NCBI RefSeq assembly: GCF_019175385.1
Contig: NC_083339.1
Coordinates: forward strand, 46,095,330-46,159,329
Source: Lycium barbarum
Lineage: Eukaryota; Streptophyta; Magnoliopsida; Solanales; Solanaceae
Direction of reading: 5' to 3'
Length of the DNA stretch: 64,000 nt
This document shows positions 1 to 64,000 of this stretch, in pieces. Positions within the stretch are counted from its first letter, which is position 1, and each line of letters begins with the position of its first letter. A program made the translations under genes and the position numbers. A model generated the notes under the pieces. That model ran no database searches, was not told where the DNA came from, and saw only the letters and a program-made list of their open reading frames with translations.

Positions 1-453
1 GAGCTTCCCTCTTCAGTTTTCTGTACGTTGGATAATAGTCGATGTATATCAGTTCCGATTCTTAGGAACTTTATGATAACTAATGTCCAGACTTCTATGA
101 GATGTTCATACTATATTGACATATGACTATTATTCCATTGAGTCTTTGATATACCCTGATACGTATATATATGATTCCAGAAGTTCTATTCTGATATAAT
201 CCACAGTGACATCCGAAAGGTATTTGATATGACTATTGTCCTGATTTTCAAATGACAGTTCGTTTTGATTGTTCCATTGAGTCTTTGAAAATGTTTTAAT
301 TTGCATATGGTTGCTCACTACTCCACTCGTGCATGTCTCAATATGTCTTTCACTGAGTCCCGGGCCAGGATATGTTATCGTGCACAGTCTCACTGCGTTG
401 TTCCCCGAGTCCCTCACTAGAGGGCCGAAATATGATATACATATATATATGAT

Positions 454-584
454 GGGGTTATGCTATGTTTATGGAGTTATGCTGTGTTATGGGGTTATGT
501 TGTGTTTATGGAGTTATGCTGTGTTATGGGGTTATGCTGTGTTTATGGAGTTATGCCGTGCTATGGTGTTATGCTGTGTTATGG
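454..584 (+). repeat. Tandem repeat, period about 37 bp, in LTR A
   Basis: About three and a half copies of a unit made of two half-units (19 and 18 bases), each starting TTATG and carrying TGTTTATGGAG or TGTTATGGGG. This low-complexity array in the LTR produces spurious open frames. Confidence 0.85.
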
Positions 585-1082
585 CGCCAAAGACGGGGTG
601 GCGACCATGTTTACCGGGTCCCATAAGGGGCCTGATATGATATATGATACTGACATGCATGATTTATGTTTCAAAGGGCAAGTATTTGGTATTCTGGACA
701 TTGTACTTGTTTTCTGCACACCTTATTTCAGTTATGGTCCTTTTTACTATATTTCATGCTTTATATACTCAGTACATATTCCGTACTGACCCCCTTTCTT
801 CGGGGGGCTGCGTTTCAAGCCCGCAGGTGCAGATACTCGCTTTGGTGATCCGCCAGCTTAGGATTCCCTTTCTGCTGTCTTGGAGAGCTCTGTTGTTCCG
901 GAGCCTAGATTTTGGTACAAATCTTCTGTTGTATATATGTATATGTTTGTCTAGGGGTACGACGGGGCCCTGTCCCGTCATATTTCACTGCTGACACTAT
1001 TAGAGGTCTGTAGACATGTATGTGGGTCGTATTCAGACTTGATCAGTTGTGTCTATATGGTTATTATGGATGTTCTATCGTT

Positions 1083-1236
1083 GTAGCAGCCTTGCCGACT
1101 TGCATATATTATCGTTTCGTAGTGGCAGCCTTGTCGGCTTGCGTAGTATATTGGTATGTAGTGGCAGCCTTGTCGGCTTGCGTAATATTCTGGTTTGTAC
1201 TGGCAGCCTCGTCGGCTTGCGTATGTTATTACGATG
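1083..1236 (+). repeat. Four-copy hairpin repeat near the LTR 3' end
   Basis: Four copies, about 38 bp apart, of a unit containing GGCAGCCTTGTCGGCTTGCG. Each can fold as AGCC, five-base loop, GGCT. Two copies of the same unit are seen on the minus strand at 50338-50400 and at 57690-57750, and looser versions in F (61202-61262) and E (40590-40630). Confidence 0.8.
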
Positions 1237-1339
1237 TGACTAATTGAGGACCTATGGTATCAGTCCGATAATGTTTGACAGGTATATATGGGTGTCCAGC
1301 TCGGGCACTAGTCATGGCCTACGGGGCTGGGTCGTGACA

Positions 1340-1585
1340 GAAAAGGAGTAGGAAAATCTTCTAAACTTTGAGGATCTAGTCGTTTATGATTCTCCTTGAT
1401 TAGTTTTATTTTCATCTAAGAAATGAAATCATCACCCCATAAGAAGTGACCAAGAAGAGTTTCTACTGTTACAATCGTGAAGTTCTTTCAGATTCTAAGT
1501 ATTTTACAAATGCACTATATTAGCTGGACAAGTTATTTCTCTCATCTCCCTATATCTTTAAAATCTAAGTCCTTAAATTGATAGA
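1340..1585. other. Unassigned spacer between two LTRs
   Basis: This stretch of 246 bases holds no open frame, no primer site and no resemblance to the LTRs that I can see. It could be older host sequence or an eroded repeat. Confidence 0.4.
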
Positions 1586-4500
1586 TGTCATGACCCAAAT
1601 TACGGAGCCATGAAGGCACAAACTCCCCCGAGTCAATAAGATATCCACAATCCAAATAAAAGAAAATTAAGTAAGGAACAATGTGGAATAAACATACAAG
1701 TCCACTTTTTAACTCATTAAATCTTAATAGATATAAAATATGAAATAACTAAATACATCCCCCAAGACTAGTGTCACTAGTCCAAGAACTTGCTAAGATA
1801 ATAAGACCAAGTTTAGATGTGCTATCCGCATACTATCTAGAAATGAAAAAGACAGAAATAAAGTAGAAGGGGAATCCGATACTATAGATCATCTTGTAGC
1901 TCCCCAAATCCTCAATCAGCTCCTCAACGGGCTGAATAGTCATGAGGCCCGCACGAACTGGGGACGGAACCTGCACATAAAAAGGTCCAACAAGTGCAGA
2001 GTGAGTACGGGAAACAATGTGTACTCAGCAACATCGTTGATCCACCTTATCTTAAACCGGAAACGAGGGGTGGACTTCTCAATACTACTTCCACACCTAA
2101 CTGCAATTAGTTCACCATAACAATAATAATAATAATGATAATCACAAAAGTCCTAATAATCACAAGTTACAAGCCTAGGTAACAGCGTCTATGTCCTCAA
2201 GTCTGATTAAGCATCAAGTAATCAAATCAATAGAGTTCAATCGATAATTTCAAACAACATCCAAATAAGGAATACAAGAGAAAATATGATATGCAAATGC
2301 TATGCAATGCAGGGCCTACTCATCTCCGGTACATACATGTTCGAATATTAACGAATCGTGACCCATAGGGGACTCGCGAGGTCCATATACTAACTTGAAA
2401 TTCTTAGATCTCCCATATCACATCGGGTCTTAACCATTATAGGCTTCCAATCACAACACATAGCCCCGTAGGCTCCAAATCACAATACTCATCCCTTAGG
2501 CTCACATTACCTGTCATCTAAAAAATCTGGCTCAAAATACCATCATCACTGCGTCCGGAATAATTTCCCCTCGGACTTTTCACAAGTATCCTCAAATTCA
2601 CATAAGATACTATAATAAGCGTGAATATGACATGAAAGACAATAACCAATCAAACAAAGCAGTAAAGACTCAATCTTTAGCTCTTATCCACTATTGAAAG
2701 AGTATTTTAGGAGTGATGAGAATATATAATCACAAACAACACAGGTAAAAAGCATAGAAGAAATAAGTAAGGGACCTCATATCCCAACCACAAACACAAA
2801 TCAATCTATGTTGTCAGCTAATACCCAAAGCATGGCATTCAGAGAAGACTATACAATTGAAATTACGCAAATACCCATATCATGGCACGGGTACCCGATA
2901 CAAGTACTCTTCACCACAAAAGTATCGGGATCCCTTTTATTTATCCCATTATTCCCTCATATTAGTCCAATTTAAACAAATCATGACGCTTAAGTTAAGG
3001 TTCATAGTCTCAACATGCCTGATTTGATGTCCGAAGCTCAAGCAATCACCACACGGCCTTGCCCTTCTTCAAAGCCTCCAAACAATCCCAAACTGTTCAA
3101 ATACGAAATCTACGTAAATACACGAGTCTGTAGACACCCATATTGCTAAGATAAAAATTCGGCTCTAAAAAGTCACCCAAAAAGCCAATCCCGAGCCCTG
3201 AAGTTCAAAACTATAATTTCATTACAAAATCCGGTTCAATAAAGTCAAAATAATATTCTACGAGGTTAAATGAGTCCAATGATACTAATATTGTTATACT
3301 TTTATTCGGAACCTGAAAATGAACCCAAAAAGGTAACCTCGAGCCCACAAGGGCAAAACTAGAATTTTATTGTAAATTGGTTTACTCATAGCTTAATTAG
3401 TCTAAATCCAGAAAATTCAAAAAGCCTTCATCTTGATCCTCAAACCCATGGTTTACCACTTTTCAACTTTTGGGTTCAAAACCCCAATTTTCCCAACCAA
3501 ACACGGATAAAAATGATAACCAACGAAAATAATCTTTAGGAAACAAAATAAAGGTTATATATTTACCCCCTCATAGATACGAGAACAACACGGCGAAAAT
3601 CACCGCAAACGGAGCACTAGAACTCAAAATATGCTCAAACTACTAAATATTTCGGACTACTCGATTTTATACACTGTCCAGACATTTCCTTCATCATGAT
3701 CGCGATGCCACGTGTCGCGGTCGCGAAGCCATGTATTTTTTTGTTTATGAACACCTGAAAATCAGCAACAACTAAATTTAGAAAAAAGGTCATAGCTCAC
3801 TCATACGATGACGAAATGTGACGATTCTTATTGCTACATTTCCGAAATTATGATATGGATCTAACGGTTCAATCGAAACACAAAACAAAGGTCATTTCCT
3901 CAATATGGTACCCTCTTTGCTCAAAATGTTGTTGAAACAAAAAACAAACACCATACAACCAAACAAATCACTAATCGGAATCTAACCAATTTGTGGACAA
4001 GTCCAAAATCATCAAACGAACCTGCTCGAACTCTCAAATTATACAAACGGGATCGTCTTGACCCGATCTTGGCGGTGGTCAACTCCAAATCATCACTAAA
4101 GCTAGTTTCTCAACCAACCACCTAAATCACACCCACCAAACCTCTCGGGAACCGAACCAACTACTCGACTATGTCATAAATCACATTTTGGACCTAATGG
4201 AATCGACAAAACTTTGGAAATACTGATATACCCACAATGTTGACTTTGGTCAAACTTCTTCTTTTCTTAACTTAAGGATTTCGAAAATGCCATTTTTCTT
4301 AACCAAAACTCACTCGAAAGCTTCGGGAATCGAGTCGTCCATTGCCGCAATACATCAATACGAAGCTAATAGAACCAACAAATTTCAAATTCGGGTATTA
4401 TTTCCACCCGTGACCATCTTTTCACCATAAACAGGCATATTTAATGCTAAAACCAATTTAATTGTCAAAAACCAACCAAATGAACTCTAAAATTAGCTCC

Positions 4501-4767
4501 TTCAATTTCTACAGGTCATAAATAATATTTTGAATCTAACAGAATCTTCAGATCGCCAATCAGAGCAGGTTTTCCGAAAACTAACAATTATCCATATAAT
4601 TGAATAACGAAATTTCTAAAGTGAAACCTTCTCCCAAAGTGAACCAAATGACATCCGTTTGACTTAAAATTTTGAAAGCGAGTCAAAATAATTATTACGG
4701 AGCTTCTGGAATAAACGACACATAAAATAGTGCATTGGTTCTCAAAATGATCGACCGGGTCGTTACA
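1586..4767 (-). mobile_element. 3' LTR of element H (3182 bp, minus strand)
   Basis: Read on the minus strand the LTR starts TGTAACGACCCGG at 4767 and ends in GTCATGACA at 1586, giving TG...CA termini. It lies directly downstream of a minus-strand integrase/chromodomain fragment, so it is the 3' LTR of that element. A minus-strand TATA box lies at 3664-3671, with a cluster of CG-rich words (GATCGCGAT, TCGCGGTCGCGA) just upstream at about 3698-3728. A degenerate 30-bp repeat with 'ATAGGCT/GTAGGCT' words covers about 2420-2510. Confidence 0.85.
3664..3671 (-). promoter_or_regulatory. Candidate TATA box of LTR H
   Basis: The minus strand reads TATAAAAT in the context GTGTATAAAATCG. It lies about 1.1 kb into the LTR, immediately after a CG-rich palindromic word cluster, the same order as in other LTR families of the window. 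Promoter activity is inferred from sequence only. Confidence 0.5.
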
Positions 4768-4799
4768 TTATCCACCACTTATACACACGTTCATCCTCT

Positions 4800-5377
4800 A
4801 ACGTAAAGAGAAAGAAGGTATCTGAACTATAGAATGCTAAGCATATCCACTCCGCATGTCCGACTCGATCTCTCAATTATCCTCCTTGACCTAACGATGC
4901 CTCTATAGAACCTTCAGTTAAACAATCTCTTCGGATCTCAACTTCCGAATTTCCCTATCCAAAATAGCTACCGGCTACTCCTCAAAATTCAAATTAAGAT
5001 CAAGCAACACTGAAACCCATGGAATCACATGAGCACCATCCGAATGGTACTTCTTGAGCATCCAAATATGAAATATGGGCTTAACGTCTAACAAACCAGG
5101 TGGCAGAGCTAAATCATAGGCCACCTTACCAATATACCGAACAATCTCAAAGGGACCAGTATACCTTAGGCTCAACTTGCCCTTCTTTCCAAAATTCATC
5201 ACGCCCTTCATGGGTAAAACCTTCATCAAAAATTCATTCGCCTACCATGAAATCCAAGTCAAGGACCTTCCAATCCGCATAACGCTTTTGCCTACTCTGA
5301 ATTGTGAGAAGTCTTTCCTGCATCAATTTGACCTTGTCCAAAGTATCTCTCAATAAGTCTGTACTCCAAGGACTATC
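4800..5377 (-). pseudogene. Integrase C-terminus and chromodomain remnant, element H (fragment 1 of 3)
   Basis: The minus strand from 5229 to 4975 encodes an integrase C-terminal segment with the GPY/F-type motif (YTGPFEIVRYIGKVAYDL) and the FHIWMLKKYH motif usual in gypsy integrases. Further downstream (4975-4800), words such as PVAILDR, RKLRSEE and a terminal ESDMRS recall the chromodomain tail of chromoviruses, but several in-frame stops interrupt them. Reading upstream, the fragment stops at 5377 where element B is inserted, and similar integrase sequence resumes at 14587. It is a dead gene; the family assignment is firm. Confidence 0.85.
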
Positions 5378-8300
5378 TGTTATATCCCACATTTTATACA
5401 ATCGGATAATTCAAGACAATCGCGGGAAGACAACAAGCAAGGCCACATTTTATTTTGTTTGGCACATGAGTTGTTTATGAAAAATCTAGAAGTGAAGATA
5501 ATGAGAAAGGTCAAGAGCATAAAAGGAAGTTGCAATATGACTCTTGGGAATATGGAAGAAGACGAAGGGTAAATTTGGAATTCGGAAAAATTGTTTTCAT
5601 GAATTACAAGAACTAGCCCAAAATATAATTGGGCTTGAAATTTTTTTAAAAAAAAATAGAGGCCCAACCGGCCATGGCATGGGCTAGGCCCATGTGGGAA
5701 TTTAATTTTCAAGCATAAAAGATGACAAAGTCATCTTTATCACATAATATTCAAGAAGCTTCAAGAAATTGAAAGAACAAGAAAGAGAAGGAGAAAAGTT
5801 GAAGGCCATTTCGGCCAAGGGTAAACCAACAAGAAAAGTTGACAACAATTCCTTCAAAAATCAATTTCTACTAATTAGAGGGTCCTTAACAAGGTGGAGT
5901 TGTTGTTGAAGCAAGAAAAATTCATAATCATACAAGTTGCCAAGTTGTAGTCAAGTGAGAAGTTGAAGAAGAAAGGTGAGTTTTAATCTTGTTTTATGTG
6001 TTATGAATGGTTTATACGTGTTGTAGTATGCTAAAATGGATGAAATTCATGAAGGAAAGGAATATAGTATGTGGCCGTGCATGTGCATATATGTGTAAGA
6101 AACATGTTTTAATTATTTTGTCTAGTGTTTGGTTGTATTGTTGTGAATGTTATGTGAAAAATGGAAGTTGAATGATTTTGGAGAGATTGTAGTTGTGAAG
6201 GCATGATGAAGCCGTGTGTGTGCATGGTGTATGTGACCGTGTATATTGGTGAATTATGCACGGATAGTGAGTAAGTTTTATTTAGCATGTTGGTCGTTGT
6301 GTTGTGGAGATTATATTACAAATGGAAGCCTAATGAGCTTAGTGGAATAGTAGTAATTGGAGGCTTGTTTTGGAAGGTTATGTGAATTGAATGCTATGTT
6401 CTTCCATGTATGAAATGTAATGATATTAGAATGGTGTTGTTGGAATATGTTATAAGATTGTTATTGTGTTCATTGGAGTCCGAAGGTTTTGAAGAAAGTA
6501 GTAAATCGATATCATGTATCTTGAATCAAATATGTGAATCGCTAGTGTGGTTGTTGAATTTATTTTGATAGTTTGGCCGGGTTTGAATTCCCGGATTGTG
6601 ATTGATGAGGATTTGGCTATGTTGAATGTCGAGGATGGTGTATTTACAGAGGAAATGCTGCCGAAATTTCGGTAGCCAAGTGTTTCCTTAAGATTCTAAC
6701 TCTAAGTATCCTAATAAGAGTTTTGGTAAACATGACCAAATTGCAGATTTTGACGAGATTGCAACGTGAATTTGGAGTAGCAAAAGGAGCGGAAAAAGGT
6801 ATGTAAGGCTTCACCCTTCTTTCTATGGCATGTCTTAGATGTAATAAGTCAGGTACGAGCCTCGGGGACAACCCTAGTCCCCGGAATCCGCACCTAAAGT
6901 TTTCCACTTTTTGTTCAATAGAATTGAACTAGAAAGTGTGCAAATGATGGAAAGACCTCTTAAACCCTTAGAACTTGCATAAGTGGGACCCGATTACCCT
7001 AGAACCCTCACAAGTAATGACATGACACGTAACATATGTAAATCATATACGCCACCCCATCCGGCCCGAGGTGGGCCCGTTACTCTCAGATTTTCCTTAC
7101 AGTCTTGCTTGACTTACTTGAAGTGAATCCAAAGGGAACCTTTGATCCCGATTTCGTTACCCAATGATAAGTACTATGACTCCTCTAACGAGGGCACTTC
7201 CATGACGATAATGATAACAATGATGTTAGATAAGAGGATATGCTTATGATACGTACTACCGGAACGACTCTTTGACTAAGATGACTAAGCTAAGTATCTT
7301 ATGTAAACATGAAGATGATAAACTAATTTTTGAATCCATTTATATTTCCTAGCTATGACTTTATTTTCTAAAGATTTCAAAGTCTATGAACTGTCATCTA
7401 TGATGCCCACGATTTCATTCTATGTTTCCTTTAATATTATTCTCCGTTGATAGTCTCACCTTAAAATACTCGTTCCTTCAAGGTGAGACAAAGCGATCAC
7501 GAGTATTCTATAATGTAATCGGAGGTTACCGACTTTATGTCACTCCGATAGACGTAACTTTCTTTGGACTCCCGTGCATGCTGGTTATATGTTACAGGGA
7601 TATGTGTATGGACATGTATATGTATATAGGACAAGTATTTGTATATAAGACATGTATATGTATAATAGATAAGTAAATGTACTCGTATATGTATATGGGG
7701 AAAGGGGAAGGGCCACTGTTATATCACTACCTGATTCAGCTGGATTTCATCCTGGATGCGGGATGCCCGGACGCGGGATATGGGAGAGTCGTACGCGGCG
7801 TCTATATATATATGATGTATGATATATATGATATGATGTGTTGGGACACCGTTGGGGAGGGGGGTTGGGAGAGCTGATGTATTCGGCGTCTTTAAATGTG
7901 AGTAAAAGATACCGTTTACTGAATTGTACTATTTTCTGTATACGAGAATAAGGGACACCGTGTTCTGAAAAAGGGGCAATGCTATGACATGATACGCTAT
8001 GCCAAGATAAACTATGATATGAGATGCTACGACCTGACGTGATACGACACGCTATGATAGAGCAGCACATAATATGATAAAATATGACACGATATAAATC
8101 CTATTTTCTGTGTCTACGAGAAAGAAATGTCTCAAAGAGAAAAGGACAAGCCTACATGATAGCCGGCCTGAAACGGAGGCCTTCCCACGTACAGGTTACT
8201 TTCGTGCCCCGTTATATGTCCTATGACTCCATGATATTGTAAATCGTACTCTATGTTACTGTTTATATTATATTTTATGTCTTACATACTCGGTACACTA

Positions 8301-8768
8301 TTCAAACTGACGTCCCTTCTTGTGGACGTTGCGTTTCATGCCGCGCAGGTCAGCAAACAGGTGGACGTGATCCTTAGAAGCTCTACCAGCCACACTTGAC
8401 AGCGCTCCAGTTGTTTCGGAGCCTCACTCCAGCGGTACTATTTTGTGTATGTACATTCGGGCACGACAGTACTCGGCCCTTTCTATGTATAAGTGTACTA
8501 TGTCTAGAGGCTCGTAGACAGATATGCGCAGTCAGCTATGTACAGTTAGATGTGTTGTATTTTGAAGTGTTCGCGTCCCGGTATAACGCGATAGCTGAAA
8601 GCTTACTACTTATGTTTATGGTGACGCTGCTAATGTTAATGTTCAGAAAGGAAAAAAAATTATGGCTCTGTTTACACGGCTTGCCATGAGGTAAAGGTAA
8701 TATGATAGATAAGGGGTGTTCGGTAAAAGTATCGGGTACTCGTCACGGCCCCTAGTCGGGTCGTGACA
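5378..8768 (+). repeat. 5' LTR of element B (3391 bp)
   Basis: TG...CA ends. Landmarks in order: TATA-like CATAAAAG (5714-5721), a 5' splice-site-like GAAAG/GTGAGT (5975/5976), acceptor-like TTTACAG before 6650, hairpin CTGCCGAAATTTCGGTAG (6658-6675), AAAG/GTATGTAAG (6798/6799), the conserved block with hairpin ACGTCC/GGACGT (8310-8329) and GCAG at 8348. Confidence 0.9.
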
Positions 8769-8772
8769 GAAG

Positions 8773-8784
8773 TGGTATCAGAGC
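8773..8784 (+). promoter_or_regulatory. Primer binding site, element B
   Basis: TGGTATCAGAGC, four bases after the LTR end, is the standard complement of the 3' end of plant initiator Met-tRNA, used to prime reverse transcription. Confidence 0.92.
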
Positions 8785-8830
8785 AGTTCGTTCCTAGGGG
8801 TTTGTCTACGAGCCGTGTCCAGTAGAGTCT

Positions 8831-8866
8831 TGTTTATGGGTGTGTAGCGCGCCACACTTATAAACA
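8831..8866 (+). promoter_or_regulatory. Leader hairpin with palindromic loop (candidate dimer initiation site), element B
   Basis: TGTTTATGGGTGTG (8831-8844) pairs with CACACTTATAAACA (8853-8866): 14 base pairs including two G-U. The 8-nt loop TAGCGCGC ends in the self-complementary GCGCGC (8847-8852). The hairpin lies 58 nt after the start of the primer site. Equivalent hairpins occur at the same place in D, E, F and A'. Function in RNA dimerisation/packaging is inferred by analogy with retroviral kissing loops. Confidence 0.75.
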
Positions 8867-8981
8867 GGAGGCTACAGGGCATTTAGGAAATATGACCTTC
8901 TTTGTGTCCTAAGATCGTGCGATAGAGCTATGCTATCAGGCTTCCACATTCCTTTCCTAATCCTATGCTATGGTTTCAGTA

Positions 8982-10387
8982 ATGCCGCCGAAGAGAAAGG
9001 CTACGACGGCCGAGAAAGCCAAGAGGGTGGCGGGCAGCAGAGTCGAGCGGGAGCTAGAAGAAGGAGAATCTCATAATGGAGCTCCCCCTCAGACTTTTCC
9101 TGCTCCCCCTGCACCAACAGAGAAGGAAAGAGTTCCAGCTCCAGCCCCCGCACCTCCAGTCCCACCGCCAGCAGCTCCGGGCCAGCAGATGGCAAAGGCC
9201 ATCCAGTTATTGACCCAGTTAGTTGCCACACAGGCTCAGCGGCAAGATGTAGACTTGGGAGACAGGGCGGTAAGTGCAAGAGCTCGTGACTTTATTACCT
9301 TGAAGCCGCCAGAGTTTTATGGGTCAAAACCAGAGGAGGACCCGCAGAGATTTATAGATGAGATGCTGAGGACTCTGAGGATTATACATGCTTCAGATAC
9401 GTAGTCCGTAGAGTTGGCTTCATACAGGCTGCGGGATGTGGCAGTTCTGTGGTACAGTAGTTGGATATCATCGAGGGGAGCAAATGCACCCCCTCCGGTT
9501 TGGCAGGTGTTCACTGAGGCATTCCTGTGACATTTCCTACCGCCAGAGGTTCGACGGGCTCGAGCCGATATGTTCTTGAACCTGAGACAGGGAAATATGA
9601 GCGTTCGAGAATACAACCTCCGTTTTAACTCATTAGCCAGGTTTGCCCCAGCCATGATAGCTGATAGGAGAGATCATGTGCACCGATTTGTGAGTGGGCT
9701 AGGGCCACATTTGGTTAAGGAATGTTTGACGGCTTCACTCCAGGACGGGATGACTATTACACGCATCCAGGCCCACGCCCAAAATCTGGAAGAACAGTAC
9801 CAGTCACGGAGAGAGGACCGTTATTCAGATAGGGGTCCCAGAAAAAGGGGGAGATCTTCTGGGCCTAGAAGCGAGTATAGAGGGGGCAGGCACAAGAGCA
9901 GTCTAGGTATTTAGGCCGATCAGTGGCCAGTGCACCACCTCGATTTGCAGATAGAAGATTTGACCGCTCCGCCTATTCGGGACCAGATCAGGGTACTAGA
10001 GCTTCAAGATCCCAGTACAGAGCTGATTTTAGCAGGACGGGGCTGCCCCCACCACGATGTGCTCGGTGTGGCAGGCCCCACTTTGGGCAGTGCTACCTAG
10101 ACACCGGTGGTTGTTTTGCCTGTGGTAGAACTGACCATTTTGTACGTAACTGCCCACTAAAGGATGAAGGAGGCCGAACTCAGCCAGCCGGATCAACAAT
10201 CGGTTCATCGTCGACCGTGCGCCCTCGTAGACAGACTTCCCAGGCTCCAGCGGGCCGCGGCCGAGGTAGAAGAGGGGCACCTAGTTCATCCGGTCCTCCG
10301 CACCGCTTATATGCACTGACAGGACGACAGGACCCTGAACCTTCCGCCGACGCGGCCACAGGTACACTTCCGGCATCTTTTCTATAA
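8982..10387 (+). pseudogene. gag: gag pseudogene, element B
   Basis: Gag forms the cytoplasmic particle that packages element RNA. I start it at 8982 (MPPKRK) rather than the in-frame ATG at 8970 because E and F also begin MPxKK. Residues after a proline-rich stretch match the retrotransposon gag core (RARDFITLKPPEF, FLNLRQGNMSVREY). Near 10107-10152 is one zinc knuckle of CX2CX4HX4C form (CFACGRTDHFVRNC), preceded by a CARCGRPHFGQC half-knuckle. In-frame stops occur at 9402-9404 (TAG) and 9528-9530 (TGA), and the reading frame changes near 9900. Coding ends just past the knuckle, in a TGTLPASF segment where protease should begin, so the 3' side was lost or replaced. Confidence 0.9.
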
Positions 10388-11131
10388 TATATGGATGTTA
10401 AATTGAACTGGATTTTGCTTTACCTTGCACCATCCCTTGTATTACGGGACATATAAAGAATTCGGGAAATTTTGGACAAAAGTAGCCATACATACGGGTA
10501 AAAAGTGAATATTAGAGATCACGGAGGCTGAAATAGTAATTAAAAAGGAAAGATGCGTTACGAGGGCATTTTGAACATTGTCAAGACCCCAACTTGCCCC
10601 ATATTATGTGATATAGGCAGTGCGGGGAAGCGGAGGTAAAAATACTAACACTGAGACACTAAAATGCATTAAAGTTTCAAGGTTAAGCGTGCTCAGGTGA
10701 GAGCAATTTCATGATGGGTGACCCCTTGGGAAGTATGCAAAGAATCCATAAATTTAGACATGACAGGTAGATGAGTAATTAGAGTAACTTAGGGGAAACT
10801 ATAGTATCTGGTACGGTTAGAGACTATGAGAAGTCGCGCAAGATGAAGCAGACTAGATTGGTGGAGAGGCAGAAAGTTCATTACAACTCGGGAACTAGGA
10901 TAGGCTTGAATAGTGCCTGGAGGTCTCTGGTGGGATAGTTCATAATAAATATATATGTGTATATGAACGCGTATGACGCCCACATACGATGGTATCAGTG
11001 GCGTGGATGCCCCGGCAACCGAAGCTGCGGTATAAAAGGTAACTTAAGCTCCTAAGATGGATATAACGACATGTGAGGTATCTATGGAGGAGACCTCCCC
11101 GAAGTATTATACCATGCTATGAGGCCAGTTT
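10388..11131 (+). other. Non-coding internal tail of element B
   Basis: There is no coding sequence where pol should be. The tail is collinear with the internal region of element D (about 30340-30950): both have the 5S-like block, then a related purine-rich stretch, a TATATA-rich segment and the words CAACCG and GCGGTA/CTACGGTA. A shared ancestral non-coding module is the simplest reading. Confidence 0.7.
10655..10734 (+). pseudogene. Decayed 5S rRNA-derived sequence in element B
   Basis: GGTTAAGCGTGCTCAGG (10681-10697) matches the A-box part of the plant 5S rRNA internal promoter. ATGATGGGTGACCCCTTGGG (10711-10730), followed by AAGT, matches the intermediate element and C-box. The 5' portion is more eroded than in D (30455-30558). 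This is known from 5S rRNA sequence conservation; no expression is implied. Confidence 0.7.
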
Positions 11132-11167
11132 AACATTCGAGGACGAATGTTCTAAAGGGGGCGAGAA
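11132..11167 (+). promoter_or_regulatory. Inverted repeat and polypurine tract, element B
   Basis: AACATTCG (11132-11139) and CGAATGTT (11144-11151) form an inverted repeat around AGGA. The purine run AAAGGGGGCGAGAA then abuts the 3' LTR start at 11168, as a plus-strand primer should. Confidence 0.85.
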
Positions 11168-14100
11168 TGTTATATCCCACATTTTATACAATCGGATAAT
11201 TCAAGACAATCGCGGGAAGACAACAAGCAAGGCCACATTTTATTTTGTTTGGCACATGAGTTGTTTATGAAAAATCTAGAAGTGAAGATAACGAGAAAGG
11301 TCAAGAGCATAAAGGGAAGTTGCAATATGACTCTTGGGAATATGAAAGAAGATGAAGGGTAAATTTGGAATTCGGAAAAATTGTTTTCATGAATTACAAG
11401 AACTAGCCCAAAATATAATTGGGCTTGAATTTTTTTTTAAAAAAAATAGAGGCCCAACCGGCCATGGCATGGGATAGGCCCATGTGGGAATTTAATTTTC
11501 AAGAATAAAAGATGACAAGGTCATCTTTATCACATAATATTCAAGAAGCTTCAAGAAATTGAAAGAACAAGAAAGAGAAGGAGAAAAGTTGAAGGCCATT
11601 TCGGCCAAGGGTAAACCAACAAGAAAAGTTGACAAATATTCCTTCAAAAATCAATTTCTACTAATTAGAGGGTCCTTAACAAGGTGGAGTTGTTGTTGAA
11701 GCAAGAAAAATTCATAATCATACAAGTTGCCAAGTTGTAGTCAAGTGAGAAGTTGAAGAAGAAAGGTGAGTTTTAATCTTGTTTTATGTGTTATGAATGG
11801 TTTATACGTGTTGTAGTATACTAAAATGGATGAAATTCATGAAGGAAAGGAATATAGTATGTGGCCGTGCATGTGCATATATGTGTAAGAAACATGTTTT
11901 AATTATTTTGTCTAGTGTTTGGTTGTATTGTTGTGAATGTTATGTGAAAAATGGAAGTTGAATGATTTTGGAGAGATTGTAGTTGTGAAGGCATGATGAA
12001 GCCGTGTGTGTGCATGGTGTATGTGACCGTGTATATTGGTAAATTATGAACGGATAGTGAGTAAGTTTTATTTAGCATGTTGGTCGTTGTGTTGTGGAGA
12101 TTATATTACAAATGGAAGCCTAATGAGCTTAGTGGAATAATAGTAATTGGAAGCTTGTTTTGGAAGGTTATGTGAATTGAATGCTATGTTCTTGCATGTA
12201 TGAAATGTAATGATATTAGAATGGTGTTTTTGGAATATGTTATAAGATTGTTATTGTGTTCATTGGAGTCCGAAGGTTTTGAAGAAAGTAGTAAATCGAT
12301 ATCATGTATCTTGAATCAAATATGTGAATCGCTAGTGTGGTTGTTGAATTTATATTGATAGTTTGGCCGGGTTTGAATTCCCGGATTGTGATTGATGAGG
12401 ATTTGGCTATGTTGAATGTCGAGAATGGTGTATTTACAGAGGAAATGCTGCCGAAATTTCGGTAGCCAAGTGTTTCCTTAAGATTCTAACTCTAAGTATC
12501 CTAATAAGAGTTTTGGTAAACATGACCAAATTGCAGATTTTGACGAGATTGCAATGTGAATTTGGAGTAGCAAAAGAGCGGAAAGAGGTATGTAAGGCTT
12601 CACCCTTCTTTCTATGGCATGTCTTAGATGTAATAAGTCGGGTACGAGCCTCGGGGACAACCCTAGTCCCCGAAATCCGCACCTAAAGTTTTCCACTTTT
12701 TGTTCAATAGAATTGAACTAGAAAGTGTGCAAATGATGGAAAGACCTCTTAAACCCTTAGAACTTGCATAAGTGGGACCCGATTACCCTAGAACCCTCAC
12801 AAGTAATGACATGACACGTAACATATGTAAATCATATACGCCACCCCATCCGGCCCGAGGTGGGCCCGTTACTCTCAGATTTTCCTTACAGTCTTGCTTG
12901 ACTTACTTGAAGTGAATCCAAAGGGAACCTTTGATCCCGATTTCGTTACCCAATGATAAGTACTATGACTCCTCTAACGAGGGCACTTCCATGACGATAA
13001 TGATAACAATGATGTTAGATAAGAGGATATGCCTATGATACGTACTACCGGAACGACTCTATGACTAAGATGACTAAGCTAAGTATCTTATGTAAACATG
13101 AAGATGATAAACTAATTTTTGAATCCATTTATATTTCCTAGCTATGACTTTATTTTCTAAAGATTTCAATGTCTATGAACTGTCATCTATGATGCCCACG
13201 ATTTCATTCTACGTTTACTTTAATATTATTCTCCGTTGATAGTCTCACCTTAAAATACTCGTTCCTTCAAGGTGAGACAAAGCGATCACGAGTATTCTAT
13301 AATGTAATCGGAGGTTACCGACTTTATGTCACTCCGATAGACGTAACTTTCTTTGAACTCCCGTGCATGCTGGTTATATGATATAGGGATATGTGTATGG
13401 ACATGTATATGTATATAGGACAAGTATTTGTATATAAGACATGTATATGTATAATAGAGAAGTAAATGTACACGTATATGTATATGGGGAAAGGGGAAGG
13501 GCCACTGTTATATCACCACCTGATTCAGCTGGATTTCATCCTGGACGCGGGATGCCCGGCCGCGGGATGCCCGGAAGCGGGATGCCCGGACGCGGGATAT
13601 GGGAGAGTCGTACGCCGCGTTTGTATATATATGATGTATGATATATATGATATGATGTGTTGGGACACCGTTGGGGAGGGGGGTTGGGAGAGCCGATGTA
13701 TTCGGCGTCTGTAAATGTGAGTAAAAGATACCATTTACTGAATTGTACTATTTTCTGTATACGAGAATAAGGGACACCGTGTTCTGAAAAAGGGGCAATG
13801 CTATGACATGATACGCTATGCCAAGATATACTATGATATGAGATGCTACGACATGACGTGATACGACACGCTATGATAGAGCATCACATAATATGATAAA
13901 ATATGACACGATATAAATCCTATTTTCTGTGTCTACGAGAAAGAAATGTCTCAAAGAGAAAAGGACAAGCCTACATGATAGCCGGCCTGAAACGGAGGCC
14001 TTTCCACGTACAAGATACTTTCCTGCTCCATTATATATCCTATGACTCCATGATATTGTTAATCGTACTCTATGTTACTGTTTATATTATCTTTTATGCC

Positions 14101-14586
14101 TTACATACTCGGTACACTATTCGTACTGACGTCCCTTCTTGTGGACGCTGCGTTTCATGCCACGCAGGTCAGCAGACAGGTGGACGTGATCCTTAGAAGC
14201 TCTACCAGCCACACTTGACAGCGCTCCAGTTGTTTCGGAGCCTCACTCTAGCGGTACTATTTTGTGTATGTACATTCGGGCACGACAGTACTCGACCCTT
14301 GCTATGTATAAGTGTACTATTTCTAGAGGTTAGTAGACAGATATGCGCAGTCAGCTAAGTACAGTTAGATGTGTTGTATTTTGAAGTGTTCGCGTCCCGG
14401 TATAACGCGATAGCGGAAAGCTTACTACTTATGTTTAAGGTGACGCTGCTAATGTTAATGTTCAGAAAGGAAAAAAAATATGGCTCTGTTTACACGGCTT
14501 GCCATGAGGTAAAGGTAATATGATAGATAAGGGGTGCTCGGTACAAGTATCGGGTACTCGTCACGGCCCCTAGTCGGGTCGTGACA
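11168..14586 (+). repeat. 3' LTR of element B (3419 bp)
   Basis: Nearly identical to 5378-8768. It is slightly longer in part because a 15-base unit (CGCGGGATGCCCGGA type) is present about four times at 13544-13600 but only about twice in the 5' LTR. The exon-like block corresponds to 12440-12587. Confidence 0.9.
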
Positions 14587-14727
14587 CTAACCTTAAACTC
14601 ATCGAACCAACAATTGGAGAACGGCGCCATCTCCAACCACGTAATGTCTAAAATGGTGCCATCTCAATGCTCCAATGGGAACTATAATTTTAAGAAAACT
14701 AGCCAAAGGCAAGAGCTGATCCCCAAT
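14587..14727 (-). pseudogene. Integrase remnant, element H (fragment 2 of 3)
   Basis: Minus-strand words match the integrase stretch after the catalytic core (a LALAFG-type segment, then SHWSIEMAPF), with stops and frameshifts. It continues the frame lost at 5377 and is cut at 14727 by solo LTR S. The first five bases (CTAAC) are the right copy of the element B target duplication. Confidence 0.7.
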
Positions 14728-15435
14728 TGTCACGCCCTAAATCTGGAGGGCCGCGATTGGCACCTGGTGCCTACCTGGACCGGGCGAACCAACCTTTAAA
14801 CTTACATTTAGCTAAGAACGTGGATAAGCCTAAAGTGGCCACCTGCACTCAGAAAAATCCCAACACAGATATATACATATAATTCTCTGCGGTCTGGCCG
14901 CCTCCTCAAGAAACAAAACGTAACTGTATGCGGTCCGGCCGCCTCATGGAATATATGCGAAACTACTCAAACCACTATATGAGCCAAAACGGCTCTCATA
15001 AGTAACTATGCATCAAAGGATGGGCCACGGGGCCACAGACTGACTGACTGTACTGTACATGTGTCTACAAGACTCTAAAGAAGCATAACTGAGTCATGGG
15101 CAGGACAGGGCTCCGACTCACCCGTCGTCTATAAACACAAAAGAAAGACTCCACAGAGACCTAGAAACTCCGAACAAAAGGGAGCTCACCACCAGCGGAT
15201 GTTAAGTACTATCTACTGAGGAGTTCTATCAATCTGTCGATCTGTACCTGCAGGCATGAATGCAGTGTCCCAAGCAAAAGGGACGTCAGTACGAATAATG
15301 TATCGAGTATGTAAGGCAAGATAACAACTGAAATGAAATAACACGTTGTGCTCCGAATATCTCAAGAAAGCATCTGGAGGTACTCTACCTGGGTTGCCTC
15401 TCATCTGAGGCAAGATAACGTAATCTATAGATATA

Positions 15436-15660
15436 ACTCCGTGACTCAAAGGTCAAGCATAGATGACTCCATGACTCATAGGCCAGGTACAATCAACTCC
15501 ATGACCCGTAGGTCGGGTATAATCAACTCCATGACCCGTAGGTCAGGTATAATAAACTCCATAACCCTTAGGTTAGGTATGCACATCTCCGTGACCCGTC
15601 GGTCAGGAAACAACTCCATGACCCGTAGGCCAGTCGATAACTCCATGACTCGTAGGCTAG
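15436..15660. repeat. Tandem repeat of about 30 bp in solo LTR S
   Basis: About eight diverged copies of a unit containing CTCCATGACCCGTAGGTC. The repetition reads through as open frames on both strands; these are not genes. Confidence 0.85.
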
Positions 15661-16545
15661 GCGTATACATATAATGAAAACTCGAAGGCAACATAAAAGC
15701 CTATAAACAACATATACACTGGATATACCTTCTATCATTCTATCATCTTATATAACTTGACTATTCTTATACCCGTCCTTAACTTAAGAGTGTTATCGCA
15801 ATAGGGTTATGGTAACCCAAGTATAATCTTCATGAATAGCACATCTTGGTGCGAATAGTCAAAGGTGGCTCGATAGTAGAAATCATGCCAATGAAAAGAA
15901 GGGATAGCCTTAACATACTTGGAATCTTGCTTCTAGACTTTCCCACTTACTTCTTGTCTTGCAGGATAAATAAGATCTTTCACAGTCTCGTAATCTACAT
16001 ATAAACCCATTCATACTGTTGTTAGGCTTATCGTCATATGCTTGTCCTAAGCCTTATAATGAAATCCCTTTAGAATCTGCCGAAATTCAGGCAGCATCTC
16101 CCCTGTTCATATGCCTAGCCCGAAATTACAATTCAGTAACCAACAACAACAACAACAACAAGACCAACATCAACCCTGTTATTCTCAATACCAAATACTC
16201 CATAAAATCTCCCATATATATATTTATCTACCTCGCCACCAATAGAATTATTATATAGCTATTTAACGATTCTATCTCCGTAAATAAACCAAAATTAACA
16301 TTAATAATAGGAGATTCATACCTTAATCCTGATAATATCGCTATATCTTCACGTTTTTCACCTTAAAATCAAACCACACGCGTCGCCATACGATTCTACA
16401 CTCGTAACTATACATTGCCTGGACCGGACTTCAAGAATTATAGTTGATTTAGGCTTGAAATTTGAGTTTAGGAGTTGGAGAACTTTCTACAGGATTTTAG
16501 AGTAGTGTGGAAGAGGTGTTGGCTGAAAAACAAAGGGTCAAGTCC

Positions 16546-16553
16546 CTTTTATA
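16546..16553 (-). promoter_or_regulatory. Candidate TATA box of LTR S
   Basis: The minus strand reads CCAATATAAAAGGG. The region immediately upstream in that orientation (plus 16570-16626) carries three copies of TGCTACAG-type words. Promoter function is inferred. Confidence 0.5.
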
Positions 16554-17026
16554 TTGGTTCAAATTCGGGTCGGGTCACTGAGCAGTGCTGTAGCAGGTCG
16601 GGTACTGTAGCAGTTACTGTAGCACGTGTTTCTGTTCTATTAGCCGACTTGTAATATCCATAATTCTCTACTCTGATGTCCTATCGACGAGCGGTTTGTT
16701 GCATTAGAAACTAGACTCGACGAACTTCTTTTTAGGCTTGTGTTTCACCTCAAAACTCCTCGTAATCTATAAGATATTCCTTCCCCAATTTGGACCAGAA
16801 TTATCGTACGAAACCTTGCCCATCTTTTCTCCAAAGTCATGCTACTCAACTTCTTCTACTCATTTCCTTATACGATCTTCCGGTATTCCTTATATACATC
16901 CTTTAATCATAAAATATACTTAATAATGCTTCGCTTCATATATTCCAAAGTTATTTTACTTAGCCACAGCTCGACATACTTACGCTTAAATTAAAAAGGG
17001 TTTCTTTAGCAGTACGGGGTGTAACA

Positions 17027-17072
17027 CCAATAACTACCAAGGTCAATCATACAAGCCCACAACATATACTCA
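17027..17072 (-). pseudogene. Integrase remnant, element H (fragment 3 of 3)
   Basis: These 46 bases continue the H integrase after the solo LTR. They match the equivalent stretch in element G at about 37020-37062 (ACAAGCCCACAACATAT against GCAAGCCCATAATATAT). The fragment is cut at 17073 by the LTR of element G. Confidence 0.65.
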
Positions 17073-17190
17073 TGTCACGACAGATTTCGTGAGTCATGAG
17101 GGCACTACCACTATCCCCCCCGGTGGGCGAACCCTTCCCCAAATAACATTCACTTAGAAGAAAGAAATGCGGAAGTAAAGCCAAATTATA

Positions 17191-17192
<2 letters not shown>

Positions 17193-17236
<44 letters not shown>
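17193..17236. repeat. (TA)n microsatellite
   Basis: An uninterrupted TA dinucleotide run inside the G LTR. Confidence 0.98.
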
Positions 17237-17237
<1 letters not shown>

Positions 17238-17814
17238 GTGCGGAAGTACTAAAATGACAACAACCCCAAAACTAGGTCTGAACTCGTACAAGAGCTTCTA
17301 CTGCTAATACATCTGAATTACTGGGATACAAGTTTAAACATATATAAATAGAAACTGTCTGTGGAATCAAGAATAGACAGATAATCAAAGGAAGGGATCT
17401 AGGGCTGCAGATTCGGCAAGTGGCTCACCCTATGATCTCCTGATAGAAGGCCTCCGATCAATCTAGAGGTCATAAACTGGATCCTAGATAAAACTCTGCA
17501 CTCAACAAAAAGTGCAGCAAGAGTATTATGAGTACAACACTAGTACTTGAAGGTATCATAGGCCGACAACAATTAGATAACGCATATAATAGGAAGAAAT
17601 CGACAAGTAGAGCAGACAAGGCAATCAAGTACAGTCACGAATGCATATTTAAGTATAAGTTTAGATTTAGTATATAAAATGCCAAGTAAGTAGTCATGAT
17701 AAATGAATGAATTTCATGCAATGCAATGTAGTGCCATCAACTCTCCACTGTCGTACACACATGCTATGGGCTATGGCTGGAATTCATGACCCATGGGGGA
17801 CCCGGGAAGTCCAT

Positions 17815-17975
17815 GTACCAATTTGCCACATAGGCTACCATTGTTACTAATTGTCGCACAAGCTATCGTTCTTTCAATTTGCCACATAGACTATCATTTT
17901 TATCAATTGTCACATAGGCTATCATTTGTTTAGTTGCCACACAGGCTATCATTCTTATCAATTGCCACAAAAGTT
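17815..17975. repeat. Tandem repeat of about 33 bp in LTR G
   Basis: About five copies of a unit with TTGCCACATAGGCTATCATT, drifting between copies. Confidence 0.8.
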
Positions 17976-18846
17976 AACATCACTTTCTCACCATCGAAAC
18001 CAATCATGTGTGTAAATGGATTGTATGTCAATGCATAGGATCAAATACAAACAACATTAAAAATCATAGAACCAATAGATGTTTGTCATGAATACTAAAC
18101 ACAACTTAAGTTGTTAATATTATCCTTCCCTTTTCATGTGATAACTCAGATATCAAGCAACAAGGTAAATCAATCAACAATCACAACATATTAGCAAACA
18201 TGGCGATAAGCCCACATAACAACATCCATACCAAGCCAGTGGATTCATCAGCACAACCATGCCCGAAGGCCTATCATGCTTTCCCCGTAAATATCTATCA
18301 TCGACATACGATTCTCTAATCCGAGTCTAACAAAGGTAAGTCGTAACCTACCTCGAAGGCCGAGTGAGAGTCACGAACAATCAAGCCAATGCCTTCCCTT
18401 TGCAGAGAGTCTCTGAATGATCTAACTCTATCAAAATCGACCTCAAAAAGTGACCCCAGGCCCATAAGGGAAATATTGGAATTTTAATAGAAAAATAGTT
18501 TACCCAAAGCCTTACTAGTCTAAATCCTGTAGACCCATTTAAAAAGCCATCAAATTGATATTTAATTTAAAGAAAATCCCTCTTAGGATTTAGGGCTAGA
18601 ACCCCCAATTTCACAACCCAACATAATTACAAGGTTAAATAAAGGATTAGACTAGTGGAAAATATAAATTTAAAGCTTAGAATCTTACCCCCCCCCCCTC
18701 CCCCAAGGAGAATTGAAGCCTAATAACTTGAAATCGCCTCCACAAGAACTCTCAACCCAAGATATGAAATTATGAAATCTAGGTTCATTTTTCGAAATAA
18801 AATGGTTTTCTGCTCTTTGCTAATTCCGCTTCTGCGGACCTTTCCT

Positions 18847-18870
18847 CGCAGGTGCAGGCTCGCACCTGCG
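18847..18870. promoter_or_regulatory. GC-rich inverted repeat in LTR G
   Basis: CGCAGGTGC (18847-18855) and GCACCTGCG (18862-18870) are perfect inverted copies six bases apart. Variants of the word recur to about 19025 (TGCAGATGCGG, ACAGGTGCGG). This matches the upstream-of-promoter word clusters of E, F and H. Confidence 0.6.
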
Positions 18871-19416
18871 GAGAAAAGGCTGCAGATGCGGTCGTCACTT
18901 AACGGCCAAATGAACAGGTGCGGGAAAGAGTCCACAAATGAGGCTCTCCCCAAACCCAGCATTTCTCAGACCTGTGGACCAAACCCCCAAAAGGAGGGCC
19001 TGTAGGTGTGGTCCGTTACTCGTAGGTATAGTTACATAAGCACCCAAAAATTTTGGTTTTCGCTAAGTTCGTTCCAACACTCGAAACTCATTCGGAACCC
19101 CACGAACACAAACCAAACATGCTAACTCATCAGAAATTACACTACGAACTAGCTCACGCACTCAGATTTCCTAAAAGCGGTCACCTTGACTCGGTGTCGA
19201 CCCAAGTCAACTCCAACCAACCAAAATCAACCTTTCCAACCAATGACCCAAAACCTAAATTAACACCTCGGGACTTGAACCAAAGGCTCAACTAAGTCAA
19301 AAATCATCTTCCCGACTCAACAAAACTATCAGAATTTGATTCTGAACGCAATTTCCTAAAAGCCAACTATTGGTCAACTCGCTTTTACTTATTCAACTTA
19401 GAAAACACTAGAATCC

Positions 19417-19626
19417 TCAAAACCAACAAAAATTCATCCGATAGATTTGGGCACATCTACTATGCATATCCGCCCCGGTCTCCCATTTAGCCTCCTCAAC
19501 TTGACAGTGCTTCCGTTGCACCTTTACTAAAGCTATCTCCTTTGACCTCAACTTCCTAACTTGCCTATCCAAAATTGCTACCAGCTCTTCTTCAAAAGAT
19601 ATATTCTGATAAAATAGCACTGAGCC
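19417..19626 (-). pseudogene. Chromodomain remnant, 3' end of element G pol
   Basis: The minus strand encodes FEEELVAILDRQVRKLRSKE and a following KWETGADMHSR segment. This is the C-terminal chromodomain of a chromovirus integrase, the part thought to steer integration to particular chromatin. At its 5' side pol is broken at 19626 by element C (target GAGCC) and resumes at 36532. No stop is seen within this fragment, but the gene is split by two insertions. Confidence 0.85.
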
Positions 19627-22600
19627 TGTTATAGCCCGCATTTTGTACGTTCGGATAATTCAAGGTAATTGTGAGAAGTTAAGGGCAAGACCATTTTCAA
19701 AAAAAAATATTTTGTTGCCCCAAGTTGTTATGAATAATATTTATGAATATTATTAATATGGAAATATTGAGAAAGACTAAGGGTAAAAAGGGAAATTCGC
19801 AAAATGGTTTATGGTAATATTGTGGAAAGGCTAGGGGCAAAATAGGAATTTCACAAAAATTGTCTTGAAGATTCTAGACCAAGCCAAGGCTTGGCCGTGT
19901 GATGTGTGTGTGTATGTGTGTATGTGTGAGTCCCACTCTTTTATGGTCATGTGATTATATATATATGGGTCAAAGCTTGCATACCAAGACTTAATTATTC
20001 ATCATATTTTAAGAAGTTTCAAGAAAAAGGGAGAAGACCCATGTGTCAATAATTTTTATTTGAGGGACTTAAAAATAAATAAGGATAAATGGTGGAAAAA
20101 GAAGGATAAATAAGACATATTTCTCATCTTCCACCCCTTAGAAAATTCAAGAACTTTGGAGAGGAGACAAGAGAGGCCATTCGGCCATGGCCTTGGCCGA
20201 GCACCTCCATGGAGAAATTAACCAAGAAAAATTATTTTCTTTTAGCTTTTCTACTAATTGGAAGGTCCTTAACAACATGGAATTGTTGTTGGAGAAAGCC
20301 AAGAATCCATTTGGGTGATTTGCAAACCTTAGTCAAGTGAGAAGACAAGTGGAGAAAGGTAAGATTTAATCTCCTTTCCTATGTGTTAGAGATGATTTGT
20401 GAATGTTGTGGTATGTAGAAATGGATGAAATTCATGAAATATGTGTGTGTAGGGAGGTGGTCGTGTGAGTGGTCATTTGTGTAGAAATGATGAATTAATT
20501 TTACTTAGTATATTGTTTGTTATAGTTGTGGATTCCATGATGTAAAATGAGAATTTAACGGCTTGAAATGAAGTTGTAATCGTTTGTGGATTATGGAAGA
20601 AATTAATGTGATATTAGTATGGTTCCTTATGATTATAAGAGTGAATGATATTGCTAAAGTATAGATTGTTGATGTAGTCTATGAATTTGGAAGAAAGGAA
20701 ATGTGTTGTAATTGTTCTTATTGAATTTGGAGGAATTCGGGTAGTGTATGTGTTGGTTGAGCCGTTTGAAATGTTGTGCGGGTTGTTGAAGTGCTCTTGC
20801 ATATTGTTGAATGGTTTCGGATTAGTGTTTGAATATGTGAACAAGTATGAATTAAATGTAAAGAAAATGTTATTAAATTATGTAGAGGAGCTACTAATGT
20901 TGGAGTGTGTTTTGAATTAATTGTTGAAGTTGGAAGATATGATTGTTGGTATTGTTATTGATAATTTGGCCGAGTTGTATTCTCGGGTTTGTTGTTGTTA
21001 AATTGGCTGAGTCAGAATCTCGGGGATGTTGTATTTACAGGGGAAATGCTGCCGAAATTTCGGTAGAATATAAATGAATTCATTTGAAAGACTAAGACGA
21101 GTATATGTCGATGAATCTAATGATTATGTCAATTCCCTTGAATGTAGATTAGCAAGTTTGGGCGAATAAGCGTAGCTAATAAGGTGTGGCACAGGTATGT
21201 AAGGCTTACCCTTTCTTTCTGTGGCATGTCCTAGAGCCAAGTAAGGTATGATGTTGATATGCACATTGGGGTTACTCTATTCTGTGATTCCGAGCTCGTT
21301 TATGATTCATATGCACTTTTGATATGTTCTTAAAAAAGTTCTGTATGAATTAATGTGTTCGACTTTTGAAAACAGTCTGCTATGTTTTGATACGTATGTA
21401 TGGTTCCAAAAGACCTATTTGATTTGATCCATAATGAGATTCGAAAAGCTACTGATATGACTATTGTTTTGATTCTCCAAAGAAAGCTTCTGAAGCGTTC
21501 AAAGAGTTTTTGTTCCTAAAAGAATTCCGTAAGTATCAATGTTCCTAACTTTGGTATATGGTCTTGGATCGGTTTGATATATGACTATGATCCCTATGGC
21601 TCTTGATGTGCTTATGATGTTTGATATGTTTCTGAGTGGCATTCGAATGATATTTGGTATTGCAAAAGTCCTGATTTTCAAATAATAGTTCGTTTGATTA
21701 TTCCATCGAGTTTTTGATATAATTTGATATGTATACAAGGTCCCAAAAGCTCCCTTTGATTTGATCCATAACGATATCCGAAAGGTACTTGACATGATCA
21801 TGGCTTTGATTTTCCAAAAATGGCTTCTGAAACGTTCGTAGAACGTTCTGTACTTTAAACGCTCATAACTTTTGCATACTAAGTCGGATTGACCCGAAAC
21901 TCGTTTCTGAGCCTTCAGATGTCAGTGAGTGTACGTATCTATCCAGCCTAGATATGTGTGCATATGGTTTCTCACTGCTCTGTTCGTGCAAGCCTCAGTA
22001 TGTTCTTCACTGGGCCCCGGGCCAGGTTCTGTTATCGTGCATCTTCCTCTGCATTGTTCACTGCGTCCCTCTCCCTTGCGGGCCAGGTTCTGTTATATGT
22101 ATGTCTGTATATGATGATATGGGGATGGCGGCCAGAATGGCATATGATGAATCTGTTCACCGCGTTCCGCAATAGAGGGCCGGGATCTGTTATCTGCATA
22201 TATGGTATATGATTCTGACATGCATTGATAATTCTGTTCACCGCGTCCCTCACTAAAGGGCCATGTTCTGTTACATGCATATATGATACATGATTTTGGC
22301 ATATGATGACTTTATCCACCGCGTCCCCTAGAGGGCCGGGTTCTGTTATATGCAAACTTGATATATGATCCGATCCACCGCGTCCCCTAAAGGGCCGGGA
22401 TCTGTTATATGATTTTGTTCACCGCGTCCCTCACTAAAGGGCTGAGATCTGTCTTACGCATATACGATATATGATATCTGACATGTATGATCTGTGTCTG
22501 GAAGCCAAACATTTTTTCTGACATATGACATATGCATACACGATTTATGATTGGAAAATAAGCGCTTTGGTAATCTGAATAATGTACTCACTTTTGTACT

Positions 22601-22829
22601 GTCTGTTTCGATTACGGTTCTGATTTCTGTATTTCATGCTTTACATACTCAGTACATAATCCGTACTGACCCCCTTTCTTCGGGGGCTGCGTTTCATGCC
22701 GCGCAGGTACACCCAGATGAGCTAAAGCTATTATAGAAGATGTTCCAACGGAGTTGGCAAACTCCATTTGCTCCTGGAGTGTTGCCGTGTCAGAGTTCGT
22801 ATGATATGCTTTCTGGATTCATGTTAGAG
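19627..22829 (+). repeat. 5' LTR of element C, 3' end deleted
   Basis: Aligns with 24192-26663 plus 35557-36252 and then stops within ATGTTAGAG. TATA run at 19957-19966, AAAG/GTAAGA at 20358/20359, TTTACAG before 21041, CTGCCGAAATTTCGGTAG at 21049-21066, ACAG/GTATGT at 21194/21195, twin hairpins at 22649-22686, GCAG at 22706. Confidence 0.88.
22016..22460 (+). repeat. Tandem GGGCC-containing repeat in LTR C
   Basis: About seven units of 47 to 97 bp, each with GGGCC(G/A)GG(A/T)TCTGTTAT followed by ACCGCGTCCC. The same array is present in the other LTR, split by element D (26520-26663 and 35557-35860). Related words occur in LTR family A near 358-430. Confidence 0.85.
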
Positions 22830-24154
22830 GTAAACGCAAATTTCACAAAAATGACTATTGACATACAAGGAGCCCCCTTTAAAGGGGGGGGGGGGGGGGA
22901 GACCATATTATATTAGACTTAGAAAGGAATCACTACATCTTCAAGTGTCAAGAAAGGAAATCTATTAGCTCGAGGCCGGAGCTTAAATATATCAGCATAC
23001 CAAGAGAATGTATGAAAAGAATAGAAACGAATTGACAATGAGTATACCGTGAGGCCGACATGAGGGGAAAGAATGAAAGACACCTTAAGAAAATGCTTTA
23101 TGCCGACATGAACTATGATATGGTTGGACCATAATTTGAATCCCCCGTATCTAGCAAATATTGCGTAGTATCCAAGTACGCAGCGACATGCGGTAAAAAG
23201 TAATAAGAAGATGCTTAAAAGCTAAGTTTACAAAGAATGATGGAGAGAATGATAAGACTTAAAGGATATTTCGGATGACAACGACTATTGTAATAAAGGT
23301 ACGCACGATTGGTGGTTGGGAAACTTTGAAAGAAAGAAAGAATGGAATGAAAGAGCTAAAAGCGTTCATTAGATACTAGGAAATAGTTCATGGACCATTA
23401 ATGATACTTAGCATAAGAATATGCGCTATGAATTTATATGAATTATTGCTGTGAAGCGATGCTCGATCATATTTGTAAGGAATCCCCACTGGAGAACCAA
23501 CAAGAAATAACGAAGGATGAAATGAGCGCCAATACAAAGAGATCAAAAACAAGTATACTTGTGTCGAGAAATACGAGAGAAGGAATAAAGAAAACGTTGT
23601 AGTAAGAACTCAAGATGTTGCAAGCTAAGAAGTTAGGTGAATTCGAATCATAAGTCACCATAAGCACGACTGGATTGCGAAGGATATTAATTGGCAAAGA
23701 AACGTTACGTACATATGTTTTGGGTAAATATTCGGAATGAAAGATTAAAAAGGGATAGTGACAAAGACATAAAGGAACAAGGGGCGAAGAAAAGGGAACA
23801 CCAAAAGCCGATGGGTATTTAAAGCGTAATAAGCGAAATTGCAATACTGTAGATTGGATACAAACAAGGAACAGCCTGTGGCCATATCGGATCGTCAAGT
23901 GAAGATTTCGTACCAAAGATGTGACTTTTGATTAAGGAATGATAACGAAACAATAACAGGAGAGATGACCCGGGAAGGACAAGAATAATAAGTCTGCACA
24001 GTGGATTAGGAAACCCATAACACGGAATGAAGACTAATGTAAATACCGGGGAGTTCGATTATAAAGAAAGTAAAGTAAAAGATAAAAAATGGGCATGAAG
24101 AAAAGAATGACTATGAGAGGGACCCTCCCGAAGTATCACCCCATAAGGTCAGCT
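22830..24154 (+). other. Non-coding internal remnant of element C
   Basis: Purine-rich sequence without supported genes, collinear with the 3' half of D's internal region (about 31700-32380). It includes a 16-G run (22884-22899) followed by AGACCATATTATATTAGAC, as in D. Confidence 0.75.
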
Positions 24155-24191
24155 GAACATTCGAGGACGAATGTTCTAAAGGGGGGGAGGA
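24155..24191 (+). promoter_or_regulatory. Inverted repeat and polypurine tract, element C
   Basis: GAACATTCG (24155-24163) and CGAATGTTC (24168-24176) flank AGGA. The purine tract AAAGGGGGGGAGGA leads directly into the LTR at 24192. Confidence 0.88.
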
Positions 24192-26663
24192 TGTTATAGC
24201 CCGTATTTTGTATGTTCGGATAATTCAAGGTAATTGTGAGAAGTTAAGGGCAAGACCATTTTCAAAAAAAATTATTTTGTTGCCCCAAGCTGTTATGAAT
24301 ATTATTTATGAATAGTATTAATATGGAAATATTGAGAAAGACTAAGGGTAAAAAGGGAAATTCGCAAAATGTTTTATGGAAATTCGCAAAATGTTTAATA
24401 TGGCCGTGTGATGTGTGTGTGTATGTGTGTATGTGTGGGTCCCACTCTTTTATGGCCATGTGATTATATATATATGGGTCAAAGCTTGCATAGCAAGACT
24501 TAATTATTCATCATATTTTAAGAAGTTTCAAGAAAAAGGGAGAAGACACATGTGTCCATAACTTTTATTTGAGGGACTTAAAAATAAATAAGGATAAATG
24601 GTGGAAAAAGAAGGATAAATAAGACATATTTCTCATCTTCCATCCTTTAGAAAATTCAAGAACTTTGGAGAGGAGACAAGAGAGGCCATTCGGCCATGGC
24701 CTTGGCCGAGCACCTCCATGGAGAAATTAACCAAGAAAAAATATTTTCTTTTAGCTTTTCTACTAATTGGAAGGTCCTTAACAACATGGAATTGTTGTTG
24801 GATAAAGCCAAGCATCCATTTGGGTGATTTGCAAACCTTAGTCAAGTGAGAAGACAAGTGGAGGAAGGTAAGATTTAATCTCCTTTCCTATGTGTTAGAT
24901 ATGATTTGTGAATGTTGTGGTATGTAGAAATGGATGAAATTCATGAAATATGTGTGTGTAGGGAGGTGGCCGTGTGAGTGGTCATTTGTGTAGAAATGAT
25001 GAATTAATTTTACTTAGTATATTGTTTGTTATAGTTGTGGATTCCATGATGTAAAATGAGAATTTAACGGCTTGAAATGAAGTTGTAATCGTTTGTGGAT
25101 TATGGAAGAAATTAATGTGATATTAGTATGGTTCCTTATGATTATAAGAGTGAATGATATTGCTAAAGTATAGATTGTTGATGTAGTCTATGAATTTGGA
25201 AGAAAGGAAATGTGTTGTAATTGTTCTTATTGAATTTGGAGGAATTCGGGTAGTGTATGTGTTGGTTGAGCCGTTTGAAATGTTGTGCGGGTTGTTGAAG
25301 TGCTCTTGCATATTGTTGAATGGTTTCGGATTAGTGTTTGAATATGTGAACAAGTATGAATTAAATGTAAAGAAAATGTTATTGAATTATGTAGAGGAGC
25401 TACTAATGTTGGAGTGTATGTTGAATTAATTGTTGAAGTTGGAAGATATGATTGTTGGTATTGTTATTGATAATTTGGCCGAGTTGTATTCTCGGGTTTG
25501 TTGTTGTTAAATTGGCCGTGTCGGAATCTCGGGGATGTTGTATTTACAGGGGAAATGCTGCCGAAATTTCGGTAGAATATAAATGAATTCATTTGAAAGA
25601 CTAAGACGAGTATATGTCGATGAATCTAATGATTATGTCAATTCCCTTGAATGTAGATTAGGAAGTTTGGGCGAATAAGCGTAGCTAATAAGGTGTGGCA
25701 TAGGTATGTAAGGCTTACCCTTTCTTTCTGTGGCATGTCCTAGAGCCAAGTGAGGTATGATGTTGATATGCACATTGGGGTTACTCTATTCTGTGATTCC
25801 GAGCTCGTTTATGATTCGTATGCACTTTTGATATGTTCTTAAAAGAGTTCTGTAAGAATTAATGTGTTCGACTTTTGAAAACAGTCTGCTATGTTTTGAT
25901 ACGTATGTATGGTTCCAAAAGACCTATCTGATTTGATCCATAATGAAATTCGAAAAGCTACTGATATGACTATTGTTTTGATTCTCCAAAGAAAGCTTCT
26001 GAAGCGTTTAAAGAGTTTCTGTTCCTAAAAGAATTCCGTAAGTATCAATGTTCCTAACTTTGGTATATGGTGTCGGATCGGTTTGATATATGACTATGAT
26101 CCCTATGGCTCTTGATGTGCTTATGATGTTTGATATGTTTCTGAGTGGCATTCAAATGATATTTGGTATGACAAAAGTCCTGATTTTCAAATAATTGTTC
26201 GTTCGATTATTCCATCGAGTCTTTGATATAATTTGATATGTATACATGGTCCCAAAAGCTCCCTTTGATTTGATCCATAACAATATCCGAAAGGTACTTG
26301 ACATGATCATGGCTTTGATTTTCCAAAAATGGCTTCTGAAACGTTCGTAGAACGTTCTGTACTTTAAACGCTCATAACTTTCGCATACTAAATCGCATTG
26401 ACCCGAATGTCATTTCTGAGCCTTCAGCTGTCAATAAGTGCACATATCTATCGTGTCTGGATATGTGTGCATATGGTTTCTCACTGCTCTGTTCGTCCAA
26501 GCCTCAGTATGTTCTTCACTGCACCCCGGGCCAGGTTCTGTTATCGTGCATCTTCCTCTGCATTGTTCACCGCGTCGCTCTCCCTTGCGGTCCGGGTTCT
26601 GTTATATGTATGTCTGTATATGATGATATGGGGATGGCGGCCAGGATGACATATGATGAATCT
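24192..26663 (+). repeat. 3' LTR of element C, first part
   Basis: Nearly identical to 19627-22140. Interrupted at 26663 by element D within the tandem-repeat region; it resumes at 35557. Exon-like block at 25550-25703. Confidence 0.9.
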
Positions 26664-29600
26664 TGTTATATCCCGAATTTTGTACGTTAGGATTTCAAGG
26701 TGGCCGTGGTAAGTTAAGGGATTGACCATCTACCAAAATTATTTTAATGTACAAGTTGGTCATGAACATTATTTATGAACATTAGTGGTATGGAAATATT
26801 GAGAAAGACTAAGGGCAAAAAGGGAAATTCGCAAAATAGTACATGGTAATATTCTGGAAGCCTAGGGGCAAAATGGTAATTTCACAAAATAGTAAAGAAG
26901 ATTCTTGAAAGAGGCCATGTTGGCCGTGTGATATATAGGTATATGTCCACATTTTAATGTGGATATGGACCAAAGTGGATATAATAAGATAAGTGGTCAT
27001 ATTTGGTTATTATAAGAAAATTTGTCTTCTTTGAGTAATTAAGAAAATTCTAGAAAAAGGGAGAAGAGCCATGTGTTATATTTTTTTTAGTAGAAGCCAT
27101 GTAAAAATATACATGTATGAATATGGAAGTAATGACAAAATAAGAAATTAGTCATCTTGGTTTTAATTCAAGAAAGTTCAAGAAGGGGACATGTGTCCAC
27201 CCCCTCATAGGTTATGTATATATATATATATAAGAGCTTATAAAGCAAGGCAAGTCATTTTATCTTCCACAAATTAAGAAATCTCAAGAAAAGAAGCAAG
27301 GAGCCTTCGGCCAAGGGTTGGCCGAACCACACACTTGAACACTTGATCCAAAAAAAATTATTTTCTTCTTGCATTTCGAGTAATTGGGACGTCCTCTATA
27401 ACATGGGAGAGTTATTGGAGCAAGAAAATTATTCATTCTTGCAAAAACTACCTTGGCCGAAAGTTGAAGGATAAGTGGAAAAGGTAAGACTTAATTTCTT
27501 TCTCTTATGTGTTATGGATAGTTAGTGTATGTCGTAGTACGGAGAAATGAATGAAAAACATGAAATCATGTATGTTGAAATTGTGGCCGTGTGTTTGTAT
27601 AGTTAGTCGTGGGTGTGTTGTGTTATGTGGAAAGATTGAATTAATTTTATGTAGTATGTTGGTTGTTGGAATGTATGGAAAAGGATGAAAATTCATAGAA
27701 ACATGTGTCTAGTTGTTGTGGCCGAATGATGGGTAGTTTGGCAAGTTATGGCGAATTGATTCTATGCGATATTCTAGTTGTTGTTGTTGTGGATTCCATG
27801 AGGAAAAGTGAAGGTTTGGTAGCTTTGAATGAATTTGAAATCGTTTGTTCATAATTGAAGAAGTTAATGTGACGTTAGTGTGGTTTCCTATATTTGAAAA
27901 AAAAAAATTGGACAATGTATGGGTTGTAAATATGGTTTATGAAATTGGAAATGAGACATGTGTTGGAAGATTGCAAGTTAGGTCATTGTGAATATTGTTG
28001 AAGTTGCTAGTATGATTGTTGATATTTTGGCCGAGTTAAATTCTCGGATTGATTGATTGATGATTTGGGTCGAGTTAGATTCTCGGGGATGGTGTATTTA
28101 CAGGGAAGATGCTGCCGAAATTTCAGCAGATTATGAATGAATTCATTTGAAAGATTAAGACAAGTATATGGTGATGAAACTAATGATTGCGTCAATCTTC
28201 TTGAATGTAGAATAGCGGTAGCGAGCTTGGACAATTTAGCGTAACTAATAGGACGCGAAACAGGTATGTTAAGGCTCGTCCCTTTCTTTCAAAGGCATGA
28301 TCTCGATGTTATGATTTCATAAGTGTTTCCATATTTTCCTTGTTTTCAAAAGTTAGATGTTTATGACTCTAAGGTAAGATTCTCTTCCCGATAAACCGTA
28401 AATGTTTTTCCAAAGTGTCTATACTTTTCCAAAACAAAGGTTTAATGATTTTGGTAAGCTTTTATGACTATAACGACGGCCATGTTTTTGGTAATGAAAA
28501 CGATGTTGTCAAAGATGAGAATATGTCTAAGATGATCATGATGAGAATGGTTCCATGTTTGAAAGTCTCAAGATATGGATTCAATATGAATATGAGAATA
28601 TTGGGCTAGTTCTTGATCCTAAATTTTATTCCTTGATTATGACTCTACTTTCTAAAGACTTTAAGTATATGAATTTACGCCTTATGAGGGTTATGATCTT
28701 ATTATATGTTTTCTCTTAATGCTATTCTTTATTGATAGTCTCGCCTTATAATACTAGTCCCTTCAAGGTGAGACAAAGCGATCATGGTTATTCCATAATG
28801 CAATCGGAGGTTACCGACCTTACGTCACTCCGATAGATACATGACTTTCTTTGGGCTCTCATGCATGCTGTTATATGTATATGTATATGGGGAATATGGG
28901 GAAAACGGGACATATGTATATGTATATGGGGGGGGGGGGGGGGAGGGAGATATGTTGCGCTATAAGACGCATTGCCACCTGGTCAGCTGGCGTATTCATC
29001 CCGGACGCGGGACATATATGGGCGAGCCGACGTATTCGGCGCTATGTGGGCTAGCCGGCGTTATTCGGCGCTATGACATGTTCTATTTTCTATATATATG
29101 AAAAGAAATGTTTTCAAAAGAAGTAAAATATGATATGTACGGATCGGGCTGCACGTTCCGCAGCACTAAGCATGCATGGTACCGCCAAAAGGCATTCATA
29201 CGTACAGGTTACTCCTCCATCTCATCATATGCTCTATATTTCCTTTGTGTCATTATCCGTGCTATATGTTCCTCATATGTTATTAGTCATGCCTTACATA
29301 CTCAGTACATTGCTCATACTGACCCCTCTTCTTCGGGGGCTGCATTTCATGCCGTGCAGGTACACCCAGATGAGCTGAAGCTAGTATAGAAGACGTTCCA
29401 GCGGAGATGGTAAACTCCACTTGTCCTGGAGTGCTGCCGAGTCATAGTATATGTGCTATGATGTTTGTTCGAAGTTAGAGACTTTGCAGACAGAGTCGTG
29501 GGTATAGTATGTCAGTTCTGTAAATGGATCCAACGGCCGATGTGTCAGTTTGTATTATGATATGAATTCTATATAATTACAGATTTTGTTGGATTTGATA

Positions 29601-29765
29601 AACAAAGAAAAAGCAAAGATTTCTGAAAAACCTTAATATGTGTTTCATGCTTATTTGATTTAAAAGTCTGGAAAGATCATGTATGAAATAAGAGTCTGTA
29701 GGTTCGCTCGGCTCCGGGTATGGGGTCGGGTGCCCGTCACACACTAGTAAGGTCGGGGTGTGACA
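26664..29765 (+). repeat. 5' LTR of element D (3102 bp)
   Basis: TATA run at about 27216-27232, AAG/GTAAGA at 27483/27484, TTTACAG before 28104, CTGCCGAAATTTCAGCAG at 28112-28129, ACAG/GTATGT at 28263/28264, a 16-G run at 28928-28943, a short TTCGGCGCTAT(G) tandem at about 29020-29080, conserved branch-site/hairpin block near 29300-29359. Confidence 0.9.
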
Positions 29766-29768
29766 AAG

Positions 29769-29780
29769 TGGTATCAGAGC
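29769..29780 (+). promoter_or_regulatory. Primer binding site, element D
   Basis: TGGTATCAGAGC begins four bases after the LTR end and is complementary to the 3' end of initiator Met-tRNA. Confidence 0.92.
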
Positions 29781-29825
29781 AGGTCGGCCTAAGGGTTGTC
29801 TGCAAAGTCGTGTCCTGTAGAGTCC

Positions 29826-29861
29826 TGTTTATTGGTGTGAAGCCGGCCACATTTATAAACA
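29826..29861 (+). promoter_or_regulatory. Leader hairpin with GCCGGC loop, element D
   Basis: TGTTTATTGGTGTG pairs with CACATTTATAAACA (one T-T mismatch, two G-U). The loop AAGCCGGC (29840-29847) ends in self-complementary GCCGGC. It lies 57 nt after the primer-site start. It is kept although the element codes for nothing, which argues for a cis role. Confidence 0.75.
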
Positions 29862-30454
29862 GGAGGCTGCGGGGCATCTGGGGATTGTTGACCTTCTTTC
29901 TATCATAGATCGTGCGATAGAGCTAAGTCATAAGAGATAAGATTTCCTTATATAAGCCTCACGTACGACGGAAGAAGGCGAGTGATGCTATGAAAGGTTA
30001 TAGAGGAAAGTCCTGACGTATTTGTTCTGCTATCCGGAATCGGAAGTTCTGGGTAGCTAGAATATGCTGTATGACTGTATGCTTGGCAAGGTATTATCGA
30101 TATTTGCTGCGTACAGACTTTGAACAGTAAAAAAATGGTAAAGGAGGTTCTGCCAGAATGGGTACGCCTAACAGGAGGAAGCGTGGAAAGGAAATATTGT
30201 AAATAGGGAATAAGTGAGATGCGTTGTTTCAGAAAGGTTATGGATTTGGCATGACGATAAAGGTGCGATAACTACCATCGGGAATCTAGGATCCAGGACG
30301 AAAGATAGTTATGCACGTAAGCTAAAGGTGAAGGTTGAGGGTCGAAAAGGGTAAAATAGTAATTGTAAAGGGAAGGACGTGTTACGAAAATGCCTCGGAA
30401 TCCATAGGACCTCGACTTGCTTTGAATCATGTAATAAAGGTCATGTGAGGAAGC

Positions 30455-30558
30455 GGACACGATTATATCGGCATTAAGGCACCGGATTCCATCAAAGTTT
30501 CGAGGTTAAGCGTGCTCAGGTGGGAGCGATTTTAGGATGGGTGACCCCCCTGGGAAGT
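30455..30558 (+). pseudogene. 5S rRNA-derived sequence inside element D
   Basis: The stretch follows plant 5S rRNA for most of its length. ACGATTATATCGGCATTAAG parallels the 5' half, GCACCGGATTCCATCA the next part, GGTTAAGCGTGCTCAGG (30504-30520) the A-box, and AGGATGGGTGACCCCCCTGG (30534-30553) plus GAAGT the intermediate element and C-box. Matching stops after GGGAAGT, so the 3' end of the gene is missing. Cassandra TRIM elements are known to carry 5S sequence in their LTRs; here it is internal. The captured internal promoter could allow Pol III transcription, which is inference. Confidence 0.82.
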
Positions 30559-30773
30559 ATGCAAGAAATTCTACATATCCAGACATAAGAGACAAATGAG
30601 AAGTTAGGGTAGCCTAAGGGAAACGAGAGCATATGGGATGGTTGGAGACCATAAGAAGACGCGTAGGACGAGGCAAATTAGGTTGGTGAAGAGACAGAGA
30701 GTGCGTCACAGCTCGGGAATCAAGATAGGATTGAATAGTGTTTTGGAAGTACCTTGTGGGCTAGTTGATAATA

Positions 30774-30870
<97 letters not shown>
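30774..30870. repeat. (TA)n/(TG)n microsatellite
   Basis: A long TA dinucleotide run with occasional AAT interruptions, ending in a TG run. Isoleucine/tyrosine-rich open frames across it are artefacts. Confidence 0.97.
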
Positions 30871-31748
30871 AGGGTATCCCACATATGATTGTATCGGTGG
30901 ACATGGGAGTTCCAGCAACCGGCGCTACGGTAAGGAAGGCATTAATCAAGTAAGGATACCGAAGATCGAGTGACAGCAAGAATAAATGGTACAAGTGCTG
31001 CAAGGTGAGCCACTACTATTTTTACTATAGGTTAAGATTAGAAATTCTAGTGTAACGATATTTGGAAAAGGAAGAGAGTGAGTAGATGGAAAACAAAGAG
31101 ATCAAAGTGTCGGAAGGAGGTGAAAGGTAAGAAACCTCAGAGAGTGAAGCTCCAAAGAAAAACTACCGGCAAAACACGAGATTATTGAGGTAAGAACTCA
31201 AAGTAGGCATGTAAAAAGGATAGAGTGTGTTAAAGGGAAACAAGAGATGAGTGTATGAGGTTTGCGAACCCATTTCAATACATGGGGCTAAAGGAATAGC
31301 GACTAGGATAGGAGGATGTGAAGTAAGAGAGGGAATGCTTAGGCTTGCGATGATGTTGAGGTGAGAGATTAATAAAAAAAAAATGTATAGCTATACTAAT
31401 ATAGTTAAAGGTTCGACGAACAAGGATAGGGAGAGTGAAAATCGTAAGGATTCTGTGCTAAGAACAAAAGTAGCGGGACGCTTGAGAAATATGAATGCAC
31501 AGCTATAGCACAGATGCGCAGTTAAAGAAGAATTACGAGCAAGTGAGCTAAGCAAGTGAAAGGACGAGTAGTGGATGGAAGAGTATAGGAAATGTGGACA
31601 AAATGACGACATAGGCAGAAAGTAAAAGAAAAACTTAGGATAAGGAGTTTTCGATATGTTCGGCACAGAGTTGGGAGGAACACGAGGAATAAGGTATAGA
31701 CGAAGACTTCATAAAAGGATTGTTGGCATATAAGGAACCCCTTAAAGT

Positions 31749-31765
31749 GGGGGGGGGGGGGGGGG
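31749..31765 (+). promoter_or_regulatory. Internal G-run, possible second polypurine tract, element D
   Basis: Seventeen G residues after CTTAAAGT and before AGACCATATTATATTAGAC. The same arrangement occurs in C at 22884-22899. It resembles the LTR-adjacent tract (TCTAAAGGGGG) but sits about 0.7 kb inside. Primer function is speculative. Confidence 0.35.
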
Positions 31766-32387
31766 AGACCATATTATATTAGACCAAAAAGGGATCACCA
31801 TATTTTCAAGCACTAGAAAAGGAACTTATTAGTTCGGGGCCAAAGTTTAAAGTATGTCGGCACATCAGAAATAAGTAAAGATTGTTTCGAACGACGATGA
31901 CTATTATAACGAGAGTATCAACAATTGGTAGTCTGAGAATTTTGAAAGGAAGAAAGAACGCAGTACCTATGAATGAAACAAAAGAATTCATTGGACACTA
32001 GAAAATAGTCCATGGACCATTAATTATACGAAGCGTGAGAATGTACGCTATGAAATTTTATGAATCATCGACGTGAAGTGGTATTCAATCATGTTTGTAG
32101 GGGATCCACACTGAAGGGCCAACAAGAAACAACGATGGAAGAAATGAGCGCCAATACAAAGAAATCAAAGACAAGTATACTTGTGTCAAGAAGTCACCTG
32201 GGAAGGACAAGGATAATGAGATGGCACGGTGGATTAGAAAACCAATGACACGGAACGAGGACTCATGTAAGGACCGAGGAGTTCGATGATAAAGAAAATA
32301 AGGTAAAGGATAAGGAACGGGCATAAGGAGAAGAACGACTACAAGAGGGACCCTCCCGAAATATTATAATACCCCATAAGATCAGTT

Positions 32388-32431
32388 GAACATTCGAGGA
32401 CGAATGTTCTAAAAGGGGGGGGGGGGGAGGA
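32388..32431 (+). promoter_or_regulatory. Inverted repeat and polypurine tract, element D
   Basis: GAACATTCG (32388-32396) and CGAATGTTC (32401-32409) around AGGA, then a purine run with 13 or more G ending at the LTR start. Confidence 0.88.
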
Positions 32432-35400
32432 TGTTATATCCCGCATTTTGTACATTAGGATATTTCAAGGTGGCCGTGGTAAGTTAAGGGATTGACCATC
32501 TACAAAAATTATTTTAATGTACAAGTTGGTCATGAACATTATTTATGAACATTAGTGGTATGGAAATATTGAGAAAGGCTAAGGGCAAAAAGGGAAATTC
32601 GCAAAATAGTACATGGTAATATTCTGGAAGCCTAGGGGCAAAATGATAATTTCACAAAATAGTTAAGAAGATTCTTGAAAGAGGCCATGTTGGCCGTGTG
32701 ATATATAGGTATATGTCCACATTTTAATGTGGATATGGACCAAAGTGGATATAATAAGATAAGTGGTCATATTTGGTTATTATAAGAAAATTTGTCTTCT
32801 TTGAGTAATTAAGAAAATTCTAGAAAAAGGGAGAAGAGCCATGTGTTATATTTTTTTTAGTAGAAGCCATGTGAAAATATACATGTATGAATATGGAAGT
32901 AATGACAAAATAAGAAATTAGTCATCTTGGTTTTAATTCAAGAAAGTTCAAGAAGGGGACATGTGTCCACCCCCTCATAGGTTATGTATATATATATATA
33001 TATAACAGAGCTTATAAAGCAAGGCAAGTCATTTTATCTTCAACAAATTAAGAAATCTCAAGAAAAGAAGCAAGGAACCTTCGGCCAAGGGGTGTCCAAA
33101 CCACACAATTGAACACTTGATCCAAAAAAAATTATTTTCTTCTTGCATTTCAAGTAATTGGGACGTCCTCTATAACATGGGAGAGTTGTTGGAGCAAGAA
33201 AATTATTCATTCTTGCAAAAACTACCTTGGCCGAAAGTTGAAGGATAAGTGGAAAAGGTAAGACTTAATTTCTTTCTCTTATGTGTTATGGATAGTTAGT
33301 ATATGTCGTAGTACGGAGAAATGAATGAAAAACATGAAATCATGTATGTTGAAATTGTGGCCGTGTGTTTGTATAGTTAGCCGTGGGTGTGTTGTGTTAT
33401 GTGGAAAGATTGAATTAATTTTATGTAGTATGTTGGTTGTTGGAATGTATGGAAAAGGATGAAAATTCATAGAAACATGTGTCTAGTTGTTGTGGCCGAA
33501 TGATGGGTAGTTTGGCAAGTTATGGCGAATTGATTCTATGTGATATTCTAGTTGTTGTTGTTGTGGATTCCATGAGGAAAAGTGAAGGTTTGGTAGCTTT
33601 GAATGAATTTGAAATCATTTGTGCATAATTGAAGAAGTTAATGTGACGTTAGTGTGGTTTCCTATAGTTGAAAAAAAAATAAAAAAAAAATTGGACAATG
33701 TATGGGTTGTAATTATGGTTTATGAAATTGGAAATGAGACATGTGTTGGAAGATTGCAAGTTAGGTCATTGTGAATATTGTTGAAGTTGCTAGTATGACT
33801 GTTGATATTTTGGCCGAGTTAAATTCTCGGATTGATTGATTGATGATTTGGGCCGAGTTAGATTCTCGGGGATGGTGTATTTACAGGGAAGATGCTGCCG
33901 TAATTTCGGCAAATTATGAATGAATTCATTTGAAATATTAAGACAAGTATATAGTGATGAAACTAATGATGGCGTCAATCTTCTTGAATGTAGAATAGCG
34001 GTAGCGAGCTTGGACAATTTAGCGTAGCTAATAGGACGCGGAACAGGTATGTTAAGGCTCGTCCCTTTCTTTCAAAGGCATGATCCCGATGTTATGATTT
34101 CATAAGTGTTTCCATATTTTCCTTGTTTTCAAAAGTTAGATGATTATGACTCTAAGGTATGATTCTCTTCCCGATAAACCATAAATGTTTTTCCAAAGTG
34201 TCTATACTTTTCCAAAACAAAGGTTTATGATTTTGGTAAGCTTTTATGACTATAACGACGGCCATGTTTTTGGTAATGAAAACGATGTTGTCAAAGATGA
34301 GAATATGTCTATGATGATCATGATGAGCATGGTTCCATGTTTGAAAGTCTCAAGATATGGATTCAATATGAATATGAGAATATTGGGCTAGTTCTTGATC
34401 CTAAATTTTATTCCTTGATTATGACTCTACTTTCTAAAGACTTCAAGTATATGAATTTACGCATTATGAGGGTTATGATCTTATTATATGTTTTCTCTTA
34501 ATGCTATTCTTTATTGATAGTCTCGCCTTATAATACTAGTCCCTTCAAGGCGAGACAAAGCGATCATGGTTATTCCATAATGTAATCGGAGGTTACCGAC
34601 CTTACGTCACTCCGATAGATACATGACTTTCTTTGGGCTCTCATGCATGCTGTTATATGTATATGTATATGGGGAAAAAGGGACATATGTATATGTATAT
34701 GGGGGGGGGGGGGGGAGGGAGATATGTTGCGCTATAAGACGCATTGCCACCTGGTCAGCTGGCGTATTCATCCAGGACGCGGGATGCCCGGACGCGGGAC
34801 ATATATGGGCGAGCCGACGTATTCGGCGCTATGTGGGCGAGCCGGCGTTATTCGGCGCTATGACATGTTCTATTTTCTATATATATGAAAAGAAATGTTT
34901 TCAAAGGAAGTAAAATATGATATGTATAGATCGGGCTGCACGTTCTGCAACACTAAGCATGCATGGTACCGCCAAAAGGCATTCATACGTACAGGTTACT
35001 CCTCCATCTCATCATATGCTCTATATTTCCTTTGTGTCATTATCCGTGCTATATGTTCCTCATATGTTATTATTCATGCCTTACATACTCAGTACATTGC
35101 TCGTACTGACCCCTCTTCTTCGGGGGCTGCGTTTCATGCCGCGCAGGTACACCCAGATGAGCTGAAGCTAGTATAGAAGACGTTCCAGCGGAGATGGTAA
35201 ACTCCACTTGTCCTGGAGTGCTGCCGAGTCAGAGTATATGTGCTATGATGTTTTTTTGAAGTTAGAGACTTTCCAGACAGAGTCGTGGGTATAGTATGTC
35301 AGTTCTGTAAACGGCTCCATCAGCCGATGTGTCAGTTTGTATTATGATATGAATTCTATATAATTACAGATTTTGTTGGATTTGATAAACAAAGAAAAAG

Positions 35401-35551
35401 CAAAGATTTCTGAAAACCTTAATATGTATTTCATGCTTATTTGATTTAAAAGTCCGGAAAGATCATGTATGAAATAAGAGTCCGTGGGTTCGCTCGGCTC
35501 CGGGTATGGGGTCGGGTGCCCATCACACCCTAGTAAGGTCGGGGTGTGACA
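32432..35551 (+). repeat. 3' LTR of element D (3120 bp)
   Basis: Nearly identical to 26664-29765, with an extra CGCGGGATGCCCGGA-type unit at about 34777-34798 and length changes in homopolymers. Exon-like block at 33887-34046. Confidence 0.92.
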
Positions 35552-35556
35552 AATCT

Positions 35557-36531
35557 GTTCACCGCATTCCGCAATAGAGGACCGGGATCTTTTATCTGCA
35601 TATATGGTATATGATTCTGACATGCATTGATAATTCTGTTCACCGCGTCCCTCACTAAAGGGCCGGGTTCTGTTACATGCATATATGTTACATGATTTTG
35701 GCATATGATGACTTTGTCCACCGCGTCTCCTAGAGGGCCGAGTTCTGTTATATGCATACATGATATATGATCCGATCCACCGCGTCCCCTAAAGGACCGG
35801 GATCTGTTATATGATTCTGTTCACCGCTTCCCTCACTAAAGGGCCGGGATCTGTCTTACGCATATACGATATATGATTCTGACATGTATGATCTGTGTCT
35901 GGAAGCCAAACATTCTAGTATTTGGGATCTGCACTTTTTCTGACATATGACATATGCATACATTTTTTATGATTTGAAAATAAGCGCCTTGGTAATCTGA
36001 ATAATGTACTCACTTTTGTACTGTCTGTTTCGATTACGGTTCTGATTTCTGTATTTCATGCTTTACATACTCAATACATATTCCGTACTGACCCCCTTTC
36101 TTCGGGGGCTGCGTTTCATGCCGCGCAGGTACACCCAGATGAGCTGAAGCTATTATAGAAGATGTTCCAATGGAGTTGGCAAACTCCATTTGCTCCTGGA
36201 GTGTTGCCGTGTCAGAGTTCGTATGATATGCTTTCTGGATTCATGTTAGAGACTTTGCAGACAGAGTCGTGGGTATAGTATGTCAGTTTTGTAAGCGGCT
36301 CCATCAGCCGATGTGTCATTTGGTATTGTGATATAAGTTCTATATGATTACAGATTTTGTTGGATTTGAAAGCAACGAAAAAGAAAGATTTTGAAAGCTT
36401 ACTATGTATTTCACTTTTATTTGATTTCAGAGTCCGAAGAAATTATGTGTGTAATAAGAGTCTGTGGGTTTTCTCGGCTCCGGATATGGGGTCGGGTGCC
36501 CATCACACCCTAGCGGGATTAGGGTGTGACA
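35557..36531 (+). repeat. 3' LTR of element C, second part
   Basis: Continues the LTR split at 26663. It ends GGGTGTGACA, followed by the GAGCC target duplication. It includes about 280 terminal bases absent from the 5' LTR. Confidence 0.9.
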
Positions 36532-38397
36532 GAGCCCCAATGGATGATAAGACCCGTCTGGATGGTATTTTTTCAACATGAAAACATGAAACACCGGGTG
36601 AACACCCATTAAATGTGGTAGCAATGCCAATTAGTAGGCTACCTCACCAATATGCTGAAGAATTTCAAATGACCCAATAAACCTCAGGCTTAATTTACCC
36701 TTCTTCCCAAATCTCATCACACCCTTCATGGGAGAAACCTTCAATAGAACCTCGTCACCAACCACGAACCCCAAATCATGAACTTTCTGATCTGCATCTC
36801 TTTTTGTGTACTCTGAGCTTCAAGGAGATTCTCCTGAATGAACTTCACTTTATCCAAGGACTCTCTCAACAAACCAATACCCAAAGGTCTCACCTCGAAG
36901 GCATCGAACTAACCAACCCGAGAACGACATCTGCTACCATACAAAACCTAAATGCAGCCACGTCAATGCTCGAGTGATTACTGTTGCTGTAGCAAACTTT
37001 GCCAAGGGCAAGAACTGGTCCCAATGACCACCAAAATCAGTCATGCAAGCCCATAATATATCCCCTAACACCTGAATAGTTTCTCGAACTGACCATCCGT
37101 ATGCATGTGAAAAGCAGTACTAAGATCCGACTGAGTCCCCAATTCCTTCAACAAAGTCCTCCAGAAATGGGAAGTTAACTGAGTGCCTCTGTCTGAAATG
37201 ATAGAAATAGGCACCCCATGCAATCAGAAAATCTCTTTAATGTAAATCGTTGCCAACTTCTCCGAATTGTAGGTATATGAACTGGAATGAAGTGTGCAAC
37301 CTTGGTCAACCTATAACCCAAATAGCATCGAGCTTGCCCAAAGTCTTCAATAGACTAACCACAAAGTCCATCGCTATCCTCTCACCCCTCAACTCTCGAA
37401 TGGGCACCCTCTGAGTCATACCACTCGATCTCAAATGCTCATACTTAGCCGACTGGTAATTCAAACACTAAGAATGAACTCCAGTAAATCCTTTTCATCC
37501 TACCCCACCAATATTGCTGTCTCAAGTCACGATACATCTTTGTAGCACCAGGATGGCTGGAATATCTGGAACTATACGGCTCCTAAAAAATTAACTTAAT
37601 CAAACCACCAACACGAGGACTGCAAATGGGCCCCTTAATCTTCAAAACACCCTCATCATCTAGAATTGCTTCCTTGGCTTCCGGTTACAACACCTTATCT
37701 TGAATCTTGAACAATTTCACATCTTCAAACTGTTGTGCCTTAATTTTCTCCAAAAGAAACGACCTCGCCTCAAAACAAGCAAGAACCTTGCCTGGTTACG
37801 AAACATCGAGCCTCACCATCCATTTAGCCGAAGATTGAACCTCCATAGCCAAGGGACGCTCCTCAACAATCAAACATGCCAAGCTACCCATACTCACCGT
37901 CTTTCAGCTCAACGCATCCGATAGGACATTAGCCTTGCCTTAGATGATAAAAATGGTAATGTCATAATACTTGAGCAACTCCATCCACCTATGCTACCTC
38001 GAATTTAGATCCCACTGATTGAACACATGCTGAAGACTACGATAATCCTTGAATACCTCACAATGAACTCCAAAAAGGTAATGTCTCCAAATCTTCAAAG
38101 CAATGACCATCGCCTCTAACTATTATTCGTGAGTGGGTTAGTTCTTCTCATGGACCTTCAACTATCTCGAATCATACACAATCACCCTACCTTCTTGCAT
38201 CAACACACAATCCGACCCAATATGAGAAGCATTACAATAAACAGTAAAGTATTTTCCTTCCACAAGTAATGCAAAAATTAGGGCTGAAGCCAATAAAGCC
38301 TTGAGCTTTTGAAAGTTCTCCTTACACTCATAAGACCACTGAAAAGCTACATTATTTTGAGTCAATCGACTTAAATGGGATTCAATAGATGAGAACC
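36532..38397 (-). pseudogene. RNase H and integrase remnant, middle of element G pol
   Basis: Read on the minus strand from 38397, the sequence starts in the RT thumb (an FQWSYECKENFQKLK-like stretch) and passes into RNase H. There the usual first catalytic aspartate motif (CDAS) reads YCNAS. It then continues through degenerate RNase H and the integrase zinc and core domains to the GPY/F-like module near 36640-36720. Many stops and frameshifts make it a clear pseudogene. Element E cuts it at 38397 and element C at 36532, so neighbouring pol parts lie at 48433-49629 and 19417-19626. Confidence 0.85.
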
Positions 38398-40826
38398 TGT
38401 TACACCTCAGAAAATTTCCCGTTGGTACGCAAGTAAATGAACTAATGATGTGTACGTGGGGTGCATGTGTATAATGTTTCATGGGAAATGTATGTAAAGG
38501 GTTGTGGATGATTAGAATGAAAAGTCGAGAAATGAGAAAAATTGAAAGTTGGCAAAACTGCCCAGTGGTCGTATATTGCAAAATACGGACCGTAAAGTAC
38601 AATACGGTCCGTAAACTGGCAGTCGTAAACTGCCATGCAAAAGCTTCAGCTTTCTGCCAGTGGTCGTAAAGTGCAAATACGGACCGTAAACTGGTATACG
38701 GTCCGTAAACTGCCATGCAAAAGCTTCAACTTTCTGCCAGCTGAGGAAATGGTTAAATACGACCTGGTGGACGGACCGTAAAGTGATTTACGGCCCGTAA
38801 ACCATGGTCGTAAACCACCATGAAGGCAGCCCAGCTTCTGGTTCTGGAAATAGCTAAATACGCCCATGGAGGACGAGCCGTATAGTGGAATACGGTCCGT
38901 AAACCTCCATGGATGACCACTGTTCACCCACCATAGATTTTCCAATTCATTAAATATGAGGATCAAGACTTATTTTATTTCACTACAACATTACACCACT
39001 TCTCTCTAAAACTTCTCTCTACATTTATTATATGAGTTTTCAAGGATTATAAGCCATCAATAACATTAAGATAAGTGAATCAAGGATAAGGGAATCATCA
39101 AGGATCATCCAAGTTAAGAAATCCAAATGGAGAAGAACTAGGGTTTTACTCAAAGAAGAGTATTATCAACCAAAGCTTGTTCCTACAACTTCTAAGGTAA
39201 GATTCATGATTTTTACAAGATGTTTAAAGTATTGGAGAATTAAAATACATGGATTGTGGAAAATGTGGTCAACTAGGTCATGTATGATGAATAGTGACAT
39301 TTTGAGAAATAGTTTGAATTGAGTTATGAATGTTGTTGTGTTGTGATATGAATGTGTTATAAATGGTATTAAGTACATGAACTAAACACTTTAGACGAAT
39401 GGACGAAGATGGGTGTTATGACCATGAATGTAGGTGAATTAGAGGCAAATTGAGGAATCTAGATAAGGTGGATAATGTGAATGACTAATGGCCATTGTTA
39501 TGATATTAATGAAGGTATAAACGCTAGCAATTGGAAGGGAACGTGCAAGTGTAGAGTAGCTAGACGGAAAGGTATGTAAGTCTAACCCTTCTTTCATAAG
39601 GCATGGTTCTTGGCCAAATTCCTAATTCCTCTATATGAGTATGTTGTCTTCACATGGTTGAAATTCCGAGCTCATAAGCTCACGACCCTTGATATGTACT
39701 ATGATTATACTATGTCCCTCGTATGACGAGTAAGTCCATAATGTAGATGTAACGATAACGATGAGGATAGTAATGATAATGATATCAAAAATGATGCAAA
39801 AGGTGCCTACGGGCTATTATACTTACATGTGCCTATGAATGGCTATAATGAACCCCGAGCTTATAACGCCGGGTAGAATATATGTATATGAATAGGTATG
39901 AAGTATGTATACGATTACGAAACGCGCGCGCACGTCTGCAGATGGTACGGATAACCCTGAAGCCTTGGTAGGGCCAGGTAGAAATAACATTGAGCTTTGG
40001 TTGGCTAAGTACGTATGAAACACCGACCCTTATGGTCGGGCACGCTATGTATGTATATAAGTGTATGGCTATGTATATAATATGAATATGAATCTGAAAA
40101 GACTATGTATAAGAATACGAATAAGGACATGTATACGAATATGAGCACAAGTATGGTACGAGTACTATTATGGGATACGGATGATGACGTAGGTGTACTA
40201 ATACGTATGAAAAATGGAAAGTCCTACGAAAGGCAGGTAAGTACTATGATGATGATATTACTGTCTCCCCTCCTATGCTATTTCATATGATATCTATTAT
40301 GCTTCTATATTGATGTTGATCATGCTTTACATACTCAGTACATTCTTCGTACTGATGTCCCTTTTGTTTGTGGAAGCTGCGTCATGCCCGCAGGTGCACA
40401 GGGAGACAGACTTGATCCATAGCTGCTTGTTCAGAGATTGCATAGCAAAGCTCCATTTCTTTCGGAGTCGTAGCTTTTGGGTACTTATTCTTTTGTGTAT
40501 ATAATTATGGGCATAGCGGGGTCCTGTCCCGCTCATACGATATGTCATACTCTTAGAGGCTCGTAGTCATGTGTATGTGGGTAGAGATGTTTGGCCATGT
40601 CGGCCCATGTTTTTGTTAGCCACGTCAGCCTTGTACTTATGATGTGGCATAGGTGCCTATGATATGTTAAATGATGGTGGTCGTCTAATAGGATCAATAT
40701 GATTAACGATAAGAAAAGCACGAACTGACTTATGGCTCACCTAGATGTTATGTTATGTACGAATAAGGGGGTGCTCGGGTGGGGTAGCACCGGGTGCTCG
40801 TCGCGGCCCCTAGCCAGGTCGTGACA
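38398..40826 (+). repeat. 5' LTR of element E (2429 bp)
   Basis: Carries a palindromic word array (38584-38901), first 5' splice-like AAG/GTAAGA at 39196/39197, AAAG/GTATGTAAG at 39571/39572, conserved block TCAGTAC/GTACTGA at 40335-40355 with GCAG ending 40393, and hairpin AGCGGG/CCCGCT at 40515-40533. Confidence 0.92.
38584..38901. repeat. Array of TACGG-N-CCGTA palindromes in LTR E
   Basis: Six 11-mers of form TACGG, one base, CCGTA lie at 38584, 38603, 38678, 38697, 38789 and 38891, with two imperfect ones at 38770 and 38872. Central A and T versions alternate, so neighbours are also reverse complements of each other. The array lies shortly upstream of the AT-rich promoter-like region near 38950. 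The 3' LTR copy is at about 46177-46508. Confidence 0.85.
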
Positions 40827-40830
40827 AAAG

Positions 40831-40848
40831 TGGTATCATAGCCAGGTT
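40831..40848 (+). promoter_or_regulatory. Primer binding site, element E
   Basis: TGGTATCATAGCCAGGTT matches the initiator Met-tRNA 3' complement over 17 of 18 bases (T for G at position 9), starting four bases after the LTR. Confidence 0.93.
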
Positions 40849-40889
40849 CAGTCCTAGGATGTGTCTACGAACCGTGTCTAGTAGAGCCT

Positions 40890-40925
40890 TGGTTATGGGT
40901 GTGTTGCGCGCCACACTTATAAACG
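40890..40925 (+). promoter_or_regulatory. Leader hairpin with GCGCGC loop, element E
   Basis: TGGTTATGGGTGTG pairs with CACACTTATAAACG (one mismatch, three G-U). The loop TTGCGCGC (40904-40911) ends in self-complementary GCGCGC, the same palindrome as in B. It starts 59 nt after the primer-site start. Confidence 0.75.
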
Positions 40926-41038
40926 AGAAGCTGCGGACATTTTAGCAATATATGACCTTCTTTCTTTATAAGAATCGTGCGATAGAGCTATGATGTAAGA
41001 AATTCTTGTTCCTAAATCGTGTGTTGTGTATTTTATAG

Positions 41039-42107
41039 ATGCCTAAAAAGAAAAAGGCTACAGCAGCCCAAAAGGGCAAGACGGTGGTAGAAAAGCGGGC
41101 TGAAAGAGCACCGCCACCGGTAGTAGAGAAAGATGAGTCCCAGTGTGCGGCTCGATCTCAGTCCTCCCAGACAGTGCCTATTACCGAGGAGCCTCAGCCC
41201 CAGCTCCAGCTCCTCCACCGAATGCTTCGGGCCAAGACGTGAGAGAGGCCATTAATTTGTTGACTCAGTTGGTTGCGGCCCAAACTCAGAGGCCAAGCGC
41301 AGGGCAAGGTGACAGGGCTGTTAGTGCAAGGGCCCGTGACTTCATTGCTTTGAAACCCCCGGAATTCTTTGGGTCGAAACTGGTGGAGGATCCCCAGGAC
41401 TTTATTGATGGTATGCTAAGGACGCTCCGGTTGATACATGCTTCAGACACCGAATCGGTGGAGCTAGCGTCATATAGATTGAGGGATGTCTCAATCCAGT
41501 GGTATACGGTTTGGATGGCTTCGCGGGGAGCCAATGCACCTCCATCGGTATGGCAAGAGTTTGTTGACGCTTTTCTCCGTCATTATATGCCCCCAGAGGT
41601 TCGGCGAGCTAGGGCCGATAAATTCTTAAATTTGAGGCAAGGCAGAATGAGCGCCCAAGTGTATAGTCTCCGTTTCAATTCCTTGGCTAGGTATGCTTCG
41701 GCCATGGTAGTAGATATGGGCGATCGGGTGCACTGATTTGTGAAAGGCCTAGGGCCACACTTGATGGATAAATGCTTAACTGCGTCCCTTCAAGATGGCA
41801 TGGATATTGCACGCATTCAGGCACATGCTCAGGAATTAGAGGAACACCTACAACAACGGAGAAATGAACGTGAGTAGGATAGGGGCCATAACAAGAGGGC
41901 CAGACCTTCGGGTTCGAGGAGCGAGTCCAGGGGCGGACACAGACAGCAGTTTCCCAGCCATTTAGGCTGTACACCTCCACAGTTCACGGGGCAGAGATTT
42001 GACAGATCTACTCGTTCCGAGCCGAGTCAGGGTTATTTGGGGTCTCAGTTAGAGGTGATTCAGGCCAGCCAAGGCCACCCGTACCACGATGTTCTCAGTG
42101 TGGAAAG
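41039..42107 (+). pseudogene. gag: gag pseudogene, element E
   Basis: Starts MPKKKKATAAQKGK at 41039. The capsid core is clear (ARDFIALKPPEFFGSK, RHYMPPEVRRARADK, FLNLRQGRMSAQVYSLRFN). Breaks: a frame change near 41170-41240, a TGA at 41734-41736, a TAG at about 41875 and another frame change near 42060, just before the knuckle encoded at the start of the next frame. Gag normally forms the particle and binds RNA through the CCHC knuckle. No protein of normal length can be made. Confidence 0.92.
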
Positions 42108-43445
42108 TTGCATTGGGGTCAGTGCCGATCAGGTTCAGACGCTTGCTATTCATGTGGTCGGTCAGGCCATATTATGCGTGATTGCCCCTCAGTACATGGT
42201 AGAGGTAGGACCCAGCCATCAGGGTCGGTAGCTGGATCTTCGGCATCTGTACGCCCTACGGGGCCAGGCTCACATGCGCCAGTCGGCCATGGTAGAGGTA
42301 GAGGCAGAGCTCCCAGTACTAGCGGTCCTCAGCACCGTATTTATACTTTGGCTGGACGCCAAGATCTTGAGTCTTCTCCTGATGTGGTCACAGGTATATT
42401 ATCGGTATTCTCTCATGATGTATATGCTTTGATTGATCCGGGCTCCACACTATCATATGTTACTCCATATATTGCGGGTCGATTTATAATTGAGCCGGAG
42501 TGTATCAAACCTTTTGAGGTGTCTACACCCGTGGGTGACTCGGTAATAGCTAGCCGAGTATATAGGAATTGTGTGATTGTGATTTGTGATCGTCGTACCA
42601 TGACTGATTTGCATGAGATAGAAATGGTAGATTTTGACGTTATTATGGGCATGGATTGGTTGGCTTCTTGCTATGCCAATGTTGATTGTACAATGAAAAT
42701 GGTTCGCTTCCAGTTTCCGGGAGAACCAGTCTTAGAATGGAAAGGAAATTCGGCATCACCAAAATGTAGGTTTATTTCCTATCGAAAGGCAAGGAAGATG
42801 ATCACGAAAGGGTGCATTTATCACCTAGTGCGAGTTCAAGATGTAGAAGCTGAGTCGCCGACTCTTCAGTCAGTTCCGGTAGTGAATGAATTTCCGGATG
42901 TGTTCCCGGAAGAGCTTCCAGGCCTTCCTCCTGAGCGGGAGATTGATTTTGCGATTGATGTGTTGCCAGACACTAATCCCATATCTATTCCTCCCTATAG
43001 GATGGCACCCGCAGAGTTGAAAGAGTTGAAGGAGAAATTAAAAGACTTGTTTGGAAAAGGCTTCATTAGGCCTAGTTCATCCCCGTGGGGAGCACCCGTA
43101 TTGTTCGTCAGGAAGAATGATGGCTCCTTGAGAATGTGCATTGATTATCGGAAATTGAATAAAGTGACAATTAAGAACAAGTATCCCCTCCCGAGGATTG
43201 ATGATTTATTTGATCAATTGCAAGGTGCCAAATGGTTTTCAAAGATTGATTTGAGGTCCGGGTATCACCAAGTAAGAGTTAGGGAGAAAGATATCCATAA
43301 GACAGCTTTCAGAATAAGATATGGCCATTTCGAGTTCCGACTAATGTCGTTTGGACTAACTAATGCACCGGCAGTGTTTTATGGACTTAATGAACAATGT
43401 ATTCGGGCCTTTTATGGATCTATTCGTGATTGTGTTCATCGATGA
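42108..43445 (+). pseudogene. pol: Zinc knuckle, protease and RT N-terminal half, element E pol
   Basis: The frame opens in nucleocapsid: [14 protein letters not shown] (CX2CX4HX4C) lies at about residues 15-28. Protease follows with the active-site segment [15 protein letters not shown] (about residues 104-118) and flap-side [12 protein letters not shown] near 180. RT begins after the linker [20 protein letters not shown], with the fingers motif [17 protein letters not shown] and palm motif [13 protein letters not shown] carrying the first catalytic aspartate. The frame ends early because one T too many lies in the TTTT run near 43377-43381. RT continues in another frame from 43363. Confidence 0.95.
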
Positions 43446-44922
43446 TATCCTAGTGTATTCTAGATCCGAGGCAGAACATGCGGATCACTTGCGTATTGTC
43501 CTTGGAGTTCTTCGAACCCGAGAGTTATTCGCGAAGTTTTCCAAATGCGAGTTTTGGTTGAACTCAATGCCATTTCTGGGCCACATTGTTGCAGCTGACG
43601 GTATTCGAGTGGACAGCCAAAAGATTGAGGCAATGAAGACTTGGCCAAGGCCCATGACCCCTACGGAGGTTCGTAGCTTTTTGGGCTTAGCAGGTTATTA
43701 CAGAAGATTTGTTGAGGATTTCTCTTCTATTTCTGCACCGCTCACCAAGTTGACTCTGAAGTCAGCTAAGTTTCAATGGACAGATGCTTGCGAGCGTAGT
43801 TTCCAAGAGTTGAAGGACCAACTGACTTCAGCCCTAGTCTTGACACTTCCAGAGGGATTGGAAGGATATGTTATTTATTGTGATGCTTCAGGCATCGGGC
43901 TAGGCTGTGTATTGATGCAAAATGGTAAGGTGATTACGTATGCTTCTAGACAATTAAGGAAACATAAGCAGAATTATCCTACCCATGACTTAGAATTGGC
44001 CGCGGTGGTCCATGCTTTAAATATATGGAGACATTACTTATATGGTGTCCACGTGGATATTTATACAGATCATAAGGGTCTCCAGTACATCTTCAAGCAG
44101 AAAGAGTTGAATTTGCGGCAACGACGATGGCTAGAGTTGCTAAAAGACTATGATGTTGAAACCCTGTACCACCCCGGAAAGGCAAATGTTGTGGCTGATG
44201 CTCTTAGCCGTAGGTCGATGGGAAGTCTAAGTGATGTACGACCAGAAAAGAAAGAGATGGCCCGTGACCTAGGAGTCCGAGTGGTGGACTCAGGTAGCAG
44301 CGGAGCTACTATTCAGAATTCAGCAGTTTCATCGTTAGTAGAGGAAGTAAAAGAGCGACAATATGAGGATCCCATGCTAATGCAGTATAGAGATACACTC
44401 CCTCAAAAGGAGGAGTCATCATTTGACATTTCGGAAGACGGAGTTCTCCGATGTCGAGGCAGGTTATGTGTTCCCGATGTGGTAGGTCTACGCCATGAGA
44501 TTTTGAGAGAAGCTCATTGTTCCCGTTACTCCGTTGACCCCGGAGCGACGAAAATGTATCACGATCTTAAGTCTATATATTGGTGGAATGGGATGAAGAA
44601 AGATATAGCGGAATTCGTAGCTCAGTGTCCAAATTGCCAACAAGTGAAGATCGAGCACCAAAAGCCGGGTGGCGTATTGCAAGCTATAGAAATCCCAACT
44701 TGGAAGTGGGAAGTGATTAATATGGATTTCATTACAGGGTTACCCCGTTCTCGACGTAAATATGATTCTATATGGGTGATCGTGGATAGACTCACAAAGT
44801 CAACGCATTTCTTACCGGTCAGAACGACCTATATGGCAGAAGATTATGCCAAGCTTTATCTTAAAGAGATAGTGAGACTCCATGGCGTTCCGGTATCTAT
44901 TATCTCCGATAAAGGAACTTAG
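43363..44922 (+). pseudogene. pol: RT C-terminal half, RNase H and integrase core, element E pol
   Basis: This frame holds the RT catalytic pair ([12 protein letters not shown]), the thumb ([16 protein letters not shown]), then RNase H with the acidic residues visible as YCDAS, DLELAAV and YTDHKGLQ (about residues 170-250). Integrase follows with the HHCC zinc domain (the histidine region MYHDLK..., CPNCQQVK) and core aspartates in NMDFITGLP and IISDKGT. A TAG at 44920-44922, where gypsy integrases have glutamine after the GT, ends it. Overlap with the preceding frame is a frameshift artefact, not an overlapping gene. Confidence 0.95.
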
Positions 44923-44931
44923 TTTACAGGA

Positions 44932-45783
44932 ATGTTTTGGGGGTCTTTCCAAGAAGGTTTAGGGACCCAAGTGCGCCTAAGCACGACATTTCACCCCCAG
45001 ACCGATGGGCAAGCTGAACGTACTATTCAGACTCTTGAAGATATGTTACGGGCATGTATGATAGATTTTGGAACCGTTACGGGCATGTATGATAGATTTT
45101 GGAACAGTTATCATTCTAGCATTCAAATGGAACCGTATGAGGCTCTATATGGGCGAAAGTGTAGATCCCCAATTGGGTGGTTTGAAACCGGAGAAGCTAA
45201 GTTGATAGGGTCAGACTTGGTCCAGCAAGCAAAAGAGAAAGTTAAGCTCATACAAGATCGGTTGCTAGCGGCTCAAAGTCGTCAGAAGTCCTATGCGGAT
45301 AATCGTCGAAGAGACTTAGAGTTCGAAGTGAAAGATTGGGTATTCTTGAAAGTGTCGCCGATGAAGGGCGTGATGAGATTTGGCAAAAGGGGGAAGCTCA
45401 GTCCCCGGTATATTGGGCCATACGAAATTGTACGCAAAATAGGCAAAGTGGCCTATGAGCTAGATCTACCTCCAGATTTGGAGTCAGTCCATCCAGTATT
45501 TCATGTCTCGATGCTTCAGAAGTGTGTTGGAGATCCTACGAGGATCGTCCCAGTGAATGATATTCAAGTGACAGAAAAGTTAACTTATGATGAAACACCC
45601 ATTGCCATATTAGATAGGCAAGTACGGAGGCTTAGAAACAAAGAAGTGGCCTCAATTAAAGTTCTGTGGAGAAATAGCAATCGAGAGGAAATGACATGGG
45701 AAGCGGAAGAGAATATGCGATCCAAATACCCACATTTATTTCAGCCCTTGGAAGAAGTCCAAGATGAGACGTCAAAATCATAA
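44932..45783 (+). pseudogene. pol: Integrase C-terminal part and chromodomain, element E pol
   Basis: Begins just after the stop. It holds the third catalytic residue region (HPQTDGQAERTIQTLED), the YEALYGRKCRSP motif, the GPY/F module (SPRYIGPYEIVRKIG) and the FHVSMLQK motif. A C-terminal chromodomain follows (AILDRQVRRLRNKEV, VLWRN, MTWEAEENMRSKYPHLF). A 31-base direct duplication at 45045-45106 replaces part of the stretch between the ERTIQ helix and SYHSS, and the frame stays open. The stop at 45781 is the natural end; a 200-base 3' untranslated part and polypurine tract follow. Confidence 0.95.
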
Positions 45784-45953
45784 GGTATGCATGTTTTCCC
45801 TTTTATACATTCAGGTCGTGTGTGGCCAAATTTCTAGTGTTGTTGTATTATTGCCCTGTGAGGCATTGCTATTGTGGGTTGTTGTGGCAGGGTGGTAGTG
45901 CCACATTATAGAGGAAACTCTGGCGAAATTTTTATAGAATTGCCCAAGCCTTT

Positions 45954-45989
45954 AACATTCGAGGACGAATGTTCGTAAGGGGGGTAGAA
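45954..45989 (+). promoter_or_regulatory. Inverted repeat and polypurine tract, element E
   Basis: AACATTCG (45954-45961) and CGAATGTT (45966-45973) around AGGA, then AAGGGGGGTAGAA ending at the LTR. Confidence 0.88.
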
Positions 45990-48432
45990 TGTTACACCTC
46001 GGAAAATTTCCCGTTGGTACGCAAGTAAATGAACTAATGATGTGTGCGAGGGGTGCAAGTGTATAATGTTTCATGGGAAATGTATGTAAAGGGATGTGGA
46101 TGATTAGAATGAAAAGTCAAGAAATGAGAAAAATTGAAAGTTGGCAAAACTGCCCAGTGGTCGTAAATTGCAAAATACGGACCGTAAAGTGCAATACGGT
46201 CCGTAAACTGGCAGTCGTAAACTGCCATGCAAAAGCTTCAGCTTTCTGCCAGTGGTCGTAAAGTGCAAATACGGACCGTAAACTGGTATATGGTCCGTAA
46301 AGTGCCAGGTCGTAAATTGGCATGCCAAACTTCAACTTTCTGCCATCCGAGGAAATGGTTAAATACGACCTGGTGGACGGACCGTAAAGTGATTTATGGC
46401 CCGTAAAACATGGTCGTAAACCACCATGAAGGCAGCCCAGCTTCTGGTTTTGGAAATTGCTAAATACACCCATGGAGGACGAGCCGTATAGTGGAATACG
46501 GTCCGTAAACCTCCATGGACGACCACTGTTCACCCAGCACAGATTTTCCAATTCGTTAAATATGAGGATCAAGACTTATTTTATTTCATTACAACATTAC
46601 ACCACTTCACTCTAAAACTTCTCTCTACATTTATTGTATGACTTTTCAAGGATTATAAGCCATCAATAACATTAAGACAAGTGAATCAAGGATAAGGGAA
46701 TCATCAAGGATCATCCAAGTCAAGAAATCCAAATGGAGAAGAACTAGGGTTTTGCTTAAAGAAGAGTATTATCAACCAAAGCTTGTTCCTATAACTTCTA
46801 AGGTAAGATTCATGATTTTTACAAGATGTTTAAGCTATTGGAGAATTAAAATACATGGATTGTGGAAAATGTGGTCAACTAGGTCATGAATGATGAATAG
46901 TGACATTTTGAGAAATAGTTTGAATTGAGTTATGAATGTTGTTGCGTTGTGATATGAATGTGTTATAAATGGTATTAAGATCATGAACTAAACACTTTAG
47001 ACGAATGGAAGAAGATGGGTGTTATGACCATGTATGTGGGTGAATTAGAGGCAAATTGAGGAATCTAGGTAATGTGGATAATGTGAATGACTAATGGCCA
47101 TTGTTATGATATTAATAAAGGTATAAACGCTAGCATTGGAAGGGAACGTGCAAGTGTAGAGTAGTTTGACGGAAAGGTATGTAAGGCTAACCCTTCTTTC
47201 ATAAGGCATGGTTCTTGGCCAAATTCCTAATTCCTCTATATGAGTATGTTGTCTTCACATGGTTGACATTCCGAGCTCATAAGCTCACGACCCTTGATAT
47301 GTACTATGATTATACTATGTCCCTCGTATGACGAGTAAGTCCATAATGTAGATGTAAGGATAACGATGAGGATAGTAATGATAATGATATCAAAAATGAT
47401 GCAAAAGGTGCCTACGGGCTATTATACTTACATGTGCCTATGAAGGGCTATAATGAACCCCGAGCTTATAACGCCGGGTAGAATATATGTATATAAATAT
47501 GTATGAAGTATGTATACGATTACGAAACGCGCGCGCACGTCTGCAGATGGTACGGATAACCCTGAAGCCTTGGTAGGGCCAGGTAGAAATAACATTGAGC
47601 CTTGGTTGGCTAAGTACGTATGAAACACCGACCCTTATGGTCGGGCACGCTATGTATGTATATAAGTGTATGGCTATGTATATAATATGAATATGAATCC
47701 GAAACGACTATGTATAAGAATACAAATAAGGACATGTATAGGAATATGAGCACAAGTATGGTACGAGTACTATTATGGGTTACGGATGATGACGTAGGTG
47801 TACTAATACGTATGAAAAATGGAAAGTCCTACGAAAGGCAGGTAAGTACTATGATGATGATATTACTGTCTCCCCTCCTATGATATTTCATATGATATCT
47901 ATTATGCTTCTATATTTATGTTTGATCATGCTTTACATACTCAGTACATTCTTCGTACTGACGTCCCTTTTGTTTGTGGATGCTGCGTCATGCCCGCAGG
48001 TGCACAGGGAGACAGACTTGATCCATAGCTGCTTGTTCAGAGATTGCATAGCAGAGCTCCATTTCTTTCGGAGCCGTAGCTTTTGGGTACTTATTCTTTT
48101 GTGTATATAATTATGGGCATAGCGGGGTCCTGTCCCGCTCATACGATATGTCATACTCTTAGAGGCTCGTAGTCATGTGTATGTGGGTAGAGATGTTCGG
48201 CCCATGTTATGTATATCTTTTGTTAGCCACGCCGGCCTTGTACGTATGATGTGGAATAGGTGCCTATGATATGTTAAATGATGGTGGTCGTCTAATCGGA
48301 TCAATATGATTAACGATAAGAAAAGCACGAACTAACTTATGGCTCACCTAGATGTTATGTTATGTACGATAAGGGGGTGCTCGGGTGGGGTAGCACCGGG
48401 TGCTCGTCGCGGCCCCTAGCCGGGTCGTGACA
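45990..48432 (+). repeat. 3' LTR of element E (2443 bp)
   Basis: Nearly identical to 38398-40826. Both LTRs keep the palindrome array, splice-like motifs and hairpins; here the hairpin AGCGGG/CCCGCT is at 48121-48139. Confidence 0.93.
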
Positions 48433-49629
48433 GAACCCCTTCACGAAATGATGATACTAACTCTCTAAGCCTACAAAACTGTGAATCTCTATCACTGAAA
48501 TAGGCCTTTCCCAATCCCTAACTGCCTTAATCTTCTTGGGATCCACCTTATGCCATCCATTGACACTACATGCTTTAAGAATGCTATTGAACTAAGCCAA
48601 AACTCGCACTTTGAAAATTTAGCATACAACATCTTATTTTTCAACAACCCAAGTACTATCCTCAAATGCTTCTCATGATCTTCCTTGCTATGAGAGTACA
48701 CCAAGATGTCATCCATGAAGCCAATAACAAAAGAGTCCAAGTAGGGCTTGAAAATCCCATTAATCAAATCCATGAAGGTTGCGGGGGCATTGGTAAGCCC
48801 AAAACACATTACCAAGAACCCGTAGTGGCCATAGCGGGTCTTAAAGGCCGTCTTCGGAAAATCCTCCACCATAACCTTCAGCTGATGGTAGCTCAATCTC
48901 AAGCCGATCTTATAGAAGACTGATGCACCCTGAAGTTGATCAAACGAGTCATCTATGCTGGGTATCAAATACTTGTTTCCAATTGTAACCTTGTTCAACT
49001 ATCGATAGTCGATACACATCCGCATAGTACCATCTTTCTTCTTCGCAAACAACACGAGAGCACCCAAGGGGAAACACTGGATCTAATGAATCCCTTACCC
49101 AACAAATCCTGCAATTGCTCCTTACTGTCTCAACTCGGAGCCACACAATAGTGTGGAATAGAAATAGGATGAGTGCCTGGTTCCAAATCAATGCAAAAAT
49201 CAATATCCCGATCAAGTGGCATACCAGGAAAATCTATGGGGAAAACCTCTAAAAACTCACTAACCACTGGTACCCACTCTAAGGAAGGAGTATATGTACT
49301 AGTATACCGGATATGCGCCAAGTAAGCTACACACCCCTTATCCACCAGCTTCTTCGCCCGAATGAACGATATAATCTTGTTGGGAGCAGAGCTAGGAGTG
49401 CCCTTCTAGTCAAATCTCAAAATTCTTGGCATGGCCAACGTGTGCGTCTCGGCTTGACAGTCTAGAATCGCATGATAAGGAGATAACCAATTCATGCCTA
49501 CGATAATATGGAAATCCACTATGGTGAGGATCGCCAAATCTACCCAAGTATTGTAACCCATGAATGAAACCACACAAGAATGATAGACTCGATCTACTAC
49601 CACAAAAACTTCGACAAGAGTAGAGATAT
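48433..49629 (-). pseudogene. Protease and RT remnant, 5' part of element G pol
   Basis: On the minus strand from 49603 a protease C-terminal part is seen (TIVDFHIIVGMNWLSPYHA). A linker with VVSEFLEVFPIDFPGMPLD (about 49290-49210) follows, then RT with [20 protein letters not shown], the catalytic segment [12 protein letters not shown], and [12 protein letters not shown]. Stops and frameshifts separate the segments. The 5' side is cut at 49629 by element F and the 3' side at 48433 by element E. The active-site end of the protease and gag are missing from the window. Confidence 0.88.
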
Positions 49630-49923
49630 TGTTATGCCTCTCGTTCTCGTCATAGCAGAACTTATGGTTTCATAGTCGGGTATGCCTTTGGATTTGAGAC
49701 CCGTGTATGAGTTTTAGAGATAGAAAGTGTCTTACTCCATACACAAAGGTACCGACAGGTATTCCTGGTAATTTATAGGATTAAAAGTCAAACGAATCGA
49801 ATCGACGCGATCTAAGCTGAATCTAAGAAATCTGCAGACACCAGTTATCATCGACGAGTTGTCGTTGTGCGGCGTCTATAGGGTTTCGCAGCCTCAAATC
49901 TGTAGGCATAGGTCAACGGGACA

Positions 49924-49940
49924 GTCGATGGACCATCGAC
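49924..49940. promoter_or_regulatory. 17-base palindrome upstream of TATA box in LTR F
   Basis: GTCGATGG, one A, CCATCGAC. Nearby words ATCGACGAG, AACGAGTCGT and CCGCTCGTCGA make a cluster over about 49796-49975. The TATA box follows at 50001. Confidence 0.7.
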
Positions 49941-50000
49941 ACGTTAACGAGTCGTCAACCCGCTCGTCGAACTGTACCGCTGGGACTTTTTAATTCCAAG

Positions 50001-50008
50001 TATAAATA
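50001..50008 (+). promoter_or_regulatory. Candidate TATA box of LTR F
   Basis: TATAAATA, followed about 30 bases later by a pyrimidine-rich CTCTATTTCTCATTTTCTC, a plausible start region. Only about 130 bases separate it from the A' insertion. Confidence 0.6.
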
Positions 50009-50134
50009 TGTGGTCCATGACTCTATTTCTCATTTTCTCTCTTCCAAGTCAGATAAAAACACTAGTATATTTACTTCCAGCATTTTCCATCTTTATAGTG
50101 GAGATTTGGTAAGGTCCAAGCCTCATAAACCTTA

Positions 50135-52751
50135 TGTCACGACCCAACCCCGTGGGCCATGACTAGTGCCCGAGCTGGACACTCGTATACATACGTGTTA
50201 GATATAGTCAAACTGAATCTAAGAACAATATGGAAACTTGCAAAAGAACTCCAAAGGTTCATAACGTCATCTTACGTATATATCCAGATAACCTGTCTCC
50301 TGAGGAGTCACAACTTATCAAATCATAATATGATACGCAAGCCGACAAGGCTGCCACTACATATCAATACCATAAGCAAGCCGACAAGGCTGCCACTACA
50401 AACGAACATATCCATAGCACATCGTATAGACACAGCTGAACAAAACGTATACACAACCCACACATATGTCTACAGACCTCTAAGAGTACAAGAGTGAAAT
50501 ATGACAGGACAGGGCCCCGCCGTAACCCTGGATATATATATAAGTCTATATAAAAGATCTGCACCAAAATACCTGGGCTCAGAAACAAAGGAGCTCTCCA
50601 AACAGCTAAGCAGAAGTCTTAAGCTGGAGGATCACGAAATTGAGTATCTGTACCTGCTGGCACGAAACGCAGCCCCTTGAAGAAAGGGAGTCAGTACGAG
50701 ATATGTACTGAGTATATAAAGCATGAAATACAATAAAGAGGGTCATGATTGAAATAGAGATTATAGGAGACAAGTATGACAATCAGAGATACCAATACAC
50801 TGCCTTATGAATGTAAATCATGCATATCAATATCATATATCATAGCCGGCCCATCATGGGACTCGGTGAATAAAGTCATCATATACCATCCTCGACGCCA
50901 TAATCACATCATCATATCGTCACATCATCATATATATATATACCATACCCGGCCCTCTAGTGTGGGACTCAGTGAAACTGTGCACGAAAACATACCCGGC
51001 CCGGGACTCGGTGAAAGATATATTGAGGCATGCACGAGCAGAGTAGTGAGCAACCATATGCAAACTAAGTCATATCCGAGACTCGATAGAATAATCAAAA
51101 TAAACTATCATTTGAAAATCAAGACAATAATCATATCAAGTACCCTTCGAATGTCACAATGGATTATATCAAAACAGGACGCCTCAAATCATAGGCACGT
51201 ATCAAGACATAATAAAATAAGTCTTGGGAATCAAGAACATTAGCCATCCTAGTGTCTCTAAAAATAGGAGCTTCTTTGGAGTCATATACACGTCGTTTGT
51301 TTGTTTCATCAAGATTATGCCAAAAAGAAGGAAGGGTTAGCTTTACATCCCTTACGTCGTCCAAGGAACTCAACTTAATCACGAACTTTTCACAATTAGT
51401 ATGCCAAACCTATAATCGTAAGAATATGCACGTGACTTAAGAAGGCTTTCGTATATCATATATATTAATAAATAACTTAATTCTAAAACGAAACGAGCAG
51501 CATCTCCCCTATATCATTAGTATCTCCCAATTCGGTATATCACCACAACAGCCCAACTACAATAAATAAATCTCAAAAACACAACAATATACTTAATTTA
51601 CTGCAACAATCCATCCAATATATATCCTTAAAATCAATCCCTTAAACCTATCTTTATTTCTAACGGAATTTTGACAACATTTCCTTTCTATTCTGAACAA
51701 TCCCAATACCTCAATTCAGCTAACAAACCATAATATCAATATTAACAAAAATACCCAACATTTATCCACAATAATATAACTAAATCCACCATAGAATCCA
51801 TCCAAATCAACACCTAATCCCCAACTACGTAATACAACATATACGACAATTACATCAACATTTTCAACATTCTAATCCGCCAAATCTATCAATAAACATG
51901 TAAATAACATCACAGACAACTTAAACATACCTTATGTAGTACATAACCACGAAATCAACACCATGCAAAGCTAATTTTTTGTTCAAAACGACGACAATAA
52001 TTTGTTCTTCACTTCACTCTTCACGGGCCTCGGGATTTGGGGCCTCGAACTTGATCAAACTCTCACTTTCTCTCTCTAATCTCTCCTCCCTCTCTCTCTA
52101 ACCTTCCATAAGCTTGCTGAACTTTATATCACATTATCATGCTGTTTATGACTTGTTTGGAGTCTATTTATAGTGACAAAAGGCGGTGGAGTGGTCCTGC
52201 CACGTGTCCACCATGTGTCAGGCTCTCTACTTGCGGCCAGCCCCTTTGTTCAGTAAAACAGTCATATCTCTTGATTCCGATTTTGAATAAATTCCCCCGA
52301 CCTATGGTTCGAAAGATAATTCAATTATCTACAACTTTAATTTTAGGAGTTTTCCCCAATTCCAAAATAATTATGGGGTTATGGTCTCCCGAAGTCAGAT
52401 CACCCGAAAACGTAACTTAAAAATATCTTTTTGGAGGGCTTACACTTGGATTTGGCTCAAGGGTCCTTCTTGAGTTGTGTTTAACATCACATATATTGTC
52501 CATATAAATTATCATATGTCCTTTATAAAAATCCCATCATGTCGACCCCACCTCAGCTTACGGTTACGAGGGCTATATATCTTTTAACATATCATTCCAA
52601 TCATATTGTACGAATTCCAAATATCATACTCGTGCTATCCTCATGCTACTACAGTAGAATTTCATTCTTTATACTTGTAATATTTGCTCCTCCTCGAGCT
52701 CACATTAAGCCGTCTGTAGCCTTAGTAACACGAAATTTTCTGGGTGTAACA
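50135..52751 (-). repeat. 3' LTR of element A' (2617 bp)
   Basis: Minus strand starts TGTTACACCC at 52751. Minus TATA box CTATAAATAG at 52164-52173, CATAAG/GTATGT motif near 51930, twin hairpin block at 50673-50711, hairpin repeats at 50338-50400. About 110 bases (including a second CCCGGCCC unit, 50870-51010) are absent from the other LTR. Confidence 0.92.
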
Positions 52752-52787
52752 TCCTTCCCCCCTTTGGAACATTCGTCCTCGAATGTT
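52752..52787 (-). promoter_or_regulatory. Polypurine tract and inverted repeat, element A'
   Basis: Plus strand TCCTTCCCCCCTTTGG is the complement of the purine tract next to the LTR. AACATTCG and CGAATGTT around TCCT (52768-52787) form the conserved inverted repeat. Confidence 0.85.
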
Positions 52788-55700
52788 AAACTAATCCTGC
52801 ACTCTCAATGCTTCCTTAAACATTCTTTTACTGAATTATGCCCTTCACATGCCTCCTTCATTGGTCGATCCCTTCACTTTATGATAACGCATTCCAGCTC
52901 TCTCAGTAACCATTTCATAATATTTGTTCTTGCTCTTGCCTCTCGAGGTGATAATTCCATGCCATTGTCTTTACTCTCCTTTTCATTTCGCAGTTGGTTG
53001 ACGATTGTATTACGAGCTCTTCCGCTAAAATCTTACTCTCTCCCTGGTGGACTTAGTCTTAACTCGACTCTTTCTTCTTCTAAAGTTACTCCTTTAAGAC
53101 GTATCGTTCACTTTATCTTACCTCTCACGCATAGACGTCCCTCATCGATTTATTAGACTTTACAATCCCTGGAGTATTTCATGCCTCTGGTAACCTGTAG
53201 ACCCTTCGCAGACTCTACGAATAAGACGAAATTTCCCTTGGTGTAACATTATTTTGCTTCAATAACCTTACATTGCTCTGTTGTTACACTCCATACTCTG
53301 GAATCTTCAGCATCATGTACCACTTCTCGACTTCTTTAACTGTCATTTTGCTTTTAGCTCTTAATCTCGATCTTTTGAGTTGGCTATCAAGTAGCGCTAG
53401 AGTTCCCACATATTATAACTTTACATAGCTGCTCTGTGATCTGACTATCATTAACTGGTATAATTCTGAAAGAATTTTGTGATCTGACATATAAATTCAC
53501 CGTCTTCTAGTAACCTGCTCGTTCTGATTGTCTCGCTTAAACCATTTCACAACTTCCCTTAACCCAACTTGTAAGACTTTAGGCGTAATATCTCGTGTCA
53601 TTTCTTTATTTTTAATTCAAACCCTTCTATTGCCTCTTTACTCAGATTTTACTCTTAGTTTTTCTGTCATGCCTTATGCTGCAATCTTTACAAGAATATG
53701 TGAAGGTGCTCAAATTAGCCCGAGAATATCTTAACATCGTTTCGCTAGTCCTTATGCTTTACCTTGTATTTTCCTCTTGTATCTTTCAGTCGGTATCGGG
53801 ACTCAGCTATAGCCATGTCCTATTTGCCCGCAGTACTAACTCGGTAATTTGTCTCAAACCACCTCACACCTTTCCTTAATGTATCCAGAATATCATTACT
53901 GCATTGCTATTACTGAATCCTTACTCTTCTTATCAAGTACTCACTTAGTCTTATTCTAAGCATACAAATATTCGTAGGTTGCGTAACTATTCTTGTACAA
54001 CTTGTATAATATATATTCAATCCTAGTCATAGTCTTTACTTCTCCTGATTCATTATGCTTTACATAACTCATCCATACTAAAACTTGCTTGTAGCCTATC
54101 TTATCATACTCCTTTCCCTTCCTTTATTCACCCCTTTGATTTTTCTCATATCCTACTATAGGAGATTTTATATCCCTTCCCTTTGCTACTTATAAGTCGC
54201 AACATATTACCAAATCTTAGCCTCTAATCTAGTATAGCATTGCTATCGTTTATAATATCTCTTAAGTTACTCGTTACCATTCTTTTGTCGTACTCTTTCT
54301 TTTTATAAGCACCCACTTTGTAATGCCATATCATTCAAGTTCTTTACAGAAGCTTCTCCGCACCGTCTCAAATACTATCCAGACTTCTACCCACTTATTG
54401 TTGGCTTTCGGATCTTACTAACTTGTCTCAGCAAGGGATCTCACTTAAGGTTTAAGCATCTATATCAAATATATTGCAGTGTCAATTGTTTCCATCTTAC
54501 ACCTGCATTTCTCTCACCCGCTTCCCCCTTTAGGGTGTACTTATATCATTATCTATGTATATTCTGCTCTATGTCCTCATTTTCAATCCCAAATTCATCT
54601 GACTGTTTTTCAATTCACTTGGTATACTATACCATATCCATGTCCTTTCTTTATAATTTATAACTTTGATTATCCTCATACGAAACCTTAACAAAATCAC
54701 GAAGTGACGAGAACCTTTCTATATATAGTATAAAATCTCGTCTGATGATCTGTACTCGAGTAATGCAACCCATGTAGCAACTCATCCAAGGCCACATTCT
54801 ACCTACTCCAATTAGTAATTAATTAGTACTTATAGTCATTCCAAATTCTCAATTAGGTAGCACTTATATTCAGATGATAAGTGTCCAAAGTTCTCTTGTA
54901 GTATTATATCTATTCCAACCTATATCATCTGTTTCCTTTAATAAATTCACAATACCTCATCTGGTCCTCAAGTCTACAGTCCTTATCCTTTAAGGATTTC
55001 ACTACTTCCAAGGTGAAGTCATATACACGCAACACCCCCTTATGCCTTATACTCTTTTACCCTTGTTGTGTACCCAACACTGGCTTCTATCTTACTCAAA
55101 ATCATATCAAGTTCGTCTTATTAATGGTCTTATCTTATCACCTTGTCGCCGTACTACACCTTTAAGTTCGTAGCTATATGTTTCCCTTCTATTTTATACT
55201 CGTATTCAATTAATTACGCCTATCTTGGGTGTTTCCTTTAGTATTCCCTTACCATTTCTTTAGTCTATGTCCATCTTTCATTTTGTGCATGAGAAATCTC
55301 ATGCTACCTCTGTATCCTTCGGAAAACCCTACTCCTACATAATCCCTTTCTCATTTTCAAAACGTATTCTGTTCATCCCTGTTTGTTCTTGTCATACTAG
55401 TCATTTTCTAGCACTCATTCTACCTCGTTGCTTATCTTTCTATAATTTGGTCTTTCACAATTCCGTCACTTATATTACCCGTTCCCTCGGCTATGTCATA
55501 ACTTGTTACTACACTGTTATCTCGCTTTCTTCTTATTTCCTTCTTTCAATTACTCCTTCTTTTCTTGTGCTCGCTATCATTTCCGTTATCATATAATCTT
55601 TATTATATACTTTCCCTACAAAACTTGATAAGCCTTTCTTATTCGTTCTATAGCTCGCTTTTCCGTTTCACATTGATCACGTCATATCCTTTAGTCACCT

Positions 55701-57300
55701 CCTCACTAGGCTTTGCTCATTTTCATAACAATCCTTATTATATTCACATTACATCCCGTTCGTAATCAATCCTCTAGCGTAACACTTCTTAACCTTTTAC
55801 CCTTTTTGGTCAATCTTATCCTTAATACCTCACAAGCTGTCTTATCAATACATTCATATTCGTCACAATTCTTCTTCCTCCGTACTCTTGTCTCAATCAT
55901 ACTATTACTTCTTCTAACTATAAACTCATCGTAATTTATCCCTACTTATCCGTTCACTTGATACTTCAATAAAACGTTCTGTTAAGATTTGCCACCTTTT
56001 TCTAAGTCATCCCTTAGTGTCACAAGCCCTTCCAAATTATCCTAGCACTTCATCAACAACACATGGAACACATGATCTAAGACAGCCCACAAGTTTGTGT
56101 TTTCCTTCTACAAAATCGATCTCCAATTAGTTGATTAAGAACTAATAAACTCAAGGACATAAAGATATGGTAAAATGTTACCTCAAGAAAACAAGTGCGC
56201 TCAAACTCCAAGATTATGTCACTATGAAGCATCCTCCAAAACCACCACAGGAAGAAGGACTAGAATCCGACAAGCACCACGGGACTTCTAATGCTTGATT
56301 CACATAGTTTACCTTCAGATTTGTTCTTGGGTCATGAACGAACTATTTAGTTCATAAACTACTTGTTGTATGCTTTGTACTCTTCAAATAAAAGTGAAAC
56401 ATAATTGCTTGACGTTTTTGCTCTTCAACATGAGCTTTTTCTAAGGTAAAATGTGGCTGGAAAGTATTCTGGTCCGTTCAAATGAATTCCAAACATTGCT
56501 GCTCATATTTGCTTCTTCGAAATAAAATTTCCCAAATAAGAATGATGCCAATTACGGATGACATGGAGGGTATTTCTTAAAGCTTTAATCCAACATGATA
56601 AATTTACCCTATCGATATCGACGTCATAATTACTATTACTATCAATTCAACAGTTAACTTTATTTCTCGGAGTCAGGCTTGCAACTTGGTCAAATCCTAT
56701 TATTACTGTTGACACGACCTTTCAAGACATATTACGAAATTATATCTCATTCCCTTTTTATTTCTAGGAAAATTTTGGAAGAGTTTCCTCTGTATTTCTT
56801 ACTATTTCAAAACCTGCACGCAGTAAATACAAACAATGCCTCACAGGGCCAACATGTACATATATATTATATCGTATCATAGCCGCACAGGGCTCCCCAT
56901 ATCAATATCAGTATGAAACTGACGAACTTACCTCGTATGTCCAACTCAAATTGTACCTGTTACACTTTCCTGTTTATTTTCCCTTTCAATCTTTAACTGC
57001 AGGTTTTAATCATACCTGCAACATTCACACTATATCTGACGTATATCCTGCTTACCGTTACTAATTCCTTCAGCTTCTTCTGTGCGCACCTTATAACTGA
57101 ACTTATCAACAATATATATACATTCAATCCACTTTCTCACTATACTTACAATAACTTACCTTGATGATGACCAGTTTGCAATTCTGTATATGCAATTTCT
57201 GATAACGTAACCTCAATGAAATATTAGCCTGTATAACTCCCAGTAGCATTATTTACCTTCTCTTGTCGACACCACTATCCCACTGAAATCAAAGGTTAGT
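52788..57300 (-). other. Non-coding internal region of element A'
   Basis: Purine-rich on the minus strand. Open frames (up to about 200 codons at 52539-53156 plus) have strongly biased composition and no domain I recognise. Nothing like gag, RT or integrase is visible. A stretch at about 55990-56480 has a different look and may be a separate insertion. Confidence 0.7.
55990..56480 (+). other. Possible captured host fragment in element A'
   Basis: Base composition is less pyrimidine-skewed than around it. A short open frame (about 56156-56299) codes a hydrophilic tail ending HPPKPPQEEGLESDKHHG. An AATAAA (56388-56393) follows in a T-rich setting like a 3' untranslated region. The product is unrecognised and may not be coding at all. 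Confidence 0.25.
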
Positions 57301-57390
57301 ATACAAGGGATATCATTTCCTATCTCTTGGCTCTATCGCACGATCTAGAGTAAGAAGGAAAGGTAACATCCTAAATGTCCTGTAGCTTCC

Positions 57391-57426
57391 TGTTCATAGA
57401 TGTGGTGCACAACACACCGATAAACA
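57391..57426 (-). promoter_or_regulatory. Leader hairpin with GTGCAC loop, element A'
   Basis: On the minus strand TGTTTATCGGTGTG pairs with CACATCTATGAACA (one mismatch, two G-U). The loop TTGTGCAC (plus 57405-57412) ends in self-complementary GTGCAC, identical to the loop in F. It starts 55 nt after the primer-site start. Confidence 0.75.
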
Positions 57427-57469
57427 AGACTCTACTAGACACGGTCTGCAGACACTCCGAGGATGAACT

Positions 57470-57481
57470 GCTCTGCTACCA
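57470..57481 (-). promoter_or_regulatory. Primer binding site, element A'
   Basis: The minus strand reads TGGTAGCAGAGC, one base off TGGTATCAGAGC, four bases after the LTR end. Confidence 0.88.
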
Positions 57482-57485
57482 CTTT

Positions 57486-59939
57486 TGTCACGACCCAACC
57501 CCCTGGGCCATGACTAGTGCCCGAGCTGGACACTCGTATACATACCTGTTAGATATAGTCAAACTGAATCTAAGAACAATATGGAAACTTGAAAAAGAAC
57601 TCCAAAGGTTAATAACGTCATCATACGTATATATCCAGATAACCTGTCTCCTGAGGAGTCACAACTGATCAAATCATAATATGATACGCAAGCCGACAAG
57701 GCTGCCACTACATATCAATACCATAAGCAAGCCGACAAGGCTGCCACTACAGACGAACATATCCATAGCACATCTTATAGACACAGCCGAACAAAACGTA
57801 TACACAACCCACACATATGTCTACAGACCTCTAAGAGTACAAGAGTGAAATATGACGGGACAGGGCCCCACCGTACCCCTGAATATATATATAAGTCTAT
57901 ATAGAAGATCTGCACCAAAATATCTGGGCTCCGAAACAATGGAGCTCTCCAAACAGCTAAGCAGAAGTCCTAAGCTGGAGGATCACCAAATCGAGTATCT
58001 GTACCTGCGGGCATGAAACACAGCCCACCGAAGAAAGGGGGTCAGTACGAGATATGTACTGAGTATATAAAGCATGAAATACAATAAAGAGGGTAATGAC
58101 TGAAATAGAGATTACAGGAGACAAGTATGACAATCAGAGATACCAATACAGTGCCTTATGAATGTAAATCATGCATATCAATATCATATATCATAGCCGG
58201 CCCATCATGGGACTCGGTGAAAGATATATTGAGGCATGCACGAGCAGAGTAGTGAGCAACCATATACAAACTATGTTATATCTGAGACTCGATAGAATAA
58301 TCAAAATGAACTATCATTTGAAAATCAAGACAATAATCATATCAAGTACCCTTCGAATGTCACAATGGATTATATCAAAATAGGACGCCTGAAATCATAG
58401 GCACGTATTAGGGCATAATAAAATAAGTCTTGGGAATCAAGAACATTAGCCATCCTAGTGTCTCTAAGAATAGGAGATTCTTTGGAGTTATATACACGTC
58501 GTTTGTTTGTTTCATCAAGATCATGCCAAAAAGAAGGAAGGGTTAGCTTTACATACCTTACGTCGTCCAAGGAACTCAACTTAATCACGAACTTTTCACA
58601 ATTAGTATGCCAAACCTATAATCGTAAGAATATGCACGTGACTTAAGAAGGCTTTCGTATATCATATATATTAATAAATAACTTAATTCTAAAACGAAAC
58701 GAGCAGCATCTCCCCTATAGCATTAGTATCTCCCAATTCGGTATATCACCACAACAGCCCAACAACAATAAATAAATCTCAAAAACACAACAATATACTT
58801 AATTTACTACAACAATCCATCCAATATATATCCTTAAAATCAATCCCTTAAACCTATCTTTATTTCTAACGGAATTTCGATAGCATTTCCTTTCTATTCT
58901 GAACAATCCCAATACCTCAATTCAGCTAACAAACCATTAATATCAACATTAACAAAAATACCTAACATTTATCCACAACAATCTAACTAAATCCACCAAA
59001 GAATCCATCCAAATCAACACCTAGTCCCCAACTACTTAATACAACATATACGACAATTACATCAACATTTTCAACATTCTAATCCGCCAAATCTATCAAT
59101 AAAAATGTAAATAACATCACAGACAACTTAAACATACCTTATGTAGTCCATAACCACGAAATCAACACCATCCAAAGCTAATTTTTGGTTCAAAACGACG
59201 ACAATAATTTTTTCTTCACTTCACTCTTCACGGGCCTCGGGATTTGGGGCCTCGAACTTGATCAAACTCTCACTTTCTCTCTCCAATCTCTCCTCCCTCT
59301 CTCTCTAACCTTCCATAAGCTTGCTGAACTTTATATCACATTATCATGTTGTTTATGACTTGTTTGGAGTCTATTTATGGTGACAAAGGGCGGTGGAGTG
59401 GTCCTGCCACGTGTCCACCATGTGTCAGGCTCTCTACTTGCGGCCAGCCCCTTTGTTCAGTAAAACAGTAATATCTCTTGATTCCGATTTCGAATAAATT
59501 CCCCCGACCTATGGTTCGAAAGCTAATTCAATTATCTACAACTTTAATTTTAGGAGTTTTCCCAAATTCCAAAATAATTATGGGGTTATGGTCTCCCGAA
59601 GTCAGATCACCCGAAAACGTAACTTAAAAATATCTTTTTGGAGGGCTTACACTTGGATTTGGCTCAAGGGTCCTTCTTGAGTTGTATTTAACATCACATA
59701 TATTGTCCATATAAATAATCATATGTCCTTTATAAAAATCCCATCATGTGGGCCCCACCTCAGCTTACGGTTGTGAGGGCTATATATCTTTTAACATATC
59801 ATTCCAAATATCATACTCGTGCTATCCTTATGCTACTACAGTAGAATTTCATTATTTATACTTGTAATATTTGCTCCTCCTCGAGCTCACATTAAGCCGT
59901 CTGTAGCCTTAGTAACACGAAATGTTTTGGGGTGTAACA
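57486..59939 (-). repeat. 5' LTR of element A' (2454 bp)
   Basis: Nearly identical to 50135-52751. Minus strand begins TGTTACACCCC at 59939. Minus TATA-like CCATAAATAG near 59370-59380, preceded by CACGTGTCC words. Confidence 0.92.
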
Positions 59940-60482
59940 CCTTAGCTTTTGAAGAAGAAGATTGGTTCTAGGGTTTCTTCAAGGTTGTCAAGCTTAGGAA
60001 GTTGGAGTTGAAGTTGATCCTTAGAATCTTAGACCCCTCAAGGTATGTAAATGGTCTCTACCCTTGTATTTAAGTTAATTATCGAGAGTTTTAGTGGTTT
60101 AAGTGAAGAGAGGATACTTATGGAAGTGGTAAATAAATGAAGGGTAAGATAGTGATTTGGGGCTATTTTAAGAGATGATTGGGAATGGTTAGTAAACGAG
60201 GTAAATCATCTAATTATGGCCTACGTTATCCTGATTGTAGACTTACAAGTTCGAGGAGTAGAAGTTAGACGATTGGAGATATTCTAATGTATGTTAAGTT
60301 TATCATTTCTTTCTTTTGGCATGATCTTATGGTGTGAGCTAACAAGCGAGTAATTGAGTGTCTGTATTACTTTACTCTTAGAAGCATTAGGAGTACTTCA
60401 GTCTTTGATGTTCCTGTACCCCGTTGATGATTGTCGCTTCTGTTCATAGGTCCAACTCTATGTGTACAGTTTATGCATGCAT

Positions 60483-60485
<3 letters not shown>

Positions 60486-60523
<38 letters not shown>
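60486..60523. repeat. (TA)n microsatellite
   Basis: TA run in the F LTR. A second one is at 60724-60752. Confidence 0.97.
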
Positions 60524-60525
<2 letters not shown>

Positions 60526-60651
60526 ACCTGTGACCAGAAGACGTTATATATGCGAATGTTAGATGCATAACCGGTATGGGATGAGGGAAGGGGTTATATA
60601 CGCATTACCACCTGATCAACTTCGCATAGTGATGATGATGATGTTATATGG

Positions 60652-60717
60652 ATCGGGTCGTACGTTCCTCGGCACTTTTATATGGGATATGGATCGGGCT
60701 GAACGTTCCTCAGCACT
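60652..60717 (+). repeat. Two-copy GGATCGGGC repeat in LTR F
   Basis: Two copies of a unit with GGATCGGG(T/C)(C/T)G..ACGTTCCTC(G/A)GCACT. A single related copy is in LTR D at about 29140-29167 and 34929-34956 (GGATCGGGCTGCACGTTCCG form), so the word is shared between families. Confidence 0.7.
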
Positions 60718-60721
60718 ATGA

Positions 60722-60755
<34 letters not shown>

Positions 60756-61449
60756 CATGATTATCATTGAGAGCATGCATATTATGCGCCCACTGAGGCA
60801 TTGTTAGTTATACAGATTTATGCAGATACTAGTTCATACAAATATATGCAGATAGTCATTTCAATTTATGATTTCAGATTTTATTCATGAGTCCTGTATA
60901 TATACATGTTGTTCTTATGACTTACATACTCAGTACATTATCCGTACTGACTCCCCATTGCTCGGGGGGCTGCATTCATGCCCGCAGGTTCAGGTAGACC
61001 GACAGGTGGTCCAGTTCAATAGGACCTCTATACCTAGCAGTGGTCAGTGTGCTTCCTTTGAACCGGAGTTGCAGGCAATTTTGGTATGCGACCGTTTTGA
61101 GATGTATATGCATATGGGTATGACGGGGCCCTGTCCCGTCCTTTCTACAACTTTTATTCCAGAAGAGGTCTATAGACAGTTGTATGTTTTACTCAGATGA
61201 TGTAGCCTCGTTGGCTTCTATTCTTTTGTGTACAGTATATGTAGCAGCCTAGCTGGCTAGCACTCTTCCTTCTGTATGTATATGTGTATATAGATTTTAC
61301 AAAGTTACGATGTCACCCTGTTTATGAGATCAATTTAAGTCACTTGTGGGCCCTTGTTGCTCAGTAATGTTCAGATATGTGTACAGGGGTGTTTGGTCGC
61401 TAGTGGTCAGACACTCGTCATGATTCATCGATTTGGGTCGTGATAGAAG

Positions 61450-61460
61450 TGGTATCAGAG
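61450..61460 (+). promoter_or_regulatory. Primer binding site, element F
   Basis: TGGTATCAGAG, four bases after the LTR end at 61445. Confidence 0.88.
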
Positions 61461-61505
61461 AAGTTCCGTCCTAGGGTTTTCAACAGACCATGTCTAGTAG
61501 AGTCT

Positions 61506-61541
61506 TGTTTATGGGTGTGTTGTGCACCACACTTATAAACA
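61506..61541 (+). promoter_or_regulatory. Leader hairpin with GTGCAC loop, element F
   Basis: TGTTTATGGGTGTG pairs with CACACTTATAAACA (two G-U). The loop TTGTGCAC (61520-61527) ends in self-complementary GTGCAC. It starts 56 nt after the primer-site start. Confidence 0.75.
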
Positions 61542-61647
61542 GGAGGCTACACGACATTTAGGATGATGTGATTCTTTCTCTCTTAGATCATGCAATAGAG
61601 CCATGTGTTAAGCGTTCGCTTTCTGATACTTTGTTCTGATTTCAACG

Positions 61648-61901
61648 ATGCCTCACAAGAAAGCTACAGCTGCCCAGAAAGGCAAAGGAGTGTCACCTAG
61701 CGGGCCACTAGTACTCGAGATGAGATTCAGAGTGAGAGTCCATCTCAGACTTCATATACCCCTCCTCCAGCACCTGCCCCAGCTCCTCATCCAGATGCAC
61801 CGAACCAGGATGTGCGGGATGCAGTACAGTTATTGACTAGACAGGTAGCCACTGAGGGTTAGCGGTAGGGGGTTGGTGTTGATCATGCAGACCGAGTGAG
61901 T
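61648..61901 (+). pseudogene. gag: gag 5' fragment, element F
   Basis: Begins MPHKKATAAQKGKG, close to the E gag start. The frame changes within the first 25 codons; in another frame a proline-rich stretch (PPPAPAPAPH) and QDVRDAVQLLTRQVA match the region before the capsid core, with stops at about 61859-61870. It is cut at 61901, within the segment preceding RARDF, by the next LTR. Confidence 0.85.
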
Positions 61902-62094
61902 TGTTACACCCCGAATTTTATATAAGCTAACTCTTGAATTTTTGATTGACAATATCTTGATAGTAACGGTATATTTTACTTCGCACTTCCTTAATGTGAA
62001 CTTGACGATATTTGAAACTTGTTTGAAGTATTATGGTGTAGTTATATAAACTACTCCGACTATGACTATCTTAGTAATTTATTAAATGGATTAG

Positions 62095-62127
<33 letters not shown>

Positions 62128-64000
62128 CATATATAAAAGTGGGCAGCCCCCACCCCCCTCCCTTTTTTTTCATCCTTATCCCAAGTAAGATATAAAACCT
62201 TTTGGCTCTTATCCTCTTCACCACCCCCCAATTTCGTTTTTCTCCAAGGAAATAAAACACCAAAACCTCTCTCGTATCATAATATTCATCCTCTAAATCA
62301 ATCATTAAGACTTGCTTTGGTTGAGCCCCAAACAACTCTACGCGATTGAGGTAAGTTACAAACCCATTTTTGAACTGGACTGTTGTTAGTGTTTTCAGCA
62401 TAATCCTTTGTATAAAGCTCAGTTTTAAGTGATTAAATATATTATGGAAAGCTATTTAATAGAGCTACATCTTTCATTTAGGCTCCAAAACCCAGTTTTG
62501 CTTGTATTTACTCGAAAAGAGGTGACGAAGTACAGGGCAGGTGCTGCCCAGATTTCGGTTTTGCAAACCCTACATGTACTATTGTTAGTATTTTGAGCAT
62601 ATATTGTATTAAAAAACTACTGTAGGAGTGATTTAAATTTATCTGATACCCCAAGACATGTATCTACAACTTAGATTAAGGCCACAAAGCCTATTTTTGC
62701 CGTTTACCCCTTTGAAACTGAACCACAATGCAAGATAATAGTATTGTCCAGAATTCCTGTTTTGATAGTTTATGGTGATTTTCAGTGATTTCATGTTTAG
62801 TTTCGACGTACTGAAACCATTGAAGTTAAGTAGATATTTGATTATGTATTTAAGGTACATATGCTCTATTACAAGCTAAGAGGAATTGTTTGACGAAGTG
62901 GACTTTGATTGGTCTATGGCGTAGAGGATTTGAACTGCTCGAGTTATGGTAGAACTTGTTATGTGGTAAAACGCCAAGGTTTGTGTATAAACTTGAACTC
63001 GGAATATCTTGATTTTCGGGAAGTTTTGAAGTATCTTGAGGGGTTGTTTCCTTACTCTTCATCTTATATCTTTGTGTGGTTATTATCTCAAGCATTGCAA
63101 AACTTTCGCTAAATCGCCCAGTTATACGAATTGCTTGATTATTTCGCATTCTTGTTGGAACTATGTCCTTTTTGTTACGGTGACTTTGTCACCGATATCG
63201 GTATGCCTCTTGATTCGGATATTGCCCATCTTGACTTTGGATTTACATTTCGTCTTGATGATGGATTTTCATCCTTTTTTTAGTACGAGTGGAAAGACAC
63301 TTTCCACATGGCTCTTGAATCTCTTGATTATTGGGTGAAGACCTTTCTTGATTTGGGGCTTCGGTCCATCATGATATTGATTATGCTTGGTGTGATGGCA
63401 TGATGTACTTATTGGGTGAAATTGGTTATTTGACAGACTCTCTTGAATTGAATTATAAGCTTTCTTGACACTTGAGCCTTCGAATATTGATATTGATATT
63501 TTGAAACTCTTCAAGGTTTGGTATTTGATACTTTCGATATACTGGGTTACTTGATTTATTTTTATCTCATTGAGCTACCTAAATGGCTCCAAGCTCAAAG
63601 TTTATACACTATTAAGCTTTATGCTTAGCAATAGATGTTTTCTATCGTAGGTAATGTACGGGAAGATATTTGAAGATGGCCATTTGGAGTAGACTTTTTG
63701 GGAGCCTTAGTGAAGATCACATTTGCATATGCATCCAGGTCCTGTAAAATTTTGGGGACTTTTACATGATCCATAGGTAACACTTACGTATGAAATTCTG
63801 GCGGGTTGTTTGACACAAGACCATATGCTTGTACCTTGAACTTGGTGACTTGTTTTGCTATTTTAGGGTGTGCTTTCAACCCAAGTCATGCCATGTACTT
63901 GGTTTACATTTTGCGTTGTAATTATGTACAAAGGAAGATACTAGTTTATGTGATAATCGCAAGTTTGAGTTTCGTGTAACTTATGGACCCGCAGTAGTGT
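61902..64000 (+). mobile_element. LTR I, 5' part (runs off the window)
   Basis: Starts TGTTACACCCCGAATTTT inside F gag; the left target copy would be TGAGT. TATA box TATAAAAG at 62132-62139 after a (TA)n run, GAG/GTAAGT at 62350/62351, and a GTGCTGCCCAGATTTCGG block near 62541 that echoes the CTGCCGAAATTTCGG hairpin of B, C and D. The rest (62600-64000) has no gene I can support and is probably LTR or leader. Confidence 0.75.
62094..62120. repeat. (TA)n microsatellite
   Basis: TA run just upstream of the TATA box of LTR I. Confidence 0.95.

What the first reader, a model, noticed from the sequence alone, without database searches (positions are those of the whole stretch)
8831..8866. Kissing-loop (dimer initiation) hairpin in plant Ty3/gypsy leaders, with compensated palindromes
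Five elements carry a hairpin at the same place, 55-59 nt after the start of the tRNA-Met primer site: B 8831-8866, D 29826-29861, E 40890-40925, F 61506-61541, A' 57391-57426 (minus). Each has a stem of about 14 pairs and an 8-nt loop. The last six loop bases are GCGCGC (B, E), GCCGGC (D) or GTGCAC (F, A'). All are perfect self-complementary six-mers although the bases differ, which is the signature expected of loop-loop kissing between two RNA copies. Retroviral dimerisation loops such as those of HIV-1 use GCGCGC or GTGCAC in the same kind of loop (established knowledge). I know of no description of this in plant chromoviruses.
Basis: partly seen in the sequence, partly recalled or inferred. 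Interest (0 to 1): 0.9.

Follow-up and report, generated by a model that had tools for sequence, protein, structure and literature searches.

The report
Kissing-loop hairpin in plant retrotransposons
Five related plant jumping genes carry, just after the site where copying starts, an RNA hairpin whose tip changes its letters but stays able to pair with a copy of itself, as expected if two RNA copies are held together there as in retroviruses.

Summary
In detail: five hairpins at the stated places, 55-59 nt after the primer-site start, 13-14 pairs, 8-nt loops ending in GCGCGC, GCCGGC or GTGCAC. Signs that the palindrome is selected: stem arms are 87-92% identical between elements, the loop only 62.5%, yet its two variable pairs change only on both sides together. 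From a palindromic ancestor, simulated drift, with or without CpG decay, gave five palindromes of three or more kinds in at most 3.3 per 10,000 runs. The palindrome is one base off the hairpin centre, so the inverted repeat does not produce it. Three elements show no gag or pol match yet keep the leader. Best reading: a dimer-initiation (kissing) hairpin in a packaging leader.

Limits: five loops, one genome, no biochemistry. E's leader is not predicted to expose the loop. One of two outside traces of the loop does not fit a palindrome. Two further, presumably plant, Ty3 leaders (three contigs, two identical) lack it, so it belongs to this family group, not to plant chromoviruses in general. 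Kissing loops are known or proposed in retroviruses, Ty1 and Ty3: a new member of a known kind.

The parts
8773..8784 (+). B: primer binding site (initiator tRNA-Met type)
   Evidence: exact TGGTATCAGAGC; the tRNA assignment is recalled knowledge
8831..8866 (+). B: kissing-loop hairpin, 14 pairs, loop TAGCGCGC
8847..8852 (+). B: palindromic loop six-mer GCGCGC
8913..8928 (+). B: second conserved leader motif GATCGTGCGATAGAGC
5378..8768 (+). B: 5' LTR (96.8% identical to the 3' copy)
11168..14586 (+). B: 3' LTR
29769..29780 (+). D: primer binding site
29826..29861 (+). D: hairpin, 13 of 14 pairs, loop AAGCCGGC
29842..29847 (+). D: palindromic loop six-mer GCCGGC
29908..29923 (+). D: second conserved leader motif
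26664..29767 (+). D: 5' LTR (as aligned; the true end is probably 2 nt earlier)
32432..35553 (+). D: 3' LTR (as aligned)
40831..40842 (+). E: primer binding site, one mismatch
40890..40925 (+). E: hairpin, 13 of 14 pairs, loop TTGCGCGC; not the predicted fold of the whole leader
40906..40911 (+). E: palindromic loop six-mer GCGCGC
40973..40988 (+). E: second conserved leader motif, one mismatch
38398..40826 (+). E: 5' LTR
42108..45783 (+). E: zinc knuckle, protease, RT, RNase H, integrase, weak chromodomain match, in three open pieces
45990..48432 (+). E: 3' LTR
57470..57481 (-). A': primer binding site, one mismatch
57391..57426 (-). A': hairpin, 13 of 14 pairs, loop TTGTGCAC
57405..57410 (-). 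A': palindromic loop six-mer GTGCAC
57330..57345 (-). A': second conserved leader motif
57482..59943 (-). A': 5' LTR (approximate, as aligned in two pieces)
50131..52756 (-). A': 3' LTR (approximate, as aligned in two pieces)
61450..61461 (+). F: primer binding site, one mismatch
61506..61541 (+). F: hairpin, 14 pairs, loop TTGTGCAC
61522..61527 (+). F: palindromic loop six-mer GTGCAC
61586..61601 (+). F: second conserved leader motif, two mismatches

Best explanation
The hairpin is the dimer-initiation site of the RNA genome of a group of plant Ty3/gypsy (Tekay-like) elements. Shown: directly 3' of the primer site a long irregular stem is predicted whose apical loop holds a self-complementary six-mer in all five elements, and the six-mer differs between elements only by paired changes. 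Inferred: two transcripts touch through these loops, the contact starts the genome dimer that Gag packages, and it may then grow into the stem. Also inferred: because three self-complementary loop types coexist, like pairs with like, so the loop helps decide which RNAs are packaged together. Elements without coding capacity keep the leader because they need it to be packaged by proteins of others.
For: Five of five loops palindromic, three types. Pair counts: the three loop pairs form in 15 of 15 cells, two of the three with changes on both sides, none one-sided. Conservation: stem arms 92.1 and 87.1%, primer site 93.3%, loop 62.5%, stretch between primer site and stem 61.7%. Simulation from a palindromic ancestor: all five palindromic with three or more types in 0 to 3.3e-4 of runs over nine settings, 100,000 runs each. 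Six-mer unpaired 0.98-1.00 in four of five leaders, with or without 100 nt of LTR. Like-with-like six-mer duplexes -7.9 to -11.7 kcal/mol, unlike -2.2 to -6.6. The leader aligns at 75-84% over 173-265 nt in 7 of 10 element pairs, while beyond it only B-D (an LTR piece and an internal piece) and B-E (gag) align at the same threshold. D, A' and F show no gag or pol match in the window, yet keep the leader. Same principle in Ty3: deleting one palindrome abolishes dimerisation in vitro, and it sits at a hairpin apex in vivo (PMC11381356, passages).
Against: Only five loops from one genome; B with E and F with A' share a loop type, perhaps by descent. GCGCGC to GTGCAC can be CpG decay. With five sequences the shuffle control is weak: 11 of 500 shuffles reach the covariation score, 69 of 500 the number of two-sided pairs, 278 of 500 the number of pair types, and one slid version (+3) also has two two-sided pairs. 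If three types are not required, all five loops stay palindromic in 2e-5 to 0.011 of simulated runs. E, the only element with RT and integrase, is not predicted to expose the loop. 0 of 17 stem pairs has a two-sided change. D's leader gave no alignment of 150 nt or more with E, F or A' at E 1e-20. A protein-database trace of an A'-like copy implies a non-palindromic loop (P0121); a second one (P0122) agrees. Two other Ty3 leaders (L007 = L008, and L011) lack such a loop. The loop lacks the flanking purines that HIV-1 needs. Whole-hairpin dimer energies set D apart but B/E from F/A' only weakly, and F prefers E to itself.
Confidence: 0.7

Rival explanations
1. The hairpin is a conserved leader element (Gag binding, packaging, primer-site folding or translation) whose loop is not used for dimerisation; the palindromes are inherited from one ancestor and altered by CpG decay and chance.
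For: The stem is conserved as sequence more than as structure. GCGCGC to GTGCAC needs only two CpG transitions and half of the double outcomes are palindromes (from the sequence). The tree of the five rests on 125 alignment columns without support values.
Against: With 5 or 10 rate units added at CpG sites the observed outcome stays at or below 3.3e-4. GCCGGC differs from GCGCGC by two paired transversions. The loop is about as variable as the stretch before the stem, so it is not simply frozen.
Confidence: 0.18
2. The palindrome acts in DNA (a protein-binding site or a by-product of a large inverted repeat).
For: The whole hairpin is an inverted repeat also in DNA.
Against: The palindrome's centre is one base off the hairpin's centre, so the inverted repeat does not produce it. 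Three different six-mers are unlikely to be one binding site. By its place right after the primer site it lies in the transcribed leader (from the anatomy).
Confidence: 0.05
3. The loop pairs within the same RNA or with a different RNA (host or tRNA), and self-complementarity is incidental.
For: In E the six-mer is predicted to be mostly paired within the leader. For Ty1 two different complementary loops are proposed to pair (PMC5454406, passages).
Against: No such partner explains why three different loops are each self-complementary; in four of five leaders the six-mer is predicted free.
Confidence: 0.05

Closest known systems
HIV-1 dimerization initiation site (SL1/DIS)
   Same: Hairpin in the 5' leader with an apical six-mer palindrome; HIV-1 strains use GCGCGC or GUGCAC (PMC4588261 and PMC7357161, passages); palindromes differ between lentiviruses. 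Its place between primer site and gag is recalled.
   Different: HIV-1 loop AAGCGCGCA has nine bases, and purines flanking the palindrome are strictly conserved; here eight bases, 5' flanks TA, AA or TT, no unpaired 3' flank; no dimer shown.
Ty3 dimerization site DS/PAL6 (yeast Ty3/gypsy)
   Same: Palindromic six-mer (CUGCAG) in the apical part of a short hairpin near the 5' end, proposed to kiss first (PMC11381356, passages).
   Different: PAL6 is at nt 391-396, among the palindromes in the GAG frame; here the hairpin is in the untranslated leader, 55-59 nt after the primer-site start. No sequence link tested.
Ty1 SL1a/SL3a kissing complex
   Same: Loop-loop contacts near the 5' end proposed to start dimerisation of a retrotransposon RNA (PMC5454406, passages).
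   Different: Two different complementary loops, with a pseudoknot; Ty1 is a copia-type element (recalled).
BARE1/BARE2 (barley) dimerization and packaging signals
   Same: A plant LTR element said to have conserved dimerization and packaging signals, shared with a parasitic relative (PMC3735527, passages, one sentence on this).
   Different: Superfamily Copia; the passages seen describe no palindromic loop.

Membership tests
Kissing-loop dimer-initiation sites (general) | Self-complementary (palindromic) six-mer in an apical loop of the 5' leader | tested here: met
   5 of 5 hairpins; in the fold of the whole leader free in 4 of 5, not in E
Kissing-loop dimer-initiation sites (general) | Self-complementarity kept while letters change | tested here: met
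   two loop pairs with two-sided changes, none one-sided; drift simulations; but P0121 implies one broken loop
Kissing-loop dimer-initiation sites (general) | RNA dimerises through the loop | not testable with these tools
   needs transcripts and gels
HIV-1 type DIS | Nine-base loop with conserved purines flanking the palindrome | tested here: not met
   eight-base loops, 5' flank TA/AA/TT, no unpaired 3' flank
HIV-1 DIS family of Rfam (its presence there is recalled) | Covariance-model match | tested here: not met
   four matches at E up to 1 in the window: two miRNA families and 5S rRNA twice, none in a leader
Plant chromovirus (Tekay-like) LTR retrotransposon | protease-RT-RNase H-integrase order with C-terminal chromodomain | tested here: inconclusive
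   E: domains in order, chromodomain match below the curated cut-off (23.6 vs 25.1 bits); relatives listed include Solanum, Cucumis and other plants, best 120 of 7975 seen; the clade name Tekay is recalled and not tested by a tree; D, A', F have no coding match
LTR retrotransposon | Paired LTRs, primer site, target-site duplication | tested here: met
   paired LTRs for B, D, E, A'; primer site in 5 of 5; 5-bp duplications AATCT (D) and GAACC (E), 4 of 5 letters alike in B, A' not worked out; F runs off the window

The most novel reading that the evidence does not exclude
The loop six-mer is a compatibility code: co-resident plant retrotransposon families carry different self-complementary loop types, so RNAs of one type dimerise and are packaged together, and non-coding families (D, A', F) exploit or are restricted to partners of their own loop type, as HIV-1 and HIV-2 heterodimers depend on loop match.
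Probability: 0.2. Interest if true: 0.75.

Novelty: new member of a known kind. Interest (0 to 1): 0.55.

Why it matters
Ty3/gypsy elements make up much of large plant genomes (recalled), yet how their RNAs are paired and packaged seems little studied. A short, compensated palindrome gives a directly testable dimerisation site, could explain how non-coding elements are mobilised by others, and would extend to plants the kissing-loop principle recently proposed for yeast Ty3. In eight paper searches (open-access PubMed Central, listings of the top 10-20 each except with 2) I saw no title or abstract start describing it for plant Ty3/gypsy elements.

Tried and rejected
Wider sample: viral contigs scanned by DNA pattern and by protein: no relative; L001-L004, found by pattern, were judged chance matches from their printed sequence alone. 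Genome contigs by pattern: none. Genome contigs by pol alignment: 7 loci titled as bacteria but encoding Ty3-type pol, read by me as contamination; 3 of 7 have a perfect primer site, and none of these 3 the hairpin.

Protein trick: the loop six-mer lies in an open frame on both strands, so predicted antisense proteins carry it as two residues. The alignment query gave 1 candidate, none scored; the single query gave 2 proteins: P0122 (V-H, compatible with a palindrome at loop pair 2-5) and P0121 (G-H, not compatible). Pair 3-4 cannot be read this way.

Rejected: an upstream reading frame as the reason for conservation (ATGGGTGTG is present in B, E, F but not in D and A'); the (AT)n-swamped hairpin control, replaced by a filter chosen after seeing it. 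RNA dimer energies of whole hairpins were of little use beyond D. The search for the antisense peptide in papers found none. Element C has no primer site or hairpin in the 280 nt inspected after its 5' LTR.

Full report
What was checked. The distance from primer-site start to hairpin is 58, 57, 59, 56 and 55 nt in B, D, E, F and A'. Stems have 14, 13, 13, 14 and 13 of 14 pairs, wobbles counted, and loops have eight bases whose last six are GCGCGC (B, E), GCCGGC (D) or GTGCAC (F, A'). The primer site is exact in two and one letter off in three.

What carries it. B, D, E and A' have paired LTRs at 95.7-96.8% identity, with 5-bp target-site duplications for D and E. E encodes zinc knuckle, protease, RT, RNase H, integrase and a chromodomain match just below the curated cut-off, in three open pieces. 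Of 7975 related proteins the best 120 were listed; those with a name are mostly from plants, Solanum among them, and the top one is labelled Corynebacterium, which I read as contamination. Between its LTRs B has a gag match and a stretch matching zinc knuckle to protease start, but no RT or integrase match. D, A' and F gave no gag or pol match, F being cut by the window end (queries were three pieces of E and the first 500 residues of the L007 frame, E-value limit 1e-4).

Conservation. Around the primer site a block aligns at 75-84% over 173-265 nt in 7 of 10 element pairs; D-E, D-F and D-A' gave no alignment of 150 nt or more at E 1e-20. Beyond this block only B-D (an LTR piece and a 290-nt internal piece) and B-E (gag) align at that threshold. 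In the alignment of all five the mean pairwise identity is 93.3% for the primer site, 61.7% between primer site and stem, 86.2% for the basal stem 5' side, 92.1 and 87.1% for the two hairpin arms, 62.5% for the loop, 71.8% for the basal 3' side, 44.6% beyond, and 92.5% for a second motif, GATCGTGCGATAGAGC. That motif occurs at five places in the window with up to three mismatches, all in these leaders, against 0.23 expected. The consensus fold places the hairpin at the tip of a longer irregular stem.

Is the palindrome selected? The loop's three pairs form in 15 of 15 cells; two of the three have changes on both sides and none on one side only. For hairpin and loop pairs together, 11 of 500 shuffles reach the observed covariation score, 69 of 500 the number of pairs with a two-sided change and 278 of 500 the number of further pair types, so with five sequences this control is weak. 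Sliding the partners gives 38-58% of cells paired instead of 96%, but the +3 slide also shows two pairs with two-sided changes. A simulation along the tree of the flanks, starting from a palindrome, with 0, 5 or 10 rate units added at CpG sites, gave five palindromes of three or more kinds in 0 to 3.3e-4 of runs, and five palindromes of any kinds in 2e-5 to 0.011 (nine settings of 100,000). The tree is short of data (125 columns, no support values), so this is an order of magnitude. The palindrome sits one base off the hairpin's centre, so it is not a continuation of the stem's inverted repeat. In the window, 1 of 21 other hairpin entries meeting the same filter has a palindromic loop.

Confounders. 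The change GCGCGC to GTGCAC is what two CpG deaminations can give, and half of the double outcomes are palindromic; this pair alone would be weak evidence. The D loop needs two paired transversions. In four of five leaders the six-mer is free with probability 0.98-1.00; in E it is not (0.18-0.20), and forcing the hairpin puts E 3.5 kcal/mol above its predicted best fold; E's stem mismatch may be the cause (inference). Outside traces of the loop from antisense proteins: one agrees, one does not.

How general. Among seven contaminant contigs with Ty3-type pol three have a perfect primer site. That they are of plant origin is my reading. L007 and L008 are identical over the 216 nt of leader compared and have instead a hairpin of about 13 pairs with a tetraloop; L011 shows nothing of this kind. 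L007 and L011 have no palindromic six-mer in an apical loop of the predicted fold. So the feature belongs to this family group, not to all such Ty3 elements. The search of the window's own genome, which would settle it, did not complete (13 calls).

Mechanism. Best supported (0.7): a dimer-initiation hairpin that brings two transcripts together by loop-loop pairing ahead of packaging. Shown: place, predicted structure, compensated palindromes, retention in elements without recognisable coding. Inferred: dimerisation, its coupling to Gag, and like-with-like choice, for which six-mer energies (-7.9 to -11.7 for like, -2.2 to -6.6 for unlike) are only suggestive, since whole-hairpin energies clearly separate D alone.

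Known ground. HIV-1 and relatives (PMC4588261, PMC7357161), Ty1 (PMC5454406) and Ty3 (PMC11381356) have or are proposed to have palindromic or kissing loops near the 5' end; BARE in barley is said to have conserved dimerization and packaging signals (PMC3735527). I read passages of these, not whole papers, and passages of a Ty1/Ty3 packaging review (PMC4974528), of a review of host factors of plant LTR elements (PMC12786077) and of a fungal Copia paper that mentions the retroviral DIS only for comparison (PMC5445492). In searches I saw no plant Ty3/gypsy case in the listings. The loop differs from HIV-1's in size and flanks, so it may work like a DIS but is not of the HIV-1 type.

Noticed in passing
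10632-10748 (B) and 30461-30571 (D), + strand: 5S rRNA-like sequence, full model length but below Rfam's cut-off (27.3 and 31.3 of 38 bits), inside the internal regions of B and D; best kept at about model positions 50-102. Unlike Cassandra, which carries 5S sequence in its LTRs (PMC10853983, abstract start and passages). Perhaps a captured Pol III promoter (inference).
   Followed up: partly
8913-8928, 29908-29923, 40973-40988, 61586-61601 (+), 57330-57345 (-): Second conserved leader motif GATCGTGCGATAGAGC; its core AUCGUGCGAU is self-complementary if two central G-U pairs are allowed (broken in F). Candidate packaging element.
   Followed up: partly
about 8733-8775 and equivalents (alignment A1 columns 5-45): The last 40 nt or so of the LTR fold into a hairpin next to the primer site; two of its pairs (A1 columns 15-33 and 16-32) keep pairing through changes on both sides.
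   Followed up: no
38598, 38692 and 46190: Repeated ATACGGACCGTA...TACGGTCCGTAA hairpins with differing loops in the LTRs of E.
   Followed up: no
L005-L011: Contigs titled as Mycobacterium, Streptomyces, Geminicoccus, Solirubrobacter and others encode Ty3-type pol; L005-L008 and L011 (54-64% identical to E's pol) look like eukaryotic contamination of reference genomes.
   Followed up: partly
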